From the NCBI RefSeq assembly GCF_037975245.1, contig NC_092569.1, positions 23,154,168 to 23,218,167 on the forward strand: a DNA stretch of 64,000 nucleotides, written 5' to 3'. How positions within the stretch are numbered: position 1 is the first letter of the stretch; each line of letters opens with the position of its first letter. Shown in pieces: positions 1 through 64,000 of the stretch. Position numbers and translations under genes: made by a program. The notes under the pieces are model-generated. The model saw nothing but the letters and a program-made list of their open reading frames with translations, did no database searches and had not been told where the DNA came from. Source of the stretch: Apostichopus japonicus (Eukaryota > Echinodermata > Holothuroidea > Aspidochirotida > Stichopodidae).

Positions 1-23
1 TTCGGTAACGACTCTCTCCATAG

Positions 24-291
24 GTAATACAAAGGCGTTTCGACGGGTCCATCGATTTCAGGCGCGACTGGGACAGCTACAAGTCTGGCTTCGGGTTTCT
101 CTCTCATGATTTCTGGCTCGGCAACGAGAAGTTGTCTTTCTTGACCAACCAGAAGAAATACCAACTGTTGATTGAGATAACCACATCAAGCGGTTACTTA
201 ATTCGGGTTTCTTACGATCATTTCCGTATAAGTGACGCCTTTAGTCACTTCAAGCTGGTCAACCTCGGAAACTATTCTGGAGAGAATACTG
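24..291 (+). CDS. Gene A exon: FReD1 exon B
   Basis: Acceptor AG at 22-23, donor GTGAGT at 292, 268 nt, phase 0 in and 1 out. It opens [12 protein letters not shown] and contains [14 protein letters not shown] and LTNQKKYQL, the central part of a fibrinogen C-terminal domain. The residue after QRR is F here, T in C, and I in B and D. No exon encoding the last third of this domain follows before the next exon. Confidence 0.88.
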
Positions 292-3099
292 GTGAGTTAT
301 CACGGAAAAAATAGATATAAACGCAATATTATACCCACATTTCTTAAAAGGCTTTAATATATGTGAAGATTACTTGTTTCGTGACGTCGTCAAACATTTC
401 ATTAGATGACAGATATGCAGGGTCATCAGGGGAGATTCACTGACAAGCCTCTCTGGCCCATTTGGTACCTCCATCTATGGTCAACCATCGCTTTGATAAA
501 AGAATACATCTGAACTTTATTTATCAAACACTTCATTCACTTCATTAGGTAACATATATTCCGAGTAACATTAATGTAATAATAATTCAAATTAATTTTA
601 TCTTACAGATGCCATAACATTCACTTCATTGACACCAGCAAAAGATTGTCAGGAAATTTATGATGATGGTTCTAGAAACAACGGTATATACAGCATCAAA
701 CCAACCGGATGGACCGGGCCAGCATTTGAGGTCTACTGTAACATGACTGACGGAGGAGGATGGACGGTAAGTGCTATAGCCTACGATAAGCACGGAGATT
801 ACATTATGAACTATATAGTTCATTAGTAGATCTTGCACTGGAATACATTTTTCTCTAATGTAAGACTTACCTTAATCGTAACCATTCTTTTCACCGATCT
901 ATGTCTTTTATTGGATTTTCGTCATTTTCTTTGTCATTGTTCTTAATGATATTCGTTTTATATACAAGAACATTTTACATTGTACCACAGTCTATTGACA
1001 TTTATGCTTGTTGCGAATATCATATTTTTTATTCCTTACCTCCATGATTGAGGAAGTTTGGTTTGTTCTACCTTTGAACTCATTAATTTGCCAGATGAAT
1101 AGTTTTTACGTATCAAATAACCTTAAGAGGGTAGTTCATTTTGAGAATATGACATTTCAAATTTCACACCCGGGAGGCCACAAATATTATTCACGTTTGT
1201 GTTATTAACTACTTTTATCATTTTCAAATCTTTAAGGTGTTCCAGCGACGTGTCGATGGTAGTCAGGACTTCTACCTTGGATGGAACAGCTACAAGCAAG
1301 GATTTGGAAATTTAAATATTAATTTTTGGCTCGGAAATGATCAACTTTATTACTTGACCAACCAAAAGAGATATGAAATCAGAATCGACTTAGTGAACAG
1401 ATACGGAGCTCCATACTACGCCAAGTTTGACTTTTTTAGGACAAACGACGAAAGCGATAACTATCGGTTATCCGGTCTTGGGACCTACAGTGGAACAGCA
1501 GGTTTGTAGCCTACACATACCCTTTAATACTAAATATGATATTTTAGCCTTACTAGATAGTGAGACAACATATGGCAAACTGTTAACACCAACAAGTTAT
1601 CTTTTGTTCGATACTACCCCTCTCTAGAAATATATATTACTTCAGTTAAGTATAGTACATATTGACAAAACCTTAAGGATGAAGAAATAGATAACAAGGT
1701 AAGTAGGCTAAGCAAATGAAAGATATATTATATTTGTAATTAATAGCATGAGAATGGAAATTGTATCAAAATAGGAAACTACCTACAGTTGTCTGTTATA
1801 GTTTACCATTTCCACAATCCTGTCAACATTGTTAAATCCCTTCAAAATTGCACCGGCTGGAACTAATTATAAGCATCGTTGAACCATTAGTAAGAATCAA
1901 CGACTAACTGATAAATACAGGCAGGAAGAAAATTATGTCTGTATCACCTATTAGAAAAAGGAAAAAGTCAGTCCAAAGAGGGAACAATACACACATTTAA
2001 AATTAAAATTCATAGTATTCAAGTTATCAATCTACAGACGAGTATTAGTTGTCTTCCTTCGTCTATAAAAGTAGTAAATAACTGACTGACATGAAATGAT
2101 CTACATATCCTTACATTTGTTAATTTCCCTGTGACGAATTCTGCGAGTGGGAGAGGGAGCTTTGAACGGTTACTTCTATTGCACGAAACTTTTTTTTTTA
2201 ACCCAAGTGAATGAAATAAGTAGATAAGATCACAATGCATACATGCAATTACACCTCTCATACATTGGTTTACAATAACAAACCACGAACGAATGTAGAC
2301 ACCGATACTATTGTGATTACTTAATAGTGCAATAACACAACAAGCAAATCTTACTCTGGAAAAAATATATGAGCGTTCTGTAAATAGTTTATTTAGTAGG
2401 TTTAAACAAAATGACGATTTTCGCATTTGTGATCAGCTAGATATATATTTGACGGCTACATAATAATGTCTCTTAGTGATAATCACTGGAATGTAATGAT
2501 CTAGTATGGTGTGCAATAAAAGAGAGAATTATGGTCATGTGTGTACATCTGACTACTATAAAATAGTTATCAACAACTAATACGGTTTATTATATTGTCA
2601 ATAACACTACGACCCGATAATAGCTATTAACGAAAGAAAAAGCACTGCAAGATCTTGTTTACCCTAACATTATATTTATAAGTCTGCATATTGGATTTGA
2701 AGTTAAAATAATTAAGCAACCAATCTGAGTATATGTTAGTGCGATGCAATTACAACAAATGAATTAAACAAGGTTTAGCATGTATCAGACGTACAACAGT
2801 TATATTGATGATTGATATTGACGGTGTGTCTTTGTATTTGATTCATTCTACCAGGAGATGGCCTTAGTTATCACCGGAACCAGCAGTTTACAACAAAGGA
2901 CCGAGACAACGATGCTTATAGTAATTATAACTGTGCAATTAGTTATTATTATAATTACTATCATGGTGCATGGTGGTACAATAATTGCCTTCATTCTAAC
3001 CTGAATGGTATCTATGCCGCATATTATTTCATGTGGGATAACCTCCCCGGAAGTAATTATCATGTCAAATTTACAGAGATGAAGATCCGCCCTATCTAG
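24..3099 (+). CDS. Gene A: fibrinogen-related protein, 5' part outside window
   Basis: Four coding exons are visible: 24-291, 609-766, 1237-1501 and 2855-3099. They join in frame (936 nt, 311 residues plus TAG). The first is the second exon of an incomplete fibrinogen domain (FReD1); the other three make a complete FReD2. All introns have GT-AG ends. Family knowledge suggests a secreted carbohydrate or pathogen-binding lectin-like protein. By comparison with gene C, the missing 5' part should be a signal-peptide exon, a linker exon and FReD1 exon A. Exons and introns are almost identical to gene C up to the last exon, so A and C are recent duplicates or have been converted. It has no TIL or EGF module. 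Confidence 0.88.
292..608 (+). other. Gene A intron between FReD1 and FReD2
   Basis: This 317-bp intron is nearly identical to 33649-33966 in gene C and clearly related to 47009-47325 in gene D, where it precedes the TIL exon. No further coding signal was seen. Confidence 0.7.
609..766 (+). CDS. Gene A exon: FReD2 exon A with TIL-derived start
   Basis: Acceptor TTACAG ends at 608, donor GTAAGT at 767, 158 nt, phase 1 to 0. It encodes a short [11 protein letters not shown] leader and then [31 protein letters not shown]. The leader matches the beginning of the TIL exon in gene D, and the rest matches the end of D's EGF exon, so the exon looks like a deletion fusion. NMT is a potential N-glycosylation site. 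Confidence 0.9.
1237..1501 (+). CDS. Gene A exon: FReD2 exon B
   Basis: Acceptor TTTAAG ends at 1236; the donor is the weak GTTTGT at 1502; 265 nt, phase 0 to 1. It encodes [16 protein letters not shown] through [15 protein letters not shown], the typical middle of a fibrinogen domain. Reading on into the intron meets TAG after two codons. Confidence 0.9.
1502..2854 (+). other. Gene A last intron
   Basis: A 1.35-kb intron homologous to 34859-36147 (C) and 48780-50169 (D). Open frames here lack splice context and domain similarity. I see no gene, RNA or mobile element in it. Confidence 0.65.
2855..3099 (+). CDS. Gene A exon: FReD2 exon C and stop
   Basis: Acceptor CTACCAG ends at 2854; the stop TAG is at 3097-3099; 245 nt. 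It encodes the calcium and ligand part of the domain: [43 protein letters not shown]. Nine residues lie between NCA and GAWW, against four in genes B and D; the extra ones are Y and N from TAT/AAT codons. Confidence 0.9.
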
Positions 3100-5095
3100 A
3101 GATTGAAGCAGATGTAAGAAAAAAACTATTACGTCGCTGATCAACAACAAAATACTCAAGAGATTCATTTTAAGAAGAATTGAATGTTTTTATTTGAAAA
3201 TAAAAAAGGACTACTTGTCCAATTTGTAATAGCACTACTCGCATTTTTTTCCAAGTTATCTAATTTATCTAATCTATTTTCCCGTTAAACTTACTATTGA
3301 ATATAATGAAATAAAAAGGAGTTTGACACGATTTGTGCAATATTGCAAATGAAATAGATTAAATGAAAACGAAAAATGCTACTACACAGTAGTGTGCCCA
3401 TAGGGGCAAGTGTCCCCCCCCCCCCCCACCCAACCCCTACTCCACATATTTAAAAAAAAAAAACACAGGGAAGTCCAAAAAAGATAAGGAACTTTATATT
3501 ATATTATATTATATTGACAGGATAAGCTAATTGTTTTTACAGTTAGGATAAAAATGGAAATCATGGAGCACGCCTCCCATTGGTTGTCGAATAGGCTATT
3601 CTTCTTAAATTGTAAAACAATTTATACAAAATGAGAAATCCACCCTGATATTAAACAAGACTTCCTTAATGGAAACAGAACACACCTTCGTAGTAATGCT
3701 CCCCTTCAGGCTCGGACCCAGTATGTTGTTAGTATTTACCACACCCCTCCCGCACCACTTTCAAACTCAGACAAACTTTCAGAATGAGTGGTCGTAGTGA
3801 CTAGACCTAATTATAGGTATAATTTAAAGTCTAAATATAACTCGGAATGCACCACTTGACGTCTATAAGGTTTAATTTTGTCTTCCTTCGGGAAAACCCC
3901 CACGCTACCTACATGGTGGTCGGTCAAGCAGATAAACTCTGTGGTGTTAAATAATTTGCACCAGCAAACAGCTTCTGGGAATCAACAGGAAACGTATAAC
4001 TCTAGAAGGGACGGTTTACGAACGCCGTTTTATGAATCTATTTCCCGTTATTTATGTACGTGTTTTCTCTCTTCAGTGGTGGCGCCAAGGGAGGAGGGAC
4101 TCCCCTCAAATCAACATGTTACCCCAGTCCCCCCCTCCACCTCCCGCTCGCCCCTCTAAAAGAAATCGACACATTCTCTTTGACGTCCAAAAAATATTAT
4201 TTTTGGGTAGTAGTAGGCTAACAAAACGCTATAAATTCCTGGGCTTCGCTCCCTGGATACCCATAGGCTCAATTCATTTGGAACGTCTAAAAGGTTTTTC
4301 TGTGCTTACGTTAAACAGCTACAAGAGAGATGTCTAAGAGCACTGCAGCTTCCGGGCTTAGATACCTCCCACAGAAATTAAAATTCATCTTATTGATATG
4401 TGCGTTTGTTCTTTAATTCGCTAAGAGAGAACAAGATATATCTCCAACTCCAACTATTTCCGGTTCTTCGAACTTTATAAACGTGCGCTTTTGCACTTCC
4501 AAAATGTTTTCCTCTCCCTAAATTGTTTGCTCGTCCCTCACTCACCCATCCCCAAGTAAAACCCCCTCCCACATCAACCCCAAATAGGCCGACACCGTCT
4601 CTAACGTTGAAAGAAAACAATTCAAAGTGTCCTTTCAAATATTTGACAAATTCCTTCTTGCTTTCCATTTCATTAAATATTAAGGGTATCTATCAATTGT
4701 CTTTAAAATTGCCATGCTACTCTCGATCCTTCACTTGATTCCCGATACAAAATAGTTTCATCACTGATTTCTAATTTACTGTAAAATATTGTGTAGGTGA
4801 ATGTCTTAACCCGACTGCAACCGACCACAACTTCTCTCGCGTGACTGCCCATAAGTGTGACAAATTCAATTGAATCTTTAAGATGACGTCATCGGCTTGT
4901 TCTTTTCGAACGCCGAGTTTTATCGAATTAGAACCAGTTTGGTTGTGTGTTTTTTCGGTTATTGAGATTTATCATTGTTTAAATAGAAGGATTAAACTGA
5001 AGTGTAAAGGAGAGAAACACACACACGAGACTGAAACAAGTGAACTTAACGAATCAAAGGCACGTGTTAATGATAATAAAAAGAATTCTCAGCAA
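3100..5095. repeat. 3' flank repeat shared by genes A, C and D
   Basis: This 2-kb stretch after gene A recurs after gene C (36384 to about 38405) and after gene D (50400-52415). Shared marks are a C tract (3414-3427 here), a TATAT microsatellite at about 3495-3517, and GGAAACGTATAACTCTAGAA near 3988. Open frames in it are not conserved as proteins, so I call none of them genes. Confidence 0.75.
3199..3204 (+). promoter_or_regulatory. Poly(A) signal of gene A
   Basis: AATAAA lies 100 nt after the stop codon. Equivalent hexamers occur at the same place after C and D, so it is conserved in the 3' UTR. Confidence 0.55.
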
Positions 5096-6758
5096 TGATG
5101 AGAGTGCCAAACTACCGACTGTCTGGACCTGGGACTTACAGTAGAGCAATAGGTGGGTATTATAATAAATATAAATGATTTAGCTGCTTCTGCGTTGCAA
5201 AAATATTTTCTTTCCTTAATAAACTTAAGGCTAGGCTACACTATCGGATTTCAACATCTAGCAAATATATATGATATGCATATCTCACACTTAGCTTATC
5301 GAGATATCGAGAGATTTATGTAGCAAGCTGTTTGATATATAAAATTTGTAGCAGTATTATTTCTTTAGCATTTATAACTTAAAATGTCAGCAAAATAAAA
5401 TAGAAAGACAAAATAATAACAAGCTAGACTAACAGTTATTTTGGTGAATAACAGTAATCCGGTCATATGTGGATCCAAGCAAGAAAGAGGACTGTTATTT
5501 CTAAAGTTATTAACCAAATTCATGGATTGAAACTTAATAAACAATATCTCTTCTTTGTTACTTGATATACCTAAAGGAAAGGTTGGGATACTATAATGAT
5601 TTGATTTAAATAAAAAATAAAATAAAATAATGAACTGGTTTTGAACTTTGTTTTCATATATTAACAGTAAACAATGGTTCATAATAGCATTGAAAGGAAA
5701 TACATGGGTAGTGGAAACTGCATCATTATAATTCGCAGGAAAATATAACAAAAGGTTACTTCCTTAACACCGACAAACAAGAATTTAAAAAAAATCCGAA
5801 CGTACAACTTTTACATTAATAAATTACAGACACATTAGTAAAGATAACACATTGTGATTCTCTGGACCTATTGTACCGCGGATAAATTGGTAGTAAAAAT
5901 CATCCAAACCACCGATGAATGCTCAACAGTATGGATTTGCGCTATTGCATGTATATACCCAATGCACAGTAACGCCATATTGTATTTAACTGTAATCGTA
6001 TCAAACGGTTAATTGAATTTATACTTATAAAATTATATAAAGCTAAGAGAAATAAACTTCCCGGCATGCATTTGATACATCCGACAGTAAACAATTGCCG
6101 TTTTGTTACCATGTAAAAAGATGATCATTTCTTACCAATGTAGTTTGTTGACAAATATAACAAAAACTATAAACAACTGCAATAATTATTTCATAACTAT
6201 ATGCGACACGCTTCTGAAATTGTACTAAATAATGAGGCAAGTAAAATTACGGTAAATTACCTGTTAGCTCAATTCTTAGTAGTAATTATTATTGTATGGA
6301 TACTGATACCAGTTCAGGATATGCAGATATCACCAAACTGAAGATCAAAACCAAAAATGGTGAATATGAATAAGTAAAGTAGAAATTCTACAAACCAAAA
6401 TAATTATTCAGTTTTATTCTCGTAAGAAAGTAAGCCATACTTCTGCGAAGTTCTGCCCGTATCTCTCCCTATGAATTCCTTCGTCAGCTGGTATACACAC
6501 AACCGTAAGTACATTGCACCGAATAACATATATGTATCCATATACCACGTGTTACGATGTTTATAATAATAACTGTGCTTTTTGTTTTCAAGGTGGTACG
6601 AATTGGTTACTATTCTAACCACCACCGTCAGTTTAGAAAGTGATTCTAGCATCTATTGTTATGATATCCCAGGATCGAATTATAAAATCAAATATACTGA
6701 AATGAAGAATCGTCAAGTTAAACCTGAGCAAGGGATAGCACCACCGCAAAGGTTGTAG
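5096..6758 (+). pseudogene. psi1: decayed FReD gene fragment
   Basis: At 5096-5152 there is the tail of a FReD exon B (NYRLSG, GTYSRAI) ending in a GTGGGT donor, with a one-base frameshift near 5105. At about 6548-6758 a degenerate exon C follows (DVYNNNCA, then WYELVTI, then IPGSNYKIKYTEMKNRQ, stop at 6756-6758). The exon C part is split by an intron-like CTTTTTGTTTTCAAG and lacks GAWW and SNLNG. No exon A or 5' exons were found. It is a relic related to genes A-D and has a sister at 52416-61330. Confidence 0.75.
5153..6547. other. Non-coding stretch inside psi1
   Basis: AT-rich sequence between the two psi1 exon remnants. It matches 52471-52830 and 60321-61080. The site at 5817-5820 (TTAA) is the unoccupied counterpart of the insertion site of the 7.5-kb element. 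No gene is seen. Confidence 0.6.
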
Positions 6759-7950
6759 AAGTAGCCACAAAGTATGACATTTCCTTCTCATTACATTTTA
6801 TTTTATGTATTTATGAAGATTTGTATGTTTGTTGGATACTAATGAATCTTATTGGATATTACATATTTCATTACTTATATGATTACTTTACGTGAAAACT
6901 TCAGACGCATATTGACCACCAATATGACATTCCAGAATACATTCTTTCTCCTTTCTTCAAGCGACAATTATTTTACTTCTTAAAGCAAGTAAAATATAAC
7001 ACGTGATAAACAATAACAAGGGTTGGTTCTTTATTTGTGGTCACCTCCATAACGCTTAAATCTAAAGGGCAGAACCGCATCAAAGCAAAAATTGCATAAA
7101 TAACAGCAGTCAATGTAAGCGATAGTAATATACTATTAACTCCTACTGAAGACATATCTATTAGTTCTTACAACTGACCAGTTCTGAATTGGCTGGAGCG
7201 CTTCAGTAACAAACGCTGTTATAACTCACGAGTAAAATCACATGAAAACATATGCAGGCAGTTAACGTAAATTAGAGAAGCATGTTGCTGCCACAACATA
7301 TTTGAAATGATGAAAAACATTGCGAAATTACGTAAAACACTTTCTCGAAATAACATAAAGATGTTTGTTTCGTGGCAGCATTGCGCTTCATAAATTAAAC
7401 GCTATTATAATTTTAAAATTAACATAAACCAATACTGAGGGCACAACTTTTTATTGAATAACATTGATAAACACGTAATAAAACATCATTTAGCCATCAT
7501 AGGTGCGCTGTTTGCAGTGGGTTACTATGAAACACGGTTGCAAATCGTACTAGCTTAACAAGATTTTGACAGCACAGAGCGTTTTGCTTTATTTTAATAT
7601 TCAATATAAGAAGTATTTTCTTTTTTCTCTGCTTCATATGTTGTTTGAAATCAATGTAATCTGTCTTTTCTTTTTAGTTTCATACGTTTAAAATGATAAA
7701 GAAGAAGAAGACAATATATCATAGCACACGGGGAATCAGCAAGACAATGAAATATCTCAGGAATTTATTGGTCACTAATTGTGTGTATCATAGCTCCGAA
7801 CCTTTGAGGTACGTTTGAGTCGTATAGGAAGAATGTCGGTTTATTGGTTTAACACGATTGTCACACCTCACTTACGTCCTGAACTTACAGTTTTCCTTAA
7901 CTGCTTGTCTAAACTCTTGAACCACAGCAGACGATACACACATAACACAG
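6759..7950. other. Flank downstream of psi1, duplicated at 61.3-62.0 kb
   Basis: Homologous to about 61331-62025. A short open frame near 7694 resembles one at 61752 (both contain YHSTRGIS) but differs downstream, so it is probably just duplicated non-coding DNA. Confidence 0.5.
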
Positions 7951-7953
7951 TTA

Positions 7954-8195
7954 CTACTGTAAATCTTAAAGTTTTGTGACTAGGTAAAAACTGGATCGTG
8001 CTTTAAATCGGTAGCATGTGCTATTATGATTACAGTAAGAACTGAGGAAATGTGTAATATAAACAAATCCAGTTGTTGGCATTTGTTAGGATTACACATA
8101 TCCTCAGTTATTACTGTAAATCTACTAGCACATATTACCGATTATCAGCACAATCCAGTACTTACTGTGGTACAAAACGTTAAGATTTACAGTAG
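7954..8195. repeat. Fold-back palindrome, about 240 bp
   Basis: The left arm begins CTACTGTAAATCTTA and the right arm ends TAAGATTTACAGTAG. Arms of about 105 nt pair with few mismatches around a loop near 8070. This is an inverted-repeat miniature element or stable hairpin. The duplicated copy is at 62026-62270. Confidence 0.75.
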
Positions 8196-8199
8196 TTAA

Positions 8200-10110
8200 T
8201 GTAATCTCTGTGTGAATCAGCTGACCACAGCCTCCAATTTAATTCTGAAAAGGTTAAAGCGAAATTGAATACAAGACCGCGAACTTATTGTTTGTCTTAT
8301 AACGCAAGGAATTTTAAGCTGAATTAATTTCTGCGATCAAATATAAATCAGTTTCTTGTCGAAATTTAGACAACCAAAGTCGACATGTTCTCACTAAAAT
8401 TCGTCCTTAAATAACATATCACACTTGAATTCACCTTTGCGTTCGTCCTAAATTACCATAATTGAAATAAGGACCGACTATTTTCTTTGATTAGTCTTGT
8501 TTTTCTCGCTACGAGATCCCATGTAACATGATATGGGAAGCAGTAATTTCCATTTTTGGTTTACAGTCAACCAATCCGTGCATGTGGTAATGTTTTGTAA
8601 CGAATAAAGACAGGGGCGTCAGTGCCAATTGAAAAGTGTTGAGGCGGTACATAAACGATTGTACACGGATAAAACTGGGAGCCGAAGTCTTCCAATTTGT
8701 TTGGTTACTGCATTTTTATTAAAAGTCAGACCTGGCAAGTAATTAGACATATCTTAGGAAAGACTTATCTATTTAATATCCGTGTGAAACTTAGGGCCTG
8801 TATCATGATTGATAAAATCGAATCCTGAACCCAAACGGAAACCTTTTTCAAATTTTGCACACAAATAAAATAATCTTGTTTCACAAATGTCTACAATATG
8901 AACACATAAGGTATCAAAAGCACAGTAAAAAAAAAATCACCATTGAGTATCTAGGCACATTCACTTTATCGGAAATACAAAATAAAGATACTTTTGGACC
9001 CAAAACAGGGTAGAATCTATAGGGGTACTTGAGTGATATCAAGAACAATTATGTCTCGTCTAAATGTTACATATTGCTGCTTTTGATGTGGATATATACA
9101 AGGGCCTTTTACGAAATTGTTAGTGGGTGGGCCACCTCCCGAACTGGACCATTATGACACTATCGAAACGTAGCGCCAGCATCGGTTGGAGCGTAGCTCA
9201 GCAAGTTTTTAAAAAAAAAAAAAGTTTTTTAAGAAAAATGCCTTCTCCAGATTGCCGAAAATGGTACATTGCGAGCCCTGTAAGTTGCTGTAAGAACATT
9301 TTAATTAGGAAGTGGAACTCTCAAGGGCAAATCTGCCCCCCCCCCCCCTACGACCCTGTACTTGACGTTAGTAAACTTAACACAAATTAAGCATTTTGTG
9401 AACATATGTACATAACTAGTAAACTAAAACTTGAGGTATGTTGATTAACATATTTATTTATATCAACAACATTACTAGCAGCTTAGGACCCAGTTTTAGC
9501 ACCATATTTAGAATGCTTCAAAAATCCTATGAAATATATAGTTATTTCAAGAACACTTAAAACTAGCATGAGTGGCATTGCTAACCAAACTGAACGCACA
9601 ATATAATTTACAGGTAGTGTTATATTACTTATACGAAATAATGAAGCATACTTCAAAATGTGAAAAATAATATACTGGAAAGGAGATTAGTGAATGCTGT
9701 TGGCTTTCATTATCTGCTGGCTCATTATATAGCCACAGAGTTATATGGGCGCTGTTCCTCATTAAATTTACGCTTCAAGTGAAATCTGTTATTCTTACGT
9801 ATCCCATGATTTAAAAACTTCAGCCAAGACAAGGTAAACAGAGTCAACCCTCTTTTGCACCCAAGTATTTAAGACATGGTAGACTGTATCCAATAGAAAG
9901 GACACCACAACCGGAGCAGATTAGAATTTGTCCTATTGACGTCAATTAAAGATCATTTCGATTCATAGAGAATACATAGATTCGTCGATAACATGATTGG
10001 TTCCTAAATAGTTTAATAAAGACACCTTAGTATTCAATACAAGGACAATTCATTAGCGTGAATATGATTTTTTTTATGATTTTATCTTTCAATTTGTTAG
10101 TATCACGTCC
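8200..10110. other. Upstream flank of gene B
   Basis: The part up to about 9780 matches 62275-64000 at the right edge of the window. It holds a C13 tract at 9336-9348. No coding exon, RNA gene or complete mobile element was recognised. Confidence 0.55.
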
Positions 10111-10111
10111 A

Positions 10112-10154
10112 AATCCGTGTCCACGCTTTGAGACTTCCTTGTTCTGTTATCTAC
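10112..10154 (+). promoter_or_regulatory. Conserved upstream block of gene B
   Basis: The block contains GACTTCCTTGTTCT and recurs before gene C (26268-26312) and gene D (40618-40661), about 210-290 nt before each start codon. It survives although the rest of the B flank has diverged, so it is a candidate core promoter or enhancer element. An ETS-like TTCC core is visible; factor binding is inference. Confidence 0.4.
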
Positions 10155-10328
10155 GGACGCTGTTAAGTAGCAGTTTTAATGGAAGTCTTCCGTATGATAT
10201 AAGTATTTATCACGTAATGAAATTAACCAATCAATTTAGTGAATGATTAGTAGTACCGAAGATGGAAACAATGTTTTACTGTACATTGTAAATTCCCCGA
10301 GGCAGTATCTGTAGTTACCCGTTAGTAG

Positions 10329-10358
10329 GTGAAAGTCATTGTCAACTTGTAATTCAGA
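10329..10358 (+). promoter_or_regulatory. Conserved 5' leader block of gene B
   Basis: GTGAAAGTCATTGTCAACTT lies about 70 nt before the ATG. Near-identical blocks precede the ATG of gene C (26453-26482) and gene D (40801-40830). It may mark the transcription start or a 5' UTR element. Confidence 0.4.
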
Positions 10359-10399
10359 CAACAGCAGGTCTCTGTAGAAGACGAGACGCCATCCTCAAG

Positions 10400-10480
10400 A
10401 TGTACTGTTATCAATTTTATTCGTTACTTCGAGTTTCATTTTTCCTTTGGACAGCCGGCTTTCTCGATTCAAGTAGAACG
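10400..10480 (+). CDS. Gene B exon 1: signal peptide
   Basis: ATG at 10400, donor GTAAGT at 10481, 27 codons, phase 0 out. The peptide begins MYCYQFYSLLRVSFFLWTAG, a hydrophobic secretion signal. FFLWT is shared with genes C and D, which supports this start. Confidence 0.85.
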
Positions 10481-13400
10481 GTAAGTGTATAAAATTTGAT
10501 ATATTCTTTGACGTTTCCATCATGTTTCATTGAAAATTTTAGATACTTATTCTCATCAAGAGAGTGCAGTTTATTTTAATCTACTGACAGACTGTTAATA
10601 CTTTTTAGTTGCTAGTTGTCACTTCTTATTATACTGAAATAAGCAATAAATATAGAGAAAGTTAAAAAAAAATGACTATTCAAGTATAATATTATCAAAT
10701 GGGTTTAACAATAATTCACACTGAATTAAAATAAAACTTTTTTTAAATAGATGCTTCGTAAGAAAAGAAATTATCATATGGTGTGCAAATATCTGACATC
10801 TTCATAACCACAAAAACTCACTAATCATTATTCCCTTAGTACAAAGCATATCAATACACATTGACAGCTAATGAAATTAAATAAAATCTAATTAAGTTTA
10901 TTTAAATATTGCTAACAACTGGCGTATGCTGTAACAGTTGGAATATATATGAAATTTTTTAATTTAGTGCAACGTTCAACTTGACTGAGCACAGAAAATA
11001 ATTTTATTTGTAAAGATTGTGAACTTTTAAATCCAGAGGTTGTATTCCTTCTCCAGATTTAGTTTCCATATTTAAATGCACAACTAATCTGAACTCAATT
11101 TATTTCCATTGTCAAAGTAAACAAAAAGCGATTTTGTTTTTCGGTTGAATCACAAAATTGAGTTACAAAAATAACAACAAAAACTTGAACTGAGCGTTTT
11201 CAAAACTTTCACTTATTCAAAAAATTTAATTTTAATTTTATTTTAATACGAATGAAATTACAAATTAAATGTAATACTGAAATTAGCAATAAATTTAGAG
11301 ACAGTTTAAATACTAACTATTCAAGTATGATATTATCAAAAGGGTTTAACAATAATTTACACTGAATTAAAAAAAATAGCAATAAATTTAGAAGAAGTTT
11401 AAAAAATAACTATTTAGGTATAATATTCTCAAAGGGTTTTAATAATTATTCACACTGAATTAAAATAGATCTGTTTTTTTTTAAATAGATGCTTCGTAAG
11501 TGAAAAAATTATTATATGGTGTACAAATATCTGACATATTCATAACCATAAAACTCACAACTCAGTATTTCCCTAGTACAAAGCATATCAATACACATTG
11601 AAATGTACAGATTTGGAACTTTTAAATCCAGAGGTTGTATTCCTTCTCCAGGTTTAGTATCTATATTTAATGCACAACTAATCTGAACTCAATTTATTTC
11701 CATTGTCAAAGTAAACGGAAAGCGATTTTGTTTTCATAACTTTCACTTATTCATAACTTTAAATTATTATTTTATTTTATTTTAATGCGAATGAAATTAA
11801 AAATTCACAATTGAGTTGTTTACTCCCAGTTTTAACGATCGCTTAGATTACAACCGGGCTTTTGAAGTTTCAATGTGATTTAATTTTTTTTTTTCAAAAG
11901 ATTGAAACAACTTATTTTTGAAGAAAAAAATGTTAGGTAAAGTTTTGGTACATATGAGCAAATAATATAAATGTGGAGACTGACTAAAGATATATGAATT
12001 TTTCAAACAAAAGTTTTGAAAGAACCATTGTTTTGTTCCATAGTTAATTGCACGGTGGAAAAAAAAATATGTTTAATGTTACTCCACACGCGGTAGGGTA
12101 AAATCAATTGCAAATATTCATATTGTCTTCAAAGTATTATTTAATAAAGTTGAATCGAACTTTTCGGAAATAGTTATTTGTTAAAGCTTTTCATCGTTCT
12201 GCCCAGATCCATGTCAATCTATCCACTTTTACCGCTTACACGCTATCTAAAACATATTTGTTGTAAATTTCTTGTTAGTCAGTAGAGAGCTGTGACATCT
12301 GCTTCATAAACAGCGTCATCAATTTAGAATACCTTAAAATAAACCTTTTTTCCCCTTACATAAATGATTTTGTCATTTCGCATGGTATCGGTCGACTAAA
12401 CAATTTTTATTTTCAAACCTTGAATTTATGGAAAAAGTACCTGCAAATTTGATATCCAAATAAACCATTTACTTCTCAAGGATTGTTTCATTGATTGGCC
12501 ATAAAATGTCCAGGTAAAGTTTTTTTGATAAATCATCTGTGCATCATAGTAATATTATAGTACATCATAGTGATAAACGAAAATTACATTACAATTGGTA
12601 AACCGGGACTTTAAAATAAAATTAGGGACGACGTATGGAAAATACATCACCAAAAATTGCTATACATATATTGCTTGATTTTCAAAAGAAAAGATCTTCA
12701 CTTTTGTAGTGAAACGTTTCGTAGATTGTGTTTACATACCAAATATTTTCCTAAATAACATAACTGTATCTATATTTAATAGTTAGTACTGGGGTCAGTC
12801 TGTCATTCTCTTTTAAATAACACAATAATTTTGTCTTCTTGTGTCAAATAAGCTGCTGAATAAATTTACAATTAATAGTAACTTTTAATTTAATAAGTCT
12901 TAATGTGCAATTTCACCTAGAGAAATGTGAAATGGTTACTTTCTTTTACAACTTTACCTTTGTATTTTGTGCTGATTGTTGTAACTAACTTTTTAAACAC
13001 TATTTAAAAGATAGACTGTCCTTTAGGAGAAACAGAAGGATGCAGCGAATATTATATAAATTCATTAAAATGTGTTACCAGACAACTCAGTAATAAATAA
13101 AGAATCGGAGGAGTCTTCAATCATAAAGTGAACGATTAACGTGTTTAAATATACTGTGTACCATTGTAGATCGAACCGAAATCAACACCATTCTACATAA
13201 TGATAGTTGACGATCAAAAATATACAATATTTATAGTAGTTACATTCTGGTGAGTTAAAGCAAACTATGTCAGTTAATGTTAAATTATTAGAATAATCAC
13301 TTTTTCACTAAATTTGTTGATGGTGCTAACTAGCACCAAAATATATATGACTTATTTTAGGATTAACTGAAAGCAAAAGGAGAATGATTTATGGGACTGT

Positions 13401-16400
13401 AAATTGCCAAGATCCTTCGTTTCATAATGTCCAGATCAAAATTTAGGCAAAATATCTTGCTACTGAATCTATTGTTCCGAATATGGTTCAAACAAAATGT
13501 TGCATCAAGTTTAGAACTTAGATTGTTCTATCTCGATGAGCTATACATTTCTTGGCAGATATTTTGTATCCGGCAATGTCTATGCCTGTCTCTTCGAACT
13601 GATGTTGTCAAACTGTAAATCTCTAAAAATTAACTGAAAGAAACGGTAAGTCACCGGTTAGAAATGATTGAATTCAACTACAATTAAAATATTTAGCTGC
13701 TTAAACAATATACCTAGCATACTCGATCCATTTAATCGTTGTAACATTTTTTTTCTTGAGTCATAGATATCATTTTGATATCCATATATCTAACTTAAAC
13801 AAAAAGTGTACCAATTTATGTTGACTGTCTTTATACATAAAACAAGTACACACGTATAGCCAAGAACTTTAGCTATTATATGAACGTTTGGATATTGATA
13901 ATATTTGTTTTACTAACACGGCCGAACTAATAATTTGACAGGTTGCTTCATGAAACCGAGTGTGTTATAGTAAATAGTTTGTATGAAACTACAATGAAGA
14001 ATTGCAGCTTCAGCTTCATCAACTTTGCCAAACAGGAAGGGTCTGGTTTTGGCATGTGTGCTTATTTAGATCCGTTAAATTATTATGACAGTGTAGAGGA
14101 TATTTGTTTTTACAGGGAAGTTAAATCGTCGGATGCAAAGTGGATACACGGTTTGATATATGTTTGGTGTAGTCTTGTTAATCAATTGTTAGACAATGAT
14201 ACCGAAAATAACACACAGCACACCATTGTAATATATCTAGAAATGAGCATATAACAGTATTCGCCGCATATATATAGTTGTCTTAATTTGAGTAAATATT
14301 GAGTATTTAAGGAATTGTAATCTGAGCTATATTTAATTTAAAATTATAAATTAACAATCATTTCACTTCATTCTATCCCTATTCAAAGTAAACTCAATTT
14401 GACAACCGGGGCGATAACATGCCATTTGTCCGAGTTCCTATCTGTTTTATGTTGAAGAATCATTCATTTAAATTTGATAAAACTGAACTATTTTCATTAT
14501 TACAAGGGTTTCTTTGCTCTTAAAGTTACATAGCGTCCAATTCCTGAGGAGTGATGTCGTTAGAAATATCGCTTGTTTGGATTATTGTATTGTCTGTTTG
14601 TTTGGTAGACTGCAGAAGCTGGGACAAGTGATGCCGCTAACAGTGACGATGGGCCAAGTGAGTGTTTATGCCTTAACTCCTTACCATTGAATCAGATTAT
14701 AATAACATGTACATTTTGTTTCATTCATTCATTTCCCATGCTTATTGTAGAATTAGTGAGGAAACCATGAGTAATATTTCCACAAGAAGCAAAACTTAGG
14801 TATTACCTTTTCGAATGAAACAAAGGATTACACTGACACCATTTTTGGCATAATGTTAAAGCATTTAAAACATAGCTAGGAAAACGAAATGTTTGTATTA
14901 GGAGTTATCTCTCACTAATGTTCTTTAACCATATGTGATTGGTACATGTCTTTGAGAGAATGACAAATAGTTACAAAATACAGCCTTTGAACGTCAAAGT
15001 TTCACAAACTTCCTTTTTCTCTCACTCCATTGTTTATTAAAAAAGGTTCACAAACTACTTATTTGGAATTATTTCAGCCATGCAGAGCTCATGTTTCCCA
15101 TGCCAGTAGTGTAGATAGATACCTTTTTTTCAAAGTCACCATATTTGTGTTTTAATTGCCTCTTGGAAGTAAGTCAACTAATATTGAAGACATTGATCAC
15201 ATTAGTTCGATATGTGGTAGTATTATTATTTTTATTAAGTGTATGATAACAGTAAAATATGGTATTTATTCCGTCTTAAGCAAGGCTCTTCAGCATTTTT
15301 CTTCTATCAACAATCGAGTTACCCGAGAGATTGCAAGTTTGACGCCATAACTCATGTCAGATATGTCTGTTGAAGTGTAAAATACGTAATGATCCGCATT
15401 TTTCAGAGATTTTTAGCGATACTACGGGTGTGAAGTCTTTCGAATAGCGGAAATTCAGACCGTGTTGTTATTACATATGTAAACCATTGAAAACGCAAAA
15501 TCAACAAATAATGAGGACAAATATATTTTTGATTCCATCACATCATAGGTCAATCATCATTTTTCTTCTATCAACAATCGACTTATCCGAGAGATTGCAG
15601 AGAAGTCCAGGAGCAATGTTCATCTCATAACTCTACCGGTGTCTTCATGATCAAACCAGATGGCTATTTAGAACCTTTTGAGGTTTACTGTGATAGTACA
15701 GATATATCTGGTGGATGGACGGTAGGTGTATCTTCGATTAGCACTGCTTCCGTTCCACGTTACACTCAATATGTCAACATGTATGGTTAATGTACAATGT
15801 CCGGAGAAACAGTGACCTCATACTTCATAAATATGTATCTATTGGTGTGGGTGTGTATTGCCAATTAATAACTCTCGAGTAGTACTCTGGAATCATAAAC
15901 AGAAATTGTAACCGTACATGACTAGACCTATTATGTTTTGTTTCATAATAGTCCTTCGAAAATTCCTATGTTAAATCATCCTCTTGGTTCTTCATGTTTT
16001 AAAACTTAGAAATAAATAGTCAAGAAATGTTCAATGTTACAGTTTCCTGTTTGGTCAAACTTATCTACAGTTACTTGTAAACCTTTATTATATCAAAAGC
16101 TTACTTTCAATGTGATTGTAAACAGTTTCCAATCAATCCGTCTAATTATTCATCAGGTTATTCAACGACGTATTGACGGGTCCATCGACTTTGGTCGTGA
16201 CTGGGATAGCTACAAGACTGGCTTCGGGTTTTTATCTCGGGAATTTTGGCTCGGTAATGAGAAGCTCTCTTTCTTGACTAATCAGAAGAAGTATCAACTG
16301 GTTATTGACATGACAACATCAAATGGTTCCCTAATTCGTGTTTCTTACGATCATTTTCGAATCAGTGACGCCTTCAGCTACTTCAAGTTAGTAAACCTCG

Positions 16401-19400
16401 GACAGTATTCTGGGGAGACCGGTGAGTATTATGTTACTGTTAAAGGTTGAAGATAACTTAAGATGTAACTAGTTAGACAGAATGTTTAAAATGACAATTG
16501 TATTCCAGTTAAGAATGTATGTAGACTATGTACCTGAGACAGCTTTTGCAAGTTCTTGGAAAAATATTCTCCGTATTTAATGTTCAAGCTTGCACGACCA
16601 TTGCTCATCAACATCTCCATAAAACTTATCTAAGTGTTTTCAATCAATTCACTGTATTCACACAGATGTTGTCACATTGTGTCCAACAAACATGGCCTAT
16701 ACAAACTGCAGTACCGCTTGTCAACGAACTTGTGAAGCTCCAGGGATATGTCAGGATGACGTCTGTACGGAAGTTGAAGCCTGTGTTTGTCGCGATGGAT
16801 ACTTTTTGTTGGGATCAGACTGTGTACCTCGTGAACAATGTGGATGTTACGAATCAGAAGGGCAAACAATCATTCCAGTAAGTCATCTGAGAGTATTATT
16901 CCGAACGCCAATGGTTTTTCTACATTTGCAGGGTCATATCGTTACACTTCAATAATTCCAGCGAGTTTTACTCATTGGGTGACATTCATATATCAGTGGC
17001 GTGGCGTTTTAAATATATAAAAATTGAATTGTTGTCTACTTTCTTCGAATTCAGTGTTGTGTTTGCATGTTAGAATGTTATTTTATGTTTAACTCTTTAT
17101 TAGTTTTTATTCGTAATATCTAATGTTAGGATCTATCTGTCTATTGATCAGTGAGAAAAATGCAACATCCTACACACTAAGGTGATATTAATTATGTCAC
17201 GATGTGTTCCAATCAAATCGTACACATAAATAAATGATAGGGAGGGGCAGTGGTAAAACTAGGTATTGCATAGTTTGTGCTTAATGACAGGCATTGATAA
17301 CTCTTTGAGTACATATTTTGGTCTTCAGGAAGGCGAGTTCAATGTGAATCCTAGATGTACAAGAAAGGGTGTTTGTACCAACGGACAAATCAGCTGGGAT
17401 GAAACTTACGCTTGTAGTCCTAATGCGGTTTGTGACGTTAGGAACGACATAAGACGATGTTATTGTACTGGAGGTTACAGAGGTGATGGTGAAGTATGCG
17501 AGAGACCTCCTAAAGATTGTCAGGAAATTTATGAGGATGGAACCAGTGACGACGGTATTTACAGAATCGAACCAACCGGCTGGACCGGAGAGGCATTTGA
17601 GGTCTACTGTAACATGACTGACGGAGGAGGATGGACGGTAAGAGAAATAAATCGTTATTGAATGCGACAATATCCCAGTGGTGTAAATGATATGATGTTA
17701 TTATCCGCTGTTCAAGTCACTTCGGTAGCTACAAAGTACATTCAAAGTAACGGTTGTTGTAACGTGTGATACCTCCTTAGTTAATTACAGTTCGCAAAAT
17801 ACATATAAATTACTGAAAAAGCGACTAATGTTAACTTGTACCATGACAATTGCACATGGAGCTCTAGTTATTTGAACTTCTGTCATAGGTCAATTGTTGT
17901 GCGCTTAATGTTTTGAAATCTTCTTACAGGTCTTCCAACGCCGTGTTGATGGAACTGAGGATTTCTACCTAGAATGGAACAGCTACAAGCAAGGCTTTGG
18001 ACACATTGATCACGAGTTTTGGCTAGGAAATGATAAGCTGTATTACTTGACCAATCAAAAGAGATATGAAATCAGGATTGATCTTGTGAATAAAGAAGGG
18101 GCTCCGTACTACGCAAAATTTGACTTTTTCAGGATAAATGACGAAAGCGACAACTATCGATTATCCGGTGTTGGAACCTACAGTGGAACCGCAGGTTTGT
18201 CAACCTCGATTTCATTTCGTTATTTTCGAGTCTGGTTCGTGTTGCAATATTTTATTAAAAACCAAACAAATGTAACACATTACACACGCACATTATCAAT
18301 AAAGAATTCTTTTACAGTGACCCACACGGGTTTTATATCAATTGACCTGTGGGGCTACTCATAAAATGGTGACAGAGAGGAACTCAAATAAGCCAGACTG
18401 CAATTAACAGCTTATAAAATATCAAAAATAAGGATGGGACATGAAAATACATTCACAATAATCTATAGTACCCTGGGAGAATCCTACACAGACTGAGGTA
18501 GTTACCTCTACCCTAAGCCCAAGTTATATGAATTAGTATCGGTATAGGCCTGTACAATTAAGCAATATCTATAAGTTATGTAATACTTCTCGCACTTTTG
18601 TATCTCTACTTGTAGCTAACTGTGGTCACCAAATATAAACTACATAAACTGAATATTGTTCAGATTATTTTAAGGCAAGTTTAGGTATCATAATGTTGCG
18701 ATTCTCCGAGCCCATTGATGAAATTAGCAAACCTTGCGTTATATTTCATAAAATATACAATCTGTTAACGACTATGTTATTCACTCTAGTTTCTTCAAGA
18801 GCTCAAAATCATGTTTATCTGCCCTGTTCCTAAAATCCTTGGAAGTTATATTAAAACTCTTGATCTCTTTCGTGTAGTTTCAATGTCAGTTATTAGTTCA
18901 CCCAAGGAGCTGTGCTCTACTAAGTTAATCTTCAGGATTGTGTCAACCTGTTAAGACGGTAATAAGTGATTAAAATAACCCTTGTTAGAAACAAGGCACT
19001 AAATGTTGGCTTAACAGTGCCGAACTCAACTTATAAAAACACCTTAGTCGTTATCAAGGGAGGAAAATAGGTGAATTTTTTTCTATGATACCAACATTCC
19101 TTTCGATGAACCAACAACAGATGAAAACAAATGAAAACAGTAATATTATTACTCGCCAGTAATATTGTTACTGGCCAGATATAAGTAAACAAATTGTAAC
19201 TATTCGGTGTAAATAAATGAAATATGGTGGAGAGCAACGTTTCAGCAAATGACTGACATGATGTTTAGTATGAAGGATATCAAATAAAAATAAAATAAAA
19301 GTATATCACCTTTGTCATAAAGAAAAAAATGAATTTTCATAAAATACCACCCCTACTCACCTTCTACCCAAAATCAGAAAATTATAAAAGCTAGTCACTA

Positions 19401-19882
19401 CATTTTTTTTACATAATCCATGTAACTACTTTTTATAATTACATACGTATAATAATATAAGCATCAACATCAAAAGCAACAACACGAGAAACTTTTAATT
19501 ATCGGAGGTACTCACCTTCCTAACGTTATCTTTAAAACGAAATTTAAATAATGCTGCCAATTTACTGCTCTCTTATTGTGTTAAGGTAATTGTACCACTT
19601 CTTTAGATTTTGTGTTTTTTTTTTCTCTTTACAGATGATCAGAGCACTCCCGATGGTATTTCTCTAACGTATCACAGGAACCAACAGTTCTCAACAAAGG
19701 ACCGAGACAATGATGCTTATAGTGGTAACTGTGCGACTTATTATCTTGGTGCATGGTGGTTCAAAGACTGTTATTATTCTAATCTGAACGGTCGCTACGG
19801 GCATAGTTACTTTTATTGGTATTACCTCCCCGGAAGCAATATTTACCTCCAATTTGTAGAGATGAAAATTCGTCCAGTCTAA
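10400..19882 (+). CDS. Gene B: FReD1-TIL-EGF-FReD2 secreted protein, complete
   Basis: Eight exons join in frame (1602 nt, 533 residues): 10400-10480, 14609-14657, 15549-15721, 16157-16421, 16666-16877, 17329-17637, 17930-18194 and 19635-19882. Domain order is signal peptide, acidic Ser/Ala linker, partial FReD1 (about residues 44-189), TIL domain with eleven Cys, TILa-like and EGF-like segment, and complete FReD2 to the C terminus. All introns are GT-AG and all phases agree. A role as a secreted recognition protein is inferred from FREP, ficolin and tenascin-type fibrinogen domains; TIL modules are known from protease inhibitors and mucin/zonadhesin-like proteins. It is the most diverged of the four genes. 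No AATAAA was seen just after the stop. Confidence 0.9.
10481..14608 (+). other. Gene B intron 1 with internal tandem repeats
   Basis: A 4.1-kb intron. A block starting near 10640 (GGGTTTAACAATAATTCACA at about 10700) recurs near 11290 and 11390, and the following 300 nt (AAATCCAGAGGTTGTATTCC) occurs at about 11030 and 11626. It therefore holds an imperfect tandem duplication of about 0.6-0.7 kb plus a 0.1-kb extra unit. Confidence 0.7.
13929..14254 (+). other. Unrecognised open frame in gene B intron 1
   Basis: About 108 codons stay open after a TTTGACAG acceptor-like site, including EGSGFGMCAYLDP and TAA at 14252. There is no start context, no domain I recognise, and no counterpart in introns of C or D. 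It may be chance or a decayed mobile-element fragment. Confidence 0.15.
14609..14657 (+). CDS. Gene B exon 2: short linker
   Basis: 49 nt between TTTGGTAG and GTGAGT, phase 0 to 1. It encodes TAEAGTSDAANSDDGP, a small acidic linker after the signal peptide. The corresponding exon of C is 46 nt, and it is missing in D. Confidence 0.75.
14658..15548 (+). other. Gene B intron 2
   Basis: A 0.9-kb AT-rich intron. A part near 15361-15410 resembles 46121-46180 upstream of the same exon in D. No other feature seen. Confidence 0.5.
15549..15721 (+). CDS. Gene B exon 3: FReD1 exon A
   Basis: 173 nt, acceptor CATAG, donor GTAGGT, phase 1 to 0. Encodes [19 protein letters not shown] and FEVYCDSTDISGGWT, the N-terminal subdomain of a fibrinogen domain. 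M replaces the acidic residue in VFMIKPDGY, compared with VFEIKPDGY in C. Confidence 0.88.
16157..16421 (+). CDS. Gene B exon 4: FReD1 exon B
   Basis: 265 nt, acceptor CATCAG, donor GTGAGT, phase 0 to 1. Begins [16 protein letters not shown] and ends NLGQYSGETG. It is three bases shorter than in A, C and D (ENT in place of ET). No third FReD exon lies in the 244-bp intron that follows. Confidence 0.9.
16666..16877 (+). CDS. Gene B exon 5: TIL domain
   Basis: 212 nt, acceptor CACAG, donor GTAAGT, phase 1 to 0. The peptide has eleven Cys in trypsin inhibitor-like spacing: [41 protein letters not shown]. This is the disulfide-rich fold of TIL domains. Whether it inhibits a protease cannot be told from sequence. 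Confidence 0.88.
16878..17328 (+). other. Gene B intron 5
   Basis: A 451-bp intron with no coding or repeat feature recognised. Confidence 0.5.
17329..17637 (+). CDS. Gene B exon 6: TILa/EGF-like segment and FReD2 exon A
   Basis: 309 nt, phase 0 to 0. The first part, GEFNVNPRCTRKGVC, resembles the short TILa or VWC-like stretch that follows TIL domains. Next is an EGF-like pattern, CSPNAVCDVRNDIRRCYC and GYRGDGEVC. The exon continues without a break into FReD2: [26 protein letters not shown]. Confidence 0.88.
17930..18194 (+). CDS. Gene B exon 7: FReD2 exon B
   Basis: 265 nt, acceptor CTTACAG, donor GTTTGT, phase 0 to 1. Encodes [35 protein letters not shown] and [15 protein letters not shown]. 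The weak GTTTGT donor is kept as in A, C and D, but here the first intron codons are not a stop. Confidence 0.9.
18195..19634 (+). other. Gene B last intron
   Basis: A 1.4-kb intron with little obvious similarity to last introns of A, C and D. A small inverted repeat (CCAGTAATATTGTTACTGG) is at about 19155-19173. No gene seen. Confidence 0.5.
19635..19882 (+). CDS. Gene B exon 8: FReD2 exon C and stop
   Basis: 248 nt, acceptor TTTACAG, stop TAA at 19880-19882. Starts DDQSTPDGISLTYHRNQQF, slightly longer than in the other genes. Contains [33 protein letters not shown] and FVEMKIRPV. The calcium-binding and ligand-pocket signatures are intact. Confidence 0.9.
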
Positions 19883-20289
19883 AGAAAGATGAATTGCGAT
19901 CAACATAATTACCCTTAACTCTGGACAAAAGGATTCCCTTATGCGACTCTGAAAGATGGAACTTTTTTGTTTGAAAAAAAAGGATCTTAATCTATTCGAT
20001 CAAAGATATCTTTGGAATGTTCTGCATTCCAGCAACTTGAGCATGACTGTCATGCTTTCATGTTTTTCATGAAGTTCATACATTCATATCAATATATTCC
20101 GGTTATTTCACGTTTGCTTCATTTCGATATACATTAACAAGACCGTTGATATTTAGATTATCATCATCGTGGTTCTCACCATTTTAGCAAAGACTATCAG
20201 CGTTACATGTAATGTAACTTGACGTATATCAGTATAAAAAGTCATAGAGAAATAGTTGATTCTTGTTTTTTATAAATTACTTTGGCGTC

Positions 20290-21060
20290 CTTCCCGAGTT
20301 ATTTAACGTTCTTATTGCTTCACTTCTTTGGAAGGTGACGATGAGGGTGGAGTGGGGGTAGGGGTGGGGCGCAATTGATTTACAGTAAAGGAGTGATGGG
20401 GGTAAACCTGTTCGCCCTATCGACGATTCGAGCAGCCGTGTTTTGGATCCTTTGCAATCTCGATAGTTGGGATGTAGCTGCACCAAATAAAAGAGAATTG
20501 CCATAATCAAGCCTACTCGAGATGACAGCATGAATAAGTTTTTCAATAGCAGGCCTATCGAAATATTTCCTAAGTTGCCCCACCTGCCTAATATGAAACA
20601 TTGTCGACTTACATGTGTGGTTCACTTGCTGATCCATAGCAAGGTGAGTGTCCATATATACACCGAGATAGCGGACTACCGGAACAGAGTTTACGATATT
20701 GTCACCAATTCTTAAAGGAACCTTGTTTGATCCCAAAACATCACCTACTTTTTTCATCTCTTAACTTAAGATAGTTATTGGACATCTATAGCCTGACTTC
20801 CTGAATGCATGAATCTATCTTAGGTACAGCTAACTTGAGATGTTTAGATCAAAGACAACATTAAGTTGTGTGTCATCAGCATACACCATATAGGTAATAT
20901 CATAAGAACTAATAGTGTTTCATGGCGAAGAGGTATATAGAGAAAGAGAACAGGACCGAGAATTGATCCGTGAGGTACCACATGGTAGAGATCATGAGTA
21001 ATATACCTATTGCGTGACATTTGGGATAAATTGCGATCGACTTTCCAGTTAAGATCTAAA
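20290..21060 (-). mobile_element. Non-LTR retrotransposon relic (reverse transcriptase 3' part)
   Basis: On the minus strand, 20757-20380 encodes VVRYLGVYMDTHLAM, HIRQVGQLRKYFDRP and SSRLDYGNSLLFG, the post-catalytic part of an L2/CR1-type reverse transcriptase. Upstream of it (about 20868-20900) is the catalytic-box sequence YMVYADDTQL, and near 20960-20985 PHGSILGPVLF. Stops and frameshifts separate the pieces, so the element is dead and truncated. Confidence 0.8.
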
Positions 21061-21831
21061 CCAGCTCAAAGCGACTCCGGAGAAGCCGAAATAAACCCCC
21101 ATATATATTATATTCAACAACAAAAGATTACGTGAAATATAAAGTGTGAAATACTACAACTTCAGTATCTTTCCATTTTGAACAATTTCTAGGCAACAAC
21201 TCAAACCGCCATCCTTTTTTCTTCTGCAAATTTGTAAAGAAAACTAAATATTACATGTGCGAAACAAGATTTCCCCAATTTGAATGCGTATGTCGAGGTG
21301 GTACTAAAAGTAAAAAATTCCCACATTTTACCGTTTGCACCGACATAGTTTATTATTGAGAGTTTTATTTCAATTGTTGACGTTTTTAATGAGAATACCG
21401 AGAATAAACATTTTGAAGACTAGAGTTTCTCACCTCACCAACCGATATTGAAAATTGTGCAAAATGGCATATACCGTTTTACCGCAGTTTTACCCCGTGT
21501 TTTACTCTCCAAGGAAAGGAGCTTTCTAAGCTTCCGTCCTTACATGCACTAAAGTCTCAATGTGTGTATGCCAAATTTTAACTTCGACCTTTCCCACTGC
21601 CTTAAAGTTCAGTGAAAATAGCACCTTTCTATGCACTTTTCATATAAATATTCATTATTTTTATTGGGTTATCTGTCGTTAAATATTTTGAGCTGAATAA
21701 AATTCGCCAGATTGATTAACGAGTCCGTAGATTCTACAAACTTCAATCAAAATGTGCAAGCCCCGCCCAGCAGATCATGAGCCAATCAAATCCCTCTGTT
21801 TTGTTCACGACCGTTTGGCGGCTTAGGCTTA

Positions 21832-22185
21832 TAGAGGTCTTGTACATGACGTCATTCACTGGTTTTCACACCACGTGATCAATTTTGCTGGAGTGAAAAA
21901 TAGCTTCTTCTCACACTGACTTACTATGTAGCCCTAAATTCAAACGATGATTTCTAAATGACTGGTGAATATATTGAGTAAACCTTGCCATATGTTATTC
22001 TACAAAACTTAAACAAACCCCCAAAATATATATAATTTGAATCTTTTTGCAAATGAAGAAAAACGAGCAAAATAAAATAAAATTAGCCTATTGAACGTAA
22101 CGATATAGAGAGGCTCTCTTTCCCTCCAGTCACTGAGCATGATTCAGGCTATGTCCCAAAATATGACGTCACTGCAACACCTCTA
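21832..22185. mobile_element. Short inverted-repeat element with TA flanks
   Basis: The left end TAGAGGTCTTGTACATGACG and the right end (reverse complement TAGAGGTGTTGCAGTGACG) form imperfect terminal inverted repeats of about 25 bp, flanked by TA at 21830-21831 and 22186-22187. The size (354 bp) and TA flanks suggest a mariner-type MITE. No protein is encoded. Confidence 0.5.
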
Positions 22186-22599
22186 TAGGAATACTTTCAA
22201 TTTCGTGGCGAGCCTGTGTTAGGTTTCTTCCCTTAAACAGTATGAATCTTTTGGTCTTACCGATGTAGCTTGCAAAATTGTGTTATTTCTTTCCATTGTA
22301 ATGAATAAAGAGGTATTTTTAGACGTTTCCTCCGTGGAATTGGGCCAAAAAAGTAGACGGTACGAGAACATAGGTTACGTTTGTGTAATGAACATGTTGG
22401 AATGGGCGGTCGCAGTGATTTACGGTAAGTCGTTTGCGCCATAAGGGCAACAGAAAATGCATTTCTTTTTCTTCGATTGCGACAGTTTTTTTTTCAATTA
22501 AACCCACCAGGTCAGAGTGCATTTAGAATAAGAAACATTGAATCTGCTTCGGGAGTTTGTTTTTCCGAAATTCATCAGCAAACACGTATTGAGACTTTA

Positions 22600-22690
22600 A
22601 CACTGGTCCGGCTCATAAATTAAGGCACATTTAAAGCAGTGAAACATGGTATTTGGAAGGTCGTGGGTGCGATCCCTGACCGGCACTCTG
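22600..22690 (+). repeat. Possible degenerate tRNA-derived SINE head
   Basis: GGTGCGATCCC near 22668-22678 resembles a Pol III B box, and GGCTCATAAATTAAGGC near 22612 resembles an A box. It does not fold into a credible tRNA, so if real it is a decayed SINE. Confidence 0.2.
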
Positions 22691-23056
22691 GCCGGACCGA
22701 TGGGCTCTTCTTGTTGATTTTGTCTCTTTAGCTATTCTGGTTTTCTCATATTCAGCCTTAAAATATGTTAAATCCGTGGAAGCTCCTTTAATTATAACTT
22801 GAAGATCACCCCGACTCTCTAGGACATTCCCCAATGTGTATGTTAATCCATTGTCGGTAAATATTTATAACTCAAGTAAAACAAAGTCTTATGACTTCAT
22901 ATGAAGCACAGAGCAGTCTTGGGTAATATGCAACGCTATTAGTCGGTGATAAATTTGTAATGCATTGTAGAAATATTATCTAGCCCATACATGTAGTGTT
23001 TTCCCATTTGGGATTTGTGTTTCATATGGGACAATGGACTAACGGTCTGTGTAAGA

Positions 23057-23461
23057 CAGGGTTGTCCAACCTACGGCCCGCGGGCCACAGTCCGGCCCGC
23101 CGCAGGGTTGCGTCCGGCCCGCCAGAGATGCTCTACGGTGCGAAATTTTAGTGAGCAGATTTATTGATAACAATTTGAAGCTATATAATTAATCATTCGA
23201 ACCTTCTGGGTCCAAAAAAACTGCATACAGGTCAGCTTGTGTGACACTCTCAGCGAAGGGGGGGGGGGGGCGGCTGGACTTTATTCATATGTTTTATCAG
23301 GAAGGAAAATAAATCAGTGCGCTCCGCGTGCAGTGCTCACATTTTGTTGCCTTGAGCTTCGGGCAAAAACATCGAAAAATCGAGCGTAGGGCTCATGCGG
23401 CCCCCTCCTTCATCATAATCATTCCATGTGGCCCTCCTCTGCAAAAGGTTGGGCAGCCCTA
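23057..23461. mobile_element. hAT-type non-autonomous element, 405 bp
   Basis: Terminal inverted repeats CAGGGTTGTCCAACCT and (reverse complement) TAGGGCTGCCCAACCT are flanked by perfect 8-bp duplications GTGTAAGA at 23049-23056 and 23462-23469. The interior is GC-rich (CGGCCCGC motifs, a G tract near 23260). Terminal CAGGG and 8-bp duplications are typical of hAT transposons. Confidence 0.85.
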
Positions 23462-26267
23462 GTGTAAGACTTTTTAGTCCCGACGCTTTTACTTCATGGG
23501 TCTGAGTTACTTAAAGAAATATTTTTCAAAATGTAAAGCAGATATAGAAATTCAAGTTGAGGACACTGTTGTTTAGCATCTTAAACATCAAATTTGATTT
23601 TGTGCATTCGGTCACCCGTTAATACTATGTTTGGTGGGCACCACGAGAAGTTAAAAAAGGAAGCGTTTCTGGATATTCTAGATAAATTAGCGATGGTACA
23701 AGAAGAAGTACATGGTGTCTATTTGGTTTAATGTCTTCACGTTTAACGTCAATATTAGTCGTTTCACGGGTCTCCTGCCCGCGGCCGGCTTCAGTCGATG
23801 AGTGAGTCCTGCATGAATGAGAACATTAACATTATGTTTACAGAAACTATTTTCTTACGAATGCGTGGCGGCGGGAAGTAAGTTCATTCAAGAGCCAAAC
23901 CCTTTACACGGAAAGCAGCAACTTCCTTGGGTAGTTGGCCTGAACTAGGAAAGCAGAACAATGCTAGCAAAAGAAATATCATAAGCATATAAGCAGAATA
24001 ATGGGGGGCGACATACTTTGCATTCTGAATAAGACGTTAACTCATTACAGACTTAGACACAGTTTGGCGAACTGCGCCGTATTATTGGATAACATTTGCT
24101 TATTACACTGAAATACCATCCACTGTTTCGATGAGTAATACGTTAGTAGTATCGGTGAGCACGTCACATGCCTCCCAATGCGTGGTACTTTATTAATATG
24201 TAATACGACGTTCAGTTTATTTCAGTCGAAAAATTCGTGAGCGAATAACAAACGATTGACCAACTTTAACCATGGCTAATCTACACTTGTTGGTCTCGTA
24301 TATCTGTTCGCGAGAGTTTGTATTGTAATCCAAACGGGCTTAATGCAAAGAAATAAAACTGAAGCCAATGAAATAATAATTAATCCTTAATATCAAGAAT
24401 ACAACTCTAATATTTGTTTTGTAAATGAACATTTTTGACACGTTATCAGCAGAGAGTGGGGACGTGGAACTTCCCTCCCCGCTCGAATGAGCAACACATA
24501 CCAACACAATCAATTATACAGGTAAGACTATGTGCAAATACTTTGACTATTATAACGACAATTATGAACGAACATGCAAATGAGGGTGCAGTTAACACAA
24601 CATCATAGGGTCTTAATATTTTCAGGAATATTTCGTGTTTGGGTTATTGACAAAGGATATATAAAGACAGCAAGTCAAATAGATAAACAAATAGGACCTT
24701 GATTTCATTCAAGGATTTGCTTCAGGCAAACACACGATTTTATATATTTCTTATCAGTGATGATTAACTATCAAAATAAATTTGTCTCAAATCCAAATGT
24801 TTCTTCGCTCACGAACGTTAATATCACATACATAATATTGGAATACTTCAATTAATAGTTCATTATTTGAAATTTTACTCTAACGTGGCAATGTGTTAAG
24901 CAACGTGGTACTAACATTAAATTCAACTGCAAACAGTGCTTTTAGAAAAAAAAATGAGATCACATGTCGTTTAAAAAACTGTAAAAAAGATCTGTAGGTA
25001 ATTAGTGCAGATTCTCCAAGATCATCTTCAATATCCAATTTGAAGATATCTATTTTTTCCATTAAAACGATTTAAATGTCTGTAATACTGATTTAAGTAG
25101 GTTTGATCATGTAGTCCGTGCCTCTGTTAGACATAAATTGTCAAGATCATTGCAGAGTTAACGCATTTTAGTCACCCTTTCTAAAAGGGTATTCCTTTTG
25201 TTAGCGTGAAAGAATCAAAGAATGAGATGAAGAATACAATATCATCTTCCAAGAAATAAATATATAAGCAAAGTGTTTATCAATAAGTCGTTTGAATCCA
25301 TTAAAGTCAGGTGGTTTCCATTTGATTAGTGAGTCGCTTTTGAAGAATTGACTAGGCTAATATTTTGAGGGACATTGAATTACATTGGTTTGTTTCGCGA
25401 CCACTGTAGAAGTATTGAGTACTACATAAAATTATATTAAAAAATTATAAGAATTATTGTTATTAAACTTCGAGCCTACTTCATTTTGGAATAGGTACTA
25501 CGTTTGTCAAATATACCTCGCACATCCGTTCACTTTGACAAATAGCTCAAACATCGGCAAATTCTTACATCTCCACACATCTTTATCCGAAAATCCAGTT
25601 CTATAATTTTTCTATCTTTAGATACAATTTGCATTCCCGCTTATTTCTTTGGAACATGAAAAGGTAAATAATTCTTTGAATAATGATACGAACTTATTTT
25701 TCCCTATTCTCTGTAAGTCTTCAGACCAGTGTATTTATATACAATTAATAAAGTAACAATTCCCACACGAAACACTACAGACTTTGATGTAGATGTTTTC
25801 AAGTGGATTTTACTGTTAATCGTTTGCGTCCCTTTCTCATTCATTTATGTCTGATAATGGCTCGTTATACTTCTCCATCAGTATAGCCCTACTTGTAATA
25901 CATAGCTACGGTGATTTACTGCCTTCAGTTTACTGTCAGCGCATATCTTAGTTCTTTCATCGTTTCGTCAGGGCGTTAAAGAGAAGTGCATGGTTTGACG
26001 GAAAATAAGAACCTCGATAAGTCCTAGATTGGCTTCCTATATATAGTCTTCTTTCAACCCTTTTACTACAATCTAGTTTTCTTTTGAATACAGAAATATT
26101 TAATTAAATTTAATTTAAGTAATATTCATTAAAACCACGGCTATTTTTCTTAACGTTATGGACTTGACCGAAAATCCCAGTTGTATTTTCCGAAAGAGAT
26201 CACGAGGGGAAGAATCATATCAAGATGGCCGACTCATAGTTTGTACTGCACGATTTCAGTAATCTCG

Positions 26268-26312
26268 ATTTCCTTGTCCACAGGGGTTTGACTTCCTTGT
26301 TCTTCTGTCTAC
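26268..26312 (+). promoter_or_regulatory. Conserved upstream block of gene C
   Basis: Contains GACTTCCTTGTTCTTCTGTC and is shared with B and D, about 215 nt before the ATG. Confidence 0.4.
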
Positions 26313-26452
26313 CGATGCGCGTAAGAGACAACATTTAGTAGAAACTACCATTTTACTAAAGTGCATTTTTTTAAATGAGGTTAACTATGTTCTGTATTTT
26401 CTACCGTACCTACTAAAGTACTCAATGTAAGGTAGGTTCTGTCGTCGAAAGA

Positions 26453-26482
26453 GGTGATAGACATTATCAACTTGAATTCAGA
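26453..26482 (+). promoter_or_regulatory. Conserved 5' leader block of gene C
   Basis: ACATTATCAACTTGAATTCA, shared with D exactly and with B with few changes, about 45-70 nt before the ATG. Possible transcription start region. Confidence 0.4.
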
Positions 26483-26523
26483 GAAGGGCGAGCCACCAGA
26501 AAAGATTCCACTCTTTCGTCAAA

Positions 26524-26601
26524 ATGATCAGCAAGTTTGATTCAATCTTCCAACTTTTATTTTTCCTTTGGACAACTAGCTGCCTCGTTTTTCGTGAATC
26601 G
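26524..26601 (+). CDS. Gene C exon 1: signal peptide
   Basis: 26 codons from ATG to donor [26 protein letters not shown] has a basic start and a hydrophobic core; cleavage probably follows TTSC or shortly after. The frame is shared with gene D. Confidence 0.87.
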
Positions 26602-29600
26602 GTAAGTTCTAGTACTTTTATATTTTTCAATTTAATCCAGCATAAAAGTCAAAGTCAATTCATTTTTGGTGCCTTCTAATGTAGCACACAGAAAATACAG
26701 AAAAGAATTTTAAACGCATTTCATTATAAACCTTCTTCAGTCATCTGTCGTAGTATATATATTTTAATGTACTTGCGCGATAACAGAATTTGAAACTAAA
26801 GTTTTGATTGTTCAAAAGATGAGATCCGATATTGGAAATGGAGATATGATAACTCCTCAAATTCAGTACAATGTTAATATTTGGTATATTGTAGTGATCT
26901 GTATTGAAATAAACATCATTGTCTGTAACGCTTCAAAAGTCCGTAACAAATAATTCAAAAAATAAACGCAAAGGATATTGAAGTGTGTAGAGTAAACGTT
27001 CGAGTAGATTAAGATATACTTTTTTCAGAGTAATGAAATACTTAAAATTAATTTTAAGCCACCTACAAAAAGAGTCCCAAATTAAAACAAAGTAAAAACG
27101 TTCAAATCTTGAATAGCAATTCTCGTTTTGACTATATTTTAAAGTAAAGTTTTGATAGTTCAAAAGATTGTATATGATATTGGAAATGGAGACATAATAA
27201 TTCCTCAAATTCAATACAATGTTCATCTTTTGGAATCCTGTATTTGTCTGTATCGAAATAAAAATGATGGTCTGTATCGCTTCAAAAGTGTGTGACAAAT
27301 AATTCAACAAAATAATAATAAACGCAAAGTATATTTCAGTAATTGGAGTTAACGTTGAAGTTGATTCAGTTAAACCTTTTTCAGATTAAATTAAGTACTT
27401 AAATTATTTTAAACTCCCCACGAACCACAAAAGAGTCTCGAAATTGAAGCAAAAGACAAGCAATCAAATCTTGAACAGAAAGTCTCCTTTTGACTATATT
27501 TTAACAAATCAAGAAATAATAATCTAATGCTTTCAAGTTTGTTTATGTTTTACATTTATATCAGACATTAAAAGCGTTAACCTTTAGAATTTCTGCAATG
27601 TGGTAAAGAAGACTGTTGTATGTAAAGTAAAGGTGTTAGATAAAAGATCGGATAATAAGGATGAATTTTTTTTTGTGCAAATTCGATAAATAATTGTAAT
27701 ATTACTAGTAACTTAGTAACGTTCTGGAACCTTTTAAGACACAAACATCTAGTTAAACATTCAAAGTTCTTTTAATAAAAACGATATAAAAGTTGTATAA
27801 AATATTGAGCTCTTGTTGTGTTAGTAATTCATAAACCTGTATTCCTACCTTTCACTTTAAAAGTGAACATTAACCTGTTAATAGTAAATCTCTCATAGGT
27901 ACAATTTCAGAACTATCCTGTGTTTAAAAAAGACGTGCTAAAATTTGCAATAGGATTTTATCATTAATGAAATCAGACATAATGCAGACTGTCATAAATG
28001 CAAGTTTTACCGATAGTGTAATTCAAATACGGTAGTTTTAAATATTAATAGAAACGTTATAGCTAAGATTTACATACCCACACTTTGAATATCTCGCTTC
28101 AGTTTCTTAACTTTATAATAATTAACGAGAAAAGAATGTTTTTACTTGATATTAATTACAGTTTTCATCCGTCTAATTCAATTCACATTAAAACTTATGA
28201 TTTACTATAATGCCACCTATTTTGTATTCCGATGTGGATCTTCTTTATTTAACAGAAATCTATCAAGTTCAATGAAGCAATGGACAAATAACAAAGTTAA
28301 ATTTTAATTGAGTAACCAATTTAGCGCAAAATTCTACATGATTTACTGAGGATAAAGAAAATTAAAGTTAATGCAAGACGTAAAAATGTCTGGACTTACA
28401 GTTTTGTCCAATTTGCCAAATTTAAATGAGAAAAGGCAAATATACATGAAATATATATCATTTAAATATACAAAGACCTTTTCGCAAAGTCTATAATAAA
28501 ACTTAAAGCAACTTAATAAATATTTCTTAATATTTGTAGAATCTGTAGAGCCTTTGTAGTTAACCCATAGATACATTTTTATATCCGTCAAAGATTTAGA
28601 AAAAAGGCAAATAAGTCATATTGCACATCGATTTGGCGAAAGAATGAATCAATATGATTTCACCTTCTAAACTTTGAGAACCATTGGCATATCATTCTTG
28701 TCAACTGCTTCTTCATTTAATGTATTGTAGTCTTACAAACGTTATACAACTCGTTTAAGATTATACAAGGATGAGAGAATTCAGAAAGTAAATAGAGCAT
28801 GTTCTGAATTTCAAATAAAAGAATATACCAGCATACGTAAATTGTCATAATGTGATCTATTAAATCATATTTTGTGTGTAGCTTCAAGAAAGTAGACAAT
28901 TCTATAATAACTCAAACAAGACAAATTGAAAAAATCGAAATCAATGTTTTGTTAAAAGGACCCCTTCTTTGTCACTTAAAGTTAAAGGTTCGGTTATGAC
29001 TAAAACATTTTTTTTTTAAAACATTTTTGGGCACAATAATTTTTCAAACATAGAACAGTATCGTCAATATGAGTTTTTTTAGTACTGGTAAAGTTCCTGT
29101 GAGACTTGCTTCACCAGTGCGAAGCTATGTCAATCGTAAGTAAGCTGCATATTACGACCTTCGTTTCAGGTCAAAAATAAATTAAGAAACGGACGTAATG
29201 TGTACTGTCAAATTAATTACTAAGAGAAATACGTTCAACTAAATACATGTAAGATAAAGTATTCTGCAACGTTATTGGCAACCATGTTGATGTTTTCTTA
29301 TAGTTGTAACTGTTTGTTCTTACGTTCGACTATCTACAAAAGTATGTGGATTTACAAACTAAAATCAGAAGATAGTAAGTAAATGTAAAACATTAATTTG
29401 TACTGTAAACATAAAGAAAACACATATTTTGCTTAATTCCAATGAAATTTGAAAATCGCTATTCGTCTAATACTTTTATTGCTCATAACTCCTACAAAGT
29501 AGTATGATTCGCGATCAATATATATTCTTGGTTCAACAGATCGTAACCCATTCCAGCAAATATCTTATAAAAAATGTTAAGTCTCAATTTATTGCCGTTT

Positions 29601-32600
29601 CGAACAATATAAGTTCCGATAACTTTTCTCGACTACTTACTTAGAGTAAAAGATTCCGGGATACAGGATACATTGGAAAGACCTTACATCCAACTAAATA
29701 GGCTGATAATTTTTTGAATATTCGAAAATTCAACATTTGTTGATTTGATCTTCTTTTTCTTTATGTCAGACTCTTAATAATTAAGATCACAGCGACTGTA
29801 TGTTTGTATTTTAACACTGACAGTTTATTGCTGAACATTGATACTTAATATTTTGACGATACGTTTGTACCTAAGGGCTACCTCTGTGTATTATTGTTAT
29901 GTTAGCTGAGCGATACAATTAGTTATTGGTATACATTTCTTAACCGAGTATGTCATAATAGCTTTAAAAAGGCACCTCATTTTACTTAAATTTGATCACA
30001 ACTAACAGTTACATCAATCCCATACTCGTAGATACATAACTTTTACGTCATTAATTATTATTTATAACAACACAAATAAAGTGTTACTTAGAAAGAAAAA
30101 AAAAACAACCGTAAGATAACAAAAAAGGGAGGAAGTTTTAATGCCATAACTTGTTGTCAGCCAGCAGAAGATTTTGCATTTTTCATTAACTATCTTTTTA
30201 TCTATATTTTCCTCTGAAGTTTAATACACCATTTTCGATTGTAAAAATAAAAGTATTTCCTTCTCAAAATAAACTGATATTCCGGAGCAATGTCTGTGTC
30301 TGTTTTTGTTTTAATGAAAAATACAATAGTAACAATTCATTTAAAGGGAATGCCACTTATAAGTTTTTCTAAAAAATATATGTCGTAATTTATTTATTCT
30401 GTATCATTAGCTAACAAATCTATACTTGAATTTGCTATTTCTGGTTCGGTTGTCACTTTAAAAAAAAGGGGGTGTTGATATGTGTTTACAACATAACCTG
30501 AAATTACATGTGCATTGTGCAATATTTGTCACTTCATTGATTTCGTTATGTTTTACACAGCTGGTACGAACATTTTAAATCTTCCCACTCCCTAACACCT
30601 CAAAAATAGTAATATATTAAGTTTTCAATGTCAACATAAAAACCGTATAGGAAATTATCAGGATTTAATTCAGTAAGGTTATAATTATATTGTTTCCTGG
30701 TAGATATAAAGCTCTTACAGCATGTAAACGAAATAAGTGCATTTTCGCTTTAACTGTCTCGTCAATTTCTTTCTCTTCAGTGTAAAATTTCAAATGCAAA
30801 GATTGAGATTGATCTCTGTTTAGAAAGAACGACAATGCCTATATCAATTATTTTTTTGTCAACCAGGAAGGTTTAAGATTGGGGAATGCAAGTTAGAATT
30901 GTAGAAGGAAGAGTTATTGTTGTAAAAACGTAAACACAACAGAGTACAATCATTTTCATCTGCTAGTCTAGTCTACACATTTAATTTGCATCTTAATTCA
31001 TTATCATTCGAGCGTTGTCTAATGAGCCCTCGAAGGATTTATGAGTACTGATTATTTATAGTGGAGCTAGGCTGTTTATCTGAATTCTGTTTAGTGTTAA
31101 CCTATACCATGTCTCTTTTAACGGTACATTACAAATATCTGTATTAACACTTCTAATAGATTCAAACACTCCATGCCTTGGCGATACATGTTTTCATCCT
31201 CCCACTCCCGTTGTTTGAGAGAGGAATGTGTGAACTTGTTAGCTTAATGTTTGAAATGGACAACTCGAGTAAAGATAAAAGCGAGTCGAGTGATTTGTGT
31301 TCATCATCGGTCCCCCTCTCTGTCTTCTCATTTCAATTGGAATACATTTTTCTTTCTAATTTCAAATGAACCAATTTCAATAATTTCAATTTCAATAGCA
31401 ATATTGTTGCACCCATAGAGTAACTGACATCTTCGCTATCCCCAAATCTATCCAACCGGCAATCACTACTTGTTTTTTTAGTTGATGTATTCAAGTAGGC
31501 CCAGTAAGTATTTCCAGTAATACTTCTCAACGTAAATGGGACACACATTTCACATTTACTCCGTAATATAATGAAAACCTGTTTTCAAAAAAGTTTGAAA
31601 TCTTTTTTCAGAGCTTGATATCCAGAGGTCACTGATTCGAATCATGTTCTATCCAAAAGCTCTTTGCTCTATTCCATTGTTTAAAACAACAAAGTCACTT
31701 TCCTGTTATTCATTTACATATATATATATATCTTTTTTCTTCGGTTAGAGTGCCCAACAGACAAGTGATGGATCTACTAATGGAAAGATATTAGGTGAGT
31801 GATGCTTACCCCTCTTGATTCCAAATATGTAATTTAAATATAGTAAACCCTTGTTACATTATATTTATCATGTAAACAACACATGCATTAGGGCATGATT
31901 TTTTTTTTTTGGGGTGGGTGTGGTTCGTCTGAAGTATTAGTGGACGAGAATGGAAGAGGAGGTAAGGTGTTTTGGAGCATTCAAATAGAAATCTATCTTA
32001 ACAGTTAAACAAAACAGTCGATATAACTCATGTTAGATTTGTATGTATTGTGTAAAGTAGGCAGTGTTAGGTTGTGCTGTTAGAGTAACTTTTTTCTGCA
32101 AAACTACAAGTGTGAGACCTTTCGGATAGTTGAAATTAAGAACGTGTTGTATGCAATATATGTAAACCAATATCAAAAATGCAAAGTAAAAAAAATAATG
32201 TGGACAATTTTTTATTTATTTCTTTGCTTTTTAGGTTCATCATCATTTTTCTTCTATCAACAATCGACTTATCCGAGAGATTGCAGAGAAGTTCAGGAGC
32301 AATGTTCATCCCATAACTCTTCCGGTGTCTTCGAGATCAAACCAGATGGTTATCCGGAACCATTTGAGGTTTACTGTGATAACACTGACAGTTCCGGTGG
32401 ATGGACGGTATGTCTTTGGTTTCTTGCTCTAGTATTAACAATTGTCAGACTGAAACAATCATGTTCACAGCAGCTGGAAGAGTATTAACGATGTTACTAA
32501 CATAGGCGTTGGAGGCGGGGGGGGGGGGGGGCTGGGGTGGCTGCAGCCCCACAACCAATTTTTTTTGTGAAACTTCGGGCAATATGCTGAGAATTTTTCG

Positions 32601-35600
32601 GGCACCAACTGAAAGAAGAAAAAATTGCAGTGTGTTTTTCAATATTTTTGGTGAAAATTCGGGCTATATGCTGAGAATTTTTCGGGCACCTACTGAAAAA
32701 AGAATAATTTGCAATGTGTTTTTCATTTTTTGGGGGGTGAAAATTCGGGCAATATGCTGAGAATTTTTCGGGCACCTACTGAAAGAAGAATAATTTGCAA
32801 TGTGTTTTTCATTTTTTGGGGGGTGAAAATTCGGGCAATATGCTGAGAATTTTTCGGGCATCTACTGAAAAAAGAATAATTTGCAATGTGTTTTTCAATG
32901 GTTAAACTGATATTATTATTATCGTTATTATTGTAACGACTTTCCCAATAATTCTAACCAATATGGAAGGGTAATAACACGGAATATATAACCAAAATTT
33001 TTCGCGCTCTCCGCGCGCGTTCAACATCTTAATGTGCATGTCAAATAGGCTTTCATCGGTTATCGGCATGTGATGTAAAACCGATGAATGCCTATATGAT
33101 AGCACATTAACATGTTGAACGCGCGCGGAGCGAACAAAAATTTTGGTTATATATTTCGGGCAAGTCGTTACACCCCCCCCCCCCCCCCAATCAAATTAGG
33201 CTCCTACGCCTATGGTTACTAATATCGGTAACAATGTTATATATGTTTAAGTTACATTGTGCTATTCATTTATTTTTTAATTACCTAAAAACAGAGACGG
33301 CTGTGCTGGATGCCAAATATTACGCATTGAATGAAAGATCAGTAACTCTCAAATCATTTCGGTAACGACTCTGTCCATAGGTAATACAAAGGCGCACCGA
33401 CGGGTCCATCGATTTCAGGCGCGACTGGGACAGCTACAAGTCTGGCTTCGGGTTTCTCTCTCATGATTTCTGGCTCGGCAACGAGAAGTTGTCTTTCTTG
33501 ACCAACCAGAAGAAATACCAACTGGTGATTGAGATAACCACATCAAGCGGTTACTTAATTCGGGTTTCTTACGATCATTTCCGTATAAGTGACGCCTTTA
33601 GTCACTTCAAGCTGGTCAACCTCGGAAACTATTCTGGAGAGAATACTGGTGAGTTATCACGGAAAAAATTAGATATAAACGCAATATTATACCCATATTT
33701 CTTAAAAGGCTTTAATATATGTGAAGATTACTTGTTTCGTGACGTCGTCAAACATTTCATTAGATGACAGATATGCAGGGTCATCAGGGGAGATTCACTG
33801 ACAAACCTCTCTGGCCCATTTGGTACATCCATCTATGGTCAACCATCGCTTTGATAAAAGAATATATCTGAACTTTATTTATCAAACACTTCATTCACTT
33901 CATTAGGTAACATACATTCCTAGTAACATTAATGTAATAATAATTCAAATTAATTTTATCTTACAGATGCCATAACATTCACTCCATTGACACCAGCAAA
34001 AGATTGTCAGGAAATTTATGATGATGGTTCTAGAAACAACGGTATATACAGCATCAAACCAACCGGATGGACCGGGCCAGCATTTGAGGTCTACTGTAAC
34101 ATGACTGACGGAGGAGGATGGACGGTAAGTGTTATAGCCTACGATAAGCACGGAGATTACATTATGAACTATATAGTTCATTAGATCTTGCACTGGAATA
34201 CATTTTTCTCTAATGTAAGACTTACTTTAATCGTAACTATTCTTTTCACCGATCTATGTACAATGTCGGAATTTTTCGTTATTTTCTTTGTCATTGTTTT
34301 TAATGATATTCGTTTTTATATACAAGAACATTTTACATTGTACCACAGTCTATTGACATTTATGCATATTGCGAACCTCATCATTTGTATTCTTTACCTC
34401 CATGATTGAGGAAGTTTGGTTTATTCTACCTTTTAACTCATAACCGACATGTTGAAGGTCTTACGTTTCGAATTACGTTTAAAGGTAGTTCATTTTAAAA
34501 TAAGATGAAAATTTCAGATTTCACACTTGGGAAGCCACTAATATTATTCACGTTTGTGTTATTAACTACTTTTATCATTTTCAAATATTTAAGGTGTTCC
34601 AACGACGGGTCGATGGTAGTCAAGACTTCTACATTGGATGGGACAGCTACAAGCAAGGATTTGGAAATTTAAGCATTAATTTTTGGCTCGGAAATGATAA
34701 ACTTTATTACTTGACCAACCAAAAGAGATATGAAATCAGAATCGACTTAGTGAACAGATACGGAGCTCCATACTACGCCAAGTTTGACTTTTTTAGGACA
34801 AACGACTTAAGCGACAACTATCGGTTATCCGGTCTTGGGACCTACAGTGGAACATCAGGTTTGTAGCCTACACATCTCCTTCAATACTAAATATGGTATT
34901 TTAGCATAACTAGATAATGAGACACCACCAGGTTATCGTTTCATCGATAATACCACTTTCAAGAAATATATTTTAACTTCAGTTAAGTTGAGTACATAAT
35001 GATATCACCTTAAGAATAAAGAAGTAGATAACAATGTAAGGAGGCCAAGCAGATGAAAAATCGATTATATTTGTAATTAGTAGCCTGAGAATGGAAATTG
35101 CATCAAAATAGGAAACTACATACAGTTGTCTGTTATAGTTACCAGTTTCACATTCCTGTCAACATTGTCCAATACCTTCAAAAGTGCACTTTAATGGAAA
35201 CTAATGATAAGCATCGTTGAAACATCATTTAGAATCAGTGATGTACTGATAAATAAAGGCAGGAAGAGAATGCTGTCTGTATCACGTATTAGGAAACAGT
35301 ATAAGTCAGTCCAAAGATGAAATTGCAGAAAGCTAAACAATAGACAAATTTAAACTTACAATTCATAGTATTCAAGTTATCTCCGTTTGTCTTTAAAATT
35401 AGTAAATAACTGACTGACATCCTCAGAACATTTAAGACTGATCTACATATCCTTACATTTGTTAATTTCTCTGAGACGTATTCTGGTAGTTGGAGCAGGT
35501 AATCCATTGCGCGACACTATTAGTAAATCATGCCACATGCAGTAGTGACACTTTCCAGAACGCTAACAACTGAGTATTTGTCTTACGTGCAACAATTCCG

Positions 35601-36383
35601 TTAATTTATTTCATACATATAATTACACCTCTAATACATTGGTGATGAATACCAAACCACAAACGAAATGTAGACACCAAATCAATTGTGTTTATTTAAT
35701 AGTGCAACAACGCAAATAGTGAATATGTCCATAGTTATTAAGAAGGGCTAAACAAATGAAGATTGCCGCATTTGTGGTGATCCTCGATGATGAGATGCCT
35801 CTTAGAGATAAACACTGGAATATAATGATCTAGGATGATATATAATTAAAGAGAGAATTATGGTCATGTGTGTACATCTGACTACAATAAAATATTTAAA
35901 AACAATTAATATCGTATATGCATTATCAATAAGACCACGACCCAATGATAGCCATTAACCACATAAAGCATCGCATTACCTCGTTTTCCCTCAACTAAAC
36001 TTATACATTGAAATAGTATAATTGACGTAAAGAATGTTAATCAACCAGTCTGAGTATAACGGAAGGTTTAGGATGTATCAGATATACAACAGTTATTTAT
36101 ATGATTTGTATTGAAGGTGTGTTTTTTTATTTGATTCTTTCTTCCAGGCGATGCTCTAAGTCGTCACCGGAACCAGCAGTTTACAACAAAGGACCGAGAC
36201 AATGACGCTCATAGTTCTTATAACTGTGCAAGTTATTATTATTATAATGGTGCATGGTGGTACGATGACTGTCATGATTCTAACCTGAACGGTGTCTACG
36301 GGGCGTATTATTTTTATTGGAGAAACCTCCCCGGTAGTTATTATTATATCAAATTTACAGAGATGAAGATCCGCCCTATCTAG
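26524..36383 (+). CDS. Gene C: FReD1-FReD2 secreted protein, complete
   Basis: Seven exons join in frame (1224 nt, 407 residues): 26524-26601, 31749-31794, 32235-32407, 33381-33648, 33967-34124, 34594-34858 and 36148-36383. Domains are signal peptide (about 1-24), S/T/Q-rich linker, incomplete FReD1 (about 42-188) and complete FReD2 (about 195-407). It has no TIL or EGF module, like A and unlike B and D. Splice ends are GT-AG and phases agree. Likely a secreted FREP/ficolin-like recognition protein (family inference). A 714-bp transposon interrupts the intron between the FReD1 exons without harming splice sites. Confidence 0.9.
26602..31748 (+). other. Gene C intron 1 (5.1 kb)
   Basis: Homologous to D intron 1. 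It contains two tandem units of about 348 bp (anchors at 26798 and 27146, shared phrase GATATTGGAAATGGAGA). About 1 kb (28165-29177) has no counterpart in D. No coding exon is recognised. Confidence 0.65.
28165..29177. other. About 1 kb present in C intron 1 but absent in D
   Basis: In D the flanks join directly at about 42458 (AGTTTTCA then AAATTAGGAAACGGACG). No inverted repeats or target duplications are evident at the ends, so a deletion in D is as likely as an insertion in C. Confidence 0.5.
31749..31794 (+). CDS. Gene C exon 2: short linker
   Basis: 46 nt between CGGTTAG and GTGAGT, phase 0 to 1, encoding [15 protein letters not shown]. Its length mod 3 is needed to bring the signal exon into frame with FReD1 exon A. 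Confidence 0.75.
32235..32407 (+). CDS. Gene C exon 3: FReD1 exon A
   Basis: 173 nt, acceptor TTTTTAG, donor GTATGT, phase 1 to 0. Encodes [44 protein letters not shown] and SSGGWT. Confidence 0.9.
32567..32900. repeat. Four 84-86 bp tandem repeats
   Basis: Units start at 32567, 32651, 32737 and 32823. Each carries TTCGGGCAATATGCTGAGAA or a near copy and GGGCACCTACTGAAA. They are internal to the 714-bp element; open frames on both strands here are by-products of the repeat. Confidence 0.85.
32933..33171. repeat. Fold-back structure inside the 714-bp element
   Basis: Outer arms GTAACGACTT and AAGTCGTTAC, then inner arms with ATATAACCAAAATTTT and CGCGCGCGTTCAACAT pairing with 33105-33155. The predicted hairpin stem is close to 80 bp on each side. 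Confidence 0.75.
33381..33648 (+). CDS. Gene C exon 4: FReD1 exon B
   Basis: 268 nt, acceptor CCATAG, donor GTGAGT, phase 0 to 1. Begins [16 protein letters not shown]. Almost identical to gene A 24-291. It ends NYSGENT with no third FReD exon downstream. Confidence 0.9.
33649..33966 (+). other. Gene C intron 4
   Basis: 318 bp, nearly the same as 292-608 in A. It is also related to the D intron that precedes the TIL exon, which shows where the deletion in A and C began. Confidence 0.65.
33967..34124 (+). CDS. Gene C exon 5: FReD2 exon A, fused TIL start
   Basis: 158 nt, phase 1 to 0. [18 protein letters not shown]: the first residues match the TIL exon start of D (DALTFCP), the remainder the FReD2 part of D's EGF exon. 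Contains the NMT glycosylation site and GGGWT. Confidence 0.9.
34125..34593 (+). other. Gene C intron 5
   Basis: 469 bp, homologous to 767-1236 and 48040-48514. Open frames inside are not conserved. Nothing else seen. Confidence 0.55.
34594..34858 (+). CDS. Gene C exon 6: FReD2 exon B
   Basis: 265 nt, acceptor TTTAAG, donor GTTTGT followed at once by TAG, phase 0 to 1. Encodes [20 protein letters not shown] to GTYSGTSG. Confidence 0.9.
34859..36147 (+). other. Gene C last intron
   Basis: 1.3 kb, homologous to the last introns of A and D. No coding signal recognised. Confidence 0.6.
36148..36383 (+). CDS. Gene C exon 7: FReD2 exon C and stop
   Basis: 236 nt, acceptor TTCCAG, stop TAG 36381-36383. 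Encodes [31 protein letters not shown] and FTEMKIRPI. Six residues (SYYYYN) lie between NCA and GAWW, an intermediate length between A and B/D. Confidence 0.9.
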
Positions 36384-38405
36384 AGACTGAATCAGATTAA
36401 AGAAGAAAACTGTTACATCGTTGACCATCATTGATCAACAAATACCTAAGATATTCATTTTAAGAACAAATTAATGTTCTTTTTTGAAAATAAAAAGGAA
36501 TACTTGAATCCATGTTTTCATGTTTTAATCGCACTACTCGCATTCTTTCCAAGTTACCGTATCTATACCACTTAAACGTGCGATTGGATAAATTGAAACG
36601 AATAAAGGAGTTTGATACGATCTTTGCAATATTGTAAATGAAATAGATTAAAGGAAATGGAATAAAGCTAATGCACAGGGGCGTAGCCATAGGTGCAAGT
36701 GCCACCCCCCCATTCGCATATTCTTTTAGAAAAAAAAAACACAGGGACGGCAAAATAATGTTTATTATATAGACATGCTAAGCATAGACATGTTTTTTAC
36801 GGTAAGGATGCAAAGGGGAATACAAGGAGCGCCCCTCCCATTGGTTGTCGAAAAGGCTTCCTTTTTTTTTTATAAATTATTAAACAGTTTAAGCAAATGA
36901 AACATCTACCCTAATATAAACAAAATTTCCCTAATGGAAACAGAACACCACTTCAAAGGAACTCGCCGCCCCCCCCCCCCCCCTCCGCCATTCATGCTCG
37001 GGCCAATTGTGTTGTTGTTATTGTACCACCAATTATCCCCCTACCCCTCCCGCATTCCTTTGAGACTTTGAGACTTTCAGAATGTGTGATAGTTGTAAAA
37101 CCTAATTATAGGCATAATTTAAGTCTAAATATAACTCCGAATGTACCACTTGACGTTTATAAGGGTTTTTTTCCCGGGGAGAACCCCCACGCCAACTACA
37201 TGGTGATCGTTCAGGCAGATGGGTAAAATGTATGTGGTGTTCTGGAAAGTCTGTTTACCAATGCAAGCAGTTGCTCTGGTTCCTAAAATGAGGACAAAAT
37301 ATAGTTTTTCCCCGCCATACCACAAAGAATGGCTAAGTGCTTGATATTATAGCAAGCGGTTCTAAAGTGCGCACGATAACTTGTTATGAATTGTTTTACT
37401 TCAGTTATTGTCTTACTCCTGTGCATACATTTCTTCCCTTTTCCCTTTTCTCAAACCCATGTACTCACTAGTATGAAATAAATACAACTACACATATTAG
37501 ACTAAAACAACATATATACCACAGAATAAACAATTCATGCAAATACTTCGGCTATATATTTTATTTCTAGAGGACACAAGGCAGTCGTTCGATGTCATAA
37601 TGACCTATGACTCATGTTACTTTGAGTGGTAGAGTGACATCAATTTGAAAAAAAAACCTAACTGATATGTCAAATACATAGGCTACCTTGCTAAAACACA
37701 ATATCAAATTTCCTCATGTCAGCGTATTAACCCGTATATCTTATACTTCTTCCATTCTTCTCTACCACTATATTGACATCATGATAATATGCAACACGAT
37801 TAAAAACAATTTAACTCTGTCTTGATATCACTAAACTAGGCATGTTACTGAGTCTTGGACAGTCCTCCATTTTTTTCTTTAACTGGGAAATTATATGAAT
37901 ATTGACAATATTTGGATTGATGTGTATATAGTAAGGCACCAATATTTTATATCATGAACACAATTAACGGATTTTTTAATCGACGATATCGTCGGCAAAT
38001 TGCCGTCGGTGTCACTACCACTTGACGCAATTCGTTCAAAATCATCGGTTACCGACAGAAACAACTACCGTGTGGCTGTGAATAATGTTTCGTTGGCATT
38101 TAACTTCATAAACAAACCAACTCAGCCGTAACGAATTGTCTGAAACTCGAACGATACTTCCGCCTGAAAACAGCTGATGAGATTCTGCAGGAAACGTAAA
38201 CTCTAGAATGGACGGTTAACAAACGGCGTGTAATGAATCTATTTCCCGTGATTTCTATGTGTGTTTTCTCTCACCAGTGACGGCGCCAAGGGAGTAGGGA
38301 TTTCCAAAAATCAGGATGTTCCCAAAGCACCTCCCCCCCCGCCCAAGTCGGCTGCCGTAAAAGAAAGGAAACATTCTCCTTTAAGTCAACAAATTACTTT
38401 ATTTG
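36384..38405. repeat. 3' flank repeat of gene C and junction to D block
   Basis: Related to the A and D 3' flanks, with a C15 tract at 36969-36983 and CAGGGGCGTAGCCATAGG at about 36676, a motif like the ends of some invertebrate MITEs. At about 38405 the similarity to the A flank stops and similarity to the upstream flank of C (24080) begins, which marks the tandem duplication junction. Confidence 0.7.
36489..36494 (+). promoter_or_regulatory. Poly(A) signal of gene C
   Basis: AATAAA about 106 nt after the stop, at the position equivalent to that of A. Confidence 0.55.
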
Positions 38406-40617
38406 GGCAGTATTATTGGATAAAATTCGTTTGTAGCACTGAAAAACCATACAGGGCATCTATTAGTAATACGTTATTGAGCACGTCATTTGACCCGCAA
38501 TGTATAATACTTTCCTTACTGTGTAATGGGAAGTTCAGATTTATCCCTGTCATAACTTTCGTGGGAAAACTTTATAGCCTAATAAAAACCGATTGTCCAA
38601 CTCTAAGCATGGCATATCTACACGTATTGGTCTCGTACATGTCTATGCGAGAACTTGTATTGTAATCCAAACAGGCTTAATGCAAGTAACTAAAATTAAA
38701 ACCAATGAAATAATGAATCTTGAATTCAAAAGTCTCACCCAAGGACAATTTTTGACACGTTTTCTGCCAGATGATGGGGCGAAGAGGCTCCTCCCCCTCC
38801 CTACATGAAAGAGTCCATATGCAAATACCAACATGTTATAAAACTAAGACTTTCTGCAAATACGTTAACATTTTTAACGACGACTATTAACGAACATGCA
38901 ACTGAGACTGTAGTTAACAACAAAATCATCGGGTCTTACTATTTCCAGTGATATTTCTTATATGGATTAGTTACACAGAACCCATACAGACAACAAGACA
39001 AATTAATACACAAACTGATGTTGATTATAAGGATTTTTTCCGGCGAACCCATAATCTGACATATGTATTCTTAATGAAGGATAACAATTAACTATTAAAA
39101 GAAATTGTCACAATACATATTTTTCTTGCACTCAAAAACATTCATATCATATTAATACTATTGGAATATTTTAATCTTTTGTAAGTTAATTATCTGAAAT
39201 TAAGCTTTAATATAGAAATGTGTTCAGCAATTGAAATGTTAGTATGGAATAGTGATAACATTAAATTCAACTGCAAACGTTGCTTTAAGAAGATTATTGG
39301 GATAACATGTCGTTTAAAATATATCTAAATATGTAAGTAAATATTGCAGATTCTCCAAGGTCATCTTCAATATCCAAATTCGATTTTTGTTTTCTCCAAT
39401 AAATACGAATTCAAATGTCTTCAATACTAATTTTGGTAGATTTTATAGTCCGTGCCTCTGTTCTAATAAATTGCCATAATCGTTACACATTTTACTAACC
39501 CTATCTAAAAGGCTTATGTAAGCGTGAAAAGAATCAAGAAACAGAGTAAGAAAGCAAGTGCAGTATCATCTTACTATAAAAATAGAATAGAATAAATAGA
39601 TTAGTGAAGAAATTATAAGTATGTCGTTTGAATCCACAACATTTATATGGTTTCTTTTTTGATAAATGATTCGCTTTCGAGGAATTTACCTACTACTTTG
39701 TGGGACATTGAATTATATTGTTTTGCTTCGCGACCACTGTATGAGTACTGCATTAATACAGAACCCCGAGGCAACTTCACGAATTAATGTTATAACATTT
39801 CAATGTTGCGCTATATACACGTATTCTTTCCAATGGCTTGACAGACATGACGATATGAACGAAACATTTCCCCAAAGTTATATTTCCTGCAAGAAAAGCC
39901 TATTACTAATGAAAGGTGATTGTGATGTGTGGAAAATGTAATAGTTTCTTGAATAACGATAAGAAGTTAATTTTTCAGGATGCAATTTGCTATAAGCAAA
40001 AGCTTCACTTTCTTACCACAAAATATAAGCTCTTGCAAAAAGAAATATTCAAAATACCACAATTATTCAAAACTATAGTTGTCAGACCTATATAAGTCTT
40101 CAGACCAGTGTATTTATATGCAATTGATAAAGTAACAATCCCCACTCGAAACACTACAGACGTTGATGTAGATGTGTTCAAGTGGATTTGACTGTTAATG
40201 GCTAGTTTTACTTCTCCATCAGTATAGCCCTACTTGTAATATATATCTACGGTGATGTACTGCCTTCAGTTTACTGTCAGCGTATAACATTGTTCTTCCA
40301 TTGTTTCGTCAGGAAGTTAAAAAGAAGGACAGGATTTGACGGGAAATTAAAACCTCGATAAGTCCTAGATTGGCTTCCTATATGTGCAGTCTTCTTTCAA
40401 CCCTTTTTTCTACAGTTTAGTTTTCTTCTGAATACAGAAATATTTAAGTTTATTTAATTTAAGTAATATTCATTTAAACCACGGCTATTAAAGTTAGCTT
40501 AAAGTTATGGAATTGACCAAAAATCACAGTTGTGTTTCCCGAAAGAGATCACGAGGGGAATAATCATATCAAGATGGCTGACTCATAGTTTGTACTGTAC
40601 GATTTCAGTAGTCTCAA

Positions 40618-40661
40618 TATCCGTGTTCACAGAGGTTTGACTTCCTTGTTCTTCTGTCTAC
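40618..40661 (+). promoter_or_regulatory. Conserved upstream block of gene D
   Basis: Contains GACTTCCTTGTTCTTCTGTC, as in C, and its B counterpart. Confidence 0.4.
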
Positions 40662-40800
40662 CGATGCGCATAAGAGACAACATTTAGTGGAAACTACCAT
40701 TTTACTTTAATTCCTTTTCTAAATGAGTTACAAATGTTCTGTATTTTCTACCGTACATTCTAAATTACTCGATGCAAGGTACGTTATGCCATTGACAGAG

Positions 40801-40830
40801 ATGAAAGTCATTATCAACTTGAATTCAGAG
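40801..40830 (+). promoter_or_regulatory. Conserved 5' leader block of gene D
   Basis: ATGAAAGTCATTATCAACTT, about 40-70 nt before the ATG. Present also before B and C. Confidence 0.4.
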
Positions 40831-40870
40831 AAGGGCGAGTCACCAGAAAAGATTCCACTCTTTCGTCAAA

Positions 40871-40948
40871 ATGATCAGCAAGTTTTATTCACTGTTCAAA
40901 TTTTTATTTTTCTTGTGGACCACGAGCTGCCTCGTTTTTTGTGAATCG
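40871..40948 (+). CDS. Gene D exon 1: signal peptide
   Basis: 26 codons, [20 protein letters not shown], donor GTAAGT, phase 0 out. Differs from C at a few residues only. Confidence 0.85.
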
Positions 40949-43900
40949 GTAAGTTGTATTACTTTTATATTTTTTAGTTAAGCCCAGCATAAATGTCAAA
41001 GTCAAATTTTATTTTGGTGCCTTCTAATGTAGCACACAGAAAAAATAACATAATTTGAAACTTAAGTTTTTATTGTTCAAAGATGATATACGATATTGGA
41101 AATGGAGATATGATAATTCCTCAAATCCATGAAATTTTCATATTTGGTATATTGTAGTGATCTGTATCGAAATAAACATGGTTGTCTGTAACGCTTCAAA
41201 AGTCCTTAACAAATCATTCAAAAAGTAAACGCAAAGGATATTGAAGTGTTTGGAGTAAACGTTGAAGTCGATTAAGATATACTTTTTTTCAGATGAATTT
41301 TATAACAAAGTAAAAATGTTTAAATCTTGAATAGCAATTTTCCATTTGACTTTATTTTAAAGTAGTATTTTAATTGTTTAAATGATGGTATAAGATATTT
41401 GAAATGGAGACATCATAATTCCTTAAACTCGATACAATGTTCATCTTTTGGAATCCTGTATTAGTCTGTATTGAAGTAAAAATGATGTTCTGTATCGCTT
41501 CAAAAGTGCGTGACAAATAATTCAACTCAATAATAATAAACGCGAAGGATATTTCAGTAATTGGAGTTAAAGTTTGAGTAGATTCAGGTATATCTTTTTT
41601 TTCCAGATTAATTTAAGTACTTTATATTTATTTTAAACTTCCCACAAAAGAGTCTCGAAATTGAAACAAAAGACAAGCAATCAAATCTTGAACAGCAAGT
41701 CTCCTTTTGACTATTTTGTAACGATTCAAGAAAATTCCACACAAAAAAAGAGATTCGAAAATCATTAAATATTTATATTTTTGGCAAAGATATTGAAATC
41801 AGATTTTAATTAATTAAATATAATGCTCTCTAGTGTTTTCATGTTTTATATTCATCTCAGAAATTAAAAGCGTAAACATGCATACTTTCTGCAATGCGTT
41901 GAAGAAGCCACTAGTTGTATGTAAATGTAGTAGATGATAGATCGAATATCAGGTATGGGATTTTTCTAATCTTTCAAATAAATTAGTTTATTGTAATATT
42001 AATAATAACTTAGTAACGCTCTGGAACCATTTAAGACACAAACATGTAGTGAAAATTAAAAGTTACATAAATATAATAGGTATAAAAGAGGTATAAATAT
42101 TTACCTCTTGTTAAGGTTGTAGTTTATAAACCAGTATTCCCCAGCTATAACTTAACAACTGCAATTTAACATGTTTATTGTATATCACCGGCACAAATTC
42201 AGAACTTTCATGTGTTCATTAAAGACGTGCTAAAATTGTTAATATGATTTAATACTAATAATAGCAAACAAAGTGCAGACTGTCATAATGCAACTTTTAC
42301 CGAAAGTATAAATCAAATACGGTAGTTTGGATTATATTAATAGAAACGTAATAGCTAAGATTTACATACCCACACTTTGAATATATCGCTTCAGTTTCTT
42401 AACTTTATAAAAATTAACGAGAAAAGAATGTTTTGACTTGATATAAATTATAGTTTTCAAAAAATTAGGAAACGGACGAAATGTGCACTGTCAATTTGAT
42501 TACTAAGAGTAAAACGTTCAACTAAATACTGGTAAGATAAATTGCTCTTCAACGTAATATGCAACCTTGTTGATGTAGGCCTAAACTTATTAATATTTGT
42601 TTTTACATTCATAGACAAAAGTATGTGGTTTGTGGTTATTTTCATGAAAAGATTTGTTTTATTTACAAACAAAAATCAGGAGATCCTAAGTAAATGTGAA
42701 ACATTGATATGTACTATAAAAAATAAAGAAAACACATACTTTGCTTAATTCCAATGAAATTTGAAAATCATTATCATTAATCATAGCTCATACAACGTAA
42801 TACGTTTCACGATCAATATATATTCTTGGTTCAACAGATCTTAACCTATTCCAGCAAATGTCTTATAAGAATATTAAGTCCAAAGTCATTGCGGTTTCGC
42901 AATAAAACCTCCGATAGCTTCTCTCGACCACTTTACTTAGAGAAAAGAATACTTGATACAGGATAAATTTGAAAAGACCTTATATCCAACTAAATATGCT
43001 GAGACTTTTAAAAATCTTCAAAAATTCACTATTTTGTTGATTTGATCTTCTATTTGTTTGTGTCTTCATAATTTAGATCAATGCGACGAGATGTTTTTAA
43101 TTTAACGCTGCAATTATATTGCTGAACATTGATACTTTATATATTGACGATACGTTTGTACATATAGGCTACCTATGTGTATCATTGTTATGTTAGCTGG
43201 TCAATACTATTAGCTATTGGTATACATTTCTTAACCAAGTATGTCATAGTACCTTTAAAAAGGCACTTGACTTTACTTAAATTTGATCACAACTAACAGT
43301 TACACCAATCCCATACTCGTAGATACATAACTTTTACATCATAAATAACAACACAAATAAAGTGTTACTTAGAAAGAAAAAGAACAACTGTAAGATAACA
43401 AATAATGGAGGAAGTTCTAATGCCACAACTTGTTGTCAGCCAGCAGAAGATTTCGCATTTTTCATTAACTCTCTTGTTATCTATATTTTCCCTTGAAGTT
43501 TTAAACACCATTTTCGATTGTAAAGAATAGTATTTCCTTCTGAAAATAAACTAAAATTTCGGAGCATATCTGTGTTTGTTTTATTATGAAAAATACAATA
43601 GTTACAATTCATTTAAAGGGAATGCCATGTGTAGGATTTAAAAATATGTCGTAATTTATTTATTCTGTATCATTAGCGAGCAATCTATACTTGAATTTGC
43701 TATTTCTGGTTCCGTTGTCACTTAAAAAAAAGTGTTGATATGTTTTTACAACATAACCTGAAACTGCATGTGCATTGTTCAATCTTTCTCACTTTATTGA
43801 TTTCGTTATGTTTAACAAAGCTGGTACGAAAATGTTAAATCTTCCCACTCCCTAACACCTCCCCGGCCAAAAATTAATAATATAGTTGAGATTTAAAAGG

Positions 43901-46900
43901 CAACATGAAAAACTTAAAAGAACTTATCAGGATTTAATTTATTATGGTATAATTATATTGTTTCCTGGTTGATATAAAACTCTTACAGCATGTAAATGAA
44001 ATAAGTGCATTTTCGCTTTAACTGTCTTGTAATTTTTTTTCTCTTTAGTGTAAAATTTCGAATGCAAAGATTGAGATTATTCTCTGCTTAGAAAGAACGA
44101 CAATGCCTATATCAATTATTTTTTTGTCAACCAGGAAGGTTTAATATTGGGGAATGCAAGTTAGAATTGTAGAAGAAAGAGTTATCGTTGTAAAAACGTA
44201 AACACAACTGAGTACAATCATTTTCATCTGCTAGTCTACACATGTAATTTGCATTTTGATTCATTATTATTCGAGCGTTGTCAAATGAGCCGTCGAAGGA
44301 TTTGTGAGTAATGATTATTTGTAGTGGGATTAGGATGTTTATTTGAATTCTGTTTAGTGTTTACCTATACCATGTTTCTTGTAAAGGTATATTACCAATA
44401 TCTTTTAACACCTCTAAATAGATTCAAACACTCCATGCCTTGGCGATACATTTTTTCTTCCTCCCACTCCCGTTGTGTGAGAGAGAAACATGTGAGCTTG
44501 TTGGCGAAAATATTTTGGAATGGACATCTTGAGAATAAACAAAAGCGATGCGAGTGATATGTGTCCATCACCCGCCCCCCTCTCGTTCCTCTTATTTCAA
44601 TTGGAATACATTTTCTTTCTAATTTTAAATGAACCAATTTCAATGAAAAGATTGTTGCACCCATATAGTAACCGACATCTTTGCGACCCCAAATCTATTT
44701 AACAGGCACTCACTACTTGTTTTGTTAATCGATTTATTCAAGTACACAACATATCTGCATCGGTAATGCCATCTCCGATGCTGTTGTTCTCGACTACTCT
44801 GTTCCACAAAGCTCGGTTTTGGGTCCTCAACTCTTCACTATCCATACTTATCCAGTTCGAGATATTATCCTCAAGTATAATCTCCAGTATCATGTTTATG
44901 CTGATGACACTCAGATCTACTTCTCATTCAAATCCTGTCAACACGATGCTGACTCATCACTCAGAATTATGGAAAATTGTATACAAGAAATTCGGTGTTG
45001 GATGCAGCAAAACTTCCTTAAACTGAATGATGATAAAACTGAATTTGTGCTTTTCGGATCTCGGCAACTACTATCAAAGATCAGTCTCCCTTTTATACGA
45101 ATTGGGGACTCACAAATTGTTCCTGTTTCTCAAGCTAGAAGTCTAGGAGTGGTCTTTGATTCTTTCATGACGATGAAGCCACATATCTCTAATGTTATCC
45201 GTTCATCCTCATTACACATTCGGAACATTGGTAGGATTCGAAAGTACTTAAATCGTGTTGCTGCTGAACAAATCGTTCATTCATTTATCACTTCTCGTCT
45301 GGATAATGGAAATGCCTTACTCTTTGGTTTACCACAATCTCAGCTCTCCCGACTTCAACGTCTTCAAAATACTGCAGCTAGAGTTGTAACTTTGTCAAGA
45401 AAATCGTCTTATATAACACCTATACTACGAGATCTACACTGGCTACCTATTTCTTATAGGATTATCTACAAAATTCTACTCATTGTTTTTAAATCACTTA
45501 ATAACATGGCTCCTATATATTTTTCAGAATTACTCCAATTGTACTCTCCATCACGGAATCTTCGTTCAAGCAGCACGCTTAACCTCCAGGAACACAGGTC
45601 TAAACATTTGTGGGGTGACAGGTCTTCAGGGTTGCCGCCCCACGCCTTTGGAACACTTTACCATATGAACTGAAGTCATGCACCAGTATTGCAGCTTTCA
45701 AGAAACACCTTAAAACTCACCTTATGCGTGAAGCTTTCCAGTAGTTTTATTTGACTTTTTTCCATGTTGCGCCTTGAGCACCCTGTAGGGTGGATATGTG
45801 CGCATTATAAATCTCTGTTATTATTATTATTATTACGCCTAGTAAGTATTGCCATTAATAATTCTCAACGTAAATGGGACACATACTTCACATTGACTCG
45901 GAATATAATACGAACCTGTTTTTAAAAAGTTTGAAATCTTTTTCAGAGCTTGATATCCAGAGGTCACTGATTTGAATCATGTTGTATCCATAAACTTTGT
46001 TTCTCTATTCAATTGTTTAAAACAACAAAGTCACTCTCCTGTTATTCATTTACATATATGAATTTTATTAATGGAAGCTGATTTCAGGTATTTTTGGGCA
46101 TTCAAATTCACAATAGTCGTCAGAAATCATGTCAGATAAGTCTATTGAAGTGAATAGTACGTAGTGATCCACATTTTTTCTTAAAGTCACTTTTTGTTGG
46201 AAGAGCAACGGGTGTGAGGTCTTTCGAATAGTGTAAATTAAGAACGCTTTGTATGCTATATATGTAACCAAAGAAAAAAAACACAAAGGTAACACATGAG
46301 GACAACTATTTTTTTTTATTCCATCATATCCTAGGTCAGTCATCATTTTTCTTCTATCAACAATCGACTTATCCGAGAGATTGCAAAGAAGTCCAGGAGC
46401 AATGTTCATCCCATAACTCTTCCGGTGTCTCCATAATCAAACCAGATGGTTATCCGGAACCATTTGAGGTTTACTGTGATAACACCGACAGTTCCGGTGG
46501 ATGGACGGTATGTCTCTGGTTTCTCGCTCTTCTCTCGACAATTTTCAGACTGAAGCACAGCAGCTGAAAGAGTAGTAAAGATGTTAGTAATACAAGTGAC
46601 CAAGTTGCATGTGGTAAACAAAAATACGTTCTGTTTTTATTGAGTAAAGAAAGAAACGACTGTTATGGATGCCAACATTTAAAACACCGAATGAAAGATC
46701 AGTGACTAACAAACCATTTCGGTAACGACTCTGTCCATAGGTAATACAAAGGCGCATAGACGGGTCCATCGATTTCCGGCGCGACTGGGACAGCTACAAG
46801 TCTGGCTTCGGGTTTCTCTCTCATGAATTCTGGCTCGGCAACGAGAAGTTGTCTTTGTTGACCAACCAGAAGAAATATCAACTGGTGATTGAGATAACCA

Positions 46901-49900
46901 CATCAAGCGGTTACTTACTCCGGGTTTCTTACGATCATTTCCGTATAAGTGACGCCTTCAGTCACTTCAAGCTGGGCAACGTCAGCAATTATTCTGGAGA
47001 GAATACTGGTGAGTTATCACGAATAAATTAGTTTACAATGCATAATCATACCCACATGTCTTACAATGCTTAGATATAAGTAAAGATGTATTGTTTTGTG
47101 ACGTCGTCAAACATTACATAAGATGACGGATATGCAGGTTCATCAGGGGAATATCATCGACAAACCTCTCTGGCCCATTTGGTACATCCATCTATGGTCA
47201 AACATAGCTTTGATTTAAGAACACATCTGAACTTTACTTATCAAACACTTAATTCACTTCATATTGTTAAATACATTCCCAGTAACATTAATGTAATAAT
47301 AATTCCAATTAATTCTATCTTGCAGATGCTTTAACCTTCTGTCCTAGCAATATGGACATTGATAACTGCAGTACCGCTTGTCAGCGAACTTGTGAAGCTC
47401 CAGGAATCTGTCAGGATGAGGTCTGTACTGATGGTGAAGTCTGTTTTTGTCCCGATGGATTCTTCATGAAGGGATCTGACTGTGTACCTCGTGAACAATG
47501 TGGATGTTACGTATCAGAAGGACAGACGATCGTAGCAGTAAGTACAGGAGCCATCCATTACAGATATACAAAACGACTCTTTACTTTAATAAACAAATTG
47601 TACGTTACTGCTTTGTTATGTATAACATTCATCTCAGTTCAAAGAATTGGTACAAACTGGAGTAAGAGATGACTGCATACTGTAATATTAAAACATGTTA
47701 AATCATAACATACGATAATTTTGACAGGAAGGTGACTTTTTCGTGAATTCTGGATGTACAAGAAAGGGTGTTTGTAATAACGGACTGATCATCTGGGATG
47801 AAGGTTACGCATGCAGCCCTAAAGCGGAGTGTGGCGTACGAAATGACATAAGACAATGCTATTGTGCTAATGGCTACAGAGGGGACGGTGTAAATTGCAC
47901 GAGACCACCTAAAGATTGTCAGGAAATTTATGATGATGATAGTACCAGAAAGAGCGGTATATACAGAATCAAACCGACCGGATGGACCGGGTCAGCGTTT
48001 GAGGTTTACTGTAACATGACTGATGGAGGAGGATGGACGGTAAGTGTTATAGCCTACGATAAGCACGGAGATTACACGATGAACTATATAGTTCATTAGT
48101 AGATATTGCACTGGAATGCATTTTTCTCTAATGTAAGACTTACTTTAATCGTAACTATTCTTTTCACCGATCTATGTCCAATGTCGGAATTTTTCGTTAT
48201 TTTCTTTTTCATTGTTTTTAATGATATTCGTTTTTATATACAAGAAATTTTTGACATTGTACCACAGTCTATTGACATGTTTACATATTGCGAATATCAG
48301 AATGTGTATTCTGTATACCTCCATGATTGAGAAAGTTTGGTTTATTCTACCTTTAAACTATTTACATTAACAGGTTAATAGTTTTTACGTATCAAATTAG
48401 CATAATAGGTATACCATTTTGAGAATATGATATTTCAGATTTCACACCCGGGAGGCCACAAATATTATTCAACTTTGTGTTATCAACTATTTTTATCATT
48501 TTCAAATCTTTAAGGTGTTCCAACGTCGTGTCGATGGTAGTCAGGACTTCTACCTTGGATGGAACAGCTACAAGCAAGGATTTGGAAATTTAAATATTAA
48601 TTTTTGGCTCGGAAATGATAAACTTTATTTCTTAACCAACCAAAAGAGATATGAAATCAGAATCGACTTAGTGAATAGATATGGAGCTCCATACTACGCC
48701 AAGTTTGACTTTTTTAGGACAAACGTCGAAAGCGACAACTATCGGTTATCCGGTCTTGGGACCTACAGTGGAACAGCAGGTTTGTAGCCTACACGTCTCC
48801 TTTAATATTAATTACAGTATTTTGGCATAACTTTATAATGAGACACCACCAGGTTATCGTTTCATCGATACTACCTCTCTCTAGAAATATAATATAACTT
48901 TAGTTAAGTATAGTATATACTGACATTATCTTAGGGAAACAAGTAAATAACAAGGTAGGAAGGCCAAGCAGATGAAAGATAGATTCTATTTGTAATTAAA
49001 AGCCCGAGAATGGAAAGTTGCATCAAAATAGGAAACTACCTACAGTTGTCTGTTATAGTTACCAGTTCCACAATCCTGTCAACATTGTTAAATACCTTCA
49101 AAATTGTACCGGCTGGAAACTAATTATAAGCATCGTTGAACCATTAGTTAAAATCAACGACTAACTGATAAATACAGGCAGGAAGAGAATTCTGTCTGTA
49201 TCACCTATTAGAAAAGGGTAAAGTCAGTCCAAAGGGTAAACAATACACACATTTGAACTTAAAATTCATATTATTCACGTTATCAATCCACAGACGAGTG
49301 TTTGTTGTCTTCGTTTGGTTTTAAAAGTAGTAAATAACTGACTGACATGCTCAGAACATTTAGAAAGGATCTACACATTCTCACATTTGTTAATTTCTAT
49401 GAGACGAATAATGGGAGTGGGGCCTTTGAACTGTTACATCTATTGCGCGAAACTTGTTTTTTTAACCCAAGTGAAAAATATATCTTAGATAATAAAACAT
49501 TCAGTATGACATCTCACATAACGTTAACAATACACATGCAACAATTATGTTAATTTATTTCATCACAATGCATACATGCAATAACACCTCTCATACATTG
49601 GTTTACAATACCAAACCACGAACGAATGTAGACACCAATACTATTGCGATTACTTAATAGTTCAATATCACAACAAGTGAATCTTACTCTGGAAAATTAT
49701 AAAAGCATTCTGTACATAATTTATTAAGAAGGTTATACAAAATGACGATTGTCGCATTTGTGATCAGCTAATTAAATATTTAACGGCTACATGATGATCC
49801 TCGATGATAAGGTGCCTTCCTCTTAGTGACAAACCAGGAATGTAATGATCTAGTATGATGTGCAATAAAAGAGAGAATATGGTCATATGTGTAAATCTAA

Positions 49901-50399
49901 CTACCATAAAATATAAATCAACAACGTATAGCATATATGGATTATCGATAACAGAAACAGTAAAAGCAGTGCAAGATCTTGTTTACCCTAAAACTAGATT
50001 TACAAATTTGCATATCACAATTTACATTTAAATAATTAAGCAACCAGACTGAGTATATTATAGTGCGATGTAATTACAGAAAATGAAGTATACAACGTTT
50101 AGCATGTATTAGATGTATCTTGATGATTGGCATTGACGGTGTGTCTTTGTATTTGATTTTTTCTTCTAGGAGATTCTCTAAGTTATCACCGGAACCAGCA
50201 GTTTACAACAAAGGACCGAGACAATGACGCTTATAGTTATAACTGTGCAACTTATTATAGTGGTGCGTGGTGGTACAATGCTTGTAATATTTACTCTAAC
50301 CTGAACGGTGTCTACGAGAATTATTACTATCGTTGGTATTACATACCCGGAAGCAATAATTATCTCAAATTTTCAGAGATGAAGATTCGCCCTATCTAG
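40871..50399 (+). CDS. Gene D: FReD1-TIL-EGF-FReD2 gene lacking linker exon
   Basis: Seven exons are intact: 40871-40948, 46335-46507, 46741-47008, 47326-47537, 47728-48039, 48515-48779 and 50170-50399. The domain order is as in gene B. The 46-nt linker exon of C has no counterpart: a deletion of about 200 bp removed it near 46060. Joined as they stand the exons total 1538 nt, which is not a multiple of three, so signal peptide and FReD1 are out of frame. Either the gene is recently disabled, or an unrecognised exon restores frame, or splicing skips FReD1 exon A (signal exon to FReD1 exon B, or to the EGF exon, would be in frame). The remaining exons show no stops. Confidence 0.75.
40949..46334 (+). 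other. Gene D intron 1, including the lost linker exon position
   Basis: Homologous to C intron 1 plus intron 2. It contains tandem units of about 300 bp (anchors near 41064 and 41364) and an L2-like insertion. At 46050-46110 the sequence jumps from the TATATA tract to TTTTTGGGCATTC, skipping the exon found in C at 31749-31794. Confidence 0.65.
44745..45836 (+). mobile_element. 5'-truncated L2/CR1-like retroposon
   Basis: The element encodes the end of a reverse transcriptase: [25 protein letters not shown] (the catalytic YADD box), [39 protein letters not shown] and [11 protein letters not shown] one-base frameshift near 45648 separates it from the C-terminal piece ([15 protein letters not shown], stop at 45742-45744). 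The 3' end GCGCATTATAAATCTC plus a TTATTA tail is typical of L2/CR1 elements. Gene C intron 1 has the unoccupied site (31495-31512). In VPQGSVLGP the G is S, so the copy is likely inactive. Confidence 0.88.
46335..46507 (+). CDS. Gene D exon: FReD1 exon A
   Basis: 173 nt, acceptor TCCTAG, donor GTATGT, phase 1 to 0. [43 protein letters not shown]. The exon itself is intact; only its upstream partner is missing. Confidence 0.87.
46741..47008 (+). CDS. Gene D exon: FReD1 exon B
   Basis: 268 nt, acceptor CCATAG, donor GTGAGT, phase 0 to 1. [16 protein letters not shown] to [10 protein letters not shown]. Differs from A and C mainly at the end (LGNVSNY against LVNLGNY). Confidence 0.88.
47009..47325 (+). 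other. Gene D intron between FReD1 and TIL
   Basis: 317 bp, homologous to 292-608 and 33649-33966, but here it leads into a full TIL exon. Confidence 0.6.
47326..47537 (+). CDS. Gene D exon: TIL domain
   Basis: 212 nt, same length as in B, phase 1 to 0. [69 protein letters not shown]. All eleven Cys match B. Confidence 0.88.
47728..48039 (+). CDS. Gene D exon: TILa/EGF-like segment and FReD2 exon A
   Basis: 312 nt, phase 0 to 0. [45 protein letters not shown], then [18 protein letters not shown] and [14 protein letters not shown]. One codon longer than B because of DDD/ST. Confidence 0.88.
48040..48514 (+). other. Gene D intron inside FReD2
   Basis: 475 bp, homologous to A and C counterparts. 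Nothing else seen. Confidence 0.55.
48515..48779 (+). CDS. Gene D exon: FReD2 exon B
   Basis: 265 nt, acceptor TTTAAG, donor GTTTGT then TAG, phase 0 to 1. [17 protein letters not shown] replaces D in [12 protein letters not shown]. Confidence 0.9.
48780..50169 (+). other. Gene D last intron
   Basis: 1.39 kb, homologous to last introns of A and C. No coding signal. Confidence 0.6.
50170..50399 (+). CDS. Gene D exon: FReD2 exon C and stop
   Basis: 230 nt, acceptor TTCTAG, stop TAG 50397-50399. [47 protein letters not shown] residue pair separates the Cys of AWWYNAC from SNLNG differently (CNIYSNLNG instead of CxxSNLNG). Confidence 0.88.
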
Positions 50400-52415
50400 A
50401 TATTGGAGCTGACGAAGGAAGAAAACTGTTTCATCGCTGATCAACGAAATTAAAAATACAAGAGATATTAATTTTTAGAGCAATTGAATGTTTTTTATTT
50501 GCAAATAAATAGAACTACTTGTCCAATGTGTAATGGCACTACTCGCATTCTATCCAAGTTAATTTATCTAATTTATTTTCCCGTTAAACATTCGATTGAA
50601 TATGATGAAATAAAAAGGAGTTTGATACGATTTGTGAAAAATTACAATTGAAATAGATTAAATGGAAATGAAAAAAAAATGACAATACAGAGTGGCTCAG
50701 CCATAGGTGCAAGTGCCCCCCCCCCTCCTACCCCACTTCACATACGTTTTTTTTTTAGAAAGAAAAAAAATAGTGTCATCTACAAAAGATAAGGAAATGT
50801 ATATGATTTAGATAGGATAAGCTAATTGATTTTACAGTTAGGATACAAAATGGAATTCAAGGAGCGCGCCTCAAATTGATTGTCGAATAGGCTATTTTTA
50901 TTGAAATTATAAAACAGTTTAAAACAAAATGACACATTCACCCTAATATTAAACAAGATTTCCTTAATGCAAACAGAACACCCCTTCGTAGTAATGTTCC
51001 CCTTCAGGCTCGCACCCAGTATGTTTTTGGTATTGTACCAACCACCTCCCCCCCCCCCCCCTCCAAACTCAAAGTTTCAGAATGAGTGATAGTGATAATA
51101 CCTAATTTTAGGCATAATTTAAAGTCTAAATATAACTCGGAAAACATCACTTGACGTCAATTAGGTTTATTTGTGTCTTCTTTCGGGAGTACCCCCGACG
51201 CCACCTATACATGGTGGTCGGTCAAGCAGATAGGTATAATCTATGTTATGCTATGAAATTTACGCAAGAAACAGCTTCTGGGAATCTACAGGAAACGTAT
51301 AATTCTAGAAGAGACGGTTTACGAACTCCGTTTTATGAATCTATTTCCATTATTTCTGTATACGTGTTTGTCTCATCAGTGGCGGCGCAAAGGGAGTAGG
51401 GGACTCCCTCAAATCAACATGTTTCCTCAGTTTCCCCCCCCCCCACCCCCTCCTTCCCAACTACCTCCCGCTCGGTCGCTGCTGTAAAAGAAACCGAAAC
51501 AAATTATTTGACGTCCAAAAATTTGTTTGTGTAGGCTAACAAGCGCTATAACTTCCTGGGCTTCGCTCCCTGGATACCTACAGGCTCAAAGAAATTGGAA
51601 CCTCTAAAGTGTTTCTCTGTGCTTACGATAAACAGCTACAAGTGAGATGTCTGAGACCACTGCCGCTTCCGGGCTTAGAATTCCTCCCACAAAAATTGAA
51701 ATTCATCTTTCCGATATGTGGTCTTGTTCTTAAAGTCGCTAAGAAAGAACAAGAGATATCTCAAATTCAAACTATTTCCGGGGACTTTGAACTTAACAAA
51801 CGTGCGCTTTTGCACTTCCAAAATGTTTTCTCCCTAAATTGTTCGCTTGTCCCCTCACTCACCACTCCTCCAGTAACAATCCCCTCTCCTACCACCAAAT
51901 AGGCCGACACTTTCTCTCACGTTGAAAGAAAACAATTCAAAGTGTCCTATCAAATATTTGACAAGTTCCTTCTTGCATGCCATTTCAATAAATATTAAGG
52001 GTATCTATCAATTGTCAGAAACATTGCCATGCTCCTCTCGATCCTTCACTTGATTCCCGATACAAAATAATTTCATTACTCATTTCTTAGTTACTGTAAA
52101 ATGTATTATGTATAGGTGAATGTCCTAAACCGACTGCAACCGACTACAACTCGTCTCGCGTGACTGCGTAAGTGTGACACATTCAATTGAAGCTTTAATA
52201 TGACGTCATCGGCTTGTTGTTTTCGAACGCCGAGTTTTATCGAACTAGAACCAGTTGGGTGTGTTTTTTATTCGGTTATAGTGATTTATCATTGTTTAAA
52301 TAGAACGATTATACTGAAGTGTAAAGGATAGAAACACACAAGCACGGGACTGAAACGAGTGACATAAACGAATTAAAGTCACCTGTTAATAATTATACAA
52401 CGAATTCTCAGCAAT
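50400..52415. repeat. 3' flank repeat of gene D
   Basis: Close copy of 3100-5095, with CCGTTAAACATTCGATTGAA near 50580, C tracts near 50710 and 51050, and TTCCTGGGCTTCGCTCCCTG near 51553 (also near 4236). No gene seen. Confidence 0.75.
50504..50509 (+). promoter_or_regulatory. Poly(A) signal of gene D
   Basis: AATAAA 105 nt after the stop, equivalent to A and C. Confidence 0.55.
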
Positions 52416-53479
52416 GGTGAGAGTGACAACTACCGCCTGTTGGGAATTGGGACATACAGTAGAGCAGTAGGTGGGTAACATACTAAATATAAATGATTTA
52501 GTGGCTCCTGCGTTGTAAAAGATTGTAAGTTATTCACCAAATTCATGGTTTGAAACTAACTTTACAATTTTTTTTTTTTTTTTATTATTTGATATAGCTA
52601 CGGGAAAGGTGGGGTCACTATGATGATTTGGATTACAGAAATGTTATTATCATGAAATGGGTTGGAAATGTTTTCATATATTAACAGTAAACAATGGTTC
52701 ATAATAGCATGGCAAGGAAATACATGTGTAGTGAAAACTGCTTTATTATAGAATTAATTTTTAGAAAAATAATTAATTAATTAGAAATATAATTAGAATT
52801 TAAAGAAACCAGTACATACAACTTGTTTTATTAAAGGCACACTCTCAGCTAGGAAATTGCTAAAATAAAAAATCTTGTCTCAACGTATTCCCCGATTAAA
52901 AAATAAAAACAATGCTGCCCTCTTCTCACAGCGGCAACATATTCATTTCTTTAATATGGCATTCTCATCCTTAGCTATAAACAGCATACGCAAATGGGTA
53001 CCGTTACCGCGAAGGTATCAGATTTCCGAGATTCTAATCTGCCTCTCAGTGTTGCGTAACCTATAGGCACACTGTGTAATTGTACTGTGTGCTATTCGAG
53101 TTACGCAATTTTTCGATTTGCTATATGGAACAGTGCATATTGTACTGCTGGGAAAACGCTATACCAGCTCGTAGCAGCAGATAGTTGTTATGGAAAGTCA
53201 TATGGGCCCGTATGATCTCGTGCTGCCGATTTTTGTTGGAGAAATTGCTGAAGAAATAAAATGCGAATAGTTTCGTCGTGTTATTCTCTATAAACATGTG
53301 ACTGAATGTGTGCTGCTTATGTACTGTTATTTGACGAAACGACTTGCTTCTGGCTTAACGTTCTTCAATACTTGAGTTCAAAATAAAATAAAACAGTGAG
53401 CAAACAGCTTATCCACTAGAGAGCCTGTGTAGAAAAAACACGCACATAATACAGACAGGTTAATGAGCATGGTGAACAC

Positions 53480-53730
53480 AAAGAGATAGATGTAAGGGGA
53501 TTAGTAGACAAGGGATGGAGAGAAGAATGAAAGATAAAAACCAACAGGGGAAGAGGATAGGTAGGAGATAAACAGTGGAGGGACAAAGAGAGGATTAAGG
53601 GAAGGGGTAGGGAATAAACTGGAGAAGGACAACGGCAGAAAAGTGTGGAGAAAAAAAGGGGTGGAAAAAGCTATGAGAAGAGGAGTAATGGGGGAGGGGG
53701 GCAAGGGGAGAAGGAGGGGAATGAAGAAAA
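53480..53730. repeat. Purine-rich low-complexity tract
   Basis: GGGGAGAAGGAGGGGAATGA and similar G/A runs dominate the + strand. The minus-strand open frame (Pro/Ser/Phe-rich) is a by-product. Confidence 0.7.
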
Positions 53731-54985
53731 GTTAGTCATGTCCTTCCTGAATGTTGAGCCCATGAGGTTGAATGGTGCGAAGGCGTAGCATCCACAACCT
53801 CTCTCTGCTGATTTGCACTAGCTCAGGACGGCTACCTAAGGATTCAATCCCCTGGGCCTATAGAGACATGTCGTTAATGGTATGGTTGCATAGCTCCCAA
53901 CTCTTGAGAAGGCAAATGCTGGTCCATGCCACGAATTGCCGTCCTGGGGGAGGGGTATATGGGGGGTGTCTCCCTCCCCTTTTTATTTTTTTTTGAATCC
54001 TGGTGATGCCTACATGTAAACTGGTGGCACCTAGAAAGGCTTTTGTCACCCACAATTTTTTGAGAAATATGCATTTTTTTGTGTGTAACATCAATAAATT
54101 GAGTAGTAGGTGATAATTCATTCTTGCCCGTGGCATGAAAATGTTCGCTGCTCGCCCCAATGAAATGAAATATAGCCTAATTTGAGGTTCAAATGATGAT
54201 GTAAAGGAGGTTTTATACTCTATTATGCTTAATGCTAAAGAAATGATGGCTGCTAAGTCCAAATTTGATGCAATTTTTTGTATGTTTACTTGTCAATTAC
54301 AATGCAGGTTTTTGGGATGCTTGAGCGGGTCAGGGGCTTTGGGTGTTAGAATGCGGGTCCAACCCGCGAATTGTGGGTCAGTTGGGAGCTCTGTGGTTGG
54401 GAAGGTTAAAGTGTTCTCCAAAAAAACCTAAAAGATGAATGACCTTCGGCACAGGGGTAAACTGGACTCCTCCAGCTGCCTTTACTACATTTTACTGCAT
54501 TACTACAAACATATAATGGCTTCCACACCAACTCTTGACCAGAGTATGCTGTATTGGCCCCAAATAAACCAGATATTCAAATATGGTTACCTTTGGTCAA
54601 AGTTTTGAAACTGGTTTTATTACCACCTTCCAGGAAATTTACCTCACGGGGACATTCAGGCATCTTATGCTTTCAATTAAAATGCCTTCGAACAATTTGG
54701 AAAGTAAATACCTCTAGGAACATATTAAATATTCTAGCAATTATAGCATGCTAAATTGGGGACAATACTACATAGCCCACCTTGAAAATATCCTGTAACC
54801 TACTCTGGATAAACACTATCTAATATGGAAGAAATGCTTTGGTTAAAGTATGAATATGGTCACTTGAACATTAAGAAATGCAAGTGAGATAGTGGTAAGT
54901 TTTCCCTGCTCATGGTTATTGTATATAGTTGAACTCAATGTAAGAACTGTACAGATGCAATCAATGTGTTACAAATAAAAACATG

Positions 54986-55128
54986 TTACAATACTGACTT
55001 ACCTAACTTTAGAATAAGCAATACAAACAATAGTAGGGCAGTGTTCAAAATACGGAATGCAAGGACATATACCCAAATAAGGCTAGGAGACGCCATGCCT
55101 CCATTGTGGAACTTCTCCATCATACAGT
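54986..55128 (-). other. Exon-like minus-strand segment inside the TTAA element
   Basis: From an ATG at about 55118, 38 codons run to a consensus GTAAGT donor at about 55002. The peptide starts MEKFHNGGMASPSLIWVY and is followed by a hydrophobic helix (ILNTALLLFVLLILKL). It looks like a signal-anchor first exon. I do not recognise the gene, and no matching second exon was identified. Confidence 0.25.
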
Positions 55129-55721
55129 AAGTATAGCAGCTTTACATGCAAAATAACTTTTGCCAAAACTTCAAAAGACCCTATAATGTCCCCTGCATTT
55201 CAAACATCTCCATCTGCCACTATCTCCATCTGCCACTGGGCCGGACTGGGGTTATCATGAGAGCACTGAATGAACTGTTTTATCACTGCTAGCTGCAAGT
55301 TAGAGTACCTCTTCAACACTCTATGACATCACAAAATATGTTATGTTAAATTGATCTCACACAATACAAAATAAAGACAAGTTATTCTGTACCAACAATA
55401 AATAACCCAAGATCAATGTCACATTAGAACTACTGGTATGACTGAACAAACTACAGTAATTAAAAAGATCAGATATTGCTATCATGGAAAGCCAAATAGT
55501 GTACAATCAAGTATGTAGTGAAACCAATATTTCAATCATTTACTTATTTAATATGACACAGTTGTAACTTTGATGACATCAATTATGTAGTTTACTTACA
55601 CTATGAATGAACATGCAAATCAATGCTAAATACTACAGAAAGGAGAAGGATACATAACGTACTGAATGCAACAATCAATGTTTGACACCATGGAGAAGAT
55701 AAATTCCTATGATACATTGCA

Positions 55722-55943
55722 CTAGCTTAGTAACTTCATTTTACTGAGACACCATGTTTGTTGTTGTCTGTTATGGTACAGTTTGTCCAATTGTCTTGAA
55801 GCCTTGTGATATCTACATTCTGGATACTTGTTACTCCCATTGTCCACTCTTGTGTCCTTGATGTATGGTATTAAAATAAGCTGAGAAACTGCTTTGACAT
55901 CAGCTATTTCAAAATTGTCCGTATCCATGTTAACAACGTTCAC
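55722..55943 (-). other. Unrecognised minus-strand open frame inside the TTAA element
   Basis: 73 codons, including YPECRYHKASRQLDKLYHNR. It could be part of a captured transcript or chance. No domain recognised. Confidence 0.15.
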
Positions 55944-58340
55944 TATGCAAATCCATAGCTTTCACTGGAGAACAAGAAATATGACAATCATCTTACGTAA
56001 AGTAGAGAAGCACACATTTATTAATGAAACAATCCAACACAAATACTTCCAGTTCCAACCCTTATATCTGCTTGCAAAACATCCATCATGCCATAACGCT
56101 ATGCTGTGCTGTACTGTTCCTCTAAAGGATGTTCTGTACATCTGTAATGTGAAATGAAAATGGAAAAAAGACATATTTATGGCATTGTGTGAGGACAGAA
56201 GTGTCACAAAGATATACCTGTTCAAATGATTTTCCAAGATATGATTTATTTGATTTTAATTGCAAAAGAGACATTCAGGCTCATAGCCAAGGTAACTGGG
56301 TTGGAGCCAGCATAAATGTTATGTTCGTTTATTCACTGAGATTGTAACTTGCACTCATTGTAATAAAAACATAAAGAGAAAAGAATAAAAGTGCAATTTT
56401 TGAACACAAACTGCTTCAGACAGGTAGGTACCACATTCTACAAGATTGGTAAATGTCTTTATTTTTCAGAGATAAGGAAAAATACTACAGGTACTGTTAT
56501 CATTCACTTGTGGGGTTTGAACATTTTTGGGTCCCACACATTTACAGACCTCCAGTGGCTGTATTAGCACCATATTTAGCACTACATGTCTATGTCATTA
56601 ATATAACATAATACAATAAATGAATAAATGTGTCCAATGTCCTAAATCTGGTTAGTCATATACAGTCCTACAGTAGTAGACTGCAGACCTAGTTAAAATG
56701 TAGACTTATTTCGAGTTTCTTAATTGGGCGCACACCTTCAACTGAAAAAGACAAATAATACCGGGATGTGCAAAGTTAATAATATATCAGAATGCATACT
56801 GTACGCATAGCAGGGAAGTGCTCATGAATATTTGAGTGCCAGGCAGATTGGGCGGTAGTGTGATCCACACCCTGGGAGAGGGATTTCATGGGTGGGGTAC
56901 CCCCCCCCCAAATGGACAAATTTTGCACATGAAGTATGCTTAGGTGGTGCTATATTCCTATTCTGTGCCATATATTCTCCCAGATTTTGGTTATGGTAAA
57001 ACTTATTAAATTATCATCAAAATGTTCTGGGCGAAAAAGGTTAAATACTGTTTGTGCGGGGCGGCATTCAGAACTGCTGGGCGTACCATAGCTGCCCAGT
57101 GTGAGCAAATTCCTGACATAGTGAATTATATAACTTCCAACATAAATTACTGAATACCACATTTTGCCCTTCACTAAATAGTCAAAAATTCAAATCAATT
57201 TTGCAAACACAGGACAGTAATAACACTACTAGTTAAAACAGAACTTTGCTATTGGCAGCATAAATTCATCACATCTGCTTTATGATTTACAGTATGTATA
57301 GTGTCAACTCTGCAAGTATTCAAGAATGGTCCATTTACTAATATAGTGCAAACCTAAACTAGTGATGTGCAACAATTTCTATTATATTTCTTATTTCTAT
57401 GTTAGTAGTATACACCTGCAGTATTATAACTCATCTACTAATACCTTACATACACTAAATGTCATAACGTTTGATGTTACAATGGCAGTGTCCCAGTAGG
57501 CTTGCTCATACACTAATATGTCACTTAATTTCATCATGTTCAGGGATGCATAATTGCTTTCAAATATATAGCTAGGCTTTGCTTATTTCCAAGACTAAAA
57601 ATTACAGAATATTCTACAGGTGTGCCCTAAACAATGAAGTGTTTAAAAGATATATACTACAGAAACATGATATGGTATATAATGGGTGACCATTCTAGTT
57701 CTCTCACAAATCAGTAGTATCATTTTCATTTTGTATAATTTTTAGAACTGCATGATCAGATTATGTGTAGAGCTATGAAGCCTATGATGTTGTTATATTT
57801 TGGCAAATGTCTTTAATTTCAATATCATGATGAAATTATCAATTATTGTAAGACGGACTCAACGACCCCCGGAATGGTGCGTCATGTCTGATGAGGCGCA
57901 TATTTGGTGCGTTATTACAACTACAATATGTGCTTCAGTGTCCGTCAATGTGCCATGCATGGTGTATCCTTTAAATTAAATGTGATAAATTTTGTCGAAC
58001 ATAAAATGGTGGCATTCACAATTATTGGTGACATTGATTTGTTTATGTTGTCCTTGATTTTATGATTAAACAACGATGATAGCAAACTATCATGTTATGA
58101 ATGCATAAACATGTGAACAATATCTACTATCTTTCACTAATTCAACAAAGGAGCCTGTAGAGTTAGTGTAGCTTCTTTCTGAGAAGGCTTTTGAGTTTTG
58201 AATTAATTTGGAAGACTTAGTAATATCAGTTATCACTTTACACTACAGTTACAGGAAAAGCCGCTACCGTTTTTTAAGTTACTATACCAAGTTGGGAGTA
58301 TTATAGGCAAACTCTAATTTGGGTGAAAGAGTTTAAATTA

Positions 58341-58612
58341 CAAAGTGGCTATTCTTACAACTAGTCGTAACAATAATTCCCTTTTACGCATGCACAGTTG
58401 CTTTAACGTGGCTATTTTTACGACTAGGAGTACTCTTTTTACGACTAGGAGTAACAATATTTTACGGTTAAGGGATGGGTTAGGGTTAGGGTTAGGTTTA
58501 CCCCTACTACATACGCAGTTGCTTTATTTACTTCACTGCGCATGAATTCGCCGATGTTGTAAGAATAGTTTATAAATAATTGTTACGACTAGTCATAAGA
58601 ATAGCCACGGCC
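58341..58612. mobile_element. 272-bp inverted-repeat MITE with telomere-like core
   Basis: Arms GTGGCTATTCTTACAACTAG (58345) and, inverted, GTGGCTATTCTTATGACTAG (ending 58608) extend for about 34 bp. TTTAAATTA is duplicated at 58332-58340 and 58613-58621. The centre carries ACGACTAGGAGTA repeats and GGGTTAGGGTTAGGGTTAGG at about 58477-58496. A 9-bp duplication fits a Mutator-like element. It is nested in the TTAA element. Confidence 0.75.
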
Positions 58613-59774
58613 TTTAAATTAATTCGTACATTTTTTCTTTGCAAGTGGAGAATCATCCACAGCTAAAGTGGCTATGCGGTTTGACAAACAAGTGAAGCAA
58701 AGTAAATATCCTAGCCGATGCATATTAGACTTAAAAAAGTAAAGAACCCAATGCCTTAGTAACTTAATTCATCTTGGAGTTGCTCAGCAGATTCGAGGTT
58801 ATTTCACCACTTAAGAACCCATTCTCAGACAAAAAAAAAAGACAAAACTGAAATGGCTACACAAATGAGTAGTCTATAACTGAGAATGACCATGCATGCA
58901 AATGTGCAGTAAATTTTCAAGTTGTCAGACTAATTTATTTGTTGCTAGGAACTCTATAATTGTGCTGGTAAAGTAGAGTAGGAAATGAAAACAGTTACTT
59001 TATTGCGTATAGGCCCGTCCCTCACGTATCTCATTGCATACTAGACTTACAGTTACAAAATAAATTTGCCCATATCAAAAATGCTCTTGACAGGAATAAC
59101 CATCAAATTGAGGCAGGCCCTCCATGGTGCATAATTTTATAAATCTGGGCCTGGAGCTAGGCTACAGTAGTCCTACTTTTGCTATTGCTCCGCTCATAAG
59201 AAGTTGCATTTCTTTCGAGTTTAATTTTCTTGTGGGGAGATCTCCCTACCAAATCCATATTACACTAATGTAGGCTAAGTCCTATTCATATTTGCAAAGC
59301 TACCGAATCATAAACCAAACAAATGATACCGCACACTTCCATACTGATCATGCTTAGTAGGCGAATATAAGTAGAAAAGCATAAATAACACTTCATGAAA
59401 TGTTCGGCCTAGGCTAGGCTACAGTTTGTACAGCAGCCTGCACTGCAGTAGCATGGACACTGCGGAGTTCGGACACTTAAGCCTTAAAACACCCCAAAAC
59501 TATATCTCATGGTATAAATCACCTGAAACTATACTTGATATATGTTGGGTCATTTTGGAGAGAAAACAACTGTAGCTTCGTAGTTTTTTGTGCAATTGGC
59601 TCTTGCTGTAGGTTGTCTCATCGTGAAATCGCGTATTTCTTAGGGGTGTCCGAACTTCACAGTGTTCCAAACTTCGCAAAACTGACTATACTACTACTGT
59701 ACTAGCCTATGTCTCTCGGTGTATTAGTTGCCTTAGTTTGTAGTACTCGTAGTAGTAGGCCTAGCTAGCATGAT

Positions 59775-60130
59775 CTATTGAACAATATAACAATGAAGCC
59801 TACGGCAGACCAAACACTTCGGCCGGAAAACAGTATGCAGTAGCCTAAATAGTAAATATATAACGTTAGTCGTTAGCATAATTTGCTGCCTACCTTCTCG
59901 TATGATCTGCCATGCCAGTAAATGCTCCGCGAAGGTAGCATTGGTCATTTTGTAGATCCCCGATCTCTGTTCCAGTAGATCGCTTTTGGAGACCCAGTCC
60001 ACGTACGTAGCACCAGCTCAAGTACACTTTTCATTTCATGTCCGTTTTGTCGCTCACTGCTTTTGGCATTGGGACCCACAATAGAGCAACCTGTGCCTTT
60101 CACGTAAACAGCGCGGCGACGCGGCCACAA
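59775..60130 (-). other. CpG-rich, promoter-proximal-like segment on minus strand
   Basis: 60060-60130 is GC-rich for this window. On the minus strand a frame with MTNATFAEHLLAWQIIRE ends at a GTAGGC donor near 59893, like a first coding exon. The longer overlapping frame starting MWPRRRAVYVKG is also open. No family was recognised; it might be a captured 5' gene end. Confidence 0.2.
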
Positions 60131-60320
60131 TATACACGTTACGTGTGTTATGCTACCACTGCATGAAACTGTGCTATATATTACGTATATTTACATACAG
60201 GGTACACTGTACACTGGCAGTATATTACAAATACCGTGTCACGTGATTAACGGTGAACCATCGAAACATATGAAATTGGCCCGCCCTCTAAAAATTTCCT
60301 AGCTGAGAGTGTGCTTTTAA

Positions 60321-61085
60321 TAAATTACAGACACATTAGTAAAGATAACACGTTTGTGACACTCCCGACCTTCGTCCCACGGATAAATTGGTAGTGAAAG
60401 TCACCCAAAACACCAATGAATACTCAGCAGTAGTGCTTTGAGCTATTGCATGTACATTTCCCAAATGAACAGTAACGCCATATTGTACTTAACTGTAATC
60501 GTATCAATCGGTTAATTGAATTTATTTATAAAATGCTATAACGTTATGAGAAAAAAAACTTCCCGGCATGCATTTGATGCGTCCAACAGTTAAACAATTG
60601 GCATTTTTTTACCATTTACAAAGCTGATCATTTCTTAACAATGTCGTTTGTTTACAAATACAACAAACTCTATGAGCAGCTGCAGTAATTATTTCATAGC
60701 TATATGCTACATGCTTCTAAAACTGTATTAAACAACAAGGCAAGTAAAAGTACGGTAAATATAATAATTGGAATTACTTGTAAGCTAAATTCTTAGTAGT
60801 AATTATTATGTATGCATATCGATACCAGTTCAGGAATGCAAATATCACCAAACAGAAAATCAATAACATAAATGGTGTAGATGAATAAGTAAAGTAGAAA
60901 CTTCTACAACCAAAATAATTATTCAGTTTATTCTTGTGAGAAAGTAAGCCATACTCCTGACCCACTCTCTCCCTCTGAATTGATTCGGCAGCTGGTATAC
61001 ATACAACCGTAAGTACGTTGCACCAACTAACTTATATGTATCCCTACATGACGTGCTAGGTTTCATTCCATTCCACAGAAAAAAA
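60321..61085. other. Non-coding DNA between the TTAA element and the psi2 exon C
   Basis: Matches about 5821-6545. No gene seen. Confidence 0.5.
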
Positions 61086-62025
61086 AAACGGAGATGGTTA
61101 TTTCTTGCGTTATTACATAAATCACGAGTTCAATACCAAACAAAGGGACAGCGATGTTTATAGTAATAATTTTGTTTTTTTGTTTTCAAGGTGGTACGAT
61201 AACTGTTACTATTCTAACCACTACCACGTCAGTTTAGAAAGTGATTCTAGCATCTATTGTTAATATATCCCAGGATCGAATTATAAATCAAATATACTGA
61301 AATGAAGAATCGTCAAGTTAAACCTGAGTAAGGGACAGCATTACCGAAAAGTTTGTAGAAGTAGTCACAAAGTATGAAATTTCAAATCATTACATTTCCA
61401 TTTTTGTATTTATAAAGTTCTGTGTTTGTTGGATACTAATGAATATCATTGGCTATTACATCTTCCACTTATTATATAATTACTTTACGTGTAAACTTCA
61501 AAAGCATATTAAACACGAAATAGAACATCATTTAGCCCTCATAGGTGCGCTGTTTTAAATATACTGCAGTGGTTTACTATGAAACACGATTAAAAAACCG
61601 TAGCTTACTACCTTAACAAGATTACGATAGCACAGAGAATTTGCTGTATTATAATATTTAAAATTAAGAAGTATTTTCTCTTTTTCTATGCTTCATATCT
61701 TGTTTGAATTCAATGTCATCGTGTCTTTTTTTTTAGTTGCATACGTTTTAAATGATAAAGAAGAGAGCAATGTATCATAGCACACGGGGAATCAGCAGGA
61801 CAATGAAATATTCCAGGAATGTATTGTTCACTAATTGTGTGTATCACAACTCCGAAGAAATCACAGCTACGTTTGATAAAAAAGAGTCGTATAGGAATAA
61901 CTTCGGTTTATTGATTAAACACAATTGTCACACCTCACTTATGTCCTGAACTGACATTTTTCCTTAACTGCTTGTCTAAACTCTTGTACCACAGCACACG
62001 ATACACACATAACACAGTTACAGTT

Positions 62026-62270
62026 ACTACTGTAAATCTTAAAGTTTTGTGACTAGGTAAAAACTGGATCGTGCTATAAACCGGTAGCATGTGTTATTGT
62101 GTTTACAGTAAGAACTGAGGAAATGTGTAATATAAACAAATCCAGTTGTTGGAATTTGTTGGGAAAACACATATCTTTAGTTCTTACTGTAAATCTACTA
62201 GCACATGTTACCGATTTATCAGCACGATCCAGTGTTCACTGTGGTACAAAACTTTGAGATTTACAGTAGT
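62026..62270. repeat. Second copy of the fold-back palindrome
   Basis: Arms ACTACTGTAAATCTT and GATTTACAGTAGT pair as in 7954-8195. It was carried along by the segmental duplication. Confidence 0.75.
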
Positions 62271-62274
62271 TGCT

Positions 62275-64000
62275 GTAACCTCAGTGTGAATCAGCTGACC
62301 ACACCCTCCAATTCCTAAAGTTTATTTCTGAAAAGGTAAAAGAGAAATTTAATACAAGACCGTGAACTTCTAGCTTGTCTTATACAGCAAGGAAGCTGAA
62401 TTAATTTCGGCGATCAAATATAACTCAGTTTCTTGTCGAAATTTAGACAACCATAGTCGACATATCCTCACTGAAATTCGCTCTTAATTCACAGATATCA
62501 CTTGAAATCACCGTTGCGTATGTTTTAAATTACCATTATTGAAATAATGACAGACTATTTTCTCTGATAAGTCTTGTTTTTTTCTCGCTACGAGATCCGA
62601 TGTCACATAATATGGGAAGCAATCAGTTTCAATTTTGCTTTAAAGTCAATCAATCCGTTCATGCGGTAATGTTTTGTAACAAGTAAAGACATGAGCGTGA
62701 ATGCCAATTGAAAAGTGAGGGGGCGGTTCATAAAAGACTGAACACGGATAAAACTGAAGGAGTCTGCTCGTAGCGAGCGCCTCGGGGCAAAATCTTTTTT
62801 TCGGGTGGGGTCAAAGGGCCGCCTAAGGGCCCTGACGGGGTCCAGGGTAAAAGTCCAGGCAAGAGCCGAAGTCTTCCAGTTTGTTTCTGTTTGGTTACTG
62901 CATTTTTACCAAAAGTCAGACCTGGCAAGTGATTAGACATAACTTAGGAAAGACTTATCTATTTAATATCCGGGTGAAACTTAGGGCCTTTATCATGATT
63001 GATAAAATCGAATCCTGAACCCAAACGGAAACATTCTCATTTTTTTGTTTCTCAAATACAATAATCTTGTTATACAGATGTCTACAATTTGGTACCTGAA
63101 GTACAATAAAAAAAAATCACCATTGAGTATCTGGCCACATTCACTTTATCGGAAACATACAATAAAAATACTTCAGTTCCCAAGCCAGGGTAGAATCTCT
63201 AGGGGTAGTTGAGTGATATCTAGAACAATTATGTATCGTCTAAATGATGTGGGTATATACTAGGGCCTTTTACGAAATTGTTAGTCAATGGGCCACCTCC
63301 CAAACTGGACCATTATGACACTATCGAAACGTAGCGCCCGCATCGGTTGGAGCGTAGCTCAGCAAGAAATTATTTTGTGAAAAATGCCCGCCCAGATTGC
63401 CGGAAATGGTACATTGCGAGCCTTGTAAGTTGCATATGAACATTCTAAAATGTGAGATCTCATGTTGTAGAAAATTTTACCCTCCACAAAAAAAAATTAT
63501 ATGAGAAGAAATCTTTGCGGGAGAAAATCACTTCGTAAGGGAGAAATAGGTCTTAACGTTACTTCATAAGCTATAATATTTGTTTCACATACCAAAGAGG
63601 GACCTACTAGAGGGTGTGGGGGGGGGGGGGGGCAAGTGAGCTGAGTGGATCGGCCGTGTAACTGACTGAGCCTCAATATTTTTAGTTAAATCAACGGGTC
63701 ACTGATTAAGGGGCTAACAATATAACTGATAAGCCTTTAGATACACAAAGACGTAATAAGTATATAGTCCAGGCGTTCACATAATCATAGGCCTACTTCC
63801 ATCTAGGAAGTTGAACTCTCACGGGCGCAACTGCCTCCCCCCCCCCCCTCCATGCAGGTTAAAAATAATATGCTGGAAAGGAGATTAGCGAATGCTGTTG
63901 GCTTTCGTGATCTGCTGGCTCATTATATAGCCTCAGAGTTATATGGGCGCTGTTCCTCATTTAATTTAGGCTACAAATAAAATCATTTATTCTTAAGTAT
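62275..64000. repeat. Duplicate of gene B upstream flank
   Basis: Matches 8200-9780 to the right edge, with a GC-rich insertion of about 105 bp at 62757-62862, a G15 tract at 63618-63632 and a C tract near 63840. No gene seen. Confidence 0.7.

Follow-up and report, generated by a model that had tools for sequence, protein, structure and literature searches.

A large TTAA-flanked insertion without a recognised transposase in Apostichopus japonicus and its probable Kolobok affinity

Within a 64,000-nucleotide stretch of the genome of Apostichopus japonicus (contig NC_092569.1, positions 23,154,168 to 23,218,167 of the forward strand), hereafter the window, lies a 7.5-kb segment bounded by inverted ends and TTAA. 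This locus raises the question of which kind of mobile element could have left so long an insertion, and whether its interior consists of host DNA captured between the ends, as a sequence-only reading of the window had proposed. Our analysis suggests that the segment is a large cut-and-paste DNA transposon with TTAA specificity, either non-autonomous or fully decayed, and that it most likely belongs to Kolobok; we regard this reading as the probable one. The locus provides one cleanly bounded TTAA insertion together with an unoccupied paralogous site. Apart from this, it has the appearance of an ordinary relic of a transposon. The features discussed below are collected in Table 1.

Table 1. 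Coordinates of the element, its target sites and its internal features within the window
Feature	Positions	Strand	Remarks
Element	52835-60316		7,482 bp, TTAA-flanked, without recognised transposase
Left target site duplication	52831-52834		TTAA
Right target site duplication	60317-60320		TTAA
Left terminal inverted repeat	52835-52858	+	24 bp, AGG...
Right terminal inverted repeat	60293-60316	-	24 bp, AAG... on minus strand
TTAA of the unoccupied paralogous site	5816-5819		Single TTAA; aligned context 5504-6554
41-aa open frame	53732-53857	-	
Nested MITE-like element	58341-58612		About 272 bp; outer boundaries by eye
GC-rich stretch	59883-60190	-	Near right end; ATG and donor-like site at 59894

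Termini and the unoccupied site

The left end of the element, AGGCACACTCTCAGCTAGGAAATT, and the reverse complement of its right end, AAGCACACTCTCAGCTAGGAAATT, are identical at 23 of 24 bases, and the element ends are AG (left) and AA (right). When the flanking TTAA is included, the two arms comprise 32 nt and are 97% complementary (blastn self-match, E 3e-7). TTAA occurs 648 times in the whole window, and among the pairs 80-12,000 bp apart, that of the element is the only one in which at least 15 of 16 terminal bases match inversely. To evaluate whether the ends could be a matter of chance, a refutation that the sequence-only reading had itself offered, we shuffled the sequence: the 22-base core of the ends, with up to 3 mismatches allowed, occurs twice in the 64-kb window and not once in 100 shuffles. 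The ends therefore stand, and with them the earlier description of 24-bp inverted repeats with TTAA on both sides.

The insertion itself is read from a diverged paralog in the same window. In a blastn self-comparison of the window, the flanks of the element match the paralog at 5504-5730 (79%) and 5816-6554 (83%), where one TTAA and no element is found. Host flanks fused at one TTAA align with the paralog across the junction. To the right of the junction TTAA, 31 bases are identical to the paralog; the left side is more diverged, with mismatches and small gaps near the TTAA. The sequence-only reading had claimed an insertion and an empty site at about 5817, and both claims are confirmed by the TTAA on either side of the element, the single TTAA in the paralog and the alignment of the flanks across the junction.

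Coding capacity of the interior

Open frames of at least 40 aa that overlap the element number 76, the longest being 144 aa, a length that was attained in 15 of 200 Markov-resampled controls. A joint Pfam scan of 67 of these 76 frames returned 15 families at E values up to 1, none of them a transposase. The best match in the element is TPR_TTI1_N with an E value of 0.0039 and 16.6 bits against a cut-off of 27; such an E value is expected about 0.26 times over 67 queries. When 50 of those 67 frames were scanned singly, 9 families were listed and none reached the curated cut-off. The Kolobok transposase is a DDE enzyme with THAP (C2CH) and H2CH motifs; THAP had no Pfam match in the 67 of 76 frames, and the element contains no uninterrupted C2CH pattern. 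Within this scope, the missing transposase frame of the sequence-only reading is upheld, and the lack is expected if the copy is non-autonomous. A transposase split into short exons by introns, or one outside the Pfam models, could escape detection.

That reading had also seen exon-like segments on the minus strand, for which we applied a codon score, a test of three-base periodicity and a splice-site scan. The codon score, trained on 840 codons from the fibrinogen, EGF and TIL-type exons of the window, recovers untrained paralogs of its training exons; it is weak for transposon genes, since the reverse transcriptase (RT) frame at 44729-45673 is not among its 30 best. Four stretches of the element score above 12, compared with a control mean of 0.81, which speaks mildly against our reading. 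The top score, 23.1, falls at 53621-53785 (+), purine-rich and of low complexity, while control maxima have a 95th percentile of 17.1 and a highest value of 26.3. Two of the four stretches form one purine-rich, low-complexity region of the plus strand. The remaining two overlap as different frames of a single GC-rich stretch on the minus strand, and the better of them stays below the control 95th percentile.

This GC-rich stretch, in a part of the element where GC reaches 0.463 (59800-60099), scores 16.3, 13.3 and 12.0 in three frames. It has no PDB match and no Pfam match above cut-off, and may be what remains of a promoter or a first exon. In three-base periodicity, 3 of 120 element windows surpass the 95th percentile derived from the 64-kb window itself. 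This test is weak as well: 3 of 6 host exon windows lie clearly above 2.9 (the control 95th percentile), and the RT frame gives 0.8-3.4. The splice-site scan yielded 10 candidate internal exon frames on the minus strand at 8 intervals, none of them convincing. An apparent terminal exon at 55722-55961 (-) was rejected, its frame opening with TGA directly after the acceptor-like site at 55964; its PDB matches begin at E 0.12 and look unrelated. The 41-aa open frame, which may resemble the C-terminal end of a retroelement protein of the GIY-YIG / Penelope type, has no Pfam match, and its best PDB match (E 1.6) is unrelated. The exon-like segments thus find no clear support as coding sequence in the three tests, of which the codon score and the periodicity test are weak.

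The nested MITE that had been noticed earlier is recovered as a MITE-like element with inverted arms at 58345-58378 and 58575-58608. The arms are 91% complementary, the core is TTAGGG-like, and TTTAAATTA flanks the element at 58332-58340 and 58613-58621. A further stretch inside the large element, 59457-59665, carries 20-bp inverted arms that are 90% complementary and 169 bp apart, and is possibly a second small nested element.

Superfamily and competing explanations

Sola3 elements duplicate TTAA on insertion. In PMC9587614, piggyBac and Kolobok are described with TTAA duplications, and the terminal rule of Kolobok is 5'-RR...YY-3'. Both the 4-bp TTAA duplication and this end rule are found in the element (AG... 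/ AA...); by our own estimate, about 1 element in 16 would carry RR at both ends by chance. The ends of piggyBac, according to PMC2872659, bear CC[C/T]T. The element resembles piggyBac in its TTAA duplication and short inverted ends and differs in that a transposase was not found. Because the CC[C/T]T motif is missing at both of its ends, piggyBac, which the sequence-only reading had named as a candidate owner, is disfavoured.

A close likeness exists with the Kolobok elements of Xenopus (XKol). In PMC6004289, 10 full-length copies measure 6,763-13,907 bp; an AG start and a left TTAA target site are present in 10 of 10, and a right TTAA in 9 of 10. The element shares with them TTAA, RR termini, AG at one end, short inverted repeats and length. 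It differs from them in that neither a transposase frame of about 2.3-2.5 kb, the CDS span of those copies, nor a THAP match was found. Since 7.5 kb falls within this range of 6.8-13.9 kb, it is not an odd size, and the large size that had been taken as a sign of a carrier loses that meaning. The same paper describes the T2-MITEs of Xenopus as presumed non-autonomous Kolobok relatives with the terminal motif AGGRR. The element is similar to these in TTAA, the left AGG start and the lack of recognised coding capacity, but is 7.5 kb rather than short and has AGGCA / AAGCA instead of AGGRR. KolobokP, whose termini according to PMC9587614 bear long direct repeats (about 450 or 660 bp), agrees in TTAA and RR ends; it was rejected, however, as the terminal 1-kb stretches of the element have nothing but the inverted 22-mer in common (E 2.6e-7), all other matches having E values of at least 0.34.

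Judged from the target site duplication and the end anatomy, which do not amount to proof, membership in Kolobok is probable. TTAA targeting by itself is not decisive, and the transposase by which an element is classified was not found, so that some weight is due to a non-autonomous element that likewise targets TTAA but belongs elsewhere, be it to Sola3, to piggyBac in an aberrant form or to a superfamily not yet described. We nevertheless consider such an origin rather unlikely, because both ends start with RR as in Kolobok and the piggyBac motif CC[C/T]T is missing. Far less credible is a misassembly or a chance repeat pair. Assembly errors are possible in an array of diverged duplicates such as this window, but the boundaries are exact TTAA, the flanks align with the paralog across the junction, and the shuffles returned nothing; we give this explanation hardly any credence.

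A further idea is that the element is a carrier transposon, with pieces of host genes captured between its ends by transduplication; captured host DNA would in our judgement be unusual for a TTAA element. This idea draws on the long interior without transposase, on the right-end region with its donor-like site and its three overlapping frames of positive codon score, on the excess of high-scoring stretches over the control and on weak Pfam matches such as TPR_TTI1_N. However, the E value of that match would be expected about 0.26 times from the number of queries, the high-scoring stretches reduce to one purine-rich region and one GC-rich stretch (16.3 against 17.1), and periodicity is raised in very few places, albeit in a test that misses some real exons. 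In addition, blastn of the interior against the rest of the window gave no matching stretch at E 1e-4. The carrier with captured host DNA, as proposed by the sequence-only reading, is therefore unsupported and, in our view, improbable: no good sign of host genes and no interior match within the window was obtained. We hold it equally doubtful that the element represents an invertebrate family of long Kolobok-type carriers that are still mobile in trans and in which captured DNA, from the host or from retroelements, has taken the place of the interior.

If the element is a non-autonomous Kolobok transposon, as we prefer, a transposase from an autonomous Kolobok element elsewhere in the genome would bind the matching 24-bp ends. 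Supplied in trans, it would excise the element and insert it at a TTAA, as is generally known for TTAA cut-and-paste elements, and filling-in of a 4-base stagger would presumably duplicate the TTAA. The insertion may postdate the duplication from which both paralogous blocks arose; alternatively, the element may have been precisely excised from the other copy. Both fit. The interior would then be filler without transposase, into which the nested MITE-like element, if not more, was inserted later.

Further copies and the surrounding window

The 24-bp end sequence offers a probe for this family in the host genome. An exact 21-mer of the end had no occurrence in prokaryotic and viral contig collections, where absence says little. 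A degenerate 19-mer was absent from viral contigs and matched 4 stretches in bacterial records (one with two matches), which we take as chance. Neither a sister copy nor an autonomous partner was seen in the window or in these prokaryotic and viral collections. A 17-mer of the end did not occur in the literature text searched.

The window (1-64000) consists of duplicated blocks that have diverged and lie in an array, the large ones about 70-89% identical. The blocks carry exons with fibrinogen-C and TIL domains, along with an EGF_3 match slightly below the Pfam cut-off. For RNA genes, the window gave no Rfam match at gathering thresholds and no tRNA. The RT frame at 44729-45673 (+) is a remnant that matches RVT_1 at E 3.7e-11; by eye, 20380-20760 (-) appears to be part of a similar non-LTR protein, with no Pfam match at E 0.001. 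One other TTAA pair, at 11403-12180, reaches 13 of 16 matching inverted terminal bases and may be either a weak TTAA element or chance. A self-complementary stretch at 32980-33158 (84%) adjoins an 86-bp tandem array at 32567-32897. Finally, a long palindromic (self-complementary) repeat of about 77% is kept in both paralogous blocks, at 7936-8213 and 62017-62279.
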